Of a stretch of DNA of 64,000 nt, positions 1 to 64,000 are shown in pieces. The notes below the pieces were generated by a model. The model saw only the letters and a program-made list of their open reading frames with translations. It was not told where the DNA came from and ran no database searches. Both the position numbers and the translations under genes were made by a program. The stretch is from positions 62,001 to 126,000 of the forward strand of contig NZ_JAFFZE010000023.1 of NCBI RefSeq assembly GCF_025165815.1, written 5' to 3'. This DNA is from Actinophytocola gossypii (GTDB lineage Bacteria > Actinomycetota > Actinomycetes > Mycobacteriales > Pseudonocardiaceae). Positions within the stretch are counted from its first letter, which is position 1. Every line of letters begins with the position of its first letter.

Positions 1-165
1 ACTCATGCCGATGGTGTACTCGCCGTCGGGGCCCTCGCACTTCTCGCTCGGGCCGCCTGCCTGCTGGTTCTGGCCGCTGTTCTCACTGGTCGTTCCACAC
101 GCGACGGACAGGGTGAGCGCGGCGGCCATGGTGAGCACGGTCGCCACGGCACGACGTCGGGCCAT
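1..165 (-). CDS. Sugar ABC transporter substrate-binding lipoprotein (3'-truncated by window edge)
   Basis: Only the first 55 codons are in the window; the gene runs off the left edge. The N-terminus has an Arg-rich start (MARRR), a hydrophobic stretch and a lipobox-like LSVAC around residue 23, then a low-complexity Ser/Gln/Gly linker and an EYTIGMS stretch typical of the first beta-strand of periplasmic-binding-protein-fold sugar receptors. It is therefore read as the lipid-anchored extracytoplasmic receptor of the ABC importer encoded just upstream on the same strand. It starts 12 nt after the permease stop, and AAGGA lies before the ATG at 165. The sugar bound cannot be judged from this fragment. 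Confidence 0.75.
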   Translation of the reverse strand, partial: MARRRAVATVLTMAAALTLSVACGTTSENSGQNQQAGGPSEKCEGPDGEYTIGMS

Positions 166-177
166 GATCATTCCTTT

Positions 178-1197
178 CTAGGTGGTTGGCCGCAGGCGCT
201 GCAGGCCGGCGGCGACGACGATGACGAGGCCCTTCACGAGCAGCTGGACGTTCGGGTCGACGCCGTGCAGGCCGAGGAGGTTGTTGAGCACGCCGAGCAG
301 CAGCGCGCCCGCGACGGTGCCGGTGACCGTGCCGTGGCCGCCCATCAGGCTGGTGCCGCCGATGACGACCGCGGCGATCGCGTCCAGCTCGTAGCCGAAG
401 CCGTCGTTGGGGCTGCCCTGGTTGAGCTGGCCCGCGTGCACGATCCCGGCCAGCGCGGCGAGCCCACCGGCGATGCAGAACACGATTACTTTGACGCGGG
501 TGACGGGCACGCCGGACAGCCGCGCGGCCTTCTCGTTGCCGCCGATGGCGTAGACGTGCCGGGAGAACGCGCTGGTCCGCAGGAACACGATCGCGACCAC
601 CGCGACCACCGCGAAGATCAGCGCCGGGATCGGCACCAGCCCGTTGAACGTGCGCTCGCCGAGCAGCGAGAACGTCACCGGCGCCTGCCCCGGCCCGTCC
701 CCGTAGGCGATCGGCACGCCCTGCCCGCCGGACCACATCCTGGCGAGCCCTCTGGCGACTTGCATCCCGGCCAGCGTGACGATGAACGCCTGGATGCCGA
801 ACACGGCCGACGCGACCCCTTGCAGGAAGCCGAACACGACCCCGATGACCAGCACGATCACCACCGCCGCGGCCACGCCGAAGTCGCTCTCGACCATCAG
901 CACGGCCGACCCGACCGCGGCGAGCCCGAGCACCGCGCCGACCGACAGGTCGATCCCGCCGACCAGGATCACGAACGTCATGCCGACGGCCATGATCCCG
1001 ATCTCGGACACCGCGCGGACGACGTTGAACAGGTTGTCGCTGTTGAGGAACAGCAGCTCGCCGTCGTGTCGCGGGGAGAAGATCACGGCCACCAGGAACA
1101 CCGCGACCAGCCCGAACAGGCTCTGGAACCGGAACAACGAGGCCACGACGTCCCGCCGACCGGCCTTCGTCTCGGTGTCCTGTGTGGACAAACTCAC
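178..1197 (-). CDS. Monosaccharide ABC transporter permease (RbsC/XylH type)
   Basis: This 339-aa polytopic membrane protein has 8-10 hydrophobic segments and the family hallmark GGIDLSVG near residue 82, which belongs to the BPD_transp_2 permeases of ribose, xylose and related sugar importers. It would form the membrane channel, probably as a homodimer, with the ATPase encoded upstream (39-nt gap) and the lipoprotein receptor downstream (12-nt gap), so the three genes look like one operon. The start is GTG at 1197, preceded by GGAGAGG. Length and motif order are normal for the family. The substrate is not determined; ribose, xylose or another pentose/hexose are possible. Confidence 0.9.
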   Translation of the reverse strand: MSLSTQDTETKAGRRDVVASLFRFQSLFGLVAVFLVAVIFSPRHDGELLFLNSDNLFNVVRAVSEIGIMAVGMTFVILVGGIDLSVGAVLGLAAVGSAVLMVESDFGVAAAVVIVLVIGVVFGFLQGVASAVFGIQAFIVTLAGMQVARGLARMWSGGQGVPIAYGDGPGQAPVTFSLLGERTFNGLVPIPALIFAVVAVVAIVFLRTSAFSRHVYAIGGNEKAARLSGVPVTRVKVIVFCIAGGLAALAGIVHAGQLNQGSPNDGFGYELDAIAAVVIGGTSLMGGHGTVTGTVAGALLLGVLNNLLGLHGVDPNVQLLVKGLVIVVAAGLQRLRPTT

Positions 1198-1225
1198 TGT
1201 GCCTCTCCTGTTTCCATGGGCGCTC

Positions 1226-1261
1226 CGCTCATCCGCTCAGGCACCGTCTTCCCTCGTCGCG
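1226..1261. repeat. 36-nt repeat, copy A, over the 3' end of the ABC ATPase gene
   Basis: These 36 nt recur at 57703-57738 with one mismatch. In both places the repeat carries the stop codon of a minus-strand gene, so both proteins end in ATREDG plus one residue. Similarity resumes after about 40 extra nt in this copy (ACGGTG.CCGCTCCTT), as if copy A holds an insertion relative to copy B. Confidence 0.8.
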
Positions 1262-2880
1262 TGCTCGGCGCTGGCGCGCCTGCGCGCGCCCCTCAGTCCA
1301 GACGGTGCCCGCTCCTTCGCTCCCGCGCCGGTCTCGACCGCCATCGCCGTTCCGCCCTCGCCCATCGACGCGGCGAGCAGGTCGGCCTCGCCGGCGTGCC
1401 GGGTGTCCAGCTCGCGCACGCTGCGCCCGCCCGAGAGCACGATTACCCGGTCGCACACGCCGACCAGCTCGGCCAGCTCCGAGGAGGCGAGCAGCACCCC
1501 GATCCCCTGCTCCGCGGCCCGCCCGAGCAGGGCGTAGATCTCCGCCTTCGCGCCGACGTCCACGCCGCGGGTGGGCTCGTCGAGCAGCAGCAGCGCCGGC
1601 TCGGTGAGCAGCATCCGGCCGAACACGACCTTCTGCTGGTTCCCGCCGGAGAGCGTGCCGACCGGGTCGGTGACCGAGCCGAGCTTCACCCGCAGGTCGG
1701 CGACGACCTCGCGCACCTTGCCGGCCTCCCTGGCCCTCGGCACCACGCCGGCGGTGGCGATCCGGTCCACGATGGACAGAACGGTGTTGGCCAGTACCGA
1801 GTGGTCGAGCGCGAGTCCGGCGATCCGGCGGTCCTCCGGCACGAACGCCATCCCGGCGGCCAGCGAGCGGCGCGGGTGGCGTGGCCGGTGCGGTTCGCCC
1901 CGGAACAGGATCTCGCCGCGGGTCGTGCCCGGCGGGCCGGCGCCGAACAGCGTCTCGAGCAGTTCGGTGCGCCCGGAGCCGAGGAGCCCGCCGACGCCGA
2001 CGATCTCGCCACGCCGCACGTTCAGCGAGATCCCGTCCGGCTCGCGGCGGCCGGACCGCTCGCGGCGGGGCGTGACCACGAGGTCGGTGACCCGCAGCAC
2101 CTCCTCGCCCGGTTCGACCGTGCGGGTGCGGAACATGGCCTGAACCGGCCGCCCGACCATGGCCTCCGCGGCCTTCTCGGCGGTCAGGTCGCGGGCGTCG
2201 AACTGCTCGACGACGGCGCCGTTGCGCAGCACCGTGGCGCGGTCGGCGATGCGCCCGATCTCGTCCATGCGGTGGGAGATGTAGACGATTCCCGCGCCCT
2301 CGCGGCGCAGCTCGGTGATGACGGTGAACATCTGCTCGACCTCGACCGGCGAGAGCGCGGAGGTCGGCTCGTCCATGATCAGCACCTTGGCGTCCAGGGA
2401 GAGCGCCTTGGCGATGGTGACCAGCTGTTGTTCCCCCGTGCGCAGCTCACCGACCGGGCGCCGGGGGTCGAGCCGGACGCCACACCGGTCGAGCAGCCCT
2501 CGGGTAATCGTGTTCATGGCCCGGCGGTCGACGGTTCGTAATCGGGTACGCGGTTCCCGGCCGAGGAAGATGTTCTCGGCGACCGAGAGGCCGGGCACCA
2601 GATCCAGCTCCTGGTGGATCATGGCGATCCCGACGCGCTGGGCGTCGACCGGCGCCGCGAACCGGACCGGTCGCCCGCCGACCCTGATCTCCCCGGTGTG
2701 GTCGGTGACGTCGCCGGAGAGCACCTTCATCAGGGTGGACTTGCCGGCGCCGTTCTCGCCGAGGAGGGCGTGCACCTCGCCGGCGCGCAGGGTGAGGTCG
2801 ACCTCACGGCAGGCGCGCACACCGCCGTAGGACTTGCTGATGCCGATCATCTCGACCAGCGTGCTGACACCGTCGTCCAT
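1237..2880 (-). CDS. Monosaccharide ABC transporter ATP-binding protein, two nucleotide-binding domains (RbsA/MglA type)
   Basis: The 547-aa protein has two ABC domains in tandem. The first has a perfect Walker A (GENGAGKST, about residues 41-49), and the LDEPT-type Walker B reads MDEPTSALS. The second has the degenerate Walker A usual for this family (GGLLGSGRTE) with a clear LSGGNQQK signature and LDEPTRGVD Walker B. It energises the sugar importer whose permease and receptor follow. The C-terminal tail of about 35 residues after LAASMGEGG is Arg/Ala-rich, outside the family core, and overlaps repeat copy A, so it may be an acquired extension. The ATG at 2880 begins the operon; a LacI-like palindrome lies upstream. 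Confidence 0.92.
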   Translation of the reverse strand: MDDGVSTLVEMIGISKSYGGVRACREVDLTLRAGEVHALLGENGAGKSTLMKVLSGDVTDHTGEIRVGGRPVRFAAPVDAQRVGIAMIHQELDLVPGLSVAENIFLGREPRTRLRTVDRRAMNTITRGLLDRCGVRLDPRRPVGELRTGEQQLVTIAKALSLDAKVLIMDEPTSALSPVEVEQMFTVITELRREGAGIVYISHRMDEIGRIADRATVLRNGAVVEQFDARDLTAEKAAEAMVGRPVQAMFRTRTVEPGEEVLRVTDLVVTPRRERSGRREPDGISLNVRRGEIVGVGGLLGSGRTELLETLFGAGPPGTTRGEILFRGEPHRPRHPRRSLAAGMAFVPEDRRIAGLALDHSVLANTVLSIVDRIATAGVVPRAREAGKVREVVADLRVKLGSVTDPVGTLSGGNQQKVVFGRMLLTEPALLLLDEPTRGVDVGAKAEIYALLGRAAEQGIGVLLASSELAELVGVCDRVIVLSGGRSVRELDTRHAGEADLLAASMGEGGTAMAVETGAGAKERAPSGLRGARRRASAEHATREDGA

Positions 2881-2912
2881 GAATCCCTCGTCGCCGAGCC
2901 GGGCGTCTGAGA

Positions 2913-2920
2913 AATCGATT
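2913..2920. promoter_or_regulatory. Possible LacI-family operator (AATCGATT palindrome)
   Basis: The 8-bp palindrome with a central CG lies 33 nt upstream of the sugar importer operon. Sugar ABC operons of actinobacteria are often controlled by LacI-family repressors that bind CG-centred palindromes. No regulator gene is visible nearby, so this is a weak positional inference. Confidence 0.3.
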
Positions 2921-2994
2921 ACCGAACGCTAAGGGTGCCGCCACTCGAGTGTCAAGGCGCGCACGAAGGCGCACGCTCGTGCTATTCTGAGCGC

Positions 2995-3579
2995 ATGTCT
3001 GCCTCGCTGCGCGGTGCCCTGGCCAGAGCCGGCCTGCGCGTGGAGTCCGAGGAGTTCCTCGCCCTGGTCGAGGACGCGGCCAGCCGCCTGGCCCCGGCGG
3101 ACCCGGACCCGGCCGACTACTTCGACGCCGACCAGCGCGCGGCGCTCGCGGACGTGGGCCTGGACCTGTCCCCCCGCGCACCGTCCGAACGCGACTCGCG
3201 AGCCAGAGCGGTTGCCGCCCAGGCGGTCCTGCGCGACACGGCGCTCACGGTGACCGGCGCCGCCGAGCGCGTCGCCGTGGACCCGAGCCGCATCCGGCAC
3301 CGCCTCGCCGACGGCCGCCTCGCCGGTTGGAAGGACCGTGCTGGCTGGCGACTCCCGGTCTGGCAGTTCACCGACGCCGGGGTGCTCCCGGGCCTGCCGG
3401 TGGTCCTGGCCGCCGTCCCGCCCGACCAGCCCCCGCTGGTGGTGGCCGCGTTCATGACCACCCGGCAAGCCGAGCTCCGGCTCGCCGGCAAACCCATCAC
3501 CCCGCGCGACTGGCTCCTCGCCTCCGGCGACCCGAGCCGGGTGGCCGACCTCGTGGCCACCCTGGGCACACCCGCCTGA
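2995..3579 (+). CDS. HTH antitoxin-like protein, probable partner of a RES-domain toxin
   Basis: The 194-aa protein (ATG at 2995) has a central excisionase-like helix-turn-helix (TGAAERVAVDPSRIRHRLADG, about residues 83-103) and a C-terminal region with PGLPVVLAAVP...FMTT and PRDWLLASGDPSRVADL. From memory, this C-terminal pattern is the one seen in actinobacterial proteins encoded beside RES-domain toxins (Xre/MbcA/ParS-type toxin-binding domain). The nearest RES gene is 2.45 kb away on the same strand (6032-6685). TATTCT lies about 7 nt before the ATG, so the transcript may be leaderless. The stop codon is the first triplet of a tandem repeat that duplicates the 3' end of the convergent sigma-factor gene. 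Confidence 0.7.
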   Translation: MSASLRGALARAGLRVESEEFLALVEDAASRLAPADPDPADYFDADQRAALADVGLDLSPRAPSERDSRARAVAAQAVLRDTALTVTGAAERVAVDPSRIRHRLADGRLAGWKDRAGWRLPVWQFTDAGVLPGLPVVLAAVPPDQPPLVVAAFMTTRQAELRLAGKPITPRDWLLASGDPSRVADLVATLGTPA

Positions 3580-3756
3580 CCGCTATCCCAGCTGGTCACG
3601 GCGACGAGTTGGGTGTGCAATTTCGGTGGTGGCCCACCCCTGAACCGCTACCCCAGCCGGTCGCGGCGACGGGTTCGGTGTCGAATTTCGGTGCCCACCC
3701 CCTGAACCGCTACCCCAGCCGGTCGCGGCGACGGGTCAGGTGCGCGATCTCGGCGG
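3577..3756. repeat. Three tandem copies (about 60 bp) of the sigma-factor gene's 3' end
   Basis: Units begin at 3577, 3641 and 3703, with periods of 64 and 62 bp. Each starts TGA(A)CCGCTA.CCCAGC.GGTC and continues to about ...TTCGGTG. The third unit is the true 3' end of the ECF sigma gene (encoding RRRDRLG-stop). The second is nearly identical to it over the first 34 nt; the first is more diverged. The first unit supplies the stop codon of the convergent HTH gene. Confidence 0.85.
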
Positions 3757-4933
3757 TGTTGCCCGCCAGCTCGATCGCCCTGTCGTAGGCCGCGCCCGCC
3801 TCCCGAGCGCGACCCAGCCGGCGCAGGAGGTCGGCGCGGGTGGCGTGGAAGGCGTGATAGTTCGCCAAGCCGACCTCGAGCCGGTCGACGGCCGACAGCG
3901 CCACCTCCGGGCCGTCCAGTTCGGCGACCGCGATGGCCCGGTTGAGCGCGACCACCGGCGAGGGATCCACGCGGACGAGCTGGTCGTAGAGGGCGACGAC
4001 CTGCGACCAGTCGGTGTCGCGCATGTCCCGGGCGGAGGTGTGCACGGCGTTGATCGCGGCCAGCAGCTGGTAGCGACCCGGTGCCACCCCGGTGGCCAGC
4101 CGTTCGCGCACCAGCCCGTGCCCCTCGGCGACCAGCGCGGCGTCCCACGCCCCGCGGTCCTGCTCGTCGAGCGGGACCAGGTCCCCGGCGGCCGAGACCC
4201 GGGCGGTGCGGCGCGCCTCGGTGAGCAGCATCAGCGCCAGCAGCCCGGCCACCTCACCGTCGTCGGGCAGGAGGGTGCGGATCAGGCGGGTGAGCCGGAT
4301 CGCTTCGGCGGTCAGGTCGTGGCGAACGGGGTCAGGGCCGGTCGCCAGGTAGCCCTCGTTGAAGACCAGGAACAGGACGGCGAGCACGCCGCCGACCCGC
4401 GCCGGCAGATCCTCCGCCGACGGCACCCGGTACGGAATGCGCGCCGCCTTGATCTTGGTCTTCGCGCGGGTGATGCGCTGGCCCATCGCCGTCTCCCGCA
4501 CCAGGAAGGCGCGGGCTATCTCGGGCACGGTCAGACCGCCGACCATCCGCAACGTCAGCGCCACCCGGCTCTCCATCGCCAGCGCGGGGTGACAGCACGT
4601 GAAGATCAGCCGGAGGCGGTCGTCGTCGATGGGGCCGGCGACGTCGGGCTGGTCGTCGTGGATCATCCGGGCCTCCCGCTGCTTGTCGTCGCGCCGGTGC
4701 TCGCGCCGGATCCGGTCGATGGCCTTGCGGGTGGCGGTGGTGGTCAGCCACGCGCCGGGGTTCGGCGGCACGCCGGCGGACGCCCACCGCTCCACGGCGG
4801 TCGCGAACGCCTCGGCCGCCGACTCCTCGGCGAGGTCGAGGTCGCCGAAGCGCTTGGTCAGGGTGGCGACCACCCGCGCCCACTCCTCGTGGTGCGCGCG
4901 GGTGATCGCCGCCGGAACGTCGTCGGTGGTCAC
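3710..4933 (-). CDS. ECF RNA polymerase sigma factor, ECF42-type with C-terminal TPR-like extension (DUF6596)
   Basis: The 407-aa protein has a sigma-70 region 2 (residues about 10-85, with EESAAEAFATAVERW and ATRKAIDRIRREHRR), a region 4 HTH (about 115-170, LTVPEIARAFLVRETAMGQR) and a long helical C-terminal extension of roughly 200 residues containing the FNEGYLAT and ALNRAIAVAE motifs. This architecture defines the ECF42 group, which has no classical anti-sigma factor and is encoded with DGPF-motif YCII proteins, as here. The ATG overlaps the stop of the YCII gene by 4 nt (ATGA), so translation is coupled. The 3' end is duplicated downstream. Confidence 0.92.
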   Translation of the reverse strand: MTTDDVPAAITRAHHEEWARVVATLTKRFGDLDLAEESAAEAFATAVERWASAGVPPNPGAWLTTTATRKAIDRIRREHRRDDKQREARMIHDDQPDVAGPIDDDRLRLIFTCCHPALAMESRVALTLRMVGGLTVPEIARAFLVRETAMGQRITRAKTKIKAARIPYRVPSAEDLPARVGGVLAVLFLVFNEGYLATGPDPVRHDLTAEAIRLTRLIRTLLPDDGEVAGLLALMLLTEARRTARVSAAGDLVPLDEQDRGAWDAALVAEGHGLVRERLATGVAPGRYQLLAAINAVHTSARDMRDTDWSQVVALYDQLVRVDPSPVVALNRAIAVAELDGPEVALSAVDRLEVGLANYHAFHATRADLLRRLGRAREAGAAYDRAIELAGNTAEIAHLTRRRDRLG

Positions 4934-5253
4934 CGGAACGGGCGCACCTCGACCTTGCGGTGGCAGGCCCTCGACCCCTCGGCGGCCAGCGCGAGCGCCA
5001 CGTCGAGGTCGGGCGCCTCGATGATCCAGAAGCCGACGAGGAACTCCTTGGACTCCAGGTACGGCCCGTCGGTCACCATCGCCTCCGCTCCCCGGTTGTC
5101 GACGACGGTCGCCGCGTCTGGCGCGGCCAGGCCACCGGCGAAGACCCAGTGGCCCTCCGCCCGGAGCCGGTCGTCGAAGACGCTGATGGCGGACTGCTCG
5201 TCCGGGGTGGCCAGGTCGGCGCTGTCGCTGAGCACGGAAACCAGATACTGCAT
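4930..5253 (-). CDS. YCII-family protein (DGPF motif) linked to the ECF42 sigma factor
   Basis: The 107-aa protein starts at ATG 5253 (MQYLVSVLSD); GAGGAG lies upstream. It has the ferredoxin-like YCII fold pattern, with DGPYLESKEFLVGFWI around residues 62-77, a variant of the DGPF motif that characterises ECF42 partners. Such proteins are always found next to ECF42 sigma genes; whether they sense a signal or act as enzymes is unknown. It sits first in the pair with the sigma factor (4-nt overlap) and about 14 nt downstream of the DHFR-like gene. Confidence 0.88.
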   Translation of the reverse strand: MQYLVSVLSDSADLATPDEQSAISVFDDRLRAEGHWVFAGGLAAPDAATVVDNRGAEAMVTDGPYLESKEFLVGFWIIEAPDLDVALALAAEGSRACHRKVEVRPFR

Positions 5254-5267
5254 CTCGGTAGTCTCCT

Positions 5268-5873
5268 CTAGTCGATCGCGTACCGGGGGCGGCCGCCGGG
5301 CCGGTAGACCTGAAGCGTGATGCCCTCCGGAAAGGCGCGTGACTCGACCAGGTCGAGCGCTCGGTCCGGACCGGTGTCCGGGAACAGCCGGATGCCCTGG
5401 CCGACGACCACCGGCACGACGAGCAGGGTCAGCTCGTCGACGAGGTCGTGCTCGAGCAGCCACCGGACCAGGGTTCCGCTGCCGTGCACCTGCAGCTCAC
5501 CTCCCGGCCTGGCCTTCAGCTCGCGAACCGCCGCGGCGACGTCGCCGGAGAGGACCGTCGTGTCCGCCCAGCGCGGCTCGGTCAGCGTGGTCGACACGAC
5601 GTACTTGGGCTTCGTGTTCAACGCGCCGACGATCGGGTTCTCCAGATCCTCGCGCACACCCCAGTAGCCGGCGAAGAGGTCGTAGGTCCGCCGGCCGAAC
5701 AGGAACGCGTCGGCGCCCTGGTACACCTCGTCGACGAACGTCGTGGCCTCGGTGTCGAACAGCGGCCTGGCCCATCCGCCTCGCTCGAACCCGCCAGCGC
5801 GGTTCTCGTCCCGCCCGCCGTTGCCCTGCACGACGCCGTCGACGGAGACCTGGGTGGTGGTGGTCAGTTTCAT
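5268..5873 (-). CDS. Dihydrofolate reductase-family (RibD C-terminal-like) protein
   Basis: The 201-aa protein (MKLTTTTQVSVDGV) carries the family pattern of a short N-terminal strand followed by VDGVVQG, FGRRTYDLFAGYW (about residues 60-72), KYVVSTTL, GELQVHGSGTLVRWLLEHDLVDEL and the end ITLQVYRP. These are NADPH-dependent reductase-fold proteins of mostly unknown substrate, commonly annotated as DHFR family and often seen beside YCII/ECF42 genes. The start at 5873 is chosen because the upstream extension is not family-like. It is the first gene of the three-gene minus-strand unit with the YCII protein and sigma factor. Confidence 0.87.
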   Translation of the reverse strand: MKLTTTTQVSVDGVVQGNGGRDENRAGGFERGGWARPLFDTEATTFVDEVYQGADAFLFGRRTYDLFAGYWGVREDLENPIVGALNTKPKYVVSTTLTEPRWADTTVLSGDVAAAVRELKARPGGELQVHGSGTLVRWLLEHDLVDELTLLVVPVVVGQGIRLFPDTGPDRALDLVESRAFPEGITLQVYRPGGRPRYAID

Positions 5874-6031
5874 GATCGGGGTTCCGTTCCTCGAAGGCGC
5901 CCCTGGTGGGCGGCCTCTCACCCCCGCTACGAACGGCGCCGCCCCGATCCGACACCGCCGCCCGGATTTTTTTCCGACTGGCTACGCTGGAACCGTCCGC
6001 GACGCCGGCGACCCAGGAGACACCCCGACGC

Positions 6032-6685
6032 ATGTCCCGGCTCCCCCAGCCGCCGGCTCCCGAGCACCTGCGCGACCTTCTCCGCCCGGACGAGGACGTC
6101 GCCGTCGTGCACCCCGGTACGCGGATCGTCCGGGTGTTCAACGCGGGCGGGCGGCACCAGCAGCGGTGGAACACGTTCCGCACCACCGGCCCGCTCCCGC
6201 ACGCGCGCTTCGACCCGCACCCGCCCGGCCCGGACGGCACCCGCCAGGACAGCCCGGCGCACGGCGTCCTCTACTTCGGCCTGTCCGTGCGTACCAGCAT
6301 CGCCGAGGTGTTCCAGCAGACCTCCGTGGTCGACCGGGTCACCCGGCGCCCGCACCTGGTCGTCGTCCGGCCCCGCCGTGCGCTGCGGCTGCTCGACCTC
6401 ACCGGCCTCTGGCCCACCCGCGCCGGCGCGTCCCAGGAGATCAGCAGCGGCGCCAAGGACGTCACCCAGGCGTGGGCGCGGGCGATCCGCGGCGCGTTCG
6501 GTGAGCTGGACGGGCTCTGGTACCGCTCGTCGATGGACTCCGGCGACCCGGCGGTCTGCCTGTGGAACCCACCGGCCGGCGACGCCCTGCCCGCCCAGCC
6601 CGAGGTGCTGCTGCCGCTGGACCACCCGGGCCTGGACCTGCCCCTGGCCCGGGTGTGCGACTCCCTCAACTACACCTTGTCGTAG
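6032..6685 (+). CDS. RES-domain protein (NAD+ phosphorylase-type toxin candidate)
   Basis: The 217-aa protein starts at ATG 6032. RES-domain hallmarks are visible: RIVRVFNAGG near residue 31 (Arg), RFDPHPPG, VLYFGLSVRTSIAEVF around residues 79-94 (Tyr and Glu) and YRSSMDSGDPAVCLW near the end (Ser). Characterised RES toxins (for example MbcT) degrade NAD+ and are neutralised by an Xre/MbcA-type antitoxin. No antitoxin gene is directly adjacent; the best candidate lies at 2995-3579, before an intervening minus-strand operon. AGGAG occurs upstream and TACGCT could serve as a -10 box. Activity is inferred from the family only. Confidence 0.85.
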   Translation: MSRLPQPPAPEHLRDLLRPDEDVAVVHPGTRIVRVFNAGGRHQQRWNTFRTTGPLPHARFDPHPPGPDGTRQDSPAHGVLYFGLSVRTSIAEVFQQTSVVDRVTRRPHLVVVRPRRALRLLDLTGLWPTRAGASQEISSGAKDVTQAWARAIRGAFGELDGLWYRSSMDSGDPAVCLWNPPAGDALPAQPEVLLPLDHPGLDLPLARVCDSLNYTLS

Positions 6686-7804
6686 CTACTTGCGCCGGTC
6701 GGCGTGCTCCGCCTCCTGCGGCTCGTCGGCGGCCGGGTTGGCCTCCGGCTCGGCCGGGGCACCCATGGTGGTCGGGGTGCCGTGCGGCGCGGGCGCGGGG
6801 GCGTCCGGGCCGGTCGCGGTCTCGCGCCGGCCGTCCTTGCGGGTCTTGAGCAGGCTCGCCACCGCGGTGATGATCAGCACGCCGATGATCACCGGCAGGG
6901 ACACCTCGATGCCCACGGTCGGCACGCTCACGTGCTCGCCGCCGTTGATGAACGGCAGCGTGTTCGTGTGCAGCGCCTCGAGGATCATCTTGACGCCGAT
7001 GAACGCGAGGATGACCCCGAGCCCGACCGACAGGTAGACCAGCCGCTTGATCAGGCCGCCGAGCAGGAAGTACAGCTGCCGCAGGCCCATCAGCGCGAAC
7101 GCGTTCGCGGCGAAGACCAGGAACGGCTCCTTGGTCAGACCGAAGATCGCCGGGATCGAGTCGACCGCGAACATCAGGTCGGCCGAGCCGATCGCGATCA
7201 TCACGATGAACATCGGCGTGGCGTACCGCTTGGCGTCGATCTTGGTGAAGATCTTGCCGTCGTGGTAGTCCTCGGTGACCGGGAAGAGCTTGCGGGCCCA
7301 CTTGGTGACCCGGTTCTCCTCGTACTCCTCGTCCTCGCTCTCCTTGCCGATGTTGGACTTGGAGAGCTTGATCGCGGTGTAGACGAGGAACGCGCCGAAC
7401 ACGTAGAAAATCCAGCTGAACTGGGAGATCGCCGCGGCCCCGACCGCGATGAAGATGCCGCGCAGCACCAGCGCCATCACGATGCCGATGAGCAGCACCT
7501 TGTGCTGGTGGATCGCCGGCACCTTGAACGCCGACATGATCACCAGGAAGATGAACAGGTTGTCCACGGACAACGAGTACTCGGTGATGTAGCCGGCGAA
7601 GTACTCGCCGGCGTAGGTGCCCCCCGAGAACACCAGGATCCCGACTCCGAACAACACGGCACAGCCGATGTAGAAGGCCACCCACCTGCCGGCCTCGCCG
7701 ACGGTGACCTCGTGCGGCTTGCGGTCCACGATCACCAGATCGATGGCGAGCAGCACGATCAGTCCCGCCACGGTGGCGAGCCAGATCCAAACGGGCACAT
7801 TCAT
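6686..7804 (-). CDS. TerC-family integral membrane protein (probable manganese exporter)
   Basis: The 372-aa protein starts MNVPVWIW (ATG 7804, CCGGAGG before it). It has eight or nine membrane segments with the TerC motifs SVDNLFIFLVIM (about residues 80-91) and FAVDSIPAIFGLTKEPF (about 202-218), whose acidic residues are proposed metal ligands. TerC/Alx proteins export or handle Mn2+ and are often controlled by the yybP-ykoY riboswitch, which the leader here resembles. The C-terminal 55 residues are a hydrophilic Pro/Ala/Glu tail. It is a single-gene unit, divergent from the hydrolase-ABC fusion. Confidence 0.9.
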   Translation of the reverse strand: MNVPVWIWLATVAGLIVLLAIDLVIVDRKPHEVTVGEAGRWVAFYIGCAVLFGVGILVFSGGTYAGEYFAGYITEYSLSVDNLFIFLVIMSAFKVPAIHQHKVLLIGIVMALVLRGIFIAVGAAAISQFSWIFYVFGAFLVYTAIKLSKSNIGKESEDEEYEENRVTKWARKLFPVTEDYHDGKIFTKIDAKRYATPMFIVMIAIGSADLMFAVDSIPAIFGLTKEPFLVFAANAFALMGLRQLYFLLGGLIKRLVYLSVGLGVILAFIGVKMILEALHTNTLPFINGGEHVSVPTVGIEVSLPVIIGVLIITAVASLLKTRKDGRRETATGPDAPAPAPHGTPTTMGAPAEPEANPAADEPQEAEHADRRK

Positions 7805-7811
7805 CCAGTGA

Positions 7812-7938
7812 ACCTCCGGTCCAACGTCACTATGACCGGAGGTCTCTCCCGCCAGCGGTCCGCTGGCCGCCGACGCCGGGACCCACACCCAAAGATCCGT
7901 GTTGACGACACCGGCGCGAAGGAATACTCCCCTCCACA
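7812..7938 (-). ncRNA. yybP-ykoY-type manganese riboswitch in the TerC leader
   Basis: Reading the minus strand, the leader contains GGGGAGTA (7925-7932), TCGTCA in a GTGT/ACAC hairpin, a 17-nt arm with perfect 8-bp stem (7851-7867) and GAGACC (7841-7846): the conserved pieces of the yybP-ykoY aptamer in the expected order. Next, 7834-7843 pairs perfectly over 10 bp with 7812-7821, which includes the Shine-Dalgarno GGAGG. The CCTCC of that anti-SD strand can instead pair with GGAGG at the 5' base of the aptamer (7931-7935). Metal binding would then free the SD and turn translation on. Alignment by eye only. Confidence 0.72.
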
Positions 7939-8085
7939 GCTCCCACCATTGTCGCGTGCCACGCGATGGCGCACCAGTCGAGCGGACTTGTCCTAGATCA
8001 CATTCAGGACGCACAGGACGAACCGGGCGACCGGGCTGGACGGGGTTCTCAGCTACTCTCAGGAACCGGCGGATACGGTCATGCC

Positions 8086-10962
8086 GTGTCCCGATTCTCC
8101 CGATCCCACCTGCGATGGCTCCTGCTCGGGCTGGCCGTCGTGGTCGTCGCCGCGGGCGGTGTCGTCTGGCTCAACAGCGGCGACGAGCCACCCGAGGTCC
8201 GCACGCGCGAGCAGACGCTCGCCGGCGCCGCCGACGACATCACCCTCGACTCGACGCTCTACCTGCCAGAGCAGACCCCGGCGCCCGCGATCATCGTCGC
8301 GCACGGGTTCGGCGGCAGCAAGGACAGCGTCGACGGGGAGGCCCGCGAGCTCGCCCAGCGCGGGTTCGTCGTACTCGCCTACTCCGCCCGCGGGTTCGGC
8401 GTCAGCTCCGGCGAGATCTCGCTGAACGCGCCGGACGCGGAGGTCGCCGACGCGCGCGAGCTGGTCAGCTGGCTCGCCGAGCAGCCGGAGGTGGTCACCG
8501 ACGCCGAGGGCGACCCGAGGGTCGGTGTCACCGGCGGCTCGTACGGCGGCGCGCTCTCGCTGATGCTCGCGGGCACCGACGACCGGGTCGACGCGCTCGC
8601 CCCGACCATCACCTACAACGACCTGAGCCAGGCGCTGCTGCCGAACTCCGCCACCACCGGCGACGTGCCGGACACCCCGGCGGCCAACGCGTTCGCCGAC
8701 AACGGCGTGTTCAAGCAGTCCTGGGCCGGCATCTTCTTCGCCGCCGGGGTCGGCGGCGCGGGGCTGGCCAACCCGTCGGTGGACGCGGTCGAGCCGGGCA
8801 ACGAGGACGACGACCCGGACGCACCGGCCAACCCGGGCGGCGCACCGGCCCCGGAGGAGGCACCCGCCGAGGGCGGGGCACCGCCGGGCGGCGGCGCCCC
8901 GCCGGGCGGGCTGGACACCGGCGACCCGTGCGGCAAGTTCCGCCAGGACATCTGCGCGGCCTACGCCGAGGTGGCCACCACCGGCCGGGCCAGCCAGCAG
9001 ACCGTCGACCTGCTGCGCTCGGTCTCCCCGATGGCCGTCACCGACCGGATCACCCAGCCGACGCTGCTGGTGCAGGGCGAGCAGGACACGCTGTTCGGGC
9101 TCGACCAGGCCGACGCGAACGCGCGGCAGATCAGCGCGGCGGGCGGCGAGGTCAAGGTCGTCTGGTACACCGGCGGCCACGACGGCGGCGCGCCGGGCCC
9201 GCAGCTGCGCGGCGAGATCGCCGACTGGTTCGACTTCCACCTGCGCGGCCGGGGCGAGGACCCGGGCACCGGCTTCGAGTACGCCGTGCAGGGCGCGCTG
9301 CGGGTGCAGGGCGCGCCGTCGGTGCGGACCGTCTCCACCGACGCGTATCCCGGGCTCGACGGCGGGCAGGTGGCGCAGCGGCAGCGGGTGCGGCTCTACG
9401 GCCCGCAGCAGACGATCATCAACCCGCCGGGCGGCAACCCGGCGTCGGTGAGCAGCATGCCGGGGCTCGGCGCGGTCATCGGCAGCTCGTCGCGGCTGGC
9501 CGGGCGGGTGGCGTTCGACATGCCGGGGCAGGCGGCGCGGTTCGCCAGCCGGCCCCTGGACAACCAGCTGCTGATCGCCGGGTCGTCGACGGTCCGGCTG
9601 CTGGTGTCGACGCTGCCGGGCGCGCCGGCCCAGGACGGGGCGGTGCTGTTCGCGAAGCTCTACGACGTGGGTTCGGACGGCGCGCGGGTCCTGCCCGGCT
9701 CGGCGGTGTCGCCGTTGCGGATCCCGTCGCTGCCGGCCGACGGCACGCCGGTCGAGGTCACCGTGACGCTGCCCGGCATCGTGCGGCCGATCGAGACCGA
9801 CCGGCGGGTGGAGCTGGTGGTGACCACCACCGACCAGGCCTACGCCACGCCGCCGGAGCCCGCCGCGTTCCGGGTGTCGCTGGTCGAGGACGGCGCGCTC
9901 GAGGCGCCGGTGGTGCCCGGCACCCGGTCGGACACCGGATTGCCGACGGGTCCGCTGGTGGGCATCGGGATCGTGCTCGGCCTGGTCGTGCTGGCCGCGG
10001 TCTGGGGCGCGTTCCGGCGGCGCCGGGCGGTCGACCACGACGCCGCGCTCGACGACGTGCCGCTGGTGATCGACAACCTGTCGAAGTCGTACGCGGGCGG
10101 GGTGAAGGCGGTCGACGACCTGTCGTTCCGGGTGGAGCGCGGACAGGTCGTCGGCCTGCTCGGGCCGAACGGGGCGGGCAAGACGACGTCGCTGCGGATG
10201 CTGATGGGGCTGATCTCGCCGAGTGGCGGCAGCATCAGGGTGTTCGGGCACAAGGTGTACTCGGGTGCGCCGGTGCTGTCGCGGATCGGGTCGTTCGTCG
10301 AGGGCGCCGGGTTCCTGCCGCACCTGTCCGGCAAGGCGAACCTCGAGCTGTACTGGGCGGCGACCGGCCGTCCTGCGGACAAGGCGCACTTCGACGAGGC
10401 GCTGGAGATCGCCGGGCTCGGCGACGCGGTGCACCGGCGGGTGAAGACCTACAGCCAGGGCATGCGGCAGCGGCTGGCGATCGCGCAGGCCATGCTCGGC
10501 CTGCCGGACCTGCTGGTACTCGACGAGCCGACCAACGGGCTCGACCCGCCGCAGATCCACCAGATGCGTGAGGTGCTGCGCCGGTACGCGGCGGCCGGGC
10601 GCACCGTGCTGGTGTCCTCGCACCTGCTGGCGGAGGTCGAGCAGACCTGCGACCACGTGGTGGTGATGCACCACGGCAAGCTCGTCGCGACCGGCCCGGT
10701 CGAGGCCATCGTGGGCGGCGCGGGCGAGGCCACCTTCCGGGTCGACCGCCCGATCGACGCGGCCGACGTGCTGCGCGACTCGGACGGCGTGCACGACGTG
10801 GTCGTCGAGGGCCCGCTGGTGCACGCGAACCTGAACGGGCTGGCCAGGGCCGAGGCACTGGCGACGCTGGTGCGGGCGGGGGTCGCGGTCGAGCAGGCCG
10901 GGCCACGCCGCCGCCTGGAGGACGCCTTCCTGCAGCTGGTCGGAGAGGAGAGCCGGAAATGA
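8086..10962 (+). CDS. Fusion of membrane-anchored alpha/beta hydrolase (CocE/X-Pro peptidase-like) and ABC transporter ATPase
   Basis: The 958-aa protein starts at GTG 8086. In order: a cytoplasmic N-terminus; TM1 (about 10-29); an alpha/beta hydrolase with nucleophile motif GGSYGG (Ser152), acid in GEQDTLF (Asp334) and GGHDGG (His365); a Pro/Gly/Ala-rich insert (about 237-280); a beta-rich X-Pro dipeptidyl-peptidase C-terminal-like domain (about 400-600); TM2 (about 622-643); then a complete ABC ATPase with Walker A GPNGAGKT (693-700), YSQGMRQR signature and LDEPTNGLD Walker B. The two membrane spans put the hydrolase outside and the ATPase inside. The ABC-2 permease overlaps by 4 nt downstream. 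The substrate is unknown. Confidence 0.88.
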   Translation: MSRFSRSHLRWLLLGLAVVVVAAGGVVWLNSGDEPPEVRTREQTLAGAADDITLDSTLYLPEQTPAPAIIVAHGFGGSKDSVDGEARELAQRGFVVLAYSARGFGVSSGEISLNAPDAEVADARELVSWLAEQPEVVTDAEGDPRVGVTGGSYGGALSLMLAGTDDRVDALAPTITYNDLSQALLPNSATTGDVPDTPAANAFADNGVFKQSWAGIFFAAGVGGAGLANPSVDAVEPGNEDDDPDAPANPGGAPAPEEAPAEGGAPPGGGAPPGGLDTGDPCGKFRQDICAAYAEVATTGRASQQTVDLLRSVSPMAVTDRITQPTLLVQGEQDTLFGLDQADANARQISAAGGEVKVVWYTGGHDGGAPGPQLRGEIADWFDFHLRGRGEDPGTGFEYAVQGALRVQGAPSVRTVSTDAYPGLDGGQVAQRQRVRLYGPQQTIINPPGGNPASVSSMPGLGAVIGSSSRLAGRVAFDMPGQAARFASRPLDNQLLIAGSSTVRLLVSTLPGAPAQDGAVLFAKLYDVGSDGARVLPGSAVSPLRIPSLPADGTPVEVTVTLPGIVRPIETDRRVELVVTTTDQAYATPPEPAAFRVSLVEDGALEAPVVPGTRSDTGLPTGPLVGIGIVLGLVVLAAVWGAFRRRRAVDHDAALDDVPLVIDNLSKSYAGGVKAVDDLSFRVERGQVVGLLGPNGAGKTTSLRMLMGLISPSGGSIRVFGHKVYSGAPVLSRIGSFVEGAGFLPHLSGKANLELYWAATGRPADKAHFDEALEIAGLGDAVHRRVKTYSQGMRQRLAIAQAMLGLPDLLVLDEPTNGLDPPQIHQMREVLRRYAAAGRTVLVSSHLLAEVEQTCDHVVVMHHGKLVATGPVEAIVGGAGEATFRVDRPIDAADVLRDSDGVHDVVVEGPLVHANLNGLARAEALATLVRAGVAVEQAGPRRRLEDAFLQLVGEESRK

Positions 10963-11906
10963 CGCCGGTCGAGGACCACAGCGTTGACCACGACGTTCAC
11001 ACGGATCCGGCGGCATTGGAGCAGCTGACCGACGCGGCCGCGCAGGAGCGGGTCGAGGTCGCGCCGGACGGGTCGGTGGTCGGCTACAAGGCGCGGCGGA
11101 CGCTGCGGCTGCGGGTCGAGCTGGCCCGGCAGCTGCGGCGGCGCCGGGTGCAGCTGGTGCTCGGGTTCCTGGTGCTGCTGCCGTGGATCCTGTGGGCGGC
11201 GTTCGAGTTCGGCACCGAGGCCACCGGGCAGCGGTCCGGCGGGTTCGTCGACCTGGCGACGTCGAGCGCCCCGAACTTCGTGGTGTTCGTGCTGTTCGCG
11301 GTGTCGAGCTTCCTGCTGCCGATGATCGTGGCGCTGTTCTTCGGCGACACGATCGCCAGCGAGGCGTCCTGGTCGAGCCTGAAGTACCTGCTGGCGACGC
11401 CGGTCCCCCGGCATCGGCTGATGCGGCAGAAGGCCATCACGTCCGGGCTGCTGTCGCTGCTGGCGATCACCCTGCTGCCGGCGATGTCGCTGCTGGTGGG
11501 CCTGATCTTCTACGGTGCGGGCGAGGCGGTCAGCCCGACCGGCGACGCGATCCCGTTCGACGAGTCGATGCTCGCGCTGCTGTTCACGGTGATCTACCTG
11601 GCGATCCACGTGCTCTGGGTGGCCGGCCTGGCGCTGTTCCTCACGGTGTCCACGGACGCGCCGCTCGGCGCGGTCGGCGGCGCGGTGCTGGTGGCGATCC
11701 TGTCCCAGATCCTCGACCAGATCACCGCGCTGGAGGGCCTGCGGAACTACCTGCCGACGCACTACGCGTTCGCCTGGTCCGACCTGATCTCCCGCGACAT
11801 CGACTGGTCGAACATGGCGGCCGGCGCGTTCTCGGCCGTCGCCTACGCGGCGTTCTTCGGCCTGCTGGCCGCCCGCCGCTTCCGCACGAAGGACATCACC
11901 TCGTGA
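10959..11906 (+). CDS. ABC-2 type transporter permease partner of the hydrolase-ATPase fusion
   Basis: The 315-aa protein has a hydrophilic N-terminal region of about 50 residues, then a single segment (VQLVLGFLVLLPWILW) followed by five more hydrophobic helices, the ABC-2 exporter pattern. The stretch FGDTIASEASWSSLKYLLATPVPR is the usual cytoplasmic coupling loop of these permeases. Its ATG overlaps the stop of the upstream fusion gene (ATGA), so the two form one transporter, probably with two copies of each chain. Export of a peptide, lipid or drug is possible. The operon ends in a strong hairpin. Confidence 0.88.
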   Translation: MTPVEDHSVDHDVHTDPAALEQLTDAAAQERVEVAPDGSVVGYKARRTLRLRVELARQLRRRRVQLVLGFLVLLPWILWAAFEFGTEATGQRSGGFVDLATSSAPNFVVFVLFAVSSFLLPMIVALFFGDTIASEASWSSLKYLLATPVPRHRLMRQKAITSGLLSLLAITLLPAMSLLVGLIFYGAGEAVSPTGDAIPFDESMLALLFTVIYLAIHVLWVAGLALFLTVSTDAPLGAVGGAVLVAILSQILDQITALEGLRNYLPTHYAFAWSDLISRDIDWSNMAAGAFSAVAYAAFFGLLAARRFRTKDITS

Positions 11907-11910
11907 CCGG

Positions 11911-11946
11911 GCGGGCGTCCCGGGCTCTCAGTCCCGGGACGCCCGC
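11911..11946. terminator. Bidirectional hairpin terminator
   Basis: Perfect 14-bp inverted repeat (11911-11924 with 11933-11946) around an 8-nt loop, immediately after the ABC permease stop and over the last codons of the convergent small gene. There is no U-tract, as is common for intrinsic terminators in high-GC actinobacteria. Confidence 0.75.
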
Positions 11947-12143
11947 TCGATCTCGTACTGCTCGTGCAGCTCCGGATAGTCGTCGGACTCGGTCAGCGAC
12001 GTGCTCCACGGCACCGCACACGGGCCCGCGTGGTCCGGGTCCTGGCACAACAGCCGCTGGATCCGCTCCACCACCTCACGCGCCTGCCGCTCGGTCGCGT
12101 GCACGCCGACGCGGATCTCCCACACCCCGGGGTTCTCGCTCAT
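11928..12143 (-). CDS. Small hypothetical protein, 71 aa
   Basis: The protein starts MSENPGVWEIRVGVHATERQ and is acidic toward its end (TESDDYPELHEQYEIERASRD). It has two Cys (LLCQDPDHAGPCAVPW) but no recognisable domain. A strand-helix start (WEIRVGVHATERQAREVVERIQRLL) resembles a half ferredoxin-like fold. GGGAGGGATC lies before the ATG and codon use is typical, which supports a real gene. It is convergent with the ABC permease; its 3' end overlaps the terminator hairpin. Function unknown. Confidence 0.65.
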   Translation of the reverse strand: MSENPGVWEIRVGVHATERQAREVVERIQRLLCQDPDHAGPCAVPWSTSLTESDDYPELHEQYEIERASRD

Positions 12144-12266
12144 GTGATCCCTCCCTGGTTACACCGTGCCACACCGGCCCTGCGAAACACCTGGTCGGGT
12201 GAACTTCCTCGGAATCGGTTTTGTGTCCCGCCAGGTATCGATCCGCAACCTGCTAGCGTGCCGCCT

Positions 12267-12283
12267 GCCAGTGTGACACTGGC
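12267..12283. promoter_or_regulatory. 17-bp perfect inverted repeat upstream of the XRE regulator gene
   Basis: GCCAGTGT and ACACTGGC flank one central G, ending 84 nt before the XRE/DUF5753 start. Position and symmetry suggest an operator, possibly autoregulatory. Confidence 0.45.
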
Positions 12284-12367
12284 CATATGCGAGGTATCCT
12301 CAAGCCAGGTGGCGTATCGGCCGCTGGCGCCTCGTCAGATGCCGACAGCACCGTGAGAGGTAAGCCG

Positions 12368-13234
12368 ATGACACAGGGCGGCAGCAGCCGTGCGATGCAA
12401 CTGCGACGGCTCCGGGCGGAGCTACGCCGCCTGCGGGAGGACGCCGGCCTCACTCAGAAGGTCGCCGCGCAGTCGCTCGACTGGTCCGTCAGCAAGCTCA
12501 TCCGCATCGAGACCGGCGCCGTCCAGGTCTCCGGGGCGGACGTCCGGGCGATGCTCCACTTCTACGGCGTCCGGGACCCGGAGCGCAGCGACGAACTCCT
12601 CGCGATCACCCGCAAGCGGGACGAGGTCTGGTGGGACGAGTTCCGCCCGAACTACGGGCAGCAGTTCCTCGACTTCCTCGACTACGAGAACTCCGCGACG
12701 CGCGTACGGCAGTTCATCTCGTTCGCGGTTCCCGGGCTGCTGCAGACCGAGCCCTACATGCGAACGCTGTTCGAGGGCTACATGAACGAACCGGAGCGGG
12801 TCGAACGCGCGGCCCGGATCCGCCGTCGGCGGCAGGAACTCCTCGCACCCGAGCGGGGCAAGGAGTTCTGGTTCGTCATCGACGAGGGAGCGCTGCACCG
12901 GTGGATCGGCGGACCGGCGGTGGCCCGCGAGCAACTCGAACACCTCCGGGTGATGGCCAAGCAGCCCAACATCAACATCCGGGTCGTGCCGTTCTCCGTC
13001 GGCATGCACCCCGGTCTGCGTGGTTCGTTCACCATCTTCGAGTTCCCGTCCGAGGACGAGGACCCGATCGTCAACCTGGAAAGCCCGCACAGCGACGTGC
13101 TCATCCGCGACGACCTCGACACCACCAGCGAGTTCGTCGAGACGTACTACGAGCTGGACGACTACACCACCCGCGAAGGTGAGCTGGACACGTTGATCGA
13201 CTCGGTGGTCGACCGGATGCGCGTCGGCACCTAG
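12368..13234 (+). CDS. XRE-family transcriptional regulator with DUF5753 sensor domain
   Basis: The 288-aa protein has an N-terminal helix-turn-helix (residues about 10-70: LRRLREDAGLTQKVAAQSLDWSVSKLIRIETG) and a C-terminal DUF5753 domain with the usual signatures: VPGLLQTEPYMRTL, RRRRQELL, FVIDEGALHRWIGG, NINIRVVPFSVG and FTIFEF. These regulators are abundant in mycelial actinobacteria and usually have a small DUF397 partner; one lies at 14280-14483, beyond the next gene. The start ATG 12368 follows GAGAGG. It may control the nucleosidase-fold gene 25 nt downstream. Confidence 0.92.
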   Translation: MTQGGSSRAMQLRRLRAELRRLREDAGLTQKVAAQSLDWSVSKLIRIETGAVQVSGADVRAMLHFYGVRDPERSDELLAITRKRDEVWWDEFRPNYGQQFLDFLDYENSATRVRQFISFAVPGLLQTEPYMRTLFEGYMNEPERVERAARIRRRRQELLAPERGKEFWFVIDEGALHRWIGGPAVAREQLEHLRVMAKQPNINIRVVPFSVGMHPGLRGSFTIFEFPSEDEDPIVNLESPHSDVLIRDDLDTTSEFVETYYELDDYTTREGELDTLIDSVVDRMRVGT

Positions 13235-13259
13235 ACCCAGAGGGAGGCTCGGTCGTGCG

Positions 13260-14291
13260 ATGACCAGGGCAGGAAGTGGGCGCGACGGCGGCACGGGAAC
13301 CGGTTCGGCACCGCTCCCCCAGCCGCTCCCCCGGCAACGCTCGTCCGAGTCGCCCGACGGTCCCACCATCGGCCTGGTCACGGCGATCCCCGAGGAGTTC
13401 GCCGCCATGCGCGCACTGATCGAGGAGCAGACCGAGTTCTACGTTCCCCGCGACCCGGCGTCGTACGTGGTGGGTTCGGTGCCCAGCCGGGAGAGCGAGC
13501 GCAGCCACCCGGTCGCGCTCACCCTGCTCGGCCAGACGGCGACCGACGCGGCGGCGGCCGGCTGCGCGCACCTGCTGCGCAGCTTCCCGTCCGTCGTGGT
13601 GGTCGTGATGGTGGGCATCGCCGCCGGCGTGCCCAACCCGCGGCAGCCGGAGCGGCACGTCCGGCTCGGCGACATCGTGGTGGCGACGCAGGGCATCGTG
13701 GACTACGGCCACGTGCGCAGCGCCGCCAACGGCGACCAGCAACGACGGCAGTTCCCGCAGCCGTCGGCACGCCTCGGCCGCTGCGCGGACCTGCTCAAGG
13801 CGGACGAACTCGGCGGCCTGCGTCCCTGGGAGCGGTGGCTCGACAGCGGCCGGCCGCCGAACCTGGCCCGGTACGGGCGGCCGCCGAACGACATCCTGCG
13901 CGACCGTGCCGGCAACCAGCTGCAACACCCCCGACGCGACCGCAGCGGGCATCCGAAGGGCGGATCGATGCCGAAGGTGCACTACGGGTCGATCGGCAGT
14001 GCCGACATCTCGGTGCGCGACGCGGCCGCCCGCGACGACCTCGCCGAACGGTACGGCTTCCTCGCCCTGGAGATGGAGGGCGCGGGCATCGGCCGCAGCA
14101 GTTTCCTGAGCGGGAGCGAGTGGTTCGTCGTCCGCGGCGTCAGCGACTACGGCGACGGTCACCGCGACGACGCCTGGCGCCGCTACGCCTCGCTCACCGC
14201 GGCCGCCTACGTCCGGTCCCTGCTGGCCAAGTGCCAGCCCCTGGAGAGCACGTTCGGCCACGGCCACGCCGCCGCGGGCTCACTGCGCTGA
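13260..14291 (+). CDS. Nucleoside phosphorylase/MTA-SAH nucleosidase-fold protein
   Basis: The 343-aa protein has a disordered N-terminal 35 residues, then GLVTAIPEEFAAMRALI (the first strand and Glu of the fold), VVVVVMVGIAAGVPNP and VRLGDIVVATQGIVDY (about 110-145). A long insertion of about 90 residues (150-240) separates these from LALEMEGAG and FVVRGVSDYGDG (about 280-310), the nucleoside-binding Met-Glu-Gly and catalytic Asp motifs of the PNP_UDP_1 superfamily. It is longer than housekeeping MTA/SAH nucleosidases (about 230 aa). Related domains occur as effectors in bacterial conflict systems. It lies directly downstream of an XRE regulator. Confidence 0.8.
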   Translation: MTRAGSGRDGGTGTGSAPLPQPLPRQRSSESPDGPTIGLVTAIPEEFAAMRALIEEQTEFYVPRDPASYVVGSVPSRESERSHPVALTLLGQTATDAAAAGCAHLLRSFPSVVVVVMVGIAAGVPNPRQPERHVRLGDIVVATQGIVDYGHVRSAANGDQQRRQFPQPSARLGRCADLLKADELGGLRPWERWLDSGRPPNLARYGRPPNDILRDRAGNQLQHPRRDRSGHPKGGSMPKVHYGSIGSADISVRDAAARDDLAERYGFLALEMEGAGIGRSSFLSGSEWFVVRGVSDYGDGHRDDAWRRYASLTAAAYVRSLLAKCQPLESTFGHGHAAAGSLR

Positions 14292-14483
14292 GGTTTTCCC
14301 TCGGCCGGACAAGGCGATGACGAATGCCCGCCATTCGGGACCGGTGAACGAGAGCGCGGCGCCGGAGCGGTTCTTCGAGTCACGGACGAGGGCGACGTTC
14401 GGCGTGATGGCGATTTCGACGCAGCTACTTCCACCGTTACCGCCGCTGACGCTGCTGGTCCGCCAGGTGGTGTTGTCGGCCAT
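14280..14483 (-). CDS. DUF397 protein (67 aa), likely partner of an XRE/DUF5753 regulator
   Basis: The protein starts MADNTTWRTSSVSGGNGGSS and contains the DUF397 pattern: W-x-x-S-S-x-S-x-x-x-G-x-x-C-V-E-I, then VALVRDSKNRSG and FTGPEWRAFV. Such proteins are encoded beside XRE/DUF5753 regulators and are thought to bind them. Here the nearest regulator is 12368-13234, with the nucleosidase gene between. The gene is convergent with that gene, with a 12-nt overlap of coding ends. Confidence 0.88.
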   Translation of the reverse strand: MADNTTWRTSSVSGGNGGSSCVEIAITPNVALVRDSKNRSGAALSFTGPEWRAFVIALSGRGKTSAQ

Positions 14484-14575
14484 CCCGCACCCCCAGACTG
14501 GGCTCGCACAACAAATGTGCTGGAGCCGCGCGGCGAAATTGGGTCGGATCAAGCGTAGCCGATCAGGGACCGCTG

Positions 14576-15778
14576 TTACATGACTCTTTCCAGCGTTCCC
14601 GGCTCCAGCGCCGACCGGAGCAGGGCGGTGAGCTGGGTCAGTAGCCGGCCGGACGCCGTCGTGGCCAGGTAGTGCGGGGAGTCGCCGTGCTCGACGTGGA
14701 TGTCGTGGGTCTTCATGGCCATGAGGTACGGGGAATAGAGGATCATGGGGTCGTCGGAGTTCAGGTCGACCGCTATCGCCGCGAACCCGGGAAACGCACG
14801 CGTCTGATACACGTGCAGATTCTCGGTCACCTCACCGTGCCGTTGTTTGAACCGGGCGAATGCGCGGACCGAGTTCCGGATCTTGTCGGCGATGTTCTCG
14901 CCCCGGTATTCGGACAACGTCGCGGTCGTCGCACAGGTCGGGTCGAGCAGGACGCAACGGAAAAGTCCGCCGCGGCCGAGGAAGTCGAGCACGGTGTCGC
15001 GGTAGTGGGCCGGCCGCTCGGCGGTGGTCAGGTACCCGGACAACGTCCGCAACGCGGTGCCGTAGTCGATCACCTCCGTCCTGGCGGCACGGACCAGGCG
15101 GAGCTTCTCGAGCTGGCTCGGGCGTTCGGGTTGGGCGAACACGGGCACGCCGCCGGCCAGGCCCGCCTTGGTCAGCCAGGCGCGGTGCGCGTCCTGCGCG
15201 GAGCCGCTCGGCGTCATCAGGTGGACACCACTGCCTTCGTACTCACCGACCAGTTCGAAGGCCGACGCGTGCGGGCCGGCCACCCGGTGCACCGCCGCCG
15301 AGATCGCCAGGCAATCGGGCGGGGTCAGCTCCTCCAGGTGCGCGGCGAGGTTGATCACCGGTGAGTGGATGGCGCCGGGCCGGTCGTCCGGTGCGTAGGT
15401 GACCGTGCCCTTGTGCACGGCGATGCGCAGGTGCAGCTCGCCCCGGAACTCGGTGTGCCGCAACGCGTCCCGCACCTCGGGCAGGTCGACCCGGAGCACC
15501 TGGCGGGCCGAGGTCAGTGCCACGTCGCGGGCGACGCTCTCGCTGCCGTCGTGCACCGCGAGCATGCCGCCGTCGCCGCGCCAGGACCACAGGTCGGAGC
15601 GGGCGCAGCCGAGGTCGGCGGCGGTGTCGTGCACCCGGGCGACCACGCGTTCGCGCAGCAGGTCGAACGCGTGGGCCGCCCGGTCCAGCGGGTTGTGCCG
15701 GACGATGCTCGAATAGCCGGCAGCGTCGACCACCACCAGGTAGACGTTGTCGGAGGTGCGTCCCGGGCTGAACGACAC
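14576..15778 (-). CDS. Class III nucleotide cyclase-like protein with C-terminal DUF5919/PLD-like domain
   Basis: The 400-aa protein starts at GTG 15778 (VSFSPGR). Residues about 10-170 match the class III cyclase fold: VVVDAAGYSSI (Asp18, metal), WSWRGDGGML (Asp69, metal), LHLRIAVHKGTV and SPVINLAAHLEEL (Asn143; the usual Arg four residues on is His147). The second half (about 190-400) has VIDYGTALRTLSGYL, FRCVLLDP, RIRNSVR-like and LHVYQTRAFP, similar to the degenerate phospholipase-D-like DUF5919 domain of actinobacterial regulators. It begins 26 nt after the VWA gene stop, so it is the third gene of a MoxR-VWA-cyclase operon. The nucleotide product is unknown. Confidence 0.65.
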   Translation of the reverse strand: MSFSPGRTSDNVYLVVVDAAGYSSIVRHNPLDRAAHAFDLLRERVVARVHDTAADLGCARSDLWSWRGDGGMLAVHDGSESVARDVALTSARQVLRVDLPEVRDALRHTEFRGELHLRIAVHKGTVTYAPDDRPGAIHSPVINLAAHLEELTPPDCLAISAAVHRVAGPHASAFELVGEYEGSGVHLMTPSGSAQDAHRAWLTKAGLAGGVPVFAQPERPSQLEKLRLVRAARTEVIDYGTALRTLSGYLTTAERPAHYRDTVLDFLGRGGLFRCVLLDPTCATTATLSEYRGENIADKIRNSVRAFARFKQRHGEVTENLHVYQTRAFPGFAAIAVDLNSDDPMILYSPYLMAMKTHDIHVEHGDSPHYLATTASGRLLTQLTALLRSALEPGTLERVM

Positions 15779-15804
15779 CGCCTCACCATACGGCGCGAAC
15801 CGGT

Positions 15805-17739
15805 TCAGGCGCGGCGGTTGCGCAGGTAGTCGCCGACCACGGCGGCGCCGAGGCCGTCCAGGTCGGGGTTGACCACGCGCCCGCCGCTGCGGCGGGCGAT
15901 CAGGTCGACGAACTCCGCCAGCCTCGGGTCCTCGCCGAGCATGAACACCGACACCGACGCGCCGAGCTTCGCCAGCGCGTCCACCTCGGCCACCGTCTTG
16001 CGCAGGGTCCGGTCCAGCGGCGGGTAGTGGAACTCCGCCGAGCCGTCCCGTTCCAGGTGGGCGGTCGGCTCGCCGTCGGTGACCACCAGCACGACCGGGT
16101 GAGCGTCGGAGTGCCGGCGAAGGTGACGGCCGGCCAGCAGCAGCGCGTGGTGCAGGTTCGTGCCCTGCTCCCACACGCCCTCCAGGCCGACCAGCTCCGC
16201 GAGGTCCACCGACCGCGCGTGCCGGCCGAACGTGACCAGCTGCAACGCGTCCGTCCGGAACCTCGTCGTGATCAGCTGGTGCAGCGCCAGCGCGGTGCGC
16301 TTCATCGGCACCCACCGGTTGTCCTGCACCATCGACCACGACGTGTCCACGCACAGCGCCACCGCGGCCCGCGCCCGCTGCTCGGTCTCGGTCACCTCGA
16401 CGTCCACCACGTCGAGAGACACCTCGCCGGTGGACGCGCTGCGGAGGACCGCGTTGCGTACGGTCCGGGGCACGTCCCAGGGCTCGGTGTCGCCGAACTG
16501 CCACGGCCGGGTCGCGCCCGTTGGCTCGCCGGCCGCACCGGCCGTGCGGGCATCGCGCTGGCCCTGCCGGTGCGCGGCGTTCACCACGTCCTTCAGCGCG
16601 GTCTGGCCGAGCCGGCGCAGCGCCTTGGGCGACAGGCGCAGCGAGCCGTCCGGCGCCCGCTCCAGCAGTCCCTGCTCGCGCAGCTCCCGCTCCAGCTCGG
16701 ACAGCCGCCGCGCGTCGACGGTCGCGTCCTCGCCGAGCTGCCGGGACAGCGCCTCCAGGTCGATGTCCTCCAGCCTGGCCCCGGGGTAGGACTGCGCCAG
16801 CTGCTCGGCCAGCGCGTCGAGCTCGGCCAGGTCGGCCATCGCCTCCGCGCCCTCGCCCAGGCCGAGCGGCTGGTTGCCGCGCATCCGCGCCGAGCCGGTC
16901 CAGTCCTCCCCCGGCCGCAGCGCGCGCAGGTTCGCGTCCAACGAGGCCACCTGCTCGGCCAGGCGCGGGTCGCCGAACGCGCCGGCCATCAGCTCGGCCA
17001 GCTCGGACCGTTGCTGGTCGGACATCGAGTTCATCATCCGCTGCGCCGCCGCCGACCGCTGCGCCAGCGCGTCGACCAGCTCCTCGGTGTTACGGGGGTT
17101 CTCCGGGAAGAACTCGCCGTGCTGGCGCATGAAGTCGCGGAACCGGTCGGTGGTGTCCTCGCCGCGCAGGTGCGCGAGCAGCAGGTCGTTGAGGTCGGCC
17201 ATCATCCGGCGGATCCGCTCGGTGTCCTCCGGGGTCATGTCCCGCAGGGCCTGCTTCATGCCCTGGAACCGCGACTCCAACAGCTCCTGCCCGAGCAGGT
17301 CCTGGATCTTCCGGTACGACTCGCGGGCCTCGTCGGACCGCCAGTCGTACTCGGCCAGCTCACGCACGGCCGCCGCGGTGCCGGACGGCAGGGCGTCCAG
17401 CTGGGCCTCGCGGAACCGGGCGTCGTCGTCGGGGTCGGGGAACAGGGCGGTCTTCTCGGCGCGCAGGGCGTCGTCGAGCAGCTCGCGGACCTGCTGCAGG
17501 GTGCCGTCGAGGTTGTGCCGGCGCTGGATCCGCGACCGGCGCTCCCACAGGCGGCGGGTCAGCTCGTCGAGCCCGGAGGTGCTCGGCGTGCCGCGGCGCA
17601 TCAGCTCCTCGAGCGCGGATCGCGGCGACCGGCCGTCCATCACGTCCCGGCCGATCTCGTCGAGCGCCTCCCGCAGGTCCACCGGCGGCGCCAACGGATC
17701 GGGCCCGTCGTAGTACTCGCCGTAGGTGTACCTACTCAC
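15805..17739 (-). CDS. VWA-domain protein of a MoxR-VWA pair (Rv0959-like)
   Basis: The 644-aa protein is mostly charged helices over residues 1-420, including many predicted coiled segments, followed by a C-terminal von Willebrand A domain with MIDAS motif DTSWS (about residue 462) and VVTDGEPT (about 560). Size and architecture match M. tuberculosis Rv0959, encoded beside the chelatase-like ATPase Rv0958; the same pairing occurs here. The start ATG overlaps the ATPase stop by 4 nt. MoxR-VWA pairs act as chaperone-like remodelling machines; the client is not known. Confidence 0.88.
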   Translation of the reverse strand: MSRYTYGEYYDGPDPLAPPVDLREALDEIGRDVMDGRSPRSALEELMRRGTPSTSGLDELTRRLWERRSRIQRRHNLDGTLQQVRELLDDALRAEKTALFPDPDDDARFREAQLDALPSGTAAAVRELAEYDWRSDEARESYRKIQDLLGQELLESRFQGMKQALRDMTPEDTERIRRMMADLNDLLLAHLRGEDTTDRFRDFMRQHGEFFPENPRNTEELVDALAQRSAAAQRMMNSMSDQQRSELAELMAGAFGDPRLAEQVASLDANLRALRPGEDWTGSARMRGNQPLGLGEGAEAMADLAELDALAEQLAQSYPGARLEDIDLEALSRQLGEDATVDARRLSELERELREQGLLERAPDGSLRLSPKALRRLGQTALKDVVNAAHRQGQRDARTAGAAGEPTGATRPWQFGDTEPWDVPRTVRNAVLRSASTGEVSLDVVDVEVTETEQRARAAVALCVDTSWSMVQDNRWVPMKRTALALHQLITTRFRTDALQLVTFGRHARSVDLAELVGLEGVWEQGTNLHHALLLAGRHLRRHSDAHPVVLVVTDGEPTAHLERDGSAEFHYPPLDRTLRKTVAEVDALAKLGASVSVFMLGEDPRLAEFVDLIARRSGGRVVNPDLDGLGAAVVGDYLRNRRA

Positions 17740-19130
17740 GGGCCGTACACCGCGGTGTCCTCGCTGGAGTCCTTGGCCAGGCGCCGGCGCAGGTAGAGGG
17801 ACTCCAGGGCCAGCTCGACCGCCGCCGCGATCCGGCCGGGCGGGTCGGACGGGCTGACGTCGAGCCGGGCGGCGACCTCGTGCAGCACCGGCAGCTCGGG
17901 CAGTGCGGCCAGCACCTCGCCGGCCGGGACGCGCTCGCCGGTGGCCACCAGGTGCCCGTCGACGACCACGTCCACCAGCGGCTCGAGGTCCAGGCCGGCG
18001 AACCGGTCCCGGGCGGTCTCGGCGACCGCGCGGCGCAGCAGGTGCACCAGGTGCTCGATCTCCCGGCCCTCCTCGCCGGACTCGAACTCGAGCTTGCCGC
18101 GCAGCACGGCCGGCACCGCGTCCAGGTCGACCGGGCGCGCGATCGGCGGGTCCTCACCGGTGAGAGCGGCGCGGCGCAGCGCCGCCGCCGACACGGTCTC
18201 CGCGGCGGCGACCGCGAACCGGGCCGACACGCCGGAGCGCTGGTCGATCGCGGACGAGTCGCGCAGGTTGCGCACGAACCTGGCCAGCACCTCCAGCAGC
18301 GGGTCGCCGACCTCGGCCAGCAGCTCGGCCTCCTGCTTGATCACGTCCATCTCGGCGGCCACGGTCAGCGGGTAGTGGGTGACCACCTCGGCGCCGAACC
18401 GGTCCTTGAGCGGGGTGATGATCCGCCCTCGGTTGGTGTAGTCCTCCGGGTTGGACGTGGCGACGAGCAGCACGTCCAGCGGCAGCCGCAGGGTGTAGCC
18501 GCGGACCTGGATGTCCCGCTCCTCCATCACGTTCAGCAGCGCGACCTGGATCCGCTCGGCCAGGTCCGGCAGCTCGTTGACCGCCACGATGCCTCGGTGG
18601 GAGCGCGGCACGAGTCCGAAATGGATGGTCTCGGGGTCGCCCAGGGTGCGGCCCTGCGCCACCTTCACCGGGTCGACGTCGCCGATCAGGTCGCCGACGG
18701 AGGTGTCCGGGGTGGCCAGCTTCTCCGCGTACCGCTCGTCGCGGTGCCGCCACGCCACCGGCAGCTCGTCGCCCAGTTCGGCCGCCCGGCGGCGGGACTC
18801 CGGGGTGATCGGGTCGAGCGGGTGCTCCCCCAGCTCGGCGCCCTCGATCACCGGCGTCCACTCGTCCAGCAGGCCGACGATCGTGCGCAGCAGCCTGGTC
18901 TTGCCCTGCCCCCGCTCCCCGAGGAGCACCACGTCGTGCCCGGCCAGCAGCGCCCGCTCCAGCTGCGGCAGCACGGTCCTGTCGAATCCGACGATGCCCG
19001 GCCACGGGTCGCGTCCCGCGCGCAGGGCGGCCAGCAGGTTCTCGCGTATCTCGGTCTTCACGCCGCGCGGGGCGTAGCCGGTCGCGCGCAGCTCCCCCGC
19101 CGTCCGCGGGAGGTTCTCCGGTCCTGTCAC
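17736..19130 (-). CDS. MoxR/magnesium-chelatase-type AAA+ ATPase (Rv0958-like)
   Basis: The 464-aa protein has Walker A GERGQGKTRL (about residues 57-66), an acidic Walker B-equivalent reading GIVAVNELPDL, a sensor 1 region in LLVATSNPEDYTNRGRI and an arginine-finger region PLKDRFGAEV. It is a ChlI/MoxR-type AAA+ ATPase that should form a ring and work with the VWA protein encoded next. GTG 19130 is chosen as start; an in-frame GTG at 19148 is an alternative, as neither has an ideal ribosome site. It heads the minus-strand operon MoxR-VWA-cyclase. Confidence 0.87.
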   Translation of the reverse strand: MTGPENLPRTAGELRATGYAPRGVKTEIRENLLAALRAGRDPWPGIVGFDRTVLPQLERALLAGHDVVLLGERGQGKTRLLRTIVGLLDEWTPVIEGAELGEHPLDPITPESRRRAAELGDELPVAWRHRDERYAEKLATPDTSVGDLIGDVDPVKVAQGRTLGDPETIHFGLVPRSHRGIVAVNELPDLAERIQVALLNVMEERDIQVRGYTLRLPLDVLLVATSNPEDYTNRGRIITPLKDRFGAEVVTHYPLTVAAEMDVIKQEAELLAEVGDPLLEVLARFVRNLRDSSAIDQRSGVSARFAVAAAETVSAAALRRAALTGEDPPIARPVDLDAVPAVLRGKLEFESGEEGREIEHLVHLLRRAVAETARDRFAGLDLEPLVDVVVDGHLVATGERVPAGEVLAALPELPVLHEVAARLDVSPSDPPGRIAAAVELALESLYLRRRLAKDSSEDTAVYGP

Positions 19131-19183
19131 TCCCCCGACGCTACGCACGATCCGACCATCGGTCGACGTGGAGCGACTCCAGC

Positions 19184-20440
19184 TCATTCGTGGCCGCCGT
19201 GCCGGACCTCGTCGCGCATGGCCCGGAACCGGACCGACTCGACCACGTTCAGCGCGATCAGCAGCGCGCTCAGCACGCCGAGGCTGGCGAGGGCCGGCAG
19301 GTTCGCCGCCACCGGGACCAGCGCGACCAGCACCGCCGCCGTGGCCAGCCGGAACGCCTTCACGTTCCGGTAGCAGCGGTAGGAGAACGCCGAGTTCGCC
19401 GCCAGGTACAGCGCGGTGCCGCCGTACAGCGCCCACAGCGGAACGCCGTACAGCGGCTCGGACAACGTGTGGTGCCCGGCGTCGCCGACGTACTCGAGCA
19501 CCTTCTTCAACCCGAGCGCGAGCAGCACGATCCCGGCCATCATCGGCAGGTGCAGGTAGGTGAACGCGGCCCGCGCCATCGACACCCGCCGGTGGCCCTC
19601 CGCGTCCGCCAGCGCGTGCTCGGCGAGCAGGGCGGAGGTGTCGAAGTAGGTCCACCACAGGCTCGCCGACACCGCGAGGCCCAGCGTCGCGGCCAGCACG
19701 ATCGGCCACGAGATCGGCAGCTCGGTGACCCCGACCCCGATGGCCACGATGGACTCGCCGAGCCCGATGATCACGATCAGCCCGTGCCGTTCGGCGAAGT
19801 GCCGCGCCGAGTTCAGCCGCCACCCGCGAGCGCCGATGATCATCGTGCCGCCGTAGTCGGCGACCACCGCCGCGAGCCAGAGCAGCAGTTGCGCGTCGCC
19901 GGAGGTCTGGCCGGCGAGCAGCAGCAACACGGTGCCGCCGACCATCGTCGGCGCGAACAGCGCCACCTGGCGGCGCAGGCCGGCGTCGCCGTCGCTGATG
20001 ATCCAGAACAGCACCAGGTGCGCGGACCGCAGGACCAGGTAGCCGAACGCGAACACGGTCGGTCCGGACAAACCGCCCGGCAGGTCCACGAAGGACTCCG
20101 GAATGGCCAGCGCGAGCACGAACATCGCGGCCATGCCGACCAGCATCGTGACCCTGGCCCAGCCCTCGTCGGCCTTGACCACGTTGGACAGCCACGAGTA
20201 CCCGACCCAGCACCACCAGACCACCGCGATCAGCAGCACCCCGCGGAGCAGGCCCCGGCCGCTGACGTCGTCGGCCATCAGTGCGGTCACCTGGGTCAGC
20301 GCGAACACGAACACCAGATCGAAGAAGAGCTCCAGGGTCGTGGCGGTGCTCGACTCCCGAACCCGCTCGACCCGAACCCGTGCTGGACCTACCACGGGCA
20401 CTAGTTTGGACCCCGACCCGCGCGGTGAGGGAGGCGACAC
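19184..20440 (-). CDS. Low temperature requirement A (LtrA) family membrane protein
   Basis: The 418-aa protein has about 11 hydrophobic segments. The N-terminal motif TTLELFFDLVFVFALTQ (about residues 34-50), followed by WCWVGYSWLSN and later FAERHGLIVIIGLGESIVA, is diagnostic for the LtrA family. These proteins were first named in Listeria for growth at low temperature; their biochemical role is unknown, and transport is only suspected. It is divergent from the YcxB-like gene (5 nt between starts) and shares no operon with the MoxR ATPase downstream. Confidence 0.9.
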   Translation of the reverse strand: MSPPSPRGSGSKLVPVVGPARVRVERVRESSTATTLELFFDLVFVFALTQVTALMADDVSGRGLLRGVLLIAVVWWCWVGYSWLSNVVKADEGWARVTMLVGMAAMFVLALAIPESFVDLPGGLSGPTVFAFGYLVLRSAHLVLFWIISDGDAGLRRQVALFAPTMVGGTVLLLLAGQTSGDAQLLLWLAAVVADYGGTMIIGARGWRLNSARHFAERHGLIVIIGLGESIVAIGVGVTELPISWPIVLAATLGLAVSASLWWTYFDTSALLAEHALADAEGHRRVSMARAAFTYLHLPMMAGIVLLALGLKKVLEYVGDAGHHTLSEPLYGVPLWALYGGTALYLAANSAFSYRCYRNVKAFRLATAAVLVALVPVAANLPALASLGVLSALLIALNVVESVRFRAMRDEVRHGGHE

Positions 20441-20445
20441 GGGTA

Positions 20446-20937
20446 ATGACCGATGAACTCGAGCTGCGGTGGGACCCGCACCCCGCCGACTGGGGCGACG
20501 CGGTGCGCGCGGTGACGCCGGTCTACCGCTGGTCGCCGTGGTTCGCCGGCGCGCTCGCGGTGTTCGCCGTGGTGCTGCTGGTCCTCGACGAGCCGCTGCC
20601 CGGCCTGTTCGGGCTCGGCTGCGCGGTGCTCATCGCGGTACTGCCACCGCTCACGGTGAACTTCTCGTTCCGGCGCAACCCGGTCGCGGCCACGACGGTC
20701 ACCGCGACCGCCGACGATGCCTCGCTGCGGATGATGACCATCGACGGCACCGCCTACAGCGACCTGCGCTGGTCGACGCTGGCGGGCTGGCTGGAGACCC
20801 GGCGCGGCTTCGTGCTGCGCACCGGCGAGGCGACGGCGCTGCTCCCGGTACCGCTGCGCGCGTTCGGCGACGAGGCGGAGCAGGCCAGGTTCCGCGAGTT
20901 GCTCGGCCGCCAACTCGGCCCCGCCAACCGGAAGTAG
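20446..20937 (+). CDS. YcxB-like membrane protein
   Basis: The 163-aa protein starts at ATG 20446 (MTDELELRWDP). Two closely spaced membrane helices (about 27-46 and 49-67) are followed by a C-terminal soluble domain with FRRNPVAATTVTATADDASL and YSDLRWSTLAGWLETRRGFVLRTG, the pleckstrin-like pattern of the YcxB family. Function unknown; these proteins sit at the membrane with the domain inside. Its start is only 5 nt from the divergent LtrA start, so the two must share a very compact promoter region. Confidence 0.75.
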   Translation: MTDELELRWDPHPADWGDAVRAVTPVYRWSPWFAGALAVFAVVLLVLDEPLPGLFGLGCAVLIAVLPPLTVNFSFRRNPVAATTVTATADDASLRMMTIDGTAYSDLRWSTLAGWLETRRGFVLRTGEATALLPVPLRAFGDEAEQARFRELLGRQLGPANRK

Positions 20938-20985
20938 GTCCCCACCCCGAACGGGTGGCGGTCGCGGTCGCGTAACCTCTCCGCC

Positions 20986-21795
20986 GTGTCATCCCCCAGC
21001 GCGACAATGGCGGTGTGGTCCTCGGCCTGGTTGAGTGGGGCCGCTGCCGCCGATGATGTGCTCGACGCCCTGCAGGGGTGGGCCGAGCTGCACGACGTGG
21101 TCGCCGCGGACGAGCGGCTGGCGGCCACCCTGGAACTTCCCGAACGCGGTCAGCCCGGTGCCGGGCCGGCGACCCTGCTGGCGTCGCTGCGACTGGCCGG
21201 CGTCGGCGGTGCGCGGCTGGTCATGCCGGTCGCGGGCGACGTCCGCGGGCTCGGCGGGCCGAGTGAGTTCGCCACCGAGGCGCTCAGAGCCGGCGAGGCG
21301 ATCGTGTTCGAGACCGACGCCGGTGGGCTCGGGCTGGTGCCGGAACGGGTCGGCCGGGACGACTCGGGGATCGTGCGCTGGACGGTGTTCCCGACGCCGC
21401 GGCTCGCCCCGGTCCCGAACGTGCCGCTCGGCGAGGCCGAACACGAGCTGACCGGCGCGATGCGGGTGGCCGCGGGCATGCTGATCGAGCTCGGTGTGGC
21501 CAAGCGGCGCGCCGGGGTCCGCGAGGAGCTGCAGGCCAGGGTCGCGGACCGGACCAGGAGCAGCTGGCCGGACGGGATGCCGCAGCGGGCGCTTCGGGTG
21601 CTGCAGCGGGCCGCCGAGGTGTCCGGGATCCTGGAGCTGGCGATGGAGGACGAGCCGGGCGGCGCGCTGTCCGCGTCGGCAGCGCACAAGCGGGCCGAGG
21701 CGCTGCGCCCGCTGTTCCAGGCGGTGCGCACGGCGCGGTGCGCCGCGGTCGCGGACGCCGTGCGGGCGCTCTCCGACCACGCCCGTGCTGATTGA
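20986..21795 (+). CDS. Conserved actinobacterial protein of unknown function, 269 aa
   Basis: A soluble Ala/Gly-rich protein starting at GTG 20986 (alternative ATG at 21007, MAVWSSAWL). The readable pattern is an N-terminal helical part (WSSAWLSGAAAADDVLDALQGW), a central beta region (ARLVMPVAGDVRGLGG, EAIVFETDAGGLGLVPE, VRWTVFPTP) and helices to the end. I do not recognise a catalytic motif. Its convergent position next to ferrochelatase recalls Rv1486c beside hemZ in M. tuberculosis, but identity is only suspected. It overlaps the downstream ASCH gene by 11 nt. Confidence 0.7.
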   Translation: MSSPSATMAVWSSAWLSGAAAADDVLDALQGWAELHDVVAADERLAATLELPERGQPGAGPATLLASLRLAGVGGARLVMPVAGDVRGLGGPSEFATEALRAGEAIVFETDAGGLGLVPERVGRDDSGIVRWTVFPTPRLAPVPNVPLGEAEHELTGAMRVAAGMLIELGVAKRRAGVREELQARVADRTRSSWPDGMPQRALRVLQRAAEVSGILELAMEDEPGGALSASAAHKRAEALRPLFQAVRTARCAAVADAVRALSDHARAD

Positions 21796-22363
21796 GAAAC
21801 GCCTGCACGCCGGCATCCGGGACGGCTCGATCACCGTGATGTTCCGGCGGTGGCGGCATCGGCAGGTCACGGCGGGCAACGTGTACCGCACGGCGGCCGG
21901 CCGGGTCGTCGTCGACGCGGTCGAGGTGGTGCGGCCGACCAGGATCAGGAAGCGGGACGCATTGGCCGCCGGGTACGCGTCGGTGGCCGAGGTGCTCGCC
22001 GACCTGCGCGGTTCCGAAGCGGACCCGGTGTACCTGCTGCGGCTGCACCACGTCGACGAACCGGATCCCCGCGACGTACTCGCCGAGGACGCCGATCTGT
22101 CCACAGAGGACGTCCTGGAGATCACCGCCCGGCTGGCGCGGTTCGACGCCGCCAGTACGCACGGGCCGTGGACCGAGTCCACATTGGACATCATCCGGCG
22201 GCGCCCGGCCGTGCGCGCCGGCGACCTGGCCGAGGAACTGGGCCGGGAGACGCACCCGTTCAAGGTGGACGTCCGCAAGCTCAAGAACCTCGGCCTGACG
22301 CTGAGCCTCGAGGTCGGCTACCGGCTCTCCCCGCGCGGGGAAGCGTACCTCCGGCTGCGTTGA
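21785..22363 (+). CDS. ASCH-domain-like protein with C-terminal winged-helix region
   Basis: The 192-aa protein starts at GTG 21785. Residues 1-75 fit the ASCH fold: VLIEKRLHAGIRDGSITVMFRRWRHRQVTAGNVYRT, then RVVVDAVEVVRPTRIRKRDALAAGYASVAEVLADLR. ASCH domains resemble PUA and are thought to bind RNA or modified nucleosides. The rest (STLDIIRRRPAVRAGDLAEELGRETHPFKVDVRKLKNLGL, about 135-175) looks like a winged helix. The 11-nt overlap with the preceding gene suggests co-translation. Confidence 0.72.
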   Translation: MLIEKRLHAGIRDGSITVMFRRWRHRQVTAGNVYRTAAGRVVVDAVEVVRPTRIRKRDALAAGYASVAEVLADLRGSEADPVYLLRLHHVDEPDPRDVLAEDADLSTEDVLEITARLARFDAASTHGPWTESTLDIIRRRPAVRAGDLAEELGRETHPFKVDVRKLKNLGLTLSLEVGYRLSPRGEAYLRLR

Positions 22364-22403
22364 GGTTCGGAGGTCGCGTACCGGGTGGGCGCCGCGCCCG
22401 TTC

Positions 22404-23438
22404 CTACCCGCGCCTGCGCTGAGGTTCGCAGCACAGCGGCGCGCAGGGGGCGCCGTTGACGGTGCAGCCGGCGGCCGGGAAGTCGGACAGCTTGCGCGCC
22501 GGCGCGTCGGCGACGTGCTCGCGGACCAGCTCCACCACCAGGTCGGCGAACCGGACGTCGCCGCTCGGGCAGGCCGCGCGGGCGAAGCCCATGCCCAGCT
22601 CGGCGGCCTTCTCCCGCGCCTCGGTGTCGAGGTCCCAGACCACCTCCAGGTGGTCGCTGACGAACCCGACCGGGCACACCACGACCGCGGGAACACCCTT
22701 GCCGGCCAACACGTCCAGGTGGTCCAGGATGTCCGGTTCCAGCCACGGCACCGACGGCGGCCCGGACCGGGACTGCCACACCACGTCGTGGTCGGCGACC
22801 CCGGCCTCGCCGGCCACCAGCCGCGCCGCCTCGGCCACCTGGCGGGAGTAGCGGCCGCCGCCCTCGGACGGGGGGCCGGACGCCGCGTCGGCGGCCAGCG
22901 GCACCGAGTGCGCGGTGAACACCAGGCGGTACTCGCCGAGGTCCGCGGCCGCCGACCGGACCGCGTCGGCGAAGGCACCGACGAACAGCGGGTGGTCGAA
23001 GAACTGACGCAGCTTCACCAGCTCCGGCGCCCGCTCGCCGACCGCCGCCCGCGCCCGCTCGATGTCCTCGTCGTACTGCCGACAGGCCGAGTACCCGCCG
23101 TACGCGCTGGTCGGGAACACCAGGGCCCGCCGCACGCCGTCGTCGGCCATCCGGGCGAGGGTGTCCTCGACCATCGGGTGCCAGTTGCGATTGCCGAAGT
23201 ACACCGGCAGGTCGATCCCCTGCCGCTCCAGCGACGCCTCGGTCGCCTGGATCGCCGACCGGTTCAGCGCGTTGATCGGGGACACCCCGCCGAACGACTG
23301 GTAGTGGTGCTCCACCTCGTCCAGCCGCTCGGGCGGCACCCCCCTGCCCCTGGTCACGTTCTCCAGGAACGGCCGCACGTCCTCGGGCTTCTCCGGGCCG
23401 CCGAACGACAGCCAGAGCAGGGCGTCGAACTCGCCCAT
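22404..23438 (-). CDS. hemH: Ferrochelatase (coproporphyrin III ferrochelatase type)
   Basis: The 344-aa protein starts [21 protein letters not shown] and has [19 protein letters not shown] and the catalytic-His motif FTAHSVP (about residues 175-181). The C-terminus carries four Cys in [14 protein letters not shown], which fit the [2Fe-2S] ligands of actinobacterial ferrochelatases. These insert Fe2+ into coproporphyrin III in the coproporphyrin-dependent haem pathway (CpfC). Its ATG overlaps the inhA stop by one base (TGATG), so it ends the fabG-inhA-hemH operon, the same order as in mycobacteria. Confidence 0.94.
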
Positions 23439-24205
23439 CACAGCCCCAGCGCGTGCACGCCGCCGTCGACCATGATCATCGAGCCGGTGGTGGCGGGCAG
23501 CCAGTCGGACAGGACCGCGCAGATCGACCGCGCCACCGCGGTGGCGTCCTCGGCGTCCCAGCCGAGCGGCGCCCGCTCGTCCCAGCCGCCCTCCAGCTCG
23601 CCGAAGCCCGGGATCGACTTGGCGGCCATCGTCTTCAGCGGGCCGGCCGAGACCAGGTTGACCCGGATCCCTTTCGGGCCGAGGTCGCGTGCCAGGTAGC
23701 GGTTCACCGACTCCAGCGCGGCCTTGGCCACGCCCATCCAGTTGTAGGCCGGCCACGCCACCCGTGCGTCGAAGTCCATGCCGACCACCGACGCCCCGCG
23801 TCCCAACAGCGGCAGCAGTGCCGTGGTGAGCGACTTGAACGAGTACGCCGACACCTCGACGGCCACCGAGACGTCCGCGCGCGGCGCGTCCAGGAACGGC
23901 GCGCCGAGGCAGGTCTGCGGGGCGAACCCGATCGCGTGCAGCACGCCGTCGAGCCCGTCGACGTGCTCGCGCACCCGGTCGGCCAGGGTGTCGAGCTGCT
24001 CGTCGTTCTGCACGTCCAGCTCGATCACCGGCGCCGGTTCGGGTAGCCGCTTGGCGATCCGCTCGACGAGGCTCATCCGGCCGAAGCCGGTCAGCACGAC
24101 CGTCGCACCTTGTTCCTGCGCGACCTTCGCCGCGTGGAACGCGATCGACGCGTCGGTGATCACGCCGGTGATGAGCAGGCGCTTGCCATCGAGCAGACCG
24201 GTCAC
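23438..24205 (-). CDS. inhA: NADH-dependent enoyl-ACP reductase (InhA/FabI)
   Basis: The 255-aa SDR protein has the InhA-type cofactor motif [21 protein letters not shown] at the N-terminus, [17 protein letters not shown] and the active-site segment [26 protein letters not shown], with Tyr and Lys in the Y-x6-K spacing (about 158 and 165). It reduces trans-2-enoyl-ACP in type II fatty acid elongation. It is encoded between fabG and hemH as in M. tuberculosis, and resembles InhA more than generic FabI. Whether this organism elongates ordinary acyl chains or something longer cannot be read here. Confidence 0.95.
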
Positions 24206-24258
24206 GGCCGTCCCTCCTGAGTGGTCAACGATCTCGCGACCAGTCTGTCAGGAAGCGG

Positions 24259-25002
<744 letters not shown>

Positions 25003-25097
25003 TTATCTGCAGAACAACACGACCGGACGCGGAGGCTCGCCGTTGTCCGGAACTGGCCGGTTACGGACAAACTACGCGAATCTCCCGCGGAATGCCG

Positions 25098-26090
25098 CTA
25101 TGGCAACCGCTGACCGATCAACAGGGCACTTCCGGCGGCGGTCAGCACCGCGAGAGTGCCGAGCATCAGCCAAGGCCTGCTTGCGTCCGCTTCCTTGGTT
25201 TCATACCCGATCTGCTCACCGAGCGTGTCATAGACTCCGCGTAGCTGATTGGCCGTCGCCGCCTTGTGGAACTCGCCGCCGGACAGCCGGGCGATCTCCC
25301 GCATCGAGGCGTCGTCGACCGGCACCGGTTGGGTGTCGCCGTCGATGGTGACCTCGCCGGTCTCGGTGCCGAACGAGATCGTGGACACCGGCACCTCCGC
25401 CTCGGCGGCGGCCCTGGCCGCGGTGAACGCGCCGCGCGGGTCGTCCGGGTCGTCGGTGGGGATGGTCTGCTTCCCATCGGTCATCAGCACGATCCGCGCC
25501 GGCGGCGCGCCCTCGACGCCGCTGATCACCTGCGCGAACCCGTCGATCGCCTGCAAAGCGGCGAAGATCGCCTCGCCGGTGGCGGTGGACTCGGCCAGCC
25601 GCAGGTTCTCGATCGCGTTGGCCACGCCCTCCCGGTCGGTGGTCGGCGAGACCAGGACGGTGGCGGTGCCGGCGAAGGAGATCAGGCCCAGGTTGATGCC
25701 GGGGGTCAGACCGGTGACGAAGTCCTTCGCGGCGTCCTGCGCGGCCCGCAGGCGGGTCGGTGCGACGTCCTCGGCCTCCATCGACAGCGACACGTCGATC
25801 ACCAGCATCACCGTCGCCCGGTTGCGCGGCACCCGCTGCTCGGCGGTCGGCCCGGCCATCGCCGTGGTCAGCAGCATCAGCGCGATCACCAGGATGACCG
25901 CGGGGACGTGCCGCACCCAGCCCTGCCGGTTCGGCATCACCCGCTCCAGCAGCGCCAGGTTGGTGAACCGCATCGTCCGCTTGCGGCGCGCCCGCTGCAC
26001 GGCGACGTACCCGACGACGATCAGCGCGACCACGACCAGCAGCAGGAACCACCAGGGGGCGGCGAAGTTGCGGAAGCTCAGGTTGAACAT
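25098..26090 (-). CDS. Membrane-anchored VWA protein of the MoxR1 cluster (Rv1481-like)
   Basis: The 330-aa protein has two N-terminal helices (WWFLLLVVVALIVVGYVAV at about 13-31, HVPAVILVIALMLLTTAMA at about 61-79), a VWA domain with MIDAS motif DVSLS (about residue 99) and LMTDGKQT (about 203), and a C-terminal helix (LMLGTLAVLTAAGSALLIG). It fits Rv1481 of M. tuberculosis (BatA-like). It overlaps the DUF58 gene by one base and would form a membrane-associated complex with that protein and the MoxR ATPase, likely a chaperone for surface proteins. Confidence 0.9.
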   Translation of the reverse strand: MFNLSFRNFAAPWWFLLLVVVALIVVGYVAVQRARRKRTMRFTNLALLERVMPNRQGWVRHVPAVILVIALMLLTTAMAGPTAEQRVPRNRATVMLVIDVSLSMEAEDVAPTRLRAAQDAAKDFVTGLTPGINLGLISFAGTATVLVSPTTDREGVANAIENLRLAESTATGEAIFAALQAIDGFAQVISGVEGAPPARIVLMTDGKQTIPTDDPDDPRGAFTAARAAAEAEVPVSTISFGTETGEVTIDGDTQPVPVDDASMREIARLSGGEFHKAATANQLRGVYDTLGEQIGYETKEADASRPWLMLGTLAVLTAAGSALLIGQRLP

Positions 26091-27061
26091 CAGGCCACTC
26101 CTCCCCCGGACCAGCGCCGTTTCCTGGCGACGACGAACCGGACCGTGTCGGCGATCCAGTCCGAGTCGGTGCGCAGCACCAGGTGACCGCCGCCGGCGCG
26201 GCGCACACCGGCCGCGACCCGAACCCGGTGCTCGGCGGACGCGGCGGCGAACTCCCGGCGCAGCAGCGCGGTGGCCTGCACCTCGCGCTGCCGGCCGCTC
26301 TCCGGGTCGGCCAGCACCACGGTGCCGACGTCGGGCAGGTCGAGGTCGCGCGGGTCGAGGACCTCGACCGCGATCAGGTCGTGCCGGGTGGACAGCGCGC
26401 GCAGCGGCCGCTGCCAGTCGTCGTCGCCGAGGAAGTCGGAGATCACCACGGCCAGCCCGCGGCGGCGCGGGGGCCGGCGCAGCTGCTCGATGGCCTCGGC
26501 GAGGTCGCCGCGCACGCCCTCGGGCGCCGCGGGGGTCTCGGCGATCCGGCGCACCAGGCCGCGGGCGTGCGCGAGCCCGCCGCGGGGCGGCACCCGGACC
26601 GTCTTCTCGCCGGTGGCGATGATCGCGCCGATCCGGTTCCCGCCGCCGCCGGTGAGGTGCGCGATCGCGGCGGACGCGGCCACCGCCAGGTCCCGCTTCT
26701 CACACGCGGCGGTGCCGAAGAACAGGCTCCCGGACAGGTCGACGACCAGCCAGGTCTCCAGCTCGCGGTCGGCGATGGTCTCCCGGATGTGCGGGACGGT
26801 GGTGCGCGCGGTGACCGCCCAGTCCATCCGGCGCACGTCGTCGCCGGGTTGATAGGCGCGAGCCTCGCCGGGTTCGGAGCCGGGGCCGGGCACCAGGCCG
26901 AGGTGGTTGCCCTGCAGCAGCCCGTCGAGCCGGCGGCGCACGTCGAGCTCGAGCAGGCGCAGGCCGTGTTCCATCCGGTCGCCCTGCATGATCGGGGGCG
27001 CCCAGCCGGGCCGGTCCCTGTCCTTCTTCGAGGTCACGTCCTTGTCCACGGCTGCGGTCAC
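26090..27061 (-). CDS. DUF58 protein of the MoxR1 cluster (Rv1480-like)
   Basis: The 323-aa protein starts at GTG 27061, overlapping the moxR stop (GTGA). It has the DUF58 core GSEPGEARAYQPGDDVRRMDWAVTART (about residues 61-87), with VVDLSGSLFFG and VVISDFLGD further on, a VWA-like fold with an altered metal site. Gene order moxR-DUF58-VWA is conserved across bacteria. The role is presumed to be an adaptor between the ATPase and its client. Confidence 0.9.
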   Translation of the reverse strand: MTAAVDKDVTSKKDRDRPGWAPPIMQGDRMEHGLRLLELDVRRRLDGLLQGNHLGLVPGPGSEPGEARAYQPGDDVRRMDWAVTARTTVPHIRETIADRELETWLVVDLSGSLFFGTAACEKRDLAVAASAAIAHLTGGGGNRIGAIIATGEKTVRVPPRGGLAHARGLVRRIAETPAAPEGVRGDLAEAIEQLRRPPRRRGLAVVISDFLGDDDWQRPLRALSTRHDLIAVEVLDPRDLDLPDVGTVVLADPESGRQREVQATALLRREFAAASAEHRVRVAAGVRRAGGGHLVLRTDSDWIADTVRFVVARKRRWSGGGVA

Positions 27062-28119
27062 GGCATCCCGGCGACCCCGACCGGGGGCTGCATGCCGCCG
27101 GCCTGCGGGTGCGCGGTGACCTGCGGCAGCGGGACGGTCTGCAGCACGCGGGAGACGATGTGGTCCAGCGGCACGCTGTCGGCGAGCGCGTCGTAGGACA
27201 GCACGAGCCGGTGACGCAGCACGTCGGGGATCACGTCGACGACGTCCTGGGGCAGCACGTAGTCGCGGCCGCGGATCAGCGCGAGCGCGCGGGCGGAGGC
27301 GATGATGCCGAGGCTGGCGCGCGGGGAGGCGCCGTAGGCCACCCACCCGGCGACGTCGTTGAGCCCGTGCTCGCGCGGGGTGCGGGTGGCGAGGACGACG
27401 CGGACGGTGTAGTCGACCAGCGCGTGGTGCACGAACACCCGGGCGGCGACGTCCTGCAGGCGGACCAGCTCGGCCGGGGTGAGCACCTGCTGCGGGACCG
27501 GCGGGGTGACACCCATCCGGTAGACGATCTCCCGCTCCTCCTCGGCCGTCGGGTAGTCGACGATGATCTTGAAGAGGAACCGGTCGCGCTGGGCCTCCGG
27601 GAGCGGGTAGACGCCCTCGCTCTCGATCGGGTTCTGCGTGGCGAGCACGAGGAACGGGTCGGGCATCGGGAAGGTCTCGCCGCCGATGGAGACGTGGCGT
27701 TCGGCCATCACCTCGAGCATCGCCGACTGCACCTTGGCCGGGGCGCGGTTGATCTCGTCGGCGAGCACGAAGTTGGCCACCACCGGGCCGAGTTCGACGT
27801 CGAACTTCTCGCTGCCCTGCCGGTAGATCCGGGTGCCGAGGATGTCGGCCGGCACGAGGTCCGGGGTGAACTGCACGCGGGTGAACGACCCGCCGACGAC
27901 ACGGGCGAAGGTCTCCACGGCGAGCGTCTTGGCCACGCCCGGGACGCCCTCCAGGAGCAGGTGCCCCTTCGACAACAGGCCGACCAGCATCCGCTCCACC
28001 AGCCGGTCCTGCCCGACGATGACGCGCTTGACCTCGAACACCGTGCGCTCGAGCAGCTGGGCGTCGCGGGCGGGCGTACTCGGCTCGTTCCCGTTCGCGG
28101 ACTCCGCCGGCTCGGTCAC
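27058..28119 (-). CDS. MoxR-family AAA+ ATPase (MoxR1-like)
   Basis: The 353-aa protein has Walker A EGVPGVAKT (about residues 58-66), Walker B FVLADEINRAPAK (about 117-129), sensor 1 in FLVLATQNPIE and the arginine-finger region PEAQRDRFLFK. It starts at GTG 28119, 7 nt after AGGAGGAGG, and overlaps the DUF58 gene by 4 nt. It is the energy-using member of the MoxR-DUF58-VWA module that precedes fabG-inhA-hemH, as in M. tuberculosis Rv1479-Rv1485. Confidence 0.93.
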   Translation of the reverse strand: MTEPAESANGNEPSTPARDAQLLERTVFEVKRVIVGQDRLVERMLVGLLSKGHLLLEGVPGVAKTLAVETFARVVGGSFTRVQFTPDLVPADILGTRIYRQGSEKFDVELGPVVANFVLADEINRAPAKVQSAMLEVMAERHVSIGGETFPMPDPFLVLATQNPIESEGVYPLPEAQRDRFLFKIIVDYPTAEEEREIVYRMGVTPPVPQQVLTPAELVRLQDVAARVFVHHALVDYTVRVVLATRTPREHGLNDVAGWVAYGASPRASLGIIASARALALIRGRDYVLPQDVVDVIPDVLRHRLVLSYDALADSVPLDHIVSRVLQTVPLPQVTAHPQAGGMQPPVGVAGMP

Positions 28120-28438
28120 GGACAAACCTCCTCCTAAGACGTGCTCCTCCTGCCTACCAGGCAACCCGATCACCGGTGTGACGGCTGTGAAGCTCTCACG
28201 CCGCACACTATGCGCGACGAACGACCCGTTCCCCGAACCGACCGCCCCCGTTCCGTCGCGGGCTGTGGGGCGCGCCCCACCGGCGAGTAGCCGGTCTGCG
28301 GTATCGTCGGACCCAGCGCGTGGGGTACGCGCCGCGACTCGCCGGAAGGCTCGAAGCCACCCCTTTGGTGTCAGGTTGGCGACGGATGCCGCGCTCAGGT
28401 CCGTCCGTGCGAGTCCGGGCGGTGAGCGAGGTGCTCCG
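28120..28438. promoter_or_regulatory. Divergent intergenic region (319 bp) with a 16-bp palindrome
   Basis: The gap between moxR (minus) and the phosphotransferase gene (plus) holds no supported ORF. It contains a perfect 16-bp palindrome at 28265-28280 (GTGGGG-CGCG-CCCCAC) and a hairpin at 28316-28332 (GCGCGT, 5-nt loop, ACGCGC). These could be regulator sites or leader structure for the + gene. I could not match the leader to a known riboswitch. Confidence 0.5.
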
Positions 28439-29614
28439 ATGAAGACGCTGCCCGACAACCCCAACCTCGACCATCTGCGCCGCCAGGCGAAGGATCTGCT
28501 CGCCGGCCTGCGGGACTCCGACCCGGACGCCTCGCTCGCCGACGCGCAGACCTCCCTCGCCGAACAGTACGGGTTCCGGACCTGGGCCGACCTGAAGGCG
28601 GAGGTCGACCGCACGCGGGGCACGGTCGACGTCGCCGATCCCGCGCTCGCCCGGCGAATCGCGGAACGGTTCGGATTGGGCGAGGTGACCGGACCGATGC
28701 GCTCGGTGTCCCGTCCGGACGAGGCCGGCCGGCGCTGGACTTTGCCCACCGACCGGGGCCGTTGGGCGCCGCGGACCGTCGACGACGTGTTCCCGGTGAC
28801 CGACGGCGAGGACAACACTCGTTTCCAGGAAGCCGCGGCGCGAGCCGGCGTGCTGCTGCCTGCCCCGGTCCGCGGCAGGACCGGCGCCTCGGTCGAGGAG
28901 ATCGACGGCAATCGGTGGCGCGTCTACCAGTGGCTGCGTTCCGGGCCGCCGCTGGCCGCGCCGGTCAGCGCCGTCGTCACCCGGGCGGTCGGGGACATCC
29001 TCGCCACCATCCACGCACTGCGCTTCCCGGTGGCGGAGATCTGCCCGTGGAACGCCCGGCGGCTGTCGACGACGAGCTGGGCACGGCTCGCGCAGGTTGC
29101 GGCGGACCGGGGCGCCGCCTGGTCCGCGGTGCTCGACTCGGCGGTTCCGACGCTGGTCGAACTGGAGTCCATCGGTGCCGGGGTGGTGACGGGGGAGCCG
29201 GTGATGTGCCATAACAACCTCAGCCCGGGCAACGTGCGCCGTGGTCCGGACGGCCGGCTTGCCGTCGCCGGCTGGGAGCACGCGAGCGGGCTCCCACCCG
29301 AGTGGGAGCTGTCCGCGGCGCTGGCCGCCTGGGCGGTCGATCCACGTGGCGGGGTCAACGCCGCCGGTGCCCGTGCGCTGCTGGACGGCTACCGCGCACG
29401 GGCGGGCGTCCTGCCCCCGCTGTCCCTCGACACCTTCCGCAGCGCGGCGATCGGCCTGCTGAACTACGTGTCGGGGCAGGTTCATCTGGCACTCGAGGCC
29501 GACTCACCTGACGAGCGGCGGTACGCCGACCGCGACGTGCGGCACGTGCTCACCCACCTGCCGACCCGAACGACCTACAGCAGCCTGGTCACCTGGGGGA
29601 CGATGCCGCCGTAG
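28439..29614 (+). CDS. Aminoglycoside-phosphotransferase-fold kinase with ankyrin-type N-terminal segment
   Basis: The 391-aa protein starts at ATG 28439 (GCGAGG before it). The first 60 residues (NPNLDHLRRQAKDLL and YGFRTWADLKAEV) match the short segment that precedes ankyrin or kinase domains in several actinobacterial proteins. The rest has an APH-type kinase layout with VMCHNNLSPGNV (catalytic loop, about residue 257; the usual Asp of HxD is replaced by Asn) and LAVAGWEHASGLPPEWEL in place of the D-x-D/E segment. The two altered positions suggest weakened or absent kinase activity. The 3' end overlaps the convergent NlpC gene by 40 nt. Confidence 0.78.
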   Translation: MKTLPDNPNLDHLRRQAKDLLAGLRDSDPDASLADAQTSLAEQYGFRTWADLKAEVDRTRGTVDVADPALARRIAERFGLGEVTGPMRSVSRPDEAGRRWTLPTDRGRWAPRTVDDVFPVTDGEDNTRFQEAAARAGVLLPAPVRGRTGASVEEIDGNRWRVYQWLRSGPPLAAPVSAVVTRAVGDILATIHALRFPVAEICPWNARRLSTTSWARLAQVAADRGAAWSAVLDSAVPTLVELESIGAGVVTGEPVMCHNNLSPGNVRRGPDGRLAVAGWEHASGLPPEWELSAALAAWAVDPRGGVNAAGARALLDGYRARAGVLPPLSLDTFRSAAIGLLNYVSGQVHLALEADSPDERRYADRDVRHVLTHLPTRTTYSSLVTWGTMPP

Positions 29615-30888
29615 CGGACCGAGGTGACGCGGACGTGGGAGCCCGAGTACGGGGCCTCGACCATCTGCTCGTTGCCGATGTAGAGGGCGACGTGGTGGAT
29701 GCGGCCGCCGGTGGCCCAGAACAGCATGTCGCCGGGGCGTTTCTGGCTCAGCGGGTGCCGCGGGCCGGCGTGGTACTGGTAGCCGCTGTAGTGGGGCAGG
29801 TTGAAGCCGGCCGCCGCGAAGGCGTAGATCATCAGGCCGGAGCAGTCGAAGCCGACCTTCCTGTAGTCGCCGTAGGAGTCGGCTACGCCGCCGTCGCGGA
29901 TACCGCGCGTCGGGCCGTAGGCGTTGCCGCCGCCCCAGGCGTAGGGCACGCCGACCTGGGACAGCGCGCGGTTGATCACGGCCCGGACGGTGCCGTTGGC
30001 CGGGGCGGGGGTGGGGGCGCTGGACGAGGAAGACGAAGTGGACGACGACGTGGCGGCGGCGGCGTTGGCGGCGTCCTCGCGTTGTTTGGCGTCCAGCCAG
30101 TCCTGGTACCGCTCCCGCTGGTCCTCCAGGCCGCCGACCCGCGCCCGGGCGGCGGCCAGGCGCTGCTCGGCGCGGTCCTTGCGGGCCTGGATCTCGCCGG
30201 TTCGGGCGGCCTGGTCCTGGCGGGCCTGGCGGGCGGCGGCGGTCGCGGTGTCGGCGGCGGACTTCGCGGCTCGGGCGCGGTCCGCCTTGTCCCTGGCCAC
30301 CTTGAGGGCGGCGCGGGCGGCGGAATCCTTGTTCGCCTTGTCGGTGCGGGCGCGTTCCAGGTCGTCGAGGGAGTCGAGTTGGCTCTCGCCGACGACGTTG
30401 AGCAGTTGGGCGCGGTCGAGCAGGTCCTGGGGGGAGGTCGCGCCCAGGTAGGCGGACAGTGAGCCGACGGTGCTGCCCTGCTTGTAGCTGCCGGCGGCGA
30501 ACTCGTCGAGGGCCTCGCGGGCGTCGTCGACGCCCTCGGCGGCGGCGGTCGCGGCCGCGCGGGCGGCGTCGGCGTCCGTCTTGGCCCGGGCGGCCTCGTC
30601 CTCGGCGGTGCGCAGGTCGACGAGAGCCTTGTTGGCCTCCTCGAGCTTGAGGGCGACCTGGGCCTGCAGGTCGAGCAGCAGCGCCTCGGCCCGGGCGACC
30701 TCGTTGGTCAGCTCGCCCACCCGGGAGGCGCGGGAGCCGGCGGTGTCCCGGCTGCTGTCCAGTTCGGCGTCGCTCGGGTTCGGCGGGGGCGGGGGTACCG
30801 CGACCGCGCCCTGCGTGCCCAGCGCCAGCACGAGCACGACGGTCGCGGCGGTGGTCGCGGCCCTGGCGCTCAGCCGTGTGATGCCCAT
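29575..30888 (-). CDS. NlpC/P60 peptidoglycan endopeptidase with coiled-coil (RipA-like)
   Basis: The 437-aa protein has a signal peptide (about residues 1-30, ending VAVPPPPP), a long Ala-rich coiled coil (about 40-280, including QDLLDRAQLLNVV), a Ser-rich linker and a C-terminal NlpC/P60 domain. In that domain FDCSGLMIYAF gives the catalytic Cys (about residue 353) and RIHHVALYIG the His. RipA/RipB enzymes cut between D-Glu and meso-diaminopimelate in peptidoglycan for cell separation. It lies near the MoxR1 cluster as ripA does in M. tuberculosis, but here a kinase-like gene intervenes. Confidence 0.93.
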   Translation of the reverse strand: MGITRLSARAATTAATVVLVLALGTQGAVAVPPPPPNPSDAELDSSRDTAGSRASRVGELTNEVARAEALLLDLQAQVALKLEEANKALVDLRTAEDEAARAKTDADAARAAATAAAEGVDDAREALDEFAAGSYKQGSTVGSLSAYLGATSPQDLLDRAQLLNVVGESQLDSLDDLERARTDKANKDSAARAALKVARDKADRARAAKSAADTATAAARQARQDQAARTGEIQARKDRAEQRLAAARARVGGLEDQRERYQDWLDAKQREDAANAAAATSSSTSSSSSSAPTPAPANGTVRAVINRALSQVGVPYAWGGGNAYGPTRGIRDGGVADSYGDYRKVGFDCSGLMIYAFAAAGFNLPHYSGYQYHAGPRHPLSQKRPGDMLFWATGGRIHHVALYIGNEQMVEAPYSGSHVRVTSVRYGGIVPQVTRLL

Positions 30889-31075
30889 ACGGGACTACCT
30901 CCCTGACCTGCACGTTCGGCTCGAGCTCGACCCACTGTGCCACTCCTGTCTCGTTTGACACCACTCGTAACAGCAGAAACATGGCCAACTCGGACAACAT
31001 TCACTCAGCCGGGAGCGGGAGGGACACGGAGGGTGGCGGGCGGAACGCTTCCGAGGGAATCGGCGATAATCTTTC

Positions 31076-31102
31076 GGAACCACCGCCACGGTCCCGACCG
31101 TC
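31076..31102 (+). promoter_or_regulatory. SigE/SigR-like promoter for the PQ-rich membrane protein gene
   Basis: GGAAC (31076-31080) and CGTC (31099-31102) are separated by 18 nt, resembling stress ECF sigma promoters of actinobacteria, 64 nt upstream of the GTG start. An 8-bp hairpin (31123-31130 with 31139-31146) follows in the leader just before AGGAGGGG. The rest of this 277-bp divergent region shows nothing else I can name. Confidence 0.35.
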
Positions 31103-31165
31103 GTATGCGGTGACGCATCTTCCCGGCCGCCGCGACGCGCGGCCGGTCCTTTCAGGAGGGGAACC

Positions 31166-32584
31166 GTGAGCTATCCAGGTTCAGGCGGACCGTGGCAGCC
31201 GAATGACCCGAACCAGCCGGGCAGTGGGCCGGTTCCGGCCCAGCCGCAGCAGCCCGGTTACCCACAGCAGGGTGCCTACCCCCAGTCGGGTGGCTTCCCG
31301 CAGCAGCCGGGATACCAGCAGCCGGCCGGGTACGAGCAGGGGTACGGGTACGGCGCCGCGCCGCCCGCGCCGAAGAAGAAGGGCAAGGGCCCGATCATCG
31401 GCTCGATCGCCGCGGTGCTGGTCATCGCGGTCGGCGTGGCCGCGACGGTCTTCATGCTGAACCGCGGCGGCGACGACCCGGCGGGCGAGGCGAGCCCGAC
31501 CGAGGCCGCCACGAACCTGGTGAACAGCCTCAGCCAGGGCGACGTGCTCGGCGTGCTGGAGAGCCTGACCCCGGCGGAGTCCGCGCTGATGGTCGACTTC
31601 AACGCGAAGTCGACCGAGCGGCTCAAGGAGCTGAACATCTACAAGGACGACGCCGACCCGAACAAGCTGCACGGGGCGACGATCGAGGCCAAGAACCTCA
31701 AGTACGACGAGGCCGCGGCCGAGAAGGTCAACGACCACCTGACGATCACCAAGCTGGTCGGCGGCACGGTCGGCGTGCGGACGGACATGACGGAGCTGCC
31801 GTTCACCGAGGAGTTCCTGGACGCCGCGTTCCCCGACGGTGTCATGGCCAAGGAGTCGACCAACGAGGAGGTCGACATCGCCGACGTGGTCAAGGAGACC
31901 GGCGAGCCGGTCCGGATCGCCACGGTGAACGTCGACGGCGAGTGGTACCCGAGCCTCTTCTACACGGTCGCGGACTACGCGCTGCTCGAGGCGGACAAGG
32001 AGTGGCCGGCGGAGTCGATCGCGAACAACGGCGCCGACGACGCCGAGGGCGCGGTCCGGGAGATGGTGGAGGCCTCGATCGGCGCCGACGTGGAGCGGAT
32101 CATCGAGCTGCTGCCGCCGGACGAGATGGGCGCGCTGCACGACGCCGGCCCGGCCCTGCTGGAGGAGATGGGCACGCCACCGGCCGCCGAGGGCGTGGAG
32201 ATCACCACCCTGGAGACCGAGGTGACCGACGCGGAGAGCGGCGGCCAGAAGGTCCTGCTGTCCAACCTGGAGCTCACCGTCGAGGGCGAGACGGTCAAGG
32301 TCAGCCGCGACGGCGACTGCTACACCGTCGAGGCACAGGGCCGCACCCAGCCGATGTGCGCCGACGACCTCAGCACCGAGATGGGCGACAGCACCATGAG
32401 CCCGGAGATGCAGCAGGCGCTCACCAATCTGGCGTCCGGGATGATGAAGAACACCGGCGTCGTCGTCACCGAGTTCGACGGCAAGTGGTACGTGAGCCCG
32501 CTGCGGACGTACACCGAGCTTGGCCTGTCCGCGATCAGCGAGCTGACCGCGGAGGACGTCTTCGCGCTGATCGAGGCGCAGTAG
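31166..32584 (+). CDS. PQ/G-rich membrane-anchored extracytoplasmic protein, 472 aa
   Basis: It starts at GTG 31166 after AGGAGGGG. Residues 1-70 are a cytoplasmic Pro/Gln/Gly/Tyr-rich tail with loose repeats (QQPGYPQQ, FPQQPGYQQ), then KKKGKG and one membrane helix (IIGSIAAVLVIAVGVAATVFML, about 76-97). The remaining 370 residues are acidic and likely outside the cell, with two similar halves suggested by TNLVNSLSQGDVLGVLESLTPAE and REMVEASIGADVERIIELLPPDE, each followed by a beta-rich part. The pattern is common in actinobacteria, but I do not know a function. Bounded by a bidirectional terminator. Confidence 0.8.
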   Translation: MSYPGSGGPWQPNDPNQPGSGPVPAQPQQPGYPQQGAYPQSGGFPQQPGYQQPAGYEQGYGYGAAPPAPKKKGKGPIIGSIAAVLVIAVGVAATVFMLNRGGDDPAGEASPTEAATNLVNSLSQGDVLGVLESLTPAESALMVDFNAKSTERLKELNIYKDDADPNKLHGATIEAKNLKYDEAAAEKVNDHLTITKLVGGTVGVRTDMTELPFTEEFLDAAFPDGVMAKESTNEEVDIADVVKETGEPVRIATVNVDGEWYPSLFYTVADYALLEADKEWPAESIANNGADDAEGAVREMVEASIGADVERIIELLPPDEMGALHDAGPALLEEMGTPPAAEGVEITTLETEVTDAESGGQKVLLSNLELTVEGETVKVSRDGDCYTVEAQGRTQPMCADDLSTEMGDSTMSPEMQQALTNLASGMMKNTGVVVTEFDGKWYVSPLRTYTELGLSAISELTAEDVFALIEAQ

Positions 32585-32595
32585 TCGACGAACAT

Positions 32596-32635
32596 CCGGT
32601 GGCCCGGTTCCCGCTCGTGGGAGGCGGGCCACCGG
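32596..32635. terminator. Bidirectional hairpin terminator
   Basis: Perfect 11-bp stem CCGGTGGCCCG/CGGGCCACCGG (32596-32606 with 32625-32635), with an inner TCCC/GGGA pair in the loop, between convergent genes ending at 32584 and 32645. Confidence 0.75.
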
Positions 32636-32644
32636 CTTGTCGGT

Positions 32645-34435
32645 CTACGGACGGGGTGCCGGCTGGTAGGAGTCGGCCTGCGTCGCGTACATCGCGGCGT
32701 AGTGGTCGCCGGCGGCCATCAACTCGTCGTGGCCGCCGCACTCCAGGACCCGCTGGTCGCCCAGCACGACGATCTGGTCCGCGGCGCGCACCGTGGAGAA
32801 GCGGTGCGACACCAGAACCGTGACGAGCCCGCGCGCCGCGCCGGCGGAGGTGGCCGCGGCGTACCGCTCGAACAGTCCGTGCTCGGTGGCGGCGTCCAGG
32901 GACGCGGTCGGCTCGTCGAGGAACAGCACCAGGGGTTCGGCGCGCATCAGGGCCCGGCCGAGCGCCAGCTTCTGCCACTGGCCGGTGGACAGGTCGACCC
33001 CGTCCCAGCTCGCGCCGAGCTGGGTGGCCGCGCCCCTCGGGAGCGCGCGCACCAGGTCGGTCGCCCCTGCTCGGTCCACCGCCCGTGCGACCTCGCGGTC
33101 GTCGTCGAGGTGCGGCAGGTCCCCGACTCCCACGGTGCGTCCTGCGGTGAACTCGAACCGGGCGAAGTCCTGGAAGGCCGCCGAGAGCCGGCGCCGCCAG
33201 GAGGTCGGGTCGAGGTCGGCCAGGTCGACCCCGTCGACCAGGATCCGGCCCTCGGTGGGCCGGTACATCCCGGCGAGCAGCTTCACCACGGTCGTCTTGC
33301 CGGCGCCGTTCTCGCCCACCAGCGCCAGCACCGATCCCGCCGGGATGGTCAGCGAGACGTGCCGCAGCACCCAGGAGTCCGAGCCCGGATAGCGGAACGA
33401 CACGTCGTCGAACACGATCCCGCCGGTGAGTCTCTCCGGCGCCGGCAGCCCGCCCGAGCGCACCGCCGCCGCGGCCGCGTAGTCCCGCAGCCACCGCACG
33501 CGGCCGGCCGTGCGCAGGGTCTGGCCCAGCCCGCTGATGCTGAGCACCGGCCACAGCAGGGCGGTCTGCACCTGCTGGCTGAGGTAGATCACCAGCACCA
33601 CGTCGCCGGCCGGCGCATGACCGCCCAGGACGCGCCACAGCACGAACGCCACCGCGGCGACCACCCCGGCGGCGTAGCCGAGGTCGCGGGCCGCGGCCAG
33701 CAGGCCGGCCCGCCGCTCCGCGCGGTGCAGCGGGCGGCGGTGGTCGGACCAGGCACGGCCGCAGCGCCGGCCGATCTCGTCGGCCAGGCCGAACACCCGG
33801 ATCTCCATTCCGGCGTCCCGGTCGTAGGCGAGCGACCGAAGGTGGGCGGCCAGCCGGCCCGGCTCGGCCGACTCCTCCTCCGCCCGCCGGTGCCAGCGCT
33901 GCTGGATCCCGCCGGTCAGCACGGCCGGCAGCGCCAGCAGCACCAACGCCACCATCCCCGGGTGCACCCCCACCAGCAGGACGAGGACCGTGAGCGCGCC
34001 GCACACCGACTTCACCGCCATGGCCAGCGCGTTCAACGAGCGACCGAGCATGCCCTGGCCCTGCCGCAGCAGTTCCAGCTTGTCGCGGTACTCGGGGTTC
34101 TCGTGGTGGTCCAGCCCGGGCAGGGTCGCGCAGATCGTGGCGATCTCGACGTCGAAGGCGTGCGCGACCTTCTCGCTGAGGACCAGTCGCCACTGGCTGC
34201 CGGCCAGGTCGAGCTGCCACCCGAGCACCACACCGGCCACCAACCCGACCACGCCCACCACGACCGAGGACGTGTCCTGCTGGACCACTCCGGTGGTCAG
34301 GACGGCCAGCCACAGCCCGGCCAGCAGGGCGAGTACGTTGCCCAGCGGCTCCAGCACCGCCGCGGCGGTGCGCCACCGGTCGACCCGCCAGGCGGTGGTG
34401 ACCAGCAGGGCCACGGCACGCAAGTGCTCAGCCAC
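32645..34435 (-). CDS. ABC exporter (fused permease-ATPase), lanthipeptide cluster
   Basis: The 596-aa protein has about six membrane helices in residues 1-310, then an ATPase with Walker A GENGAGKTT (about 381-389), LSTGQWQKLALGRAL signature (about 490-504) and FLDEPTASLD Walker B. The SQTGQWQ-like signature is typical of exporters in lantibiotic clusters. It overlaps the preceding ABC gene by 8 nt and starts at GTG 34435. Together they probably form a heterodimeric exporter, comparable to RamA/RamB of SapB clusters, acting on the mature lanthipeptide. Confidence 0.88.
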   Translation of the reverse strand: MAEHLRAVALLVTTAWRVDRWRTAAAVLEPLGNVLALLAGLWLAVLTTGVVQQDTSSVVVGVVGLVAGVVLGWQLDLAGSQWRLVLSEKVAHAFDVEIATICATLPGLDHHENPEYRDKLELLRQGQGMLGRSLNALAMAVKSVCGALTVLVLLVGVHPGMVALVLLALPAVLTGGIQQRWHRRAEEESAEPGRLAAHLRSLAYDRDAGMEIRVFGLADEIGRRCGRAWSDHRRPLHRAERRAGLLAAARDLGYAAGVVAAVAFVLWRVLGGHAPAGDVVLVIYLSQQVQTALLWPVLSISGLGQTLRTAGRVRWLRDYAAAAAVRSGGLPAPERLTGGIVFDDVSFRYPGSDSWVLRHVSLTIPAGSVLALVGENGAGKTTVVKLLAGMYRPTEGRILVDGVDLADLDPTSWRRRLSAAFQDFARFEFTAGRTVGVGDLPHLDDDREVARAVDRAGATDLVRALPRGAATQLGASWDGVDLSTGQWQKLALGRALMRAEPLVLFLDEPTASLDAATEHGLFERYAAATSAGAARGLVTVLVSHRFSTVRAADQIVVLGDQRVLECGGHDELMAAGDHYAAMYATQADSYQPAPRP

Positions 34436-36257
34436 GGGCCGGCTCCCGCTCCCGGGCGGCGACGCGCGGCGCCGCCGGTACGAACCGTTCGGCCTGCAGG
34501 GTGAACATCGCGGCGTACCGTCCGCCGGCCGCCATCAGGTCCTCGTGCGTGCCGTCCTCGACCACCCGCCCGTCGTCGATCACCACGATGCGGTCGGCCC
34601 GGCACACCGACGCGAGCCGGTGCGAGACCAGGATCGTCGTCACCCCGGTGGTGGCCGCCCGGAAGCGGTCGAACAGCTCCGCCTCGGCCCGCACGTCCAG
34701 CGCGGCGGTCGGCTCGTCGAGCACCAGCAACCCGGCGCCGCCACGCACGGCGGCGAGCGCCCTGGCCAGGGCCACCTTCTGCCATTGGCCGCCGGAGAGG
34801 TCCTGCCCGTCGGGATAACCCGCCGACAACACGGTGTCCCAGCCGGCGCGCAGGGTCGCTGGCAGGTCGCCCGCGCCGGCGTCGGCCAGCGCGGCGGTCA
34901 GGACCTCCTGGCCGGCGCCGGGACTGCCGAAGCCGACGTTCGCGCGCAGCGGCAGCTCGTAGCGGGTGAAGTTCTGGAAGATCGCCCCGATGCGGTTGTC
35001 CGGGCCGCCGGGCGGGTGGCCGCCGATCTCCACTCGGCCGAGGTCGGGTTCGTAGAGTCCGCAGAGCACCTTGATCAGCGTGCTCTTGCCGGCCCCGTTG
35101 CCGCCGACGACGGCCACCGACTGACCGGCCGGGATCTCCAGGTCCAGGCCGTCCAGGGTGGGCCGGGTCCGTGTCGGATAGGTGAACCGCACGCCGGTCA
35201 GCCGGACCGGGAGCGCCCCGCCTGGCGCGGGTCGGCCGGCGGTCCGGGTGGCGGTCCGGGCCGGGCGGAGGGTCTGTTCCAGCCGCAGTGCCTGCCGGGC
35301 GACCTGACGCGCGCGGCCGAGGGTCAGCTCCGGCTCGCCGAGGAACCCCAGCGCGCCGGTGCCCAGCACGGCCTGCACCAGCACCACGAGCTGGGCGACC
35401 GACAACGCACCGGTCAGCGCCTGCCATCCCGCGGTGCCGAGGACCAGCAGGTGGGCGGCGGCCAGGCCCGCGCTGCCCGCCAGTACGGAGCGCATGCCCA
35501 GCGCGCGGCCGGTCCAGATGTGGCGCAGCGCCTCCCGGTAGCTGTCGGCGTAGCCGTCCACCAGCCAGCCGGCCAGCCCGAACAACCGCACCTCCTTCGC
35601 GGCGGGGGCGTCGACGGCCAGACCGCGCAGGTACCTCGGGCGGCGGGTCATCCGGGCGCCGACGGTGGTCTTGAGGCCGACGCCGTGGTCGATCCACCGC
35701 CGGACGCCGTGGGCGAGCCCGCGCCACGCCACGAGCAGCACCAGCGGCATCCACCAGGCGAACCCGACGAGCACCACGACGGATCCGAGACCGGTGGCGC
35801 GGCGCTGCACCACCTCGCGCAGCTGGCTGACGGTCCGGACGAACCCGTCGACCCGTTCGAACTCGGCCAGGGACGCGAGCTCACCGACGACCGCCGGCTC
35901 CTCCAGGGCGGCGACGTGCGGCGTGCGGAGGGTCGCCCGGGCGATCGTGTCGTGCACGACCTGGCCGTACCTGCCGTCGAGCACCCGCACCAGGTAGTCC
36001 AGTAGCGCCGTCAGCACCACTCGGACGAGCAGGGCGCCGCCGAACAGGACCAGGCCGAGCACGGCCCGGTCACCGTCGGGGGTGTGGACGGCGTCGATGA
36101 TGATCCCGGTGGCCAGGATCGCCGCGGTGGGCGCGAGGCCCTGGGCGACGGCGAGCACCCCGACACCGAGGATCCGCCAGCCGGCGGCCCGCCACAGCAT
36201 GGTCAGCAGTGCCCGGCGGGGGGCGAGGCGGGCGCGTACGGCGTCAGCCGGTCGCAC
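34428..36257 (-). CDS. ABC exporter (fused permease-ATPase), lanthipeptide cluster
   Basis: A protein of about 609 aa, starting at GTG 36257 (VRPADAVRARL), 14 nt inside the end of the protease gene. It has a membrane domain (about residues 20-310) and an ATPase with Walker A GGNGAGKST, LSGGQWQKVALARAL signature and VLDEPTAALD. The unusual first Gly-Gly in Walker A is tolerated in the family. Partner of the downstream ABC exporter (8-nt overlap). A later in-frame ATG is possible but would shorten the N-terminus. Confidence 0.86.
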   Translation of the reverse strand: MRPADAVRARLAPRRALLTMLWRAAGWRILGVGVLAVAQGLAPTAAILATGIIIDAVHTPDGDRAVLGLVLFGGALLVRVVLTALLDYLVRVLDGRYGQVVHDTIARATLRTPHVAALEEPAVVGELASLAEFERVDGFVRTVSQLREVVQRRATGLGSVVVLVGFAWWMPLVLLVAWRGLAHGVRRWIDHGVGLKTTVGARMTRRPRYLRGLAVDAPAAKEVRLFGLAGWLVDGYADSYREALRHIWTGRALGMRSVLAGSAGLAAAHLLVLGTAGWQALTGALSVAQLVVLVQAVLGTGALGFLGEPELTLGRARQVARQALRLEQTLRPARTATRTAGRPAPGGALPVRLTGVRFTYPTRTRPTLDGLDLEIPAGQSVAVVGGNGAGKSTLIKVLCGLYEPDLGRVEIGGHPPGGPDNRIGAIFQNFTRYELPLRANVGFGSPGAGQEVLTAALADAGAGDLPATLRAGWDTVLSAGYPDGQDLSGGQWQKVALARALAAVRGGAGLLVLDEPTAALDVRAEAELFDRFRAATTGVTTILVSHRLASVCRADRIVVIDDGRVVEDGTHEDLMAAGGRYAAMFTLQAERFVPAAPRVAAREREPARG

Positions 36258-38037
36258 CGGAGCGGCCTTCGGTGGACGCGGCGGCGAAGTGTTCGACGAC
36301 CGCGCGGCTCCACGGTCCCCAGTCCGCCGGCGCGTGGTTGCCCGGCTCCTCCAGGTAGCGGAGGCCGGTGTCGGCACCGCACGACCGCACCAGGTCGACC
36401 AGGCGGCGGGACTGGTCCACCGGGCAGCGGTCGTCGGACCGGCCGTGGCCGATCAGCAGCCGGGTGCCGGCCAGGACCCGCGCCTGGCTGACCGGGCTGC
36501 GTTCCCAGAGGACCCGCTGGTCGAGCCGCAGGTCGCCGAGTTCGTCGTCGAGCCAGCGCCGGCGCACCCCGGTCATCCCCGTGTGGAGCGCGGGCAGGTC
36601 GGTGACCGGCGCCCACACCGCCACCCCGGCCACCAGGTGCGGCAGTTCGGCGGCCACCCGCAGCGCGAGGTAGCCGCCGTAGCTCTGGCCGTAGACGCAC
36701 ACCGGCTGGCCGGCGTCGTGCAGGGTCTCCAGGCGGCGGCGCAGTGCGGCGGCGTCGACCCCGCCCCAGTCGCCGCGGCCCAGGTCGAGGTACCGCTCGC
36801 CGTAGCCGGAGCTGCCGGGGTAGTTCGGGCCGACCACGGACCAGCCCGCGCGGACCATGGCCTCGACGACCGGGTCGTGTTCCTGCTTCAACCGGCCGCG
36901 CGGGCCGCCGTGCAGGAACAGGACCGTGCCCGTCGCCGTGGTGCCGGTCGGTTCGAAGACCCACTCGGGAAGGTCGGTTCCGGACGCGTCGGGCACCCAC
37001 CGGTGCCGCCAGCGCATCCCGACCGGCGTGGACGTGCGCGGCGCGAGCGGGCGCGGGCACGGGTCCGGTGGGGCCCAGCGGGTGAGCCGAGGCTCGTCGG
37101 CCGGTGACTGGTGCCAGCCGATCAGGTGCCGCTCGTCCCGGGTGAGGCGGACGTCGGTCGCCAGGGTCGGCCCGGGGTCCAGTACCGCGGTGCGGTGGCC
37201 GGCGGGGTCGAGCACCTGGTAGGTGTGCCGCTGCTGGTCCCAGGTGGTGGTGAGCAGCCGGGTACCGGCCGGGGCGAGGTCCACGGCCGTGCCGCCGGGG
37301 TGGTCGTCGAACCAGCGGACCCGTCCGGTGGCGATGTCGAGAACTCCCGGCACGGTGTCGCCAGTGACGCGTGTTCCGGTCAGCCCGATCCGGCCGGCCG
37401 CGCAGCCGGCGGTCGCGGTGACCCGGGTGTCGTCGGGCTGGTCCACGGCGACCTCGACGCAGCCTGCCTGGCCGTGGCGGTAGAACCGGGTGCGGTCCAC
37501 GTCGGCGGCGAACACCCCGGCGTCGGCGTCCCACGCGCCGACCCGGCGCACTCCCCCGCTGTCCGGAACCGGGAGGTAGCTGTTCGAGCCGGCGTGGTGC
37601 AGCCACAGTTCGGGCTTGTCGGCGCCGCTCACGACCAGCAGGACGAGTACGTCGCCGCGGGCGTTCAGCCGGCACCGGAGCGGCCGGCCGAGCACCTCGC
37701 CGCGGTGGGTGACGTCGCCGGCGAGGTCGAGCACGCACAGCTGGCTCCGGCGGCCGGGGCGCCACAGTGCCAGCCGGCGGGGGCCTGCCCAGTCGAGGAC
37801 GCGCCAGTCCGGCGGCAACGGGCCGGTGACGGGCCTCGGTGGTTCGCCGTCCGGGGCGCCGTCGGGCCCGATCCGCCGGGTGACCAGCTCGATGGTCGGC
37901 TCCTCCCCCGGGGTGTCGTGCACGGTGACCAGCTCCGCGCGGTCCGGGCTGACGGTCCAGCCCAGCACCTGCCCGTCCAATGCGGTCGTCGTGGCGGTCG
38001 CGGGGGTCGCGGCGGTCGCCGAGGTCGCGGCGGTCAT
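36244..38037 (-). CDS. Prolyl-oligopeptidase family (S9) peptidase, likely lanthipeptide leader protease
   Basis: The 597-aa protein has a low-complexity Ala/Thr N-terminus (about residues 1-20), a beta-propeller-like region (about 25-340) and an S9 alpha/beta hydrolase domain with FLHGGPRG, GQSYGGYLAL (Ser452), GHGRSDDRCPV (Asp near 535) and EEPGNHAPADW (His568). In class III lanthipeptide pathways an S9 POP enzyme (FlaP of Kribbella) trims the leader, so this role is likely. Translation is coupled to the upstream gene by ATGA. The product is probably cytoplasmic, as no signal peptide is seen. Confidence 0.85.
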   Translation of the reverse strand: MTAATSATAATPATATTTALDGQVLGWTVSPDRAELVTVHDTPGEEPTIELVTRRIGPDGAPDGEPPRPVTGPLPPDWRVLDWAGPRRLALWRPGRRSQLCVLDLAGDVTHRGEVLGRPLRCRLNARGDVLVLLVVSGADKPELWLHHAGSNSYLPVPDSGGVRRVGAWDADAGVFAADVDRTRFYRHGQAGCVEVAVDQPDDTRVTATAGCAAGRIGLTGTRVTGDTVPGVLDIATGRVRWFDDHPGGTAVDLAPAGTRLLTTTWDQQRHTYQVLDPAGHRTAVLDPGPTLATDVRLTRDERHLIGWHQSPADEPRLTRWAPPDPCPRPLAPRTSTPVGMRWRHRWVPDASGTDLPEWVFEPTGTTATGTVLFLHGGPRGRLKQEHDPVVEAMVRAGWSVVGPNYPGSSGYGERYLDLGRGDWGGVDAAALRRRLETLHDAGQPVCVYGQSYGGYLALRVAAELPHLVAGVAVWAPVTDLPALHTGMTGVRRRWLDDELGDLRLDQRVLWERSPVSQARVLAGTRLLIGHGRSDDRCPVDQSRRLVDLVRSCGADTGLRYLEEPGNHAPADWGPWSRAVVEHFAAASTEGRSGATG

Positions 38038-39857
38038 CGTGGGTCCAGCAGGCCTGCCAGCGGTGACAGGCGCTCGTGGGTGCCGCGCCGCGCGGTGAGC
38101 TCCGCGTCCAACCGCTCGAGCACCTGGACGGATCGGTCGTCGTCCAGTGCCCGCAGGTTGCGCACGATGCCCTCGAGCGCCGCGGGGGCGGCCCGGCGCA
38201 TCCGCAGTGCCGCCTGGGCGTACCACCCGGCCGCGGCGCCCACCCCGCCCGCGGCCAGCTGGGCCGCGGCCAGGCGGCAGCACACCCCCACCACGGCGCG
38301 TTCGGCCGCGCGGCGCGGGGCGACGTTCCGGTCGTACCGGCGAACCAGCTGGTCGGCCACCCGCTCCGCCTCCGGGAGCCAGCCCTGGTCGAGCAGCCGG
38401 CGAACCAGGTTCGGCACCACGTAGGTCAGCGCCACCAGCGAGTCGGCGTCCACCGCGACCCGGAACGCCTCCTGGCCGCACCGGATCGCCTCCAGCGCGG
38501 TGCCGTCGCCGCGGGCGTGGACGTCGGCCAGGTTGGTCAGCAGCAACACGCGCTGCTCCGCCAGTGCCCGCGTGCTCGGCACGCCGGGGGCCGACAGCGC
38601 GGCCAGGCCGGCCAGTTCCGCACGCACGGCGCCGTCGCGGTCCCCGGCCCGGAAGCGCGCCAGCGCCTCGCCGTTGTAGCTGGCGGCGATCCGGCTGGCG
38701 ACGCCGCCCGGGGTGGCCCGGACGTGTTCCCGCGCGTAGGCGAAGTGGCGGGTGCTCGCGGCCCAGCCGGCCGGGCGGCGGGACTTCGCGAGGATCTGAC
38801 CGAGGTGGTACCCGAGCAGGGACCGGACCGGGGCGTCGACACCGGTCCGTTCGGCGAGGGCGAGCACCCGGTCCGCGGCGGCCGGGGAGAGCCGGCCGCG
38901 GCCCGCGCTGACGAACGCGGCGAGGTGCAGCGCGTAGGCGGTGCTCCGGTCCACGTCGGACCAGCCGCGCCGCCGGCCGCCCCACAGGACCGACCGGGTG
39001 ACGTCGAGGAGCGCCGAGGGCCGGTCGGCCGCCGCGGCGCAGCTCGCCGCGGTGATGGCGGTCAGCGCGGCCGCCGGGTCGTCGGCGAGCGCCGCAGTCG
39101 ACAGCGGGACGACGTCGGCGGGAGCGTCGTCGTCCCGGCTGGTGACCATGGTCGCCACGGTGCGGAGGAGTTCCTGGCCGGTCCTGGCCAGGACGGCTCC
39201 GGCCGCGGCCCAGGCGCGGACGTCGGCGTAGGTGCGCACGGGTCCCCGGGGACCGGGCCGGGTGGAGGTCAGCGCGGCCACTGTGGCCGGGTCCCAGCGG
39301 CGCAGCCGGGTCCACCTGGCGACCCGGGCGTCGCTCGCCTGGCCGCCGGCCAGCCGCATGGCCAGCAGGATCTCGTCGGTCTCGGGGTCGCCGGGCGGCC
39401 GGGTGCCGGCGCCCGGCCGGCCGGTGTGGCGCAGCACGACGATGCGCGGCTGGTCCGGTCGGCGTTGCCCGCACGCGTGCAGGAACGCGACCTGGTCCCT
39501 GGTGGCCGGGCCGAACAGCTCGGCCACCAGGATCTTGGGGCCGCCGGTGTCGGCGGCGAGCCAGGTGCCGACCTCGGTCAGTTCGTGCTCGACGGCGGCG
39601 TCGCGTTCCTCGCGGCAGTGCAGGAGGCCCTCCGCCCTGGCGAGCACGGACCGGCGGTCGGGGTGGGGCTCGGTGCCGAAGGCCCAGAGGGGGACGCTCG
39701 CGGTGCCGGAGCCGGCGGACAGGTAGTACCGCGGTCCGTGCCGCTCGGCGGCGTCGGTCACGGCGGCCGCGATCTCGGCGGACGTGGCCTCGACGATCCG
39801 CGGTCCTGGTGCGCCGGTGGTCGGGTCGGTCAGCGCGTCGAGCGGGTCAGCGCCCAT
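38034..39857 (-). CDS. Unknown 607-aa helical-repeat protein of the lanthipeptide cluster
   Basis: ATG 39857 lies 8 nt after GGAGG (the in-frame GTG at 39866 overlaps that site). Residues 1-170 look globular, with GPRYYLSAGSGTASVPLWAFG, a possible His/Cys centre in LLHCREERDAAVEHELTEV and ILVAELFGPATRDQVAFLHACGQ. The rest is Ala/Leu/Arg-rich paired helices (for example SYNGEALARFRAGDRDGAVRAEL) resembling a TPR scaffold. I do not recognise the family. Overlapping stops and starts with the GNAT and protease genes place it firmly in the biosynthetic operon. Confidence 0.8.
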   Translation of the reverse strand: MGADPLDALTDPTTGAPGPRIVEATSAEIAAAVTDAAERHGPRYYLSAGSGTASVPLWAFGTEPHPDRRSVLARAEGLLHCREERDAAVEHELTEVGTWLAADTGGPKILVAELFGPATRDQVAFLHACGQRRPDQPRIVVLRHTGRPGAGTRPPGDPETDEILLAMRLAGGQASDARVARWTRLRRWDPATVAALTSTRPGPRGPVRTYADVRAWAAAGAVLARTGQELLRTVATMVTSRDDDAPADVVPLSTAALADDPAAALTAITAASCAAAADRPSALLDVTRSVLWGGRRRGWSDVDRSTAYALHLAAFVSAGRGRLSPAAADRVLALAERTGVDAPVRSLLGYHLGQILAKSRRPAGWAASTRHFAYAREHVRATPGGVASRIAASYNGEALARFRAGDRDGAVRAELAGLAALSAPGVPSTRALAEQRVLLLTNLADVHARGDGTALEAIRCGQEAFRVAVDADSLVALTYVVPNLVRRLLDQGWLPEAERVADQLVRRYDRNVAPRRAAERAVVGVCCRLAAAQLAAGGVGAAAGWYAQAALRMRRAAPAALEGIVRNLRALDDDRSVQVLERLDAELTARRGTHERLSPLAGLLDPR

Positions 39858-40680
39858 GGCGCACACCTCCGTCAGGGATTCGGGTGACCCGCAGCGGGGG
39901 TCGCCTCGGGCTGAACCCGACCGACCGGTACAGCCGGTGGGCGATCCAGTTGTCCGCCACCACGTTCAGGTGGCAGTCGGCGTAGCCGGCGGCGGCCAGC
40001 CGGCGCAGGCTCTCGACCAGTACGGCCCGGCCGAGGCCGTGCCCCCGGTGGGCCTCACCGGTCACGCAGTGGCCGATGAGCGGACGGCCTCGGTACTCGC
40101 TCACCGCGATCGCGGCGGTCACGCCGGAGCCGGTGCCGACCGCCAGGCTGGCGTCGGCGATCACGGGTCCGTAGCCGCCGGACCGGACGTCGCGCCAGAC
40201 GGCGAGGTCACGCTCCCGGCCGGGTCCGGTGCTCAGGCCGGCGAGGTCCGCCTCGGTGGTGGTGTGCAGCGGGACGATCGCGTGGCCGTCGGGCAGCGGC
40301 CGGTGGTGCGCCCGCAGCTGCTCGTCGTCGAGCAGCAGCCCCAGGTGGGCCATCCGGTGCAGCGGCGTGACGCCGTGCCCGCTGAGGTGTTCGTCCCAGT
40401 CGGCCGGGTGGACCGCCAGGACCGTGGTGACGCCGAGGTCGTCGCGAACCCGGTCGGCGGCGGCCACCAGCAGGCCGGCCAGTCGCGGATCGCGGCGTCG
40501 CGGCAGGAGCTCGTCCAGCAGGCACGACTCGCGGCCGGTTCGCGTGGCCAGACAGGTGAGGACCGTGCCGTCGGCGGACACGGCGCGGACCAGCCAGGTG
40601 TTGTCCCACCACGACACCAGCTCGGTCCTGGTGGCGAACGGCGGCGCGTCGGCTCCGGTGCGGTCGTCGACGGCGGTCAT
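39847..40680 (-). CDS. GNAT-family N-acetyltransferase of the lanthipeptide cluster
   Basis: The 277-aa protein has a C-terminal GNAT fold with acetyl-CoA motif ALSRGHGLGR-like sequence TGEAHRGHGLGRAVLVESLRR (about residues 205-225) and CHLNVVADNWIAHRLYRSVGF. The N-terminal half looks like a second, degenerate GNAT-like domain (LAVHPADWDEHLSGHGVTPLHRMAHLGLLL), as in tandem GNAT enzymes. It overlaps the synthetase stop and the next start. It may acetylate the lanthipeptide or serve immunity; neither can be told from sequence. Confidence 0.82.
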   Translation of the reverse strand: MTAVDDRTGADAPPFATRTELVSWWDNTWLVRAVSADGTVLTCLATRTGRESCLLDELLPRRRDPRLAGLLVAAADRVRDDLGVTTVLAVHPADWDEHLSGHGVTPLHRMAHLGLLLDDEQLRAHHRPLPDGHAIVPLHTTTEADLAGLSTGPGRERDLAVWRDVRSGGYGPVIADASLAVGTGSGVTAAIAVSEYRGRPLIGHCVTGEAHRGHGLGRAVLVESLRRLAAAGYADCHLNVVADNWIAHRLYRSVGFSPRRPPLRVTRIPDGGVRHGR

Positions 40681-43274
40681 GGTGTGCTCCTCGCGGGGGC
40701 GATGGTGAGGGGGGCGTCGGCCACGAGTCCGGCCAGGCGTAGCCGGAAGGCGTGCACCCCGAGATATCCGCGCATGTAGCTGGGCCGGGGCTCGCCGCCG
40801 CCCTCGTGCGCCCACTTCCAGGCGAACCCGTCCCGGAACCGCAGCGCGTCGAGCTTGCGGCCGATGGTCTCGGCGCCCCGCCGGAACTCGCCGTCGTGGT
40901 CGGCGCGAGCGGCCAGGTCCAGCAGGAAGTCCCCGTCACCGGCCAGGCCGTGACAACGGCAGGTGCTCCCGTAGGCGCGGCCGCGGGTGATGGCCCGCCC
41001 GGCGCGGCGGGCGGCGTCGATCAGGGCCGGGTCACCGCTGGCGAGCCCGGCCGACAGCAGGAGCGCGCCGACGCCGGCGGCACCGTTGCACCAGTGGGTC
41101 CAGGGCACCGCGCGGCCGGTCGGGCCGCTGCGCCAGCTCAGCCCGGCGCCGCCGGCCGTCGGCACGCCCAGGTCCGGCAGGGCGGCGGCGACGCCCGTCG
41201 CGGCGTCGACCAGGTCGTGATCGCCGGTCGCGGTACCGGCGGCCAGCAGGAAGTAGCCGATGCCGGCGCTGCCGTGCGCGAAGCCGGTGCTGTACGTGTC
41301 CGGTTCGCCGCCGCGGGGCCAGACCAGCAGGCCGTCGCGGTCCGTGCCGGCGGCGAGGACGTGGTGGGCGATCCGGGTCACGGCGGCCCGGCGGTCCGCG
41401 TCGCCCCCGGTGGCGAGCATCGTCCCGACCTGGGCCAGCCCGATGCCGGCCCAGCCGTGGGTGATGTCCCAGCTGCCGGGGTCCGCCTCGACCAGGGCGT
41501 CGGCCAGCTGGACTGCCCGTTCGCGGAGCACGGGGGCCCGGCCGGGATCGACCAGGTTCGCCAGGTCGGCGGCGAGCCACGGCAGCGCGGCGATGCCGAA
41601 GTGCAGTCCGGGTGGTGTGCGGCCGGGGACGAACGGCACGGTGGTGAAGGTCCAGTCGAGGAGGTCGTCGGCGTGGTCGAGCCAGGCCCGGTCGCCGGTG
41701 GCGTGCCACAGGTCGAGGTAGTACCGCGCCACGCCGGTCGTCCCGGTGTGGAAGCAGGCCGGGTGGAACAGACCCGAGGACCACTCCTCCGGCCACGGCC
41801 AGGACGCGCGGTCCCACTCCACCCGTCGCGTGAGCTCCAGACCGGCCTCGACCGCCTCCTCGACGATCTGGGCCGGTCCGGGCGCCGGGGTGCCGGACGG
41901 CGAGCGGACCGGGCCGCCCAGCCGGGTCCGGACCAGGTCCAGCTCGGCCTCGACCGGCTCGGTCTCGGTCGGCCCGAACGCGGTCAGCAACGCGTCGACG
42001 TGGGTGGAGATGTCCTGTGCCCGGCCGAGGAACGGGTCGATCCCGGTCAGGACGAAGTAGGTGATCGCGGCGACGGCGAAGTCGGTGTCGCCCGCGTCCG
42101 GCGGACGTCCGTCCCGGGACGGGGCGTAGCCGGGGGTCCAGCCGGCGAACGGCGGCTCGGGTGAGTCCGCGATCTCGAACAGTTCCAGGTCCACGGCGGT
42201 GTACCGGCCTTCGTGGACCATGATGTTGTTCGGGGTGAAGTCGCGGGGGCGCACGCCGTGGTCGCGCAGGCGCGCGGCGAGGTCGGCGACCGCCCGGCAG
42301 CTGTTCCGGAGCTCGTCCGGGTCCGGGCGGCCCAGGTAGTTGGCGTTCTCGACGGAAGCGCGCAGGGTCACGCCCGGGAGGAACTCCTCGACCAGGTAGA
42401 CGTTGTCCCGCTCGACGAACAGGTCCAGCGGTTCCGGCGCGAGCCCGGTTCCGCTCAGCCGGCGCAGGATGGTCCACTCGTTGCGCAGCCGCGTTCCCGC
42501 GTCCCGCCCGATCAGGTCCGGGCAGGTCCCCGCCCGGCCCTCCTTGACCACGACGTCGCGGCCGCGCCAGGTGCCGCGGTAGACCCCGCCCTTGGCGGAC
42601 TGGTTGAGCACCCCGTGCACCGTGATGCCCCGGCCGAACAGCCCGTCCCCGTGGCGGCGCGGCTCCCGCGCGTCGGGCAGGGGTGGTTCCGGCACCCAGG
42701 GCGGCCGGGTCTGGCCCGGTGCCCGGACGTCGGGGACCTGGTTGCCGTCCGGGTCGACGAGGTACGACTGCCTGGTCTGCTCGGGGACGGCGTAGTCGGA
42801 CCGCCTGGTGAACGCCCCGTACCTGAGGTAGACGTTGCTCTCGCGCCGGTAGCGCCGGTCGCTGGGGACCACCGGCCCGGTCAGGTCGCGGGTCGCGGTG
42901 TGCAGCTGCTCGGCGAGCACCGGGAGGTGGTCCTCGTCGTCGACGTAGACCGTGATGAACTTCCCGACCTGGGACAGCGGGGTCGGCGGTCCGGACAGGC
43001 GGGCCAGCTGGTCGACCGTCTGGGCCGACTTCCACCGCACGCCGCGCGGCAGAACGATCCGCGCCACCCGGCGCAGTGCCTCCGCCGCGGTGAGCGGGGA
43101 GGCGCTGACGTGCAGCTTCCACCCCTGGGGCGGCAGGGGGGCCGAGCTGATCGGGTCGAAGTGCCACCAGCCGCCGTCCGCCCGGAGCTGGTAGGTGGTG
43201 CGGTACTCGCCGGCCAGTTGGCGAGCGGTCGTCGAGACGGGTTCGACCGCCGAGCGGGTTCGTCGGACGGACAC
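40677..43274 (-). CDS. Three-domain lanthionine synthetase (LanKC/LanL type) with zinc ligands
   Basis: The 865-aa enzyme starts at GTG 43274. Order: phosphoSer/Thr lyase domain (about 20-200; WKLHVSASP, KFITVYVDDED, VYLRYGAF); Ser/Thr kinase (about 205-440; VVVKEG Lys244, RDFTPNNIM Asp345/Asn350, AVDLELFE Asp362); LanC-like cyclase (about 480-850). The cyclase has the zinc set WCNG (Cys729) and CRCHG (Cys774, His775). Class III LanKC enzymes lack these ligands and class IV LanL enzymes have them, so this fits class IV by that criterion. It dehydrates Ser/Thr of the precursor and closes thioether rings. Confidence 0.93.
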   Translation of the reverse strand: MSVRRTRSAVEPVSTTARQLAGEYRTTYQLRADGGWWHFDPISSAPLPPQGWKLHVSASPLTAAEALRRVARIVLPRGVRWKSAQTVDQLARLSGPPTPLSQVGKFITVYVDDEDHLPVLAEQLHTATRDLTGPVVPSDRRYRRESNVYLRYGAFTRRSDYAVPEQTRQSYLVDPDGNQVPDVRAPGQTRPPWVPEPPLPDAREPRRHGDGLFGRGITVHGVLNQSAKGGVYRGTWRGRDVVVKEGRAGTCPDLIGRDAGTRLRNEWTILRRLSGTGLAPEPLDLFVERDNVYLVEEFLPGVTLRASVENANYLGRPDPDELRNSCRAVADLAARLRDHGVRPRDFTPNNIMVHEGRYTAVDLELFEIADSPEPPFAGWTPGYAPSRDGRPPDAGDTDFAVAAITYFVLTGIDPFLGRAQDISTHVDALLTAFGPTETEPVEAELDLVRTRLGGPVRSPSGTPAPGPAQIVEEAVEAGLELTRRVEWDRASWPWPEEWSSGLFHPACFHTGTTGVARYYLDLWHATGDRAWLDHADDLLDWTFTTVPFVPGRTPPGLHFGIAALPWLAADLANLVDPGRAPVLRERAVQLADALVEADPGSWDITHGWAGIGLAQVGTMLATGGDADRRAAVTRIAHHVLAAGTDRDGLLVWPRGGEPDTYSTGFAHGSAGIGYFLLAAGTATGDHDLVDAATGVAAALPDLGVPTAGGAGLSWRSGPTGRAVPWTHWCNGAAGVGALLLSAGLASGDPALIDAARRAGRAITRGRAYGSTCRCHGLAGDGDFLLDLAARADHDGEFRRGAETIGRKLDALRFRDGFAWKWAHEGGGEPRPSYMRGYLGVHAFRLRLAGLVADAPLTIAPARSTP

Positions 43275-43324
43275 GGGTTTCTCCCTGCGCTTCGTCCCGA
43301 GGCTGGACGTCTCGGCGGTGTCTT

Positions 43325-43360
43325 TCGTGGGGCTCCGGCGGGTCTGCCGGAGCCCCACGA
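43325..43360 (-). terminator. Attenuator-like hairpin between precursor and synthetase genes
   Basis: Perfect 15-bp inverted repeat (43325-43339 with 43346-43360) with a 6-nt loop, 12 nt after the precursor stop and 50 nt before the synthetase start. Such hairpins commonly give partial termination, so that precursor mRNA exceeds synthetase mRNA. Confidence 0.8.
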
Positions 43361-43372
43361 ACAACAGCTCGG

Positions 43373-43492
43373 TTAGTGCTGGTCGCTGTCGGTCCAGCTG
43401 CACACGGTGCAGAGGGACGGGTCCTCCATCAGGAACGGGTCGTTCTCGTAGCCCAGCTCCATCAGGTCGTCCGCGGTCAGCGCGTCGCGCAT
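43373..43492 (-). CDS. Lanthipeptide precursor peptide (39 aa)
   Basis: The peptide has a charged leader with helical look (MRDALTADDLMELGYENDPF) followed by the putative core after EDP: SLCTVCSWTDSDQH. The core has two Cys, three Ser and two Thr, so S-x-C and T-x-C rings are possible. AGAGGTG lies before ATG 43492. It is the first gene of the operon and directly precedes the synthetase, as expected for a LanA. The leader has no LLDLQ class III motif, and I do not match it to a known lanthipeptide; the cleavage site is not certain. Confidence 0.85.
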   Translation of the reverse strand: MRDALTADDLMELGYENDPFLMEDPSLCTVCSWTDSDQH

Positions 43493-43544
43493 GGCACACC
43501 TCTTTCTGACTCGATCGGTGGATCGGCGGGTTCGGCGAATCGGG

Positions 43545-43610
43545 TCAGTCCCAGATGAAACCGTCGGCCGCTGCGACACCCGCATTTACTGCCAGAATCG
43601 TGGTCGACAT
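43545..43610 (-). CDS. Possible 21-aa peptide gene upstream of the lanthipeptide precursor
   Basis: An ATG at 43610, 10 nt after AAAGG, opens a 21-codon frame ending in TGA at 43545: MSTTILAVNAGVAAADGFIW plus Asp. It lies 52 nt before the precursor start in lower-GC DNA. The hydrophobic stretch and absence of Cys argue against a second lanthipeptide core. It may be an upstream leader peptide, a signal peptide or chance. Confidence 0.3.
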   Translation of the reverse strand: MSTTILAVNAGVAAADGFIWD

Positions 43611-43742
43611 TTTCGTTGACCTTTCTTCGTTTCTCCCACCATTTCCGGTGACACCTGAAACTGTGCTTCACGAAAGCATGATCGAGCCAGGCGCCAGGCG
43701 GTCAGCAAGCTGACATGCCGATGGCAACATCCTGACCGGAGG

Positions 43743-44735
43743 TCACAGCCAACCGCGTCTGGCGGCTTCCACTCCCGCCTCGAACCGGCTCGTCGCATTC
43801 AGCCGTTCCATCAGCCGGGCGACCTTCCGGCGAAGGTGCCGAACAGATATTCCGACCGTCCTGGCCGCCGATTCGTCGGTGTTTCCGGCGGCGAGCAGTT
43901 CGAGCACGGCGCGGTCCTGGTCGGTGACGTCGTCCTGGTCCTCCGCCGGCGGGTCGTCGAAGCTGACCGTGGTCGCGTCGTCCCACAGGCGCCAGAACAG
44001 GCGGATGAACCCGGCGATCAGTCCGGGCTGGGTCACGATCAGCGCGCCGCGGCTGCTGTTGTCCGGGTCGATCGGGACCATCGCGACCCGCTCGTCCATG
44101 ATCATCATGCGTTCCAGCGGGTCCTCGATGGCGTGGATCTTCGCCCCGGCGTCGAGCATCTGCCGCGCGTACTCGACGCCGAGCCGGTTCCGCAGGAACC
44201 CGGTCTGGTAGATCGTGCGCATGTCGATGCCCCGGCGCAGGCCGCGCAGGTCCAGCGGCCGGCTGGCGTCCAGCGCGGCCGGGCTGATCGACTCGCCCGG
44301 CTGCACCGAGTACAGGCTCGACCTGGTGAAGAACGCCAACTCCTCCAGACGTTCACGTACACGGCCGAGGTCCTCGATCCGTTCCAGGCCGGCCACCGGT
44401 TCGGTGCGTTCCCGGCCGGCGTAGCGAGCGGCCAGGTCGGCGATCTCGGCTCGGGTGTCGCCGACCCGCCGGTGCCGCCGCAGCAACTCGTCCTCGCGCT
44501 GTTCGACCAGCTTGGCGAGCGCCGCGGCGGGGTGGTTCACCACCACCTTGGCCGGCGCGTCCGGGGCGGGCCGGACCGCGCCGAGCCCGACCAGCGACTC
44601 GACGGCGTCGTAGAGCTCGCTGTCGGTGCAGTCCATGAAGTCGACCAGTTCCGCCGGTCGCGCCTGGGGCAGGTCGAGCAGCGTGCGGTACACGCGCTCG
44701 GCGAGCGGAGTGAACCCGAGGTCACGCAGCGCCAT
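43743..44735 (-). CDS. LuxR-type transcriptional regulator with TrmB-like N-terminus
   Basis: The 330-aa protein starts at ATG 44735 (GTG 44741 possible). The N-terminal winged-helix-like part (LGFTPLAERVYRTLLDLPQARPAELVDFM, about residues 5-33) is followed by a central domain with RLGVEYARQMLDAGAKIHAIEDPLERMMIMDERVAMVPID (PLD-like regulator fold) and a C-terminal LuxR HTH (about 268-325, LLAAGNTDESAARTVGISVRHLRRKVARLMERL). Regulators of this layout often lie at the head of actinobacterial natural-product clusters. It is about 130 nt upstream of the peptide genes and likely drives the lanthipeptide operon. Confidence 0.88.
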   Translation of the reverse strand: MALRDLGFTPLAERVYRTLLDLPQARPAELVDFMDCTDSELYDAVESLVGLGAVRPAPDAPAKVVVNHPAAALAKLVEQREDELLRRHRRVGDTRAEIADLAARYAGRERTEPVAGLERIEDLGRVRERLEELAFFTRSSLYSVQPGESISPAALDASRPLDLRGLRRGIDMRTIYQTGFLRNRLGVEYARQMLDAGAKIHAIEDPLERMMIMDERVAMVPIDPDNSSRGALIVTQPGLIAGFIRLFWRLWDDATTVSFDDPPAEDQDDVTDQDRAVLELLAAGNTDESAARTVGISVRHLRRKVARLMERLNATSRFEAGVEAARRGWL

Positions 44736-44830
44736 GTTCACCGTCCCACGGCAGGATGGTGACACGGCCCTGGCAGCAACGTGCCCAGGCAAACGCCGCC
44801 GAACGGCGCGTCGTTCGCCAGGATGAACGG

Positions 44831-45091
44831 GTGCGGGAGGCGTGGACGTCGGCGGAGCACCAGGTCGTGGTGCGTCGGGTCGCCGTGGACGCGTCCGCCC
44901 CGGTCATCGCGGCCGCCCGGCTGGCCGCCGAACTCGGACCGGAGGTGTCCGTCGAGTGGGCGGCCGAGAGCGACGTCTTGCGCGTCGCCGGCCCCGCTCC
45001 ACGGCTGCGGCACGCGGTGACCGCGGTCATCGCCGAGACCAGGTTTCGCGGCTGGTCGCTGTCCGATGACGACGAGACCGCGGGCGGGTAG
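44831..45091 (+). CDS. Small hypothetical protein, 86 aa
   Basis: GTG 44831 opens VREAWTSAEHQVVVRRVAVD; third codon positions are almost all G/C from here on but clearly less so upstream, which is why this start is preferred to the in-frame ATG at 44756. Alternating strand-helix pattern (VVVRRVAVDASAPVIAAARLAAEL, VSVEWAAESDVLRVAG, RHAVTAVIAETRFRGWSL) suggests a small alpha/beta fold. No known family. Divergent from the LuxR gene. Confidence 0.5.
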   Translation: MREAWTSAEHQVVVRRVAVDASAPVIAAARLAAELGPEVSVEWAAESDVLRVAGPAPRLRHAVTAVIAETRFRGWSLSDDDETAGG

Positions 45092-45225
45092 TCGGGTGGA
45101 AGAGATGCAGGAGCCACGCCATCCAGCATCATCCGCGTGCGCACCCGACACATGCGTACTGATCCCGCAAGTTCTTCACCGACAGTCGAGACGTATGGGG
45201 AACAGTCACACGCCCCGGTGCGGGA

Positions 45226-46101
45226 TCAGCGCGGCTGGCGGATGCCGTCGATGATGCGGGTCCAGTTGTCGCCGCCGTGGCCGTCCTCGATCGCCCGCCG
45301 GTAGTGGGCCTGGACGGCCAGCGGTAGCGCGAGGTCGAGCCCGAGGGACGCGCTGGTGTCGACGATGTGGTCGGCGGTCGCGCCCATCATGGTGACCGTG
45401 CTGAGGTGGCCGGGGTGCTCCCCGGCGTCCAGCGCGGCGCCGGGGGCCTCCTCGCCGGACCGGATCATCGTGCCGACGGAGTCGGCGGCGGAGAGCAGTT
45501 CCGGCAGTACCTCCTCGGCCTTCATCCCGGCCCCGCCCAGCATCGCGATCGCGTGCATCAGCCCGGACAGGGTGGTGAGGAACAACGCGAGCTGGGCCTG
45601 GTACATCAGCTGGGCGAGGCCGGGATCCTCGCCCAGGTACCTCGGCTCGCCGATCAGCGTCAACGCCGCCAGGTGGCGGTCCAGCACCTCGTGCGGTCCG
45701 CTGTAGTAGACGTACGCCTCCGCCGTCCCGACCATCGGGGCCGGCGTCATCACCCCGCCGGTGAGGAAGGCCGCGCCGTGGCGCTCGGCCCAGGTCGCCG
45801 CCTCGCGGGTGCGCTCCGGGGTGTCCGAGCTGAGGTTGGCCAGGGTCCGGCCGGCGAGCGCGTCGGTGGCGTCGCCGAGGATGTCGTACATCGCCTGGTA
45901 GTCGGTGAGGCTGAGAAGCACGAGGTCGCTCGCCAGGACGGCGTCGGCCGGGGTGGCGGCGAGCACGGCGCCGTCGGCGACGACGCCCTCGGCCCGGGCG
46001 GCGGTGCGGTTCCAGACGGTGACCGGGTGCCCGGCGGCGACCAGCACACGGACCATCGCCTGGCCCATCGGTCCGAGCCCGATGACGGTGACGCGGCTCA
46101 T
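45226..46101 (-). CDS. Imine reductase-like NADPH oxidoreductase (Tyr-type)
   Basis: The 291-aa protein has a Rossmann start (VTVIGLGPMGQAMVRVLVAAGHPVTVWNRT), the linker NLSSDTPERTREAATWAERHG, GGVMTPAPMVG and YLGEDPGLAQLMYQAQLAL. The first two motifs and the GxDxGxA segment are hallmarks of the imine reductase (IRED) family. At the catalytic position, seven residues into that segment, it has Tyr where many IREDs have Asp. Natural substrates of IREDs are mostly unknown. Translation is coupled to the preceding IRED gene (ATGA). Confidence 0.85.
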   Translation of the reverse strand: MSRVTVIGLGPMGQAMVRVLVAAGHPVTVWNRTAARAEGVVADGAVLAATPADAVLASDLVLLSLTDYQAMYDILGDATDALAGRTLANLSSDTPERTREAATWAERHGAAFLTGGVMTPAPMVGTAEAYVYYSGPHEVLDRHLAALTLIGEPRYLGEDPGLAQLMYQAQLALFLTTLSGLMHAIAMLGGAGMKAEEVLPELLSAADSVGTMIRSGEEAPGAALDAGEHPGHLSTVTMMGATADHIVDTSASLGLDLALPLAVQAHYRRAIEDGHGGDNWTRIIDGIRQPR

Positions 46102-46979
46102 CGCGCAACCGCCCGGTCGGGAGCGCGCAGGCTCTCGTAGATCCGCTCGAACACCTCGGCGCCGTGACCGGCCGCGACCTGCTGGTCGATCAGCCCCTGG
46201 ACGGCCACGATCGTGGCCGGGTCGACGCCCTGCTCCTCGCTGGCCTGGACGATGTGGCCGAGGTCGGAGAAGTCGAGGCTCTGCCCGGGCACGGTGTAGT
46301 CGCCGCCGTCGATGATCTCCGCCGACCGGGCGAAGTGCGCGGTCATGGCGCCGACGAAGGGGATCGCCCGCACGGCGAAGTCCGTGGCGCGCACGCCGGC
46401 GGACCCGGCCATGGCGGCGCCGTGCGTGAGGCCGGCGAACATGCCGTACATCGCCGAGAGCATCGCGAGGTCGAGCAGCGAGGCCATGCCGGCGTCCTCG
46501 CCGTGGAACTCGCTGGTCGCCCAGACGTCGAACACCGGCCGGCAGGCGTCGAAGGCCGCCGCCGAGCCGCTGTAGAAGACCTGGCCCTCGCGGGAGCCGA
46601 TCATCGGCGGGGTCGCCATGATCGCGCCGTCGAGGTAGCGGATGCCGTGGCCGGTGGCCCAGGTGGCGAGTTCGCGGGCCTCGTTGGGGGTCGTGGTGGT
46701 GAGGTTGACCAGGGTGCGGCCGCGGAGGTCGTCGACGACCGGGGCGAGGGTCTCGTGCACGGAGTCGTGCCGCAGCAGGCAGGCGACCACGATCGGGTGG
46801 GCGGTGACGGCGTCGCGGACGGTGGCCGCTCGCGTGACGGCCAGGCCGGGGGCCCTGCCGGGGGTGCGGTTCCAGACGGTGGTCGGGTGGCCGGCGTCGG
46901 CGAGCGCGGCGGCCAGGGCGCTGCCCATGGCGCCGAGGCCGAGGAGCGTGACACCCGCGGTGTTGTTCGTTTCGTTCAC
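46098..46979 (-). CDS. Imine reductase-like NADPH oxidoreductase (Asp-type)
   Basis: The 293-aa protein starts at GTG 46979. Motifs: VTLLGLGAMGSALAAALADAGHPTTVWNRTPGR, NLTTTTPNEARELATWATGHG, YLDGAIMATPPMIG and FHGEDAGMASLLDLAMLSAMYG, with Asp at the catalytic position (LLDLAM). First gene of a two-gene unit with the Tyr-type homologue (4-nt overlap) and divergent from an HxlR regulator, across a region with a clear operator. Redox conversion of an imine, or of a hydroxyacid-like substrate as in relatives, is possible. Confidence 0.87.
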   Translation of the reverse strand: MNETNNTAGVTLLGLGAMGSALAAALADAGHPTTVWNRTPGRAPGLAVTRAATVRDAVTAHPIVVACLLRHDSVHETLAPVVDDLRGRTLVNLTTTTPNEARELATWATGHGIRYLDGAIMATPPMIGSREGQVFYSGSAAAFDACRPVFDVWATSEFHGEDAGMASLLDLAMLSAMYGMFAGLTHGAAMAGSAGVRATDFAVRAIPFVGAMTAHFARSAEIIDGGDYTVPGQSLDFSDLGHIVQASEEQGVDPATIVAVQGLIDQQVAAGHGAEVFERIYESLRAPDRAVAR

Positions 46980-47012
46980 GTGCCCATCGTCGACAGGTAC
47001 CGCTACTGTCGG

Positions 47013-47039
47013 AAGTACCCACTATTTACTGCGGTACTT
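47013..47039. promoter_or_regulatory. HxlR-type operator (AAGTACC-N13-GGTACTT)
   Basis: Perfect 7-bp inverted repeat with 13-nt spacer, midway between the divergent imine reductase operon and hxlR-type gene. HxlR proteins bind GTAC-rich inverted repeats of this form. A further GGTACC at 46997-47002 is close by. Strong candidate for autoregulation and reductase control. Confidence 0.65.
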
Positions 47040-47066
47040 ACCTTTTGGTTAGTGAGGAGGTCGGCG

Positions 47067-47426
47067 ATGGCCAAGGCGCCGAGGTGCGGGCCCTACATCT
47101 GCGGCATCGACGCCGCGCTGGACGTGGTCAGCGGCAAGTGGAAGGGGCTGATCCTCTGGGAGCTGGACGCCCATCACGTCCGCCGCTTCGCCGAGCTGCG
47201 GCGTGGTCTGCCGGGGGTGAGCGAGAAGATGCTGACCCAGCACCTGCGCGAGATGGAGGAGGACGGCCTCGTGCACCGGGAGGTCTACGCCGAGGTGCCG
47301 CCGCGGGTCGAGTACTCCCTGACCGAGCACGGCCGCACGCTCAACCAGGCCCTCGGACCGCTCGGGGCCTGGGGCCGTGAGCGGATCCGCCGCGAAGGCC
47401 GCGAGCTGGTCGACACGAGCGCCTGA
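47067..47426 (+). CDS. HxlR-family transcriptional regulator
   Basis: The 119-aa winged-helix protein starts at ATG 47067 after GAGGAGG. It has the HxlR pattern CPYICGIDAALDVVSGKWKGLILWEL-like N-terminus (Cys7 and Cys12), RRFAELRRGLPGVSEKMLTQHLREMEEDGLV and YSLTEHGRTL. HxlR/QorR/HypR regulators sense electrophiles or redox stress, often via an N-terminal Cys. Divergent from the two imine reductases, which it probably represses. Confidence 0.92.
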   Translation: MAKAPRCGPYICGIDAALDVVSGKWKGLILWELDAHHVRRFAELRRGLPGVSEKMLTQHLREMEEDGLVHREVYAEVPPRVEYSLTEHGRTLNQALGPLGAWGRERIRREGRELVDTSA

Positions 47427-47461
47427 GGGATGTCTTTCTGGTTGGGCGCCGCCACCGGTCG

Positions 47462-48823
47462 TCAGCGCGGTGCCGGCGGCGGGGTCGGCACCGCGCCCGG
47501 GCGCACGACCTTGCTCTCGTCGAGCACGCTCGTGTCGGCGAGGTCGACCTTGTCCTCCGCGTAGGGGTCCTCGCCGGGCGCGACGCTGTCCACGACGTAG
47601 CTCCCGGCGAAGCTGCCGACCGTCGCGCCGACGGCGCTGCCGATCACCGTGCCCGGGCCGGGGAAAACCGATCCCATCGCGCCGCCCAGCATGCCGCCGA
47701 CCGTGGTGCCCGCGATGCCCGCGCCCGCCTTGGCCGCCGCCTTCGGCCACGACTGCTGGTCCTGGTAGGCGTTCCACGCCTCGAAGCCGATGGTGACCGC
47801 GGTGCCGACGTAGGGCGTGTTCTTGAGCGCCGCGTTCGTGGCACGCGCGGCAAGACCCGCGTCGGCGTGCTGGAGCGCGCTGAACTTCGGGTAGGCGGTC
47901 ACCCCGTTGCGCACCGCGTCCGGCATGTTCCCGAGCCACTGGTCGTACCGGTCGATCCGCTGCTGGTACGAGTTCGCCATGACCTGCGACAGGTGGACGT
48001 TCGCCGTGGGCGAGCCCACCGCCGCCGCCCGGCTGAGCACCGTCCGCTCGTTCGGCGTGAGCACGGTGATGTCACCGGTCGCCCACCGCTGGAACAGGTC
48101 GGCCTCCGCGAGGAACGCCCGCTGCGCGGCCACGGCGTCCGCCCGCACGCCGCCCGTGGCCGACACCGTGTTGAGCGCCGCCGCGGTCCCCAACGAGAGC
48201 TCGGTGCTGATCACGAACCCGACATCGTCGATGTTCTTCTCGCTGATCGGGCCGAGCGCATCCCGGAGCGCGCCGTGTGCCTCGTCCTCCTTGATCCGCG
48301 CGTCCCGCACCTTGTCGGCGCAGTCGTTGAACAGCCGCGCCTTGCGGTTGTACTCGTTGGCGAGCGGCAGCCAGGCGTCCATCTTGGCCTGGTAGTCCCG
48401 GTGCAGGGCGGCCGCGTCGCCGGCCGACGACGCCTGGCGGGCGATGGTCGGCTTCGGCGGCGCCGGGGACGGCGGCAGGATCAACGGGCCCTGGACCTCG
48501 AGACCGCCGCCGCGGGCGGCCTCGACCGTGCCGAACATCGCCTCCATCACCCTGGTCAGCGCGTCGGCGAAGTTCGTCAACGCCCGCATCGCCTCCTGGC
48601 AGGTGAACGCCAGGTCGTCGGCGGTGCGCAGCGGGGTCTGGATCACCCGGTCGAAGGCGTCGTGGGCCGGGCCGTCCCAGCCCGACTCGGCCACGGTCCG
48701 CGCACCGCGGCTCAGGTCACCGGCCTGCTGGATCCAACCCGCGTACTTGTCGAGCGCGTCGGCCGCCTGGACGCAGGTCCCCGGGCTTCCCGCGACGGTG
48801 GTGTCGAGAGGTTCGGCAGTCAT
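47462..48823 (-). CDS. WXG100-like type VII secretion protein with glycine-zipper C-terminus
   Basis: The 453-aa protein starts with a WXG100-like helical hairpin (about residues 15-110), with the W-x-G turn in ESGWDGPAHDAF (Trp49-Gly51). A Pro-rich linker (ILPPSPAPPKP) and a second helical region (about 130-340) follow, then a Gly-rich stretch with repeated GxxxG (AGIAGTTVGGMLGGAMGSVF, about 370-390, and GSAVGATVGSFAGSYVV). Such glycine zippers insert in membranes, so a toxin-like role is possible, but no known toxin domain is seen. Last gene of a three-gene cassette. Confidence 0.72.
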   Translation of the reverse strand: MTAEPLDTTVAGSPGTCVQAADALDKYAGWIQQAGDLSRGARTVAESGWDGPAHDAFDRVIQTPLRTADDLAFTCQEAMRALTNFADALTRVMEAMFGTVEAARGGGLEVQGPLILPPSPAPPKPTIARQASSAGDAAALHRDYQAKMDAWLPLANEYNRKARLFNDCADKVRDARIKEDEAHGALRDALGPISEKNIDDVGFVISTELSLGTAAALNTVSATGGVRADAVAAQRAFLAEADLFQRWATGDITVLTPNERTVLSRAAAVGSPTANVHLSQVMANSYQQRIDRYDQWLGNMPDAVRNGVTAYPKFSALQHADAGLAARATNAALKNTPYVGTAVTIGFEAWNAYQDQQSWPKAAAKAGAGIAGTTVGGMLGGAMGSVFPGPGTVIGSAVGATVGSFAGSYVVDSVAPGEDPYAEDKVDLADTSVLDESKVVRPGAVPTPPPAPR

Positions 48824-48844
48824 GATGTGTGGTTCCTCGCCGGG

Positions 48845-49201
48845 TCAGGGAGTGGCTTCCGTGTTCCGCACCGGGGCTCGTTCGAGCGGGCCGACCGGCG
48901 CGTGGTAGCCAGGGTTGGTGTGGTAGCGCGCCACGTAGGTCATCCGGCCCTCGTTGGTGTTCTCCACCTCGGCGTAGCTGCCGTCGGTGGCGTCCACCCT
49001 GGCGCTGATCTCGTCGAACGTCTGCGCCAGCGTCACGCCGAGCAGCACCAGGTTCGCGACCGTCAGCCCGACGATCTCCGACGACATGCCCGCGTCGGCC
49101 GACGGGATCCGCACGGCGAGCCCCGTGTCGATGGAGTCGGCGGCGGCGCTGTTGCCCGCGGCGACCTTGTTCAGTGCCTCCGGGTCGTAGCTGTAGCCCA
49201 T
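48845..49201 (-). CDS. Small ESX-associated (EspC/DUF2580-like) protein, 118 aa
   Basis: The protein starts MGYSYDPEALNKVAAGNSAAADSIDTG, a helical region followed by a hydrophobic helix (EIVGLTVANLVLLGVTLAQTF) and a DATDGSYAEVENTNEG segment that contains a YxxxE type VII secretion-like signal. Size and order fit the small partner of the WXG100-like protein encoded 21 nt downstream. Its start overlaps the SAV_915-like gene by 31 nt. Secretion is inferred. Confidence 0.65.
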   Translation of the reverse strand: MGYSYDPEALNKVAAGNSAAADSIDTGLAVRIPSADAGMSSEIVGLTVANLVLLGVTLAQTFDEISARVDATDGSYAEVENTNEGRMTYVARYHTNPGYHAPVGPLERAPVRNTEATP

Positions 49202-49836
49202 GTCGCCTCTCTCGCGAAGTCCTGCTTCTGTGGGGGCACCGTCGGGTCGAACACCACGGACCGCGCGCCGAGGTCGTCGATCATGCGCTGGAGGTGGTCG
49301 GCGCGCACCGACGCGGCCGCCCGCCCCTCACCCAGCTCGGCCCGCAGCCTGGCCAGGGAGCTGAACACGAGCAGCAATGGCTCGCCGTGCTCGCCGGTGG
49401 CCATCTCGACCACGGCCTTGGTGGTACCGACCGAGCCCGCGCGGATCGGCACCCACAACAGGGTCGAGTCCGGCACCGTCGTGTCGATCAACGGGAGCGG
49501 CTCGAAGTCCCGCCAGTCCGGTTCCGGGTAGCGCTCCCCCTCCGGATGCCACAGGTCCACCGCCGCGTACACGAACTGGTCGAGCACCGTGCCGACGGTG
49601 CGCAGCTCACGCACCGTGGCGCGGACGAACGGCTGGCTCCCGCCACAACAGGCGAACAGCCAGTCCAGTCGGGTGTACGCGAACACCACCAGCTCGTCGC
49701 GGTGGGTCTCCCGAACCTCGACGTTGCCCTCCGGCAGCGTCAGCACGAACAGTGGGGTGTCGTCGTCGATACCCAGTTCACGCAGTGGACGCAGCGCGCG
49801 CCGTTCGAACGGCCGCGGCCCGGCCCGGTTCGTCAT
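49171..49836 (-). CDS. SseB/SAV_915-like domain protein
   Basis: The 221-aa protein starts at ATG 49836 (MTNRAGPRPFERRALRPL). It has FVLTLPEGNVEVRETHRDELVVFAYTRLDWLFACCGGSQPFVR and ending LLVFSSLARLRAELGEGRAA, the pattern of SAV_915-type (SseB-like) proteins that accompany ESX genes in actinobacteria. The function is unknown; a chaperone or adaptor role for type VII substrates is possible. First gene of the cassette, overlapping the small ESX protein gene. Confidence 0.6.
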   Translation of the reverse strand: MTNRAGPRPFERRALRPLRELGIDDDTPLFVLTLPEGNVEVRETHRDELVVFAYTRLDWLFACCGGSQPFVRATVRELRTVGTVLDQFVYAAVDLWHPEGERYPEPDWRDFEPLPLIDTTVPDSTLLWVPIRAGSVGTTKAVVEMATGEHGEPLLLVFSSLARLRAELGEGRAAASVRADHLQRMIDDLGARSVVFDPTVPPQKQDFAREATWATATTRRH

Positions 49837-49945
49837 CCGTTTCCCCCTCCCGCTAGGCCCAGTTCCTACCCACCGGCGGGCGGCCAGGCACAGGCACAGC
49901 GGCGGCCATATCTGGCCGGTGCCACCGACCAGGGGAAATGGCGGG

Positions 49946-50311
49946 TCAGCCGGCCAGGAACTCCAGGCGGTTGCCGACGGGGTCGTTCGTGTGGAAGCGG
50001 CGGCGGCCGGGGATCTCGGCCGGGTCGGCCCAGCGGACCTCGTGGCCGGCGCGCTCGACGGCGGCCGCGACCGCGTCCACATCGACCACGAAAGCGGGGT
50101 GTGCCTTGCGGGCCGGCTGGAAACCCTGCTCGATGCCGACATGCAGCTCCGCGTCCGGGCCGCCGCGGCCCGGCACCCGGAACCAGCAGCCGCCGCGTGC
50201 GGCCAGCAGGGGCGGTTTGGGCAGCTCGGACCAGCCGAGCACGCCGCTGTAGAAGGCACGGAGCCGGTCTTCGCTGCCGACGGGCGCGGCGATCTGGACG
50301 TGGTGCAGCAT
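49946..50311 (-). CDS. VOC/glyoxalase-family protein
   Basis: The 121-aa protein has the vicinal oxygen chelate pattern: MLHHVQIAAPVGSEDRLRAFYSGVLGW, CWFRVPGRGGPDAELHVGIEQGF, AFVVDVDAVAAAVERAGHEV and DPVGNRLEFLAG. His at residue 4 and Glu near 117 fit metal ligands. Substrate unknown. Divergent from acnA, with the AcnR-type operator in the gap between. Confidence 0.88.
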   Translation of the reverse strand: MLHHVQIAAPVGSEDRLRAFYSGVLGWSELPKPPLLAARGGCWFRVPGRGGPDAELHVGIEQGFQPARKAHPAFVVDVDAVAAAVERAGHEVRWADPAEIPGRRRFHTNDPVGNRLEFLAG

Positions 50312-50339
50312 GGGTACGACCCTCCCTTGGCGTCGAATA

Positions 50340-50355
50340 CAGGACAAGCGTACTG
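50340..50355 (+). promoter_or_regulatory. AcnR operator upstream of acnA
   Basis: CAGGACAAGCGTACTG matches the Corynebacterium glutamicum AcnR consensus CAGNACnnncGTACTG (from memory) at every fixed base, 55 nt upstream of the aconitase start. An AcnR homologue is encoded at 60404-60979. Confidence 0.75.
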
Positions 50356-50409
50356 TTTGAGGCAGAGAGATCGTTCCCGTAGACCACCACCGGCCAGATG
50401 GAGTTGGAC

Positions 50410-53223
<2,814 letters not shown>

Positions 53224-53233
53224 CGGATCGACG

Positions 53234-53267
53234 AAACGGCCGCCGGGGTGCGTCCCGGCGGCCGTTT
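53234..53267. terminator. Rho-independent terminator after acnA (bidirectional)
   Basis: 14-bp stem AAACGGCCGCCGGG/CCCGGCGGCCGTTT (53234-53247 with 53254-53267), 6-nt loop, followed by TTTTC on the + strand and by an A/T run on the other, between convergent genes. Confidence 0.9.
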
Positions 53268-53273
53268 TCGCGT

Positions 53274-53528
53274 CTACAGGGTGCTTCGGTCGGGTTCCCA
53301 GACCAGGTCGAGCGGGGTCACCAGGCTGAACCGCTCGCGGGCGGCGTCCGCCGAGGCGTGCAGGCCGAGGATGTCCTGGCCGTCTGGCTCGCGGCGCCAG
53401 ACGACGGCGGTGCGCCTGTCCGGCTCGCTGACCTGCATGCCCCAGGCGAAGACCAGGGTCGGGTCGTCGGCGCTGACCAGGGTGAACAGCTGGCCGTACA
53501 CGGGTTCCTCCATCTTGTCGGGTGTCAT
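53274..53528 (-). CDS. Hypothetical protein, 84 aa
   Basis: Starts MTPDKMEEPVYGQLFTLVS. Antiparallel beta pattern (LVFAWGMQVSEPDRRTAVVWRRE; FSLVTPLDLVWEP) with one helix (ASADAARERF). Its start overlaps the preceding 128-aa gene by ATGA, so the two are co-translated and may interact, for instance as a two-part regulator or immunity-like pair. No family recognised. Convergent with acnA across the shared terminator. Confidence 0.6.
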   Translation of the reverse strand: MTPDKMEEPVYGQLFTLVSADDPTLVFAWGMQVSEPDRRTAVVWRREPDGQDILGLHASADAARERFSLVTPLDLVWEPDRSTL

Positions 53529-53911
53529 CTCGTCCACAGTGGTCTGATCACGAGCGGGCGCGGCAGGCCGTCCGGGATGCCGCAGAGCCGGTGGGGCGTC
53601 TGGACGTCGACCGGTGCGCCGGGGGTGTCGGGTGGGGGCAGGGCGAGCATCGCCCGGAGGGTCCAGAGGGCGTCGGCGTGGTACTGGAAGGTCACCGCCA
53701 CCGGGCGCAGTGGGTCGGTGCCCTCGAACATGGGGACGCGGTGACCGCTCGCGGTCTCGTCGCGGCGGAGCACCAGGACGTCCGCGTACGAGCCCCAGTC
53801 GAACGTCGCCGCCACCAGGTCCGGGTCGTCGGCACGGCCCCAGCGGTAGAGCGTCCAGCGGCGCAACCGGAGCTCGGTGAGCAGCTCGTCGAGGGGCAGG
53901 ACCCCGGCCAA
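53525..53911 (-). CDS. Hypothetical protein, 128 aa
   Basis: TTG start at 53911 after GGAGACGAGG: MAGVLPLDELLTELRLRRWTLYRWGRADDPDLV. Strand-rich middle (AATFDWGSYADVLVLRRDETASGHRVPMFEG, LRPVAVTFQYHADALWTLRAML), Pro-rich end. No known domain seen. Coupled with the 84-aa gene and divergent from an XRE regulator, whose promoter region has an ACGTTAACGT palindrome (53950-53959). Confidence 0.6.
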   Translation of the reverse strand: MAGVLPLDELLTELRLRRWTLYRWGRADDPDLVAATFDWGSYADVLVLRRDETASGHRVPMFEGTDPLRPVAVTFQYHADALWTLRAMLALPPPDTPGAPVDVQTPHRLCGIPDGLPRPLVIRPLWTR

Positions 53912-53949
53912 CCTCGTCTCCTTCGGTAAAGTGCGGGTTTCTGCGGTTT

Positions 53950-53959
53950 ACGTTAACGT
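53950..53959. promoter_or_regulatory. ACGTTAACGT palindrome in a divergent promoter
   Basis: Perfect 10-bp palindrome between the 128-aa hypothetical gene and the XRE regulator gene, 63 nt before the regulator start. Possible operator or -10 region; nothing else is visible in this gap. Confidence 0.35.
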
Positions 53960-54021
53960 GCATTTCACGGCGCGCGACAGCGCAGCGACGAAGACCAACT
54001 GATCGAGTGAGGACGTGCGGC

Positions 54022-54858
54022 ATGACGAACCCCGATCCCGGCCCGGTTGTCCAGCGGATCCTGATCGGCGCCGAGCTGCGGGCGGCGCGGGAGACCAGGA
54101 ACGTCACCTCGGGTGCGGCCACCGAGGCGCTGGGGTGGTACTCCGGGAAGCTGTCGAAGATCGAGCAGGGCGACATGCCGATCAGCGACAAGGACCTGGC
54201 CAAAGTCGTCGCCCTGCTCGACATCGACGACACGCGGGTCGACGCGCTGCGGAGCCTCGCCACCGAGGCGCGGCGCAAGCTGCCGCCGAACAGGGTTCCT
54301 GGCTGGGCCGCGAAGTACGTACACCTCTTCCACGCCGCGAAGGAGGTGCGGGTGTGGAACGGCGACACGTTTCCGGGCACCGTGCAGACGGTCGACTACG
54401 CGCGGGCGACCCTGGCCCAAGCCGTGAAGGTCGCGGCGACCGAAGTCGACCGGATGGCCGAGGACCGAGCCAAGCGGGTCGAGCGGATCATGGCCGCCGA
54501 CCGCCCCCGGCTGTGGGTCGCGGTGGGCGAGGAAGCGTTGCACCGGGAGGTCGGTGGACGGGCGACGCTGCGCGCTCAGCTCGAGCACGTGCGGAAGATC
54601 GCCGAGCTGCCGAACATCACCATCCAGGTCGTCCCGTTCGCCGGTGGCGCGCATGCCTCGCACGGTGTGTCGTTCTCGATCACCACGTTGATCGAAGGTC
54701 GGCATGGCGTGGTCTACCTGGAGGGCCTGAGCGGCTCGGACTACCTCGGCCGCGAGCACGTTGGCGTCTACACGTTGACTTTCGACCATTTGATGGCTGC
54801 GGCACTGAGCCCGCGCGAGACAATGGCACTGCTCGACCGTCGGATCGCCGAGTTGTAG
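54022..54858 (+). CDS. XRE-family regulator with DUF5753 domain
   Basis: The 278-aa protein has an N-terminal HTH (residues about 12-65, LRAARETRNVTSGAATEALGWYSGKLSKIEQGDM) and a DUF5753 sensor part with FPGTVQTVDYARATL, LWVAVGEEALHREVGG, NITIQVVPFAGG and FSITTLIE. ATG 54022 is preferred to the in-frame upstream ATG-like start at 54007. A DUF397 gene follows 14 nt after its stop, so this is a standard XRE/DUF397 pair. Confidence 0.92.
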   Translation: MTNPDPGPVVQRILIGAELRAARETRNVTSGAATEALGWYSGKLSKIEQGDMPISDKDLAKVVALLDIDDTRVDALRSLATEARRKLPPNRVPGWAAKYVHLFHAAKEVRVWNGDTFPGTVQTVDYARATLAQAVKVAATEVDRMAEDRAKRVERIMAADRPRLWVAVGEEALHREVGGRATLRAQLEHVRKIAELPNITIQVVPFAGGAHASHGVSFSITTLIEGRHGVVYLEGLSGSDYLGREHVGVYTLTFDHLMAAALSPRETMALLDRRIAEL

Positions 54859-54872
54859 GAGGGCGCGGAAAC

Positions 54873-55064
54873 ATGCACGACCCTGTCCCCACCGATGCAC
54901 GCTGGCGCAGGTCGACCCGCAGTGGTGGCGGTGAGAACTGTGTGGAGCTGGCTCAGGGCCCCACCTGGGCGGCCGTGCGCGACAGCAAGAACGCCACCGG
55001 CCCCGTGCTCACCGCCGACCTCGCGGCGCTGCTCCGAGCTGTGCAGGCCGACCGCCTGCGGTGA
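54873..55064 (+). CDS. DUF397 protein (63 aa), partner of the XRE regulator
   Basis: Starts MHDPVPTDARWRRSTRSGGG and has ENCVELAQGPTWAAVRDSKNATGPVL and ADLAALLRAV, matching DUF397. It probably binds the regulator encoded 14 nt upstream and works as its co-factor. GAGG precedes the ATG. Confidence 0.9.
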   Translation: MHDPVPTDARWRRSTRSGGGENCVELAQGPTWAAVRDSKNATGPVLTADLAALLRAVQADRLR

Positions 55065-55081
55065 CCCTCTAGGATCCAGGC

Positions 55082-55717
55082 GTGCGGCGGGTGTTGTGGG
55101 GAGTCCTGGTCGCGGCGGTTCTCGCCGGTTGTACCGGGCAGGCCCCGCGGGCGCTTCCGCCACGCGCCGCCGCGCCCAGTTCGGAGCCGCCCGCTGCCGC
55201 CGAGTGCACCGCCGACGGCGTGGCGTTCTCGTTGGGCGGGGCCGACGCCGCCATGGGCGTGCGGGTGCTGAACGTCGAGATCGTCAACTGCGGCGCCGAG
55301 CCGGTCACCGTCGACGGCTACCCGAGCCTGCGCCTGTTCGACGGTGAGCAGGAGGACCCGCTGGCCGTGCGGGTGACGCACGGGTCCTCGGCCGTCGCGA
55401 CCGTGCCGGCGCTGGACGTCCCGCCGACGCCGGTGACCCTCGCGCCGGGCGAGTCCGCGTGGGCCGGCCTGGTGTGGCGGAACCTGGTCACGGACGCGAC
55501 CGTCCCGGCCACCACCGCGGTCGCCCTCGACGTCGCCCTGAGCCAGGGAACGGACTGGCACCAGGTGCCCCTGCACCCGACCACCATCGACCTGGGCAAC
55601 ACCGACACGATCGGCCTCGGCCCGTGGCAGCGTCTCGACCAGGAGCGGACCGACCGCCCGGGCGAGGCCCCGAACCCGACCGCACCGCCGTCGAACGACC
55701 CCCGGGACCGCACCTAG
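55082..55717 (+). CDS. DUF4232-type lipoprotein
   Basis: The 211-aa protein starts at GTG 55082 with a short signal peptide and lipobox (MRRVLWGVLVAAVLAGCTGQ; Cys17), then a Pro/Ala linker and one beta-sandwich domain with CTADGVAFSLGG, VRVLNVEIVNCGAEPVTVDGYPSLRLFD and LAPGESAWAGLVWRN, as in DUF4232 domains of actinobacterial lipoproteins. The C-terminus is Pro/Asp/Arg-rich and probably disordered. Cell-surface protein of unknown role. Confidence 0.8.
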   Translation: MRRVLWGVLVAAVLAGCTGQAPRALPPRAAAPSSEPPAAAECTADGVAFSLGGADAAMGVRVLNVEIVNCGAEPVTVDGYPSLRLFDGEQEDPLAVRVTHGSSAVATVPALDVPPTPVTLAPGESAWAGLVWRNLVTDATVPATTAVALDVALSQGTDWHQVPLHPTTIDLGNTDTIGLGPWQRLDQERTDRPGEAPNPTAPPSNDPRDRT

Positions 55718-55736
55718 ACAGCCGAGGAGGCAGGGG

Positions 55737-55985
55737 TTGGCTCGGGAGTTCGCACTCCGCCGGCACGCCACGTTCGAGCCGGTGGCCGACGGTGACGTCC
55801 TGGTCTCCGCCGGCTACCTCACCGACGACGGCCGGTTCGTCGTGCGCCGACAGGACCAGCTGAGCGGACTGCTCGGCCGGGGAAGGCTCCGCACGATCGC
55901 CGGACGCGGGGACACCCTGCACGTACTCGCCGGCACGACGCACTACCAGGTCGACCTGGCTAGCCTGTTGCCTGGGCGAGGGTGA
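55737..55985 (+). CDS. Hypothetical protein, 82 aa
   Basis: TTG start at 55737 after GAGGAGG. MAREFALRRHATFEPVADGDVLVSAGYLT is followed by strand-rich RFVVRRQDQLSG and RTIAGRGDTLHVLAGTTHYQVDL. No known family. Tail-to-tail overlap of 26 nt with egtD; the 19-nt gap to the lipoprotein gene suggests one transcript. Confidence 0.55.
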   Translation: MAREFALRRHATFEPVADGDVLVSAGYLTDDGRFVVRRQDQLSGLLGRGRLRTIAGRGDTLHVLAGTTHYQVDLASLLPGRG

Positions 55986-56925
55986 CGCCGAAGCGGGACT
56001 CCGCGTCGGTCCACCACTCGCGGAGGGCGAAGCCGGCGTCGGCGAGTTCGGCGGCTACCCGGTCGCGGCGGAACTTGGCGGAGACCTCGGTGCGCAGCTC
56101 CTCCCCTTCGGCGAACGACACCGTCAGGCCGACGACCGGGACCCGCACCTCCATCGCCCTGGTCGCGCGGAGGCGCATCTCGACCCACTCCTGTTCGTAG
56201 TCCCACAGGGCCACGTGCTCGAACGCGGTCGGGTCGAAGTTCGCGGCCAGTTCGCGGTTCAGCACGTGCAGGACGTTGCGGTTGAACTCCGCGGTCACAC
56301 CCGCCGCGTCGTCGTAGGCGCGGACCAGGACGTGCGGGTCCTTCACCAGATCCGTACCCAGCAGCAACCACTCGCCGTCGTCGAGGGTGTCGCGGATCGA
56401 CGCCAGGAACTTCGCGCGTTCGTCGGGCACCAGGTTGCCGAGCGTGCCGCCGAGGAACGCGACCAGGCGTGGCGCGGAGCCGGGTAGCAGGGCCAGGTGT
56501 TGGGTGAAGTCGCCGACGACGCCGTGCACGACCACCGGGTCGTAGGCGGCGGCGAGGGTGGCGGCGGCGTCGGCGAGCGCGGTCTCGGACACGTCGAGGG
56601 TGACGATCTCGCGCAGGGTCGGCCGAACCGCGTCGAGCAGGAGCCTGGTCTTCTCGGACGATCCGGAGCCCAGTTCGACCACGGTGCGGGCGCCGGTCAG
56701 CGCGGCGATCTCCTCGGCGCGCTCGGCCAGGATCTCGCGCTCGGCCCTGGTCGGGTAGTACTCGGGCAGGCGGGTGATCCGCTCGAACAGTTCGCTGCCC
56801 CGGGCGTCGTAGAACCACTTGGGCGGCAAGGTCTTCGGCGCCCCGGTCAGTCCTGTTCGGACATCGGAGCGCAGGCCGCGGACGATGTCGTCGGGAGTCA
56901 GGTGCACGGTCAGGTCGAAGGTCAC
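55960..56925 (-). CDS. egtD: L-histidine N(alpha)-methyltransferase EgtD
   Basis: The 321-aa enzyme starts at GTG 56925 and trimethylates histidine to hercynine using SAM. Family motifs: LPPKWFYDARGSELFERITRLPEYYPTRAEREIL (about residues 34-67), VVELGSGSSEKTRLLLDA (SAM-binding), FLGGTLGN, LLGTDLVKDP and AEFNRNVLHVLNREL. The start overlaps the egtC stop by GTGA. Last gene of the egtABCD operon. Confidence 0.95.
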   Translation of the reverse strand: MTFDLTVHLTPDDIVRGLRSDVRTGLTGAPKTLPPKWFYDARGSELFERITRLPEYYPTRAEREILAERAEEIAALTGARTVVELGSGSSEKTRLLLDAVRPTLREIVTLDVSETALADAAATLAAAYDPVVVHGVVGDFTQHLALLPGSAPRLVAFLGGTLGNLVPDERAKFLASIRDTLDDGEWLLLGTDLVKDPHVLVRAYDDAAGVTAEFNRNVLHVLNRELAANFDPTAFEHVALWDYEQEWVEMRLRATRAMEVRVPVVGLTVSFAEGEELRTEVSAKFRRDRVAAELADAGFALREWWTDAESRFGVTLAQATG

Positions 56926-57671
56926 GGTTCTCCGATCGGCGTGATGTCCACTGTGGACGAGGTAGTGACGACGAGGTGACGGTCGGGGACCTCGCGCCAG
57001 GACGGGTGGTCGTCGTAGGGCTCGGAGGCGACGGCGACGCCTTCCGGCGAGCGGCGTACCCAGAGCGCGTGGGTCCAGGCGGTGCCGACGACCGTGTGGC
57101 CGTCGGTCAGCAGCAGGTTCAGCCGGGAGCCGGGCGCGGCCGCCTCGACGGCGAGGACGAGCGACGACACCGCGTCGGCCGGCTTGTCCCCGGCGTCGAG
57201 GCGGTGCCGCAGCAGCGCCCAGAGCAGCGCGGAGTCGGTCGGCGCGTCCATGGTCAGCAGCGACTCCACCGGCAGCGTCGACGCGAGCGGGACCACCGAC
57301 GACGGCCAGCCGCGCACCACGCCGTTGTGGCTGAACAGCCACGGGCCCCTGGCGAACGGCGCGGCGGCGGTCTCCACCACGGGCATGCCGACGGTGGCCG
57401 AGCGGACCGCCGCGAGCACCCCGCCCGACGACACCTCGGTCGCCAGGCGGGGCAGTGCGGTGTCGGTCCACATCGGAACCGCGCGGCGGAGCAGGGCCGG
57501 CTCGGCGGAGGAGCCGGTGTACCAGCCGATGCCGAAGCCGTCGGCGTTCACCGTGCCGCCGCCGCGCATGTCGCGGGGCGCCCAGGACTGGCACAGCAGC
57601 GAGTGCCCGGGGTTGAGCAGCAGGTCGGCCAGTGGAACCGGCTCCCCGAGGTAGGCGAGGTGTCGGCACAC
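56922..57671 (-). CDS. egtC: Ergothioneine biosynthesis glutamine amidotransferase EgtC
   Basis: The 249-aa class II amidotransferase has an N-terminal Cys nucleophile (MCRHLAYLGEP; Cys2 after Met removal), WAPRDMRGGGTVNADGFGIGWY, LFSHNGVVRGW, and ALLWALLRHRL. EgtC removes the glutamyl group from gamma-glutamyl-hercynyl-cysteine sulfoxide. It lies 42 nt after egtB, whose end carries repeat copy B in the gap, and overlaps egtD by 4 nt. Confidence 0.94.
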   Translation of the reverse strand: MCRHLAYLGEPVPLADLLLNPGHSLLCQSWAPRDMRGGGTVNADGFGIGWYTGSSAEPALLRRAVPMWTDTALPRLATEVSSGGVLAAVRSATVGMPVVETAAAPFARGPWLFSHNGVVRGWPSSVVPLASTLPVESLLTMDAPTDSALLWALLRHRLDAGDKPADAVSSLVLAVEAAAPGSRLNLLLTDGHTVVGTAWTHALWVRRSPEGVAVASEPYDDHPSWREVPDRHLVVTTSSTVDITPIGEP

Positions 57672-57702
57672 GCCTACGTCCGCTCCGCCACATTGGTCGC
57701 TT

Positions 57703-57738
57703 CGCTCATCCGCTCAGTCACCGTCTTCCCTCGTCGCG
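57703..57738. repeat. 36-nt repeat, copy B, over the 3' end of egtB
   Basis: One mismatch against copy A at 1226-1261. It holds the egtB stop (57714-57716) and the last seven codons (ATREDGD). The minus strand continues GAGCGGATGAGCGAAGCGACC, a motif type often repeated in actinobacterial genomes. Confidence 0.8.
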
Positions 57739-59066
57739 ACGGTGACCGCTCCTTGGCTCCGCTCCGCGATCGACACGTCCCGCGCGCAGCGGAAGCCGGC
57801 GAAGATCTGGCGGCGGATCGGGTGGTCCCAGTTGCGGAACGTGGCCCGCGCCGCCACCGGGTCGGTGCCGAACGAGCCGCCGCGCAGCATCCGGTAGTCG
57901 CCGCCGAAGAAGACCTCCGAGTACTCCCGGTACGGGAACGCCTCGAAGCCCGGGTAGCCGTGGAAGCCCGTGTCCAGCCACTCCCAGACGTCGCCGACGA
58001 GCTGGTGCACGCCGGCCGGCGACGCTCCCGCCGGGTAGGCGCCGACCGGCGCGGGCGACAGGTGCCGCTGGCCGAGGTTCGCGTGCTCCGGCCCGGGATC
58101 CTCGTCGCCCCACGGGAACCGGCGGGACCGGCCGGTCGCCGGGTCGAAGCGGGCGGCCTTCTCCCACTCCGGCTCGGTCGGCAACCGTTTGCCGGCCCAC
58201 GCCGCGTACGCCGCCGCCTCGTGGAAGCACACGTGCACCACCGGTTCGTCCGGCGGGATCGGCTCCACCACGCCGAACCGCCGCCGCAGCCAGCGGTCGC
58301 CGTCGCGCAGCCAGAACCGGGGCGCGGTGAGGTCGGCCTTGACCCGGTACGCCCAACCCTCCGGCGACCACCAGCGCGGGTCGTCGTAGCCGCCGCCGTC
58401 GACGAACGCCTGGTACGCGGCGTTGGTGACCGGCGCGGCGTCGATGACGAACGCGTCGACGTGCACGTCGTGGGCCGGGCGTTCGTTGTCCAGCGCCCAC
58501 GGGTCGATCGAGGTGCCCATGGTGAACGGGCCGGCCGGGATCAGCACCTCGGCGGTCGGCAGGGCGCGGCCGGGCGGCGGGGGCGGCGCGTGCAGCACCG
58601 GGGCGCCCCTGCGCAGCTGGTGGGTGGCGAGCATGGTCTCGTCGTGCTGCTGCTCGTGCTGGACGATCATGCCGAACGCGAAGCCCCCCGCCTCCAGCCG
58701 GCGGCCCTCCAGCGGGCTGCGGTCGAGCACGTCGAGGACCTTGTCCCGGACCTCGCGGACGTAGCCGCGGGCCTCCGTCGGCGACAGCAGCGGCAGCGCC
58801 GGGCGGTCGGCCCGAGGGTGCTGGAACGCGTCGTACAGGTCGTCGATGTCGTGGCGGACCGGCTCGCGGCCGCCGACGTCGCGGACCAGCCAGAGTTCCT
58901 CCTGGTTGCCGATGTGCGCGAGGTCCCAGACCAGCGGCGACATCAGCTTCGAGTGCTGGCGCACAAGGTCGCCGTCGTCCACGGCGTCGGTGAGCGCGAC
59001 GCTGCGGGCCCGCGCCCGGTCCAGCTCGTCGGCCACCCGGGTGCGGAGTTGCTCGGTGGTGGTCAT
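57714..59066 (-). CDS. egtB: Hercynine oxygenase EgtB
   Basis: The 450-aa non-haem iron sulfoxide synthase joins hercynine to gamma-glutamylcysteine with O2. It has a DinB-like N-terminal domain with three His ligands (DLAHIGNQEE His51; QHEQQHDE His137 and His141) and a C-terminal formylglycine-generating-enzyme-sulfatase domain (VLIPAGPFTMGTSID, VTNAAYQAFVDGGGY, LPTEPEWEKAARF, LVGDVWEWLDTGF, MLRGGSFGTDPVAARATFRNWDHP). The last about 20 residues (SIAERSQGAVTVATREDGD) lie in or beside repeat copy B and may be an extension. Confidence 0.95.
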   Translation of the reverse strand: MTTTEQLRTRVADELDRARARSVALTDAVDDGDLVRQHSKLMSPLVWDLAHIGNQEELWLVRDVGGREPVRHDIDDLYDAFQHPRADRPALPLLSPTEARGYVREVRDKVLDVLDRSPLEGRRLEAGGFAFGMIVQHEQQHDETMLATHQLRRGAPVLHAPPPPPGRALPTAEVLIPAGPFTMGTSIDPWALDNERPAHDVHVDAFVIDAAPVTNAAYQAFVDGGGYDDPRWWSPEGWAYRVKADLTAPRFWLRDGDRWLRRRFGVVEPIPPDEPVVHVCFHEAAAYAAWAGKRLPTEPEWEKAARFDPATGRSRRFPWGDEDPGPEHANLGQRHLSPAPVGAYPAGASPAGVHQLVGDVWEWLDTGFHGYPGFEAFPYREYSEVFFGGDYRMLRGGSFGTDPVAARATFRNWDHPIRRQIFAGFRCARDVSIAERSQGAVTVATREDGD

Positions 59067-60283
59067 CGGACGCTCCTCTCGTGGAGGCGGTCGAGGTCGG
59101 CGAGGACTGCCCCGGTCAGGTCGTGACCGAGGCCCAGGCCGGGCAGGGCGCGGGCGCCCAGGTCGAGGACGGCCGCGGCGGCGGTGGCGAGCGCGCGGTC
59201 GGCCAGGCCGTCGCGGGCCGCGGGCAGCCACCGGTCGCCGACCGGCAGGCAGGCGTCGAGCACGGCGTCGACCGTGCGCGGGGTGGACAGCAGCGCGAGG
59301 AGCAGCGCGACCGGCGTGAGCCAGGCGTCGCCGGGCTGGGCGTCGAGGTAGCGCACCTCCAGGTACCCGTGCGGACGGACCGGCGGGAACATCGTGGACA
59401 GGTGGTAGTCGAGGTCGTCGGCGGTCGGGCCGCTCGGCAGCGCGCCGGCGAGCCAGTCGGCGAAGGTCACGCCGGGGGTGGCCCAGTCGTCGCCGTCGTC
59501 GCGGACGCACAGGACGGGTGTGTCGAGCACGCGCCGCGCCCAGTCGGCGGCCGGGTCGGCGACGATCCGGGACGGCGAGCTGCGTGGCGGGTCGGTGCCG
59601 AGGACGGCCCGCATCCGCGCCGAGGCCCAGCCGTCGCCGGGTGAGTTGGCGAACGCGGCCACCAGCACCGGCCCGAGCGCGGACACCGCGGTCCAGCGGG
59701 CGGCGGCCGTGTCGGGTTCGCCGGTGTCCAGGCAGACCTGCAGGCCGGCGGTGGCACACATCATCGTGCGTCCGTGCGGGCCGATCGGCTCGAACACCCG
59801 CTCCATGGCGACGTAGCGCGGGGTGTTCAGCAGGCGACGCGGCGGACGGTGCCGGTCGGTGGCGTGGTCGCCGAGGACGAGTCCGGCATCGGAGAGCAGC
59901 CCGGTGAGGTACGCCAGGTCGGCCTGGACGGCGTCGACGAGCCGGCGGAGCGTGGGCTGGGGAAGGGTGGAGATCTCGACCTGGCCGCCGGGTTCGAGGG
60001 AGAGCGGCGAGCCGGCCGGAAGGGGGACTTCTGGGCTTTCGGGGTTCAGCGTGCGCGGGGTGTGCGGCCCCAGGGCGTCGGCCAGCCGCCGCGCGTCGAG
60101 CGGCCGGCGGGGGTCGTCGGCGTGGTGCACGATCCACTCCAGTTCGACCCCGGTGAGCCGTGGCGGGCCGTGCTTGAAGCAGACCGAGGCGACGTAGGCC
60201 TCGGCCTCCACGCGGTCCCGCAGCCGGCGCCTGGCCGACTCGATGATCCGCGGATTGCTTGGGGACTGGGACAAAGCGGGCAT
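59063..60283 (-). CDS. egtA: Glutamate-cysteine ligase EgtA
   Basis: The 406-aa enzyme makes gamma-glutamylcysteine for ergothioneine. Features: VASVCFKHGPPRLTGVELEWIVHHAD, LEPGGQVEISTLPQPTLRRLVDAV (substrate-binding), RYVAMERVFEP, GLQVCLDTG and GYLEVRYLDAQPGDAW. ATG 60283 follows GGGGAGG. It heads egtA-egtB-egtC-egtD (ATGA overlap with egtB) and is divergent from an AcnR-like regulator across a palindrome. Confidence 0.94.
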   Translation of the reverse strand: MPALSQSPSNPRIIESARRRLRDRVEAEAYVASVCFKHGPPRLTGVELEWIVHHADDPRRPLDARRLADALGPHTPRTLNPESPEVPLPAGSPLSLEPGGQVEISTLPQPTLRRLVDAVQADLAYLTGLLSDAGLVLGDHATDRHRPPRRLLNTPRYVAMERVFEPIGPHGRTMMCATAGLQVCLDTGEPDTAAARWTAVSALGPVLVAAFANSPGDGWASARMRAVLGTDPPRSSPSRIVADPAADWARRVLDTPVLCVRDDGDDWATPGVTFADWLAGALPSGPTADDLDYHLSTMFPPVRPHGYLEVRYLDAQPGDAWLTPVALLLALLSTPRTVDAVLDACLPVGDRWLPAARDGLADRALATAAAAVLDLGARALPGLGLGHDLTGAVLADLDRLHERSVR

Positions 60284-60351
60284 GGTCGCGCCTCCCCTCA
60301 GGTCGCGATCGACGCTACCCGCGCCCACCGACAATCGCGTGCCGGAGAATG

Positions 60352-60367
60352 CAGACCGTACGTACGG
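60352..60367. promoter_or_regulatory. AcnR-like site between egtA and acnR
   Basis: CAGACCGTACGTACGG keeps the layout of the AcnR consensus, with 10 of 12 fixed bases matching. Its core CCGTACGTACGG (60356-60367) is a perfect 12-bp palindrome inside a 26-bp imperfect one with ATGCA/TGCAT ends. It lies 69 nt before egtA and 37 nt before acnR. Confidence 0.55.
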
Positions 60368-60403
60368 ATTGCATAGACGACCGGCGGCTGGGACGATCAT
60401 CTG

Positions 60404-60979
60404 ATGCCACGGGTCAGCCAGGACCACCTCGACGCGCGTCGCCACCAGATCCTCGACGGCGCGCGCGTGTGTTTCGCCCGGCACGGGTACGAGGGCGCGA
60501 CGGTCCGCCGGCTGGAGGAGGCTACCGGCCTGTCCCGGGGCGCGATCTTCCACCACTTCCGGGACAAGGAGTCGCTGTTCCTCGCCCTCGCCGAGGACGA
60601 CGCGCACCGGATGGCCGACGTGGTCGCCCGGGAGGGCCTGGTGCAGGTGATGCGCGACCTGCTGGCCACCCCCGACGGCGCCGACTGGCTGGGCAGCCGG
60701 CTGGAGCTGTCCCGCAGGCTGCGCACCGACCCGGAGTTCCGCGCCCGCTGGGCCGAGCGGTCCGAGCGGCTCACCGTCGCCACCCGGCAACGCCTGCTGC
60801 GCCAGCGCGAGGCCGGCAACCTGCGCGACGACATCGACGTGAGCGTGCTCACGGCGTACCTGGAGCTGGTGCTCGAAGGCCTGGTGTCGCACCTGGCCAT
60901 GGGTCTGCCCGCGGACGACCTGGAACCCGTGCTCGACCTCGTCGAGTCGTCGGTGCGGCGCGCGGGACCGCGGTCGTAG
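60404..60979 (+). CDS. acnR: TetR-family repressor AcnR (aconitase regulator)
   Basis: The 191-aa regulator has a TetR HTH (about residues 11-57, RRHQILDGARVCFARHGYEGATVRRLEEATGLSRGAIFHHFRDKESLF). This stretch and the following LALAEDDAHRMADVV closely match C. glutamicum AcnR as I recall it, and the M. tuberculosis homologue Rv1474c lies beside acn. AcnR represses aconitase and responds to citrate/metal. Here acnA is 7 kb away. A palindrome upstream suggests autoregulation. Confidence 0.85.
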   Translation: MPRVSQDHLDARRHQILDGARVCFARHGYEGATVRRLEEATGLSRGAIFHHFRDKESLFLALAEDDAHRMADVVAREGLVQVMRDLLATPDGADWLGSRLELSRRLRTDPEFRARWAERSERLTVATRQRLLRQREAGNLRDDIDVSVLTAYLELVLEGLVSHLAMGLPADDLEPVLDLVESSVRRAGPRS

Positions 60980-60994
60980 GCGCATCCTGGACCC

Positions 60995-61558
60995 ATGGAT
61001 CTTCTCGATTCGCACGGCCACGCCATGGACGTGTTCGACCGGGCGGTGCACAAGGTGGGGATCAGCGACTGGGACTCCCCCACCCCGTGCACCGACTGGG
61101 ACGTGAAGGAGCTGGTCAACCACATCGTCGGCGAGCAGCTGTGGGTGCCGGACCTGCTGGCGGGCCGGACGATCGCCGAGGTCGGGGACAAGTTCGACGG
61201 CGACGTGCTGAACGACGACCCGATCGGCACCTGGACCGCCGCGTCCCAGGCCGCCCGCGCCGCGTGGCTGGAGCCAGGCGCGCTGGACCGGACCGTGCAC
61301 CTGAGCTTCGGCGACACCGAGGCCCGCGAGTACGGCTGGCAGATGACCATCGACCTCGCCGTGCACGGCTGGGACCTGGCGACGGCGCTCGGCTCGGACG
61401 CCGGCATGGGCGACGAGCTGGCCACCGCACTGCTCGCCTACATCGAGCCGCAGCTCGACGCCATGCAAGGCAGCGGCATCTTCGCCGCCCCGGTCCCGGT
61501 GCCGGACGACGCCGAGCCGCAGGACCGGCTGGTGGCCGCGCTCGGCCGCCGACCATGA
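60995..61558 (+). CDS. TIGR03086-family (DinB_2/maleylpyruvate isomerase-like) metal-binding protein
   Basis: The 187-aa protein shows SPTPCTDWDVKELVNHIVGEQLW (about residues 30-52), GWQMTIDLAVHGWDLATALG and a helical bundle throughout, the TIGR03086 pattern. The His in NHIVGE and in VHGWDL would bind metal; some relatives use mycothiol. The substrate is unknown. 15 nt after acnR on the same strand, so possibly co-transcribed. Confidence 0.88.
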   Translation: MDLLDSHGHAMDVFDRAVHKVGISDWDSPTPCTDWDVKELVNHIVGEQLWVPDLLAGRTIAEVGDKFDGDVLNDDPIGTWTAASQAARAAWLEPGALDRTVHLSFGDTEAREYGWQMTIDLAVHGWDLATALGSDAGMGDELATALLAYIEPQLDAMQGSGIFAAPVPVPDDAEPQDRLVAALGRRP

Positions 61559-61572
61559 CCCGCTGACCCACG

Positions 61573-62901
61573 ATGACCGACGTGCTCCTCGAGGTTCTCG
61601 GTGTCCTGGCGGTCGTCGCGCTGACACTCGGCACCGCGGTGTTCGTCGCGGCCGAGTTCTCGCTGACCGCGCTGGAGCGCAGCCAGGTCGACAGCGACCT
61701 GCGGCGGGTCGGCGACGCCCGGTCCAGGCACGTGCACCGGGCGCACCAGACGTTGTCGTTCCAGCTGTCCGGCGCGCAGGTCGGCATTACGATCACCACG
61801 CTGACCATGGGATACATCGCCGAGCCGATCATCGCCGGCTGGGTAGCGCCCGTGCTGTCGGCGTTGTCCGTGCCCGCGTCGGCCGCGGTGCCGGTCGCGC
61901 TGGTCGTGGCGCTGCTGCTGGCGAACGTGATCAGCATGCTGTTCGGCGAGCTGGTGCCGAAGAACCTGGCGATCGCGCGGCCGCTGCCCACCGCGCGGAT
62001 GGTCGCGGGCTGGCAGGTGCGGTTCTCGGCGGTGCTGCGCTGGTTCATCGCGCTGCTGAACGCCTGGGCGAACTGGCTGGTGCGCCGCCTGGGCGTGGAG
62101 CCGGCCGACGAGCTGGCGTCGGCCCGGTCACCGCAGGAACTCGGCTCGCTGGTCCGCACCAGCGCCGAGCACGGCACGATCGACGAGGGCACGGCGGCGC
62201 TGCTGAACCGGTCGCTGCGCTTCGGTGAGCGGACCGCGGCGGAGCTGATGACCCCGCGCGTGCAGGTGGAGTCGCTGCCGACCGACGCGACGGTGACCGA
62301 CCTGATCGAGCTGACCAGGCGCACTGGTGTCTCCCGCTTCCCGGTGCACGAGGGCGACCTGGACGTGGTGCGCGGCGTCGTGCACGTCAAGCAGGCGTTC
62401 AACGTGCCGGCGGCTCGCCGCGCCACGACGAAGGTGAACACCCTGATGCGCCCGGTGCAGACGGTCCCGGAGAGCCTGGACGGCGACGTGCTGCTGGACC
62501 GGCTGCGCAGCTCCGGTCTTCAACTGGCGGTGGTCGTCGACGAGTACGGCGGCACGGCCGGCCTGGTCACCCTGGAGGACCTGGTCGAGGAGATCGTCGG
62601 CGACGTCCGCGACGAACACGACCGCGGCGAGGTCAACCCGGTTCGCCCGCTCGGCCGGGACAGCTGGATGGTGTCCGGCCTGCTGCGCGACGACGAACTG
62701 GCCGACGCGACCGGGTTCCGGATGCCGGAGGGCGACTACGAGACCCTCGCGGGTCTGGTGCTGACCCGGCTCGGCCGCATCCCCGAGGTCAACGACGAGG
62801 TCCGGGTGGAGGGCTGGCGGATCACCGTGATGCGGATGGACCGGCACCGGGTGGCCGAGCTGCGGGTGGCGAAGATCCCCGAGGTGGTGACGCCGGTATG
62901 A
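61573..62901 (+). CDS. CNNM/CorC-family membrane protein with CBS domains (DUF21-CBS-CorC)
   Basis: The 442-aa protein has a DUF21 membrane domain (about 1-200, with FVAAEFSLTALERS, QLSGAQVGITITTLTMGY and LFGELVPKNLAIARP), a CBS pair (about 215-340: LMTPRVQVESLPTDATVTDLIELTRRTG, TLMRPVQTVPES, VVVDEYGGTAGLVTLEDLVEEIVGD) and a C-terminal CorC/HlyC domain (WMVSGLLRDDELADATGFRMPEGDYETLAG). Family members export Mg2+/Co2+ or other cations. Overlaps the next paralogue by ATGA. Confidence 0.92.
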   Translation: MTDVLLEVLGVLAVVALTLGTAVFVAAEFSLTALERSQVDSDLRRVGDARSRHVHRAHQTLSFQLSGAQVGITITTLTMGYIAEPIIAGWVAPVLSALSVPASAAVPVALVVALLLANVISMLFGELVPKNLAIARPLPTARMVAGWQVRFSAVLRWFIALLNAWANWLVRRLGVEPADELASARSPQELGSLVRTSAEHGTIDEGTAALLNRSLRFGERTAAELMTPRVQVESLPTDATVTDLIELTRRTGVSRFPVHEGDLDVVRGVVHVKQAFNVPAARRATTKVNTLMRPVQTVPESLDGDVLLDRLRSSGLQLAVVVDEYGGTAGLVTLEDLVEEIVGDVRDEHDRGEVNPVRPLGRDSWMVSGLLRDDELADATGFRMPEGDYETLAGLVLTRLGRIPEVNDEVRVEGWRITVMRMDRHRVAELRVAKIPEVVTPV

Positions 62902-63947
62902 GCGGTGGGGTGGCGATCCCGATCGCGGTGCTCCTGCTGGCCGCGAACGCGTTCTTCGTCGGCGCCGAGTTCGCGATCGTGTCGGCGCGCCGCGACCGGC
63001 TGGAGGCGCTGGTCGAGAGCGGCGTGGACCGGGCGCGGGTGGTGATCCGCGCCGCCGAGAACACGTCGCTGATGATGGCCGGCGCGCAGCTGGGCATCAC
63101 CCTGTGCACGATCGGCCTTGGCGCGCTCGGCGAGCCGACGGTGGCGCACTTCCTGGAACTGGCGCTGCACCCGCTGGGGCTGCCCGCGGCGGTGCTGCAC
63201 GCGGTGGCGTTCGCGGTCGCGCTGGTGTTCGTGTCGATCCTGCACATCGTGCTGGGCGAGATGGTCACCAAGAACATCGCGATCGCCGCCCCGGAGCGCA
63301 CCGCGGTGTGGCTGACCCCCGTACTGGTCGGCTGGGTCACCGTGGTCCGCCCGGTGATCAGCCTGCTCAACCTGGCCGCGAACGGCGTCCTGCGCCTGCT
63401 CAGGGTCGAGCCGAAGGACGAGATCGAGAGCGCGCACACGCCGGAGGAGCTGGCGACCCTGATCGCCGACTCGCGGGCCGAGGGTCTGCTGGACCAGGCC
63501 GAGCACCGGCGGCTCACCCAGACGTTGTCGTCGGCGGAGCGGACGGTGGCCGACGTGCTGGTGCCACTGGAACGGGTGCAGACCGTGCCCCACCCCCCGA
63601 CGGTGGGCGACGTCGAAGCGGCGGTGGCCAGGACCGGCTTCTCCCGCTACCCGGTACGCATGCCGAACGGCCGCCTGAACGGGTACCTGCACGTGAAGGA
63701 CGTTCTCGACCAGGCGGACGCGGACCCGAGCACGCCGGTCCCGTACCACCGAATACGCGGCCTGCCGGAGATCCCCGCTGACTCGCGGCTGGACGAGGCA
63801 CTGGCCGCCCTACGCCGCGCCCGCAGCCACGTGGCGAAGGCGGTGGCCGAGGACCGCACCGTGCTGGGCGTGGTGGCGCTGGAGGACCTGGTCGAGGAGT
63901 ACGTCGGCACGGTCCGGGACGCGACCCACACGGACCCGTCGACGTGA
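62898..63947 (+). CDS. CNNM/CorC-family membrane protein (shorter paralogue)
   Basis: The 349-aa protein starts MSGGVAIPIAVLLLAANAFFVGAEFAIVSARRDR and has MMAGAQLGITLCTIGLGALGEP, LGEMVTKNIAIAAPERTAVW, HTPEELATLI and a CBS pair ending in VVALEDLVEEYVGTVRD. Unlike its neighbour it ends after the CBS domains and lacks the CorC/HlyC domain. The two coupled paralogues probably form a heterodimeric transporter, a common arrangement in actinobacteria. Confidence 0.92.
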   Translation: MSGGVAIPIAVLLLAANAFFVGAEFAIVSARRDRLEALVESGVDRARVVIRAAENTSLMMAGAQLGITLCTIGLGALGEPTVAHFLELALHPLGLPAAVLHAVAFAVALVFVSILHIVLGEMVTKNIAIAAPERTAVWLTPVLVGWVTVVRPVISLLNLAANGVLRLLRVEPKDEIESAHTPEELATLIADSRAEGLLDQAEHRRLTQTLSSAERTVADVLVPLERVQTVPHPPTVGDVEAAVARTGFSRYPVRMPNGRLNGYLHVKDVLDQADADPSTPVPYHRIRGLPEIPADSRLDEALAALRRARSHVAKAVAEDRTVLGVVALEDLVEEYVGTVRDATHTDPST

Positions 63948-64000
63948 AGGGTCTCGGCAGATCTGTTGGTCGACTGTCCGCGATTCTGTTAGTGCTCTAT
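63948..64000. other. Window end, no gene seen
   Basis: The last 53 bases after the CorC-like gene contain no ORF, hairpin or promoter I can support. Confidence 0.6.

Follow-up and report, generated by a model that had tools for sequence, protein, structure and literature searches.

A conserved lanthipeptide gene cluster with a distinct class IV-type synthetase in Actinophytocola gossypii and related Pseudonocardiaceae

The described enzymes closest to the lanthionine synthetase reported here are the class IV LanL proteins (NF038150), in which a lyase, a kinase, and a zinc cyclase are joined in one chain, and the class III LanKC proteins (NF038151), which have the same three-domain order. An S9-family serine peptidase likewise has a described counterpart in a lanthipeptide cluster, the FlaP-type prolyl oligopeptidase of flavipeptin, which is a class III leader protease and is known here from the cited passage (PMC10885120); that passage of the review names prolyl oligopeptidases in both class III and class IV. 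According to Walker et al. (2020; PMC7268733), class IV products had no reported secondary modification, although some of the clusters contain acetyltransferases.

The window analyzed in this study is a stretch of 64,000 nucleotides from Actinophytocola gossypii. An earlier note on this DNA had described a lanthipeptide cluster whose precursor is unusual and whose further genes may provide new tailoring steps, and had read it as a mixture of class III and class IV features; the description is supported by the analysis given here, and the mixed reading turns out not to be needed. An ORF check of the window placed all genes of the described cluster on the minus strand, with proper starts and stops, and the features are as follows:

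43743..44735, minus strand: TrmB-LuxR regulator, 330 aa (Pfam TrmB at 26.9 bits in the N-terminal part and GerE at 24.0 bits in the C-terminal part, both barely above cut-off)
43701..43714, minus strand: candidate operator GTCAGCTTGCTGAC, an inverted repeat (similar sites, with at most two mismatches, at loci of close regulators)
43545..43610, minus strand: tiny ORF MSTTILAVNAGVAAADGFIWD, 21 codons, with the end DGFIWD (member of a set of FxWD-ending peptides)
43373..43492, minus strand: precursor peptide, 39 aa, with the predicted core SLCTVCSWTDSDQH after D24-P25 (aligned with eight others)
40677..43274, minus strand: class IV-type lanthionine synthetase, 865 aa (RamC_N lyase, kinase, and LanC-like cyclase with C729, C774, and H775)
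39847..40680, minus strand: GNAT acetyltransferase, 277 aa (Pfam FR47 and Acetyltransf_1 above cut-off; acyl-CoA motif RGHGLG)
38034..39857, minus strand: 607-aa protein of no family (searches of Pfam and the PDB with the window protein gave no match)
36244..38037, minus strand: S9-family peptidase, 597 aa (Peptidase_S9 at 69.7 bits; triad motifs GQSYGG, DDR, and GNH)
34428..36257, minus strand: ABC half-transporter 1 (ABC_tran; Pfam matches include no peptidase domain)
32645..34435, minus strand: ABC half-transporter 2 (ABC_tran; Pfam matches include no peptidase domain)

As the earlier note had stated, six of these genes, from the synthetase through the second ABC gene, are coupled, with five overlaps of 4, 11, 4, 14, and 8 nt. 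Neither the precursor nor the 607-aa protein has a match in Pfam. A search of 249 Pseudonocardiaceae genomes for the synthetase gave a match at 1e-40 in 41, six of which form a group at 51–100% identity: the window genome, Actinokineospora bangkokensis, and four Lentzea-type genomes (named loci from the scan of the genome collection are those of A. bangkokensis, Lentzea waywayandensis, L. flava, and L. nigeriaca). All six loci compared, and thus six of the 249 family genomes, keep the order precursor, synthetase, GNAT, 607-aa protein, S9 peptidase, ABC, ABC; at one of these loci (L073) the final gene extends past the DNA retrieved. The pattern SLCxxCxW, a DNA-level query for the core that misses one of the nine precursors known here (an A. 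bangkokensis core with Leu for Trp), had eight matches, found in the same six of 249 genomes only and each adjoining a synthetase, while its reversed control had no match in the 249 genomes. The cluster is real and conserved, with the same gene order and eight further precursors in five other genomes, which is beyond chance. In a set of 397 genomes of the order, the 607-aa protein was found in two, the window genome and A. bangkokensis, and the Lentzea-type genomes were not among the matches there; the plasmid records yielded just two synthetases, both distant. In all four Lentzea-type loci a LanM gene lies beside the precursor in divergent orientation, and this second synthetase might share the work in these loci. 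Judged by look, without an HMM, the regulator at the A. bangkokensis locus is of the SARP type, and three Lentzea loci have a regulator of the LAL type.

We consider it likely that this cluster encodes a lanthipeptide pathway of class IV type whose lineage is separate and branches deeply, its chemistry and enzyme activities being predicted from the genes. The TrmB-LuxR regulator stands outside the conserved module, and the regulators of the sister clusters differ, as judged by look. It belongs to a common family, with homologs in 191 of the 249 family genomes (E 1e-15). Thirty regulator loci were fetched, and an ORF ending in FxWD lies downstream of the regulator in 10 of the 14 at 43% identity or above (window included) and in none of the 16 below 43%. 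Across 1.3 Mb of pooled loci, a pool that includes duplicates and is enriched for such loci, there are 10 distinct ORFs ending in F.WD and a stop, exactly the ten behind regulators. Within the fetched stretch, 12 of the 14 close regulator loci also have a lanthipeptide synthetase: LanM at L137, L139, and L142; a class III enzyme above cut-off at L134, L138, L141, and L144; a match without HMM scoring at L140, L143, and L145; and a class IV-type enzyme at L088 and in the window. No synthetase was found within the fetched stretch at L135 and L136 (a 3.4 kb contig). The FxWD ORF is missing at four of the 14 (L105, L106, L109, and L114, which recur as L134, L135, L138, and L142), and because three of these have a synthetase, the peptide and the synthetase do not always occur together. 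A role of the FxWD peptide as synthetase substrate was considered and rejected, as Ser, Thr, and Cys are all absent from the member at L144, and separate precursors lie behind the synthetase at the class III loci L140, L141, L143, L144, and L145.

Sites similar to GTCAGCTTGCTGAC (at most two mismatches) occur between the regulator and the next large gene in eight of the 14 loci, one of them the window, which supplied the motif; the site at L140 is the weakest, and those at L140 and L143 were placed by comparison with relatives. Five further such sites occur elsewhere in the loci scanned, and 10 simple shuffles of one 16 kb stretch gave a mean of 0.1 site. A consensus scan of positions 43250–45000 returned no promoter-like site. 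Looser relatives of the regulator are encoded on four Streptomyces plasmids (L146–L149, of 66 records), one of them beside daptide genes, and the annotation shows no lanthipeptide synthetase at a distance of up to 5 kb from the regulators. Our literature search for TrmB, LuxR, and lanthipeptide together found nothing; wider searches on TrmB gave only a broad review each, and searches on the peptide gave unrelated papers. The FxWD peptide with its regulator is an unexpected and unexplained conserved pair that recurs in related bacteria. Tentatively, the pair may form a previously undescribed peptide circuit that switches the cluster, in which a cytoplasmic TrmB-LuxR regulator senses the FxWD C-terminus and acts at GTCAGCTTGCTGAC. 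Such wiring would recur in Pseudonocardiaceae next to lanthipeptide genes of classes II, III, and IV, and in the window it would govern the product of a separate synthetase lineage, whose very short SLCxxC(S/T) core would be completed through acetylation. We consider a related proposal less likely than not, namely that under this regulator and peptide the cluster makes a signal or developmental peptide instead of an antibiotic. The recurrence of the pair next to lanthipeptide genes of several classes and the very short product are both consistent with it; however, since the sister clusters have regulators of other types (by look), regulator and product do not go together, and a dedicated exporter and a GNAT would also fit a toxin with self-protection. 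A signaling role would in any case be compatible with the class IV-type pathway proposed above.

Nine precursors are available for comparison: one in the window, four in tandem in A. bangkokensis, and one in each Lentzea-type genome. Eleven residues are invariant in all nine when aligned (D9, L10, G14, E16, D18, D24, S26, L27, C28, C31, and T34), either Ser or Thr occupies position 32, and the nine share a leader with DLxxxG[YF]E and a core with S-L-C-x-[VL]-C-[ST]-x-T, the predicted core being 13–17 residues long. The two residues before Ser26 are DP in five of the nine and DN in the four Lentzea-type precursors, which contain no Pro at all. The earlier note had drawn attention to the length of 39 aa and to a leader without LLDLQ, and this is borne out, as no LLDLQ-like motif occurs in any of the nine. 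Of the two units that it had pointed to in the core, S-x-C holds as S-L-C in all nine, but T-x-C is not conserved; its Thr, at position 29, is present in six, the other three having Ser, Val, and Ala, so T-x-C was rejected as a ring unit. Core and leader sequence words matched none of the papers searched.

The SxxSxxxC spacing is likewise absent from all nine cores, and because of this, and because the core resembles no class IV core known to us, ring formation is a guess. A product that is dehydrated or phosphorylated without lanthionine, carrying Dha or Dhb together with a Cys28-Cys31 disulfide or free thiols, is quite unlikely. It would accord with a core spacing that matches none known and with two Cys three residues apart in all nine precursors, and a ring formed from S-x-C would have three residues, which is unusually small. 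However, S-x-C need not be the ring, as a six-residue ring from Ser26 to Cys31 is possible; Ser26, Ser/Thr32, and Thr34 are conserved beside the two Cys in all nine; and the zinc ligands are kept in all six synthetases.

The synthetase is a single protein with an SpvC/OspF-like lyase, a Ser/Thr kinase, and a LanC-like cyclase. Its Pfam matches to RamC_N (158 bits) and LANC_like (105 bits) exceed their cut-offs, and that to Pkinase is below (20.4 bits, cut-off 31.7). The whole protein scores best with the class IV model NF038150, at 536 bits against a curated cut-off of 650 (two relatives reach 525 and 545 bits), and has 358 bits with the class III model NF038151, below the cut-off of 575. The lyase-kinase part is nearly even between the two models, with 333 bits for class IV versus 293 for class III, whereas the cyclase part alone clearly favors class IV, with 203 bits versus 85 for LanM and 62 for class III. 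The closest solved structure is 8car (165 bits), which we take to be CuvL, an enzyme of class IV; class III LanKC entries follow at 100 bits. K244, D345, and D362 of the kinase and a stretch of the lyase are conserved in all six synthetases of the module, and the four Lentzea-type kinases have LLD in place of PRD. The class IV-type zinc ligands C729, C774, and H775, pointed out in the earlier note, are confirmed by the alignment, in which all six have CCH in the same columns.

Phylogeny was analyzed with a quick tree of 52 rows, with SH-aLRT support only, for which the synthetase ORFs of fetched loci were taken by phmmer at 1e-20. Repeats of the window and A. bangkokensis sequences (L001, L003–L005, L014, L020, L033, L072, and L075) were omitted, with P0002 and P0009 used; an incomplete terminal ORF of L031 was dropped; and rows with identical last 600 residues were merged, among them the L. 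flava and L. nigeriaca ORFs with those of G1082 and G1133. Besides the window synthetase, nine of the 52 rows were scored with the HMMs: P0009, L015, and seven references above the class IV cut-off, at 784–1136 bits (L006, L011, L038, L039, L045, L051, and L052). The six module synthetases form one clade (support 100) on a long stem (1.12), outside both an 11-row class III clade (support 100) and a 26-row class IV clade (support 97) that contains six of the seven references. CCH occupies the zinc-ligand columns in 25 of the 26 class IV rows (L061 is without both Cys) and CCC in all six L052-like rows, while the ligands are absent from all 11 class III rows. The AU test rejects none of three placements, with the six forced together with class III (p 0.12), with the 26-row clade (p 0.154), or with the 26 rows plus the L052-like rows (p 0.226), and so singles out no sister group. 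The check on placement within a single class, which the earlier note had proposed, thus gave a clade outside class III and the main class IV group. By its sequence features the synthetase is class IV-type, and we read the lineage as a distinct branch close to known class IV, not as a mixture of classes III and IV. It differs from described LanL enzymes in its score below the model cut-off and its separate, long-stemmed clade, and from LanKC in its zinc ligands, its low class III score for the cyclase, and precursors without an LLDLQ-like motif or SxxSxxxC.

Comparison was extended to 20 other class IV-type loci, 18 from the 26-row clade and two L052-like. An S9 homolog adjoins the synthetase in seven of the 20, with two ABC genes next in six of them; the actinomycete clusters L076, L077, L084, L085, L089, and L094 share with the window this arrangement, in which the S9 peptidase gene and then two ABC half-transporter genes come after the synthetase, and differ from it in having synthetases about 32–37% identical to that of the window and no homolog of the GNAT or the 607-aa protein (tblastn, E 1e-4). 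The S9 peptidase is therefore no class III marker, contrary to the earlier note, and the review passage that names prolyl oligopeptidases in both classes agrees with this (PMC10885120). The peptidase itself is present as described, with the Ser, Asp, and His of its triad motifs conserved in all six module members, but the label of prolyl oligopeptidase needs correction, as the closest PDB chains are acylamino-acid-releasing enzymes. In this it would differ from a FlaP-type enzyme, and a FlaP-like cleavage after Pro would suit the five precursors with DP before the core and not those without Pro. A true class III/IV hybrid, in which a class IV synthetase had recruited a class III protease and class III-like maturation, is improbable and was rejected as the main explanation, for the score below the class IV cut-off, the nearly even lyase-kinase part, the branching outside both main clades, and the unrejected grouping with class III, which all speak in favor of the earlier reading, are set against a plainly class IV cyclase part, the CCH ligands, S9 peptidases at other class IV-type loci, and precursors missing both LLDLQ-like motif and SxxSxxxC.

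The GNAT and the 607-aa protein mark the module lineage, as neither was detected in any of the 20 other class IV-type loci (tblastn, E 1e-4). The GNAT motif RGxGxG is present in all five aligned members. Relatives of the 607-aa protein are 39–47% identical, with weak HEAT matches in two of five family members, a weak TPR match in one of five, and none in the window protein; it is perhaps an alpha-helical repeat protein. That it could be a worn-down LAL regulator was rejected by hhalign against a Lentzea LAL-type protein (probability 0.1%). Inspection by eye of the 1.6 kb upstream of the synthetase in the 20 loci found no Cys-bearing precursor in most of them. Cys-bearing precursor candidates were seen upstream of the class IV-type synthetase at L093 and L095.

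Under the class IV-type pathway proposed here, the leader motif DLxxxG[YF]E would serve as the recognition element that guides the precursor to the trifunctional synthetase, which would phosphorylate and eliminate Ser26, Ser/Thr32, and Thr34, or some of these, and its zinc cyclase would then add Cys28 and Cys31 to the dehydrated residues. The Pfam matches of the two ABC proteins include no C39 peptidase, and a separate leader protease is therefore expected; the S9 peptidase may cut at D-[PN]|S, leaving a product of 13–17 residues that starts with Ser26 or its lanthionine, although a single cleavage rule is uncertain because the Lentzea-type precursors have DN, not DP, before the core. Acetylation by the GNAT would probably affect the new N-terminus or some other amine and would serve maturation or self-protection, while export of the product would fall to the pair of ABC half-transporters. 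As a guess, the 607-aa protein may act as a scaffold that holds the precursor or the enzymes together. The overall outcome is probably the conversion of a very short peptide into a product that contains rings and is exported.

If the pathway works in this way, a precursor of 39 aa with a core of 14 residues would be a minimal lanthipeptide substrate, and a synthetase outside the recognized class III and class IV groups would be useful for understanding how zinc-dependent and zinc-free cyclases diverged. The conserved GNAT, encoded by a gene that overlaps the synthetase gene, offers a direct test case for secondary modification in class IV. Furthermore, the FxWD peptide, if it is a signal, would provide a handle to wake silent lanthipeptide clusters in related actinomycetes.

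An open reading frame and a gene lie near the cluster in the window:

44756-45091, + strand: small ORF (111 aa), divergent and adjoining the TrmB-LuxR regulator, with a partly coding-like composition
46098-46979, - strand: NADPH-dependent reductive aminase-like protein, on the upstream side of the cluster

No counterpart of the reductive aminase-like gene was seen in the conserved module. Elsewhere, the same genome also encodes a class III LanKC (G000:C45:134038-136533; locus L066), which scores 1089 bits against the NCBIfam class III model NF038151, above its cut-off.

At the loci of close regulator relatives (L140, L141, L143, L144, and L145), class III precursors occur in tandem behind the synthetase, two to four per cluster; their leaders carry ELQ(N/D)L, and examples of their cores are KSTASIVC, KSTASVVC, KSTSSVVC, and KSTMSNIC. 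A distant homolog of the regulator (37%) adjoins annotated daptide biosynthesis genes in L148, on a plasmid of Streptomyces sp. NBC_01244.

Upstream of the four Actinokineospora bangkokensis precursors (L005) is a 47-codon ORF ending in SDTPWD (15176-15316, - strand), which has a signal-like N-terminus, is preceded by a gene of SARP/AfsR-type appearance, and is possibly another WD-ending peptide.

In all four Lentzea-type loci (L015, L016, L017, and L073), the precursor is adjoined by a divergent gene for a class II synthetase, LanM, with a regulator of LAL-type appearance beyond it in all three of the loci read. In L015, this gene is:

7142-9541, - strand: LanM gene, divergent to the precursor

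This arrangement places one precursor between a class II and a class IV-type synthetase.
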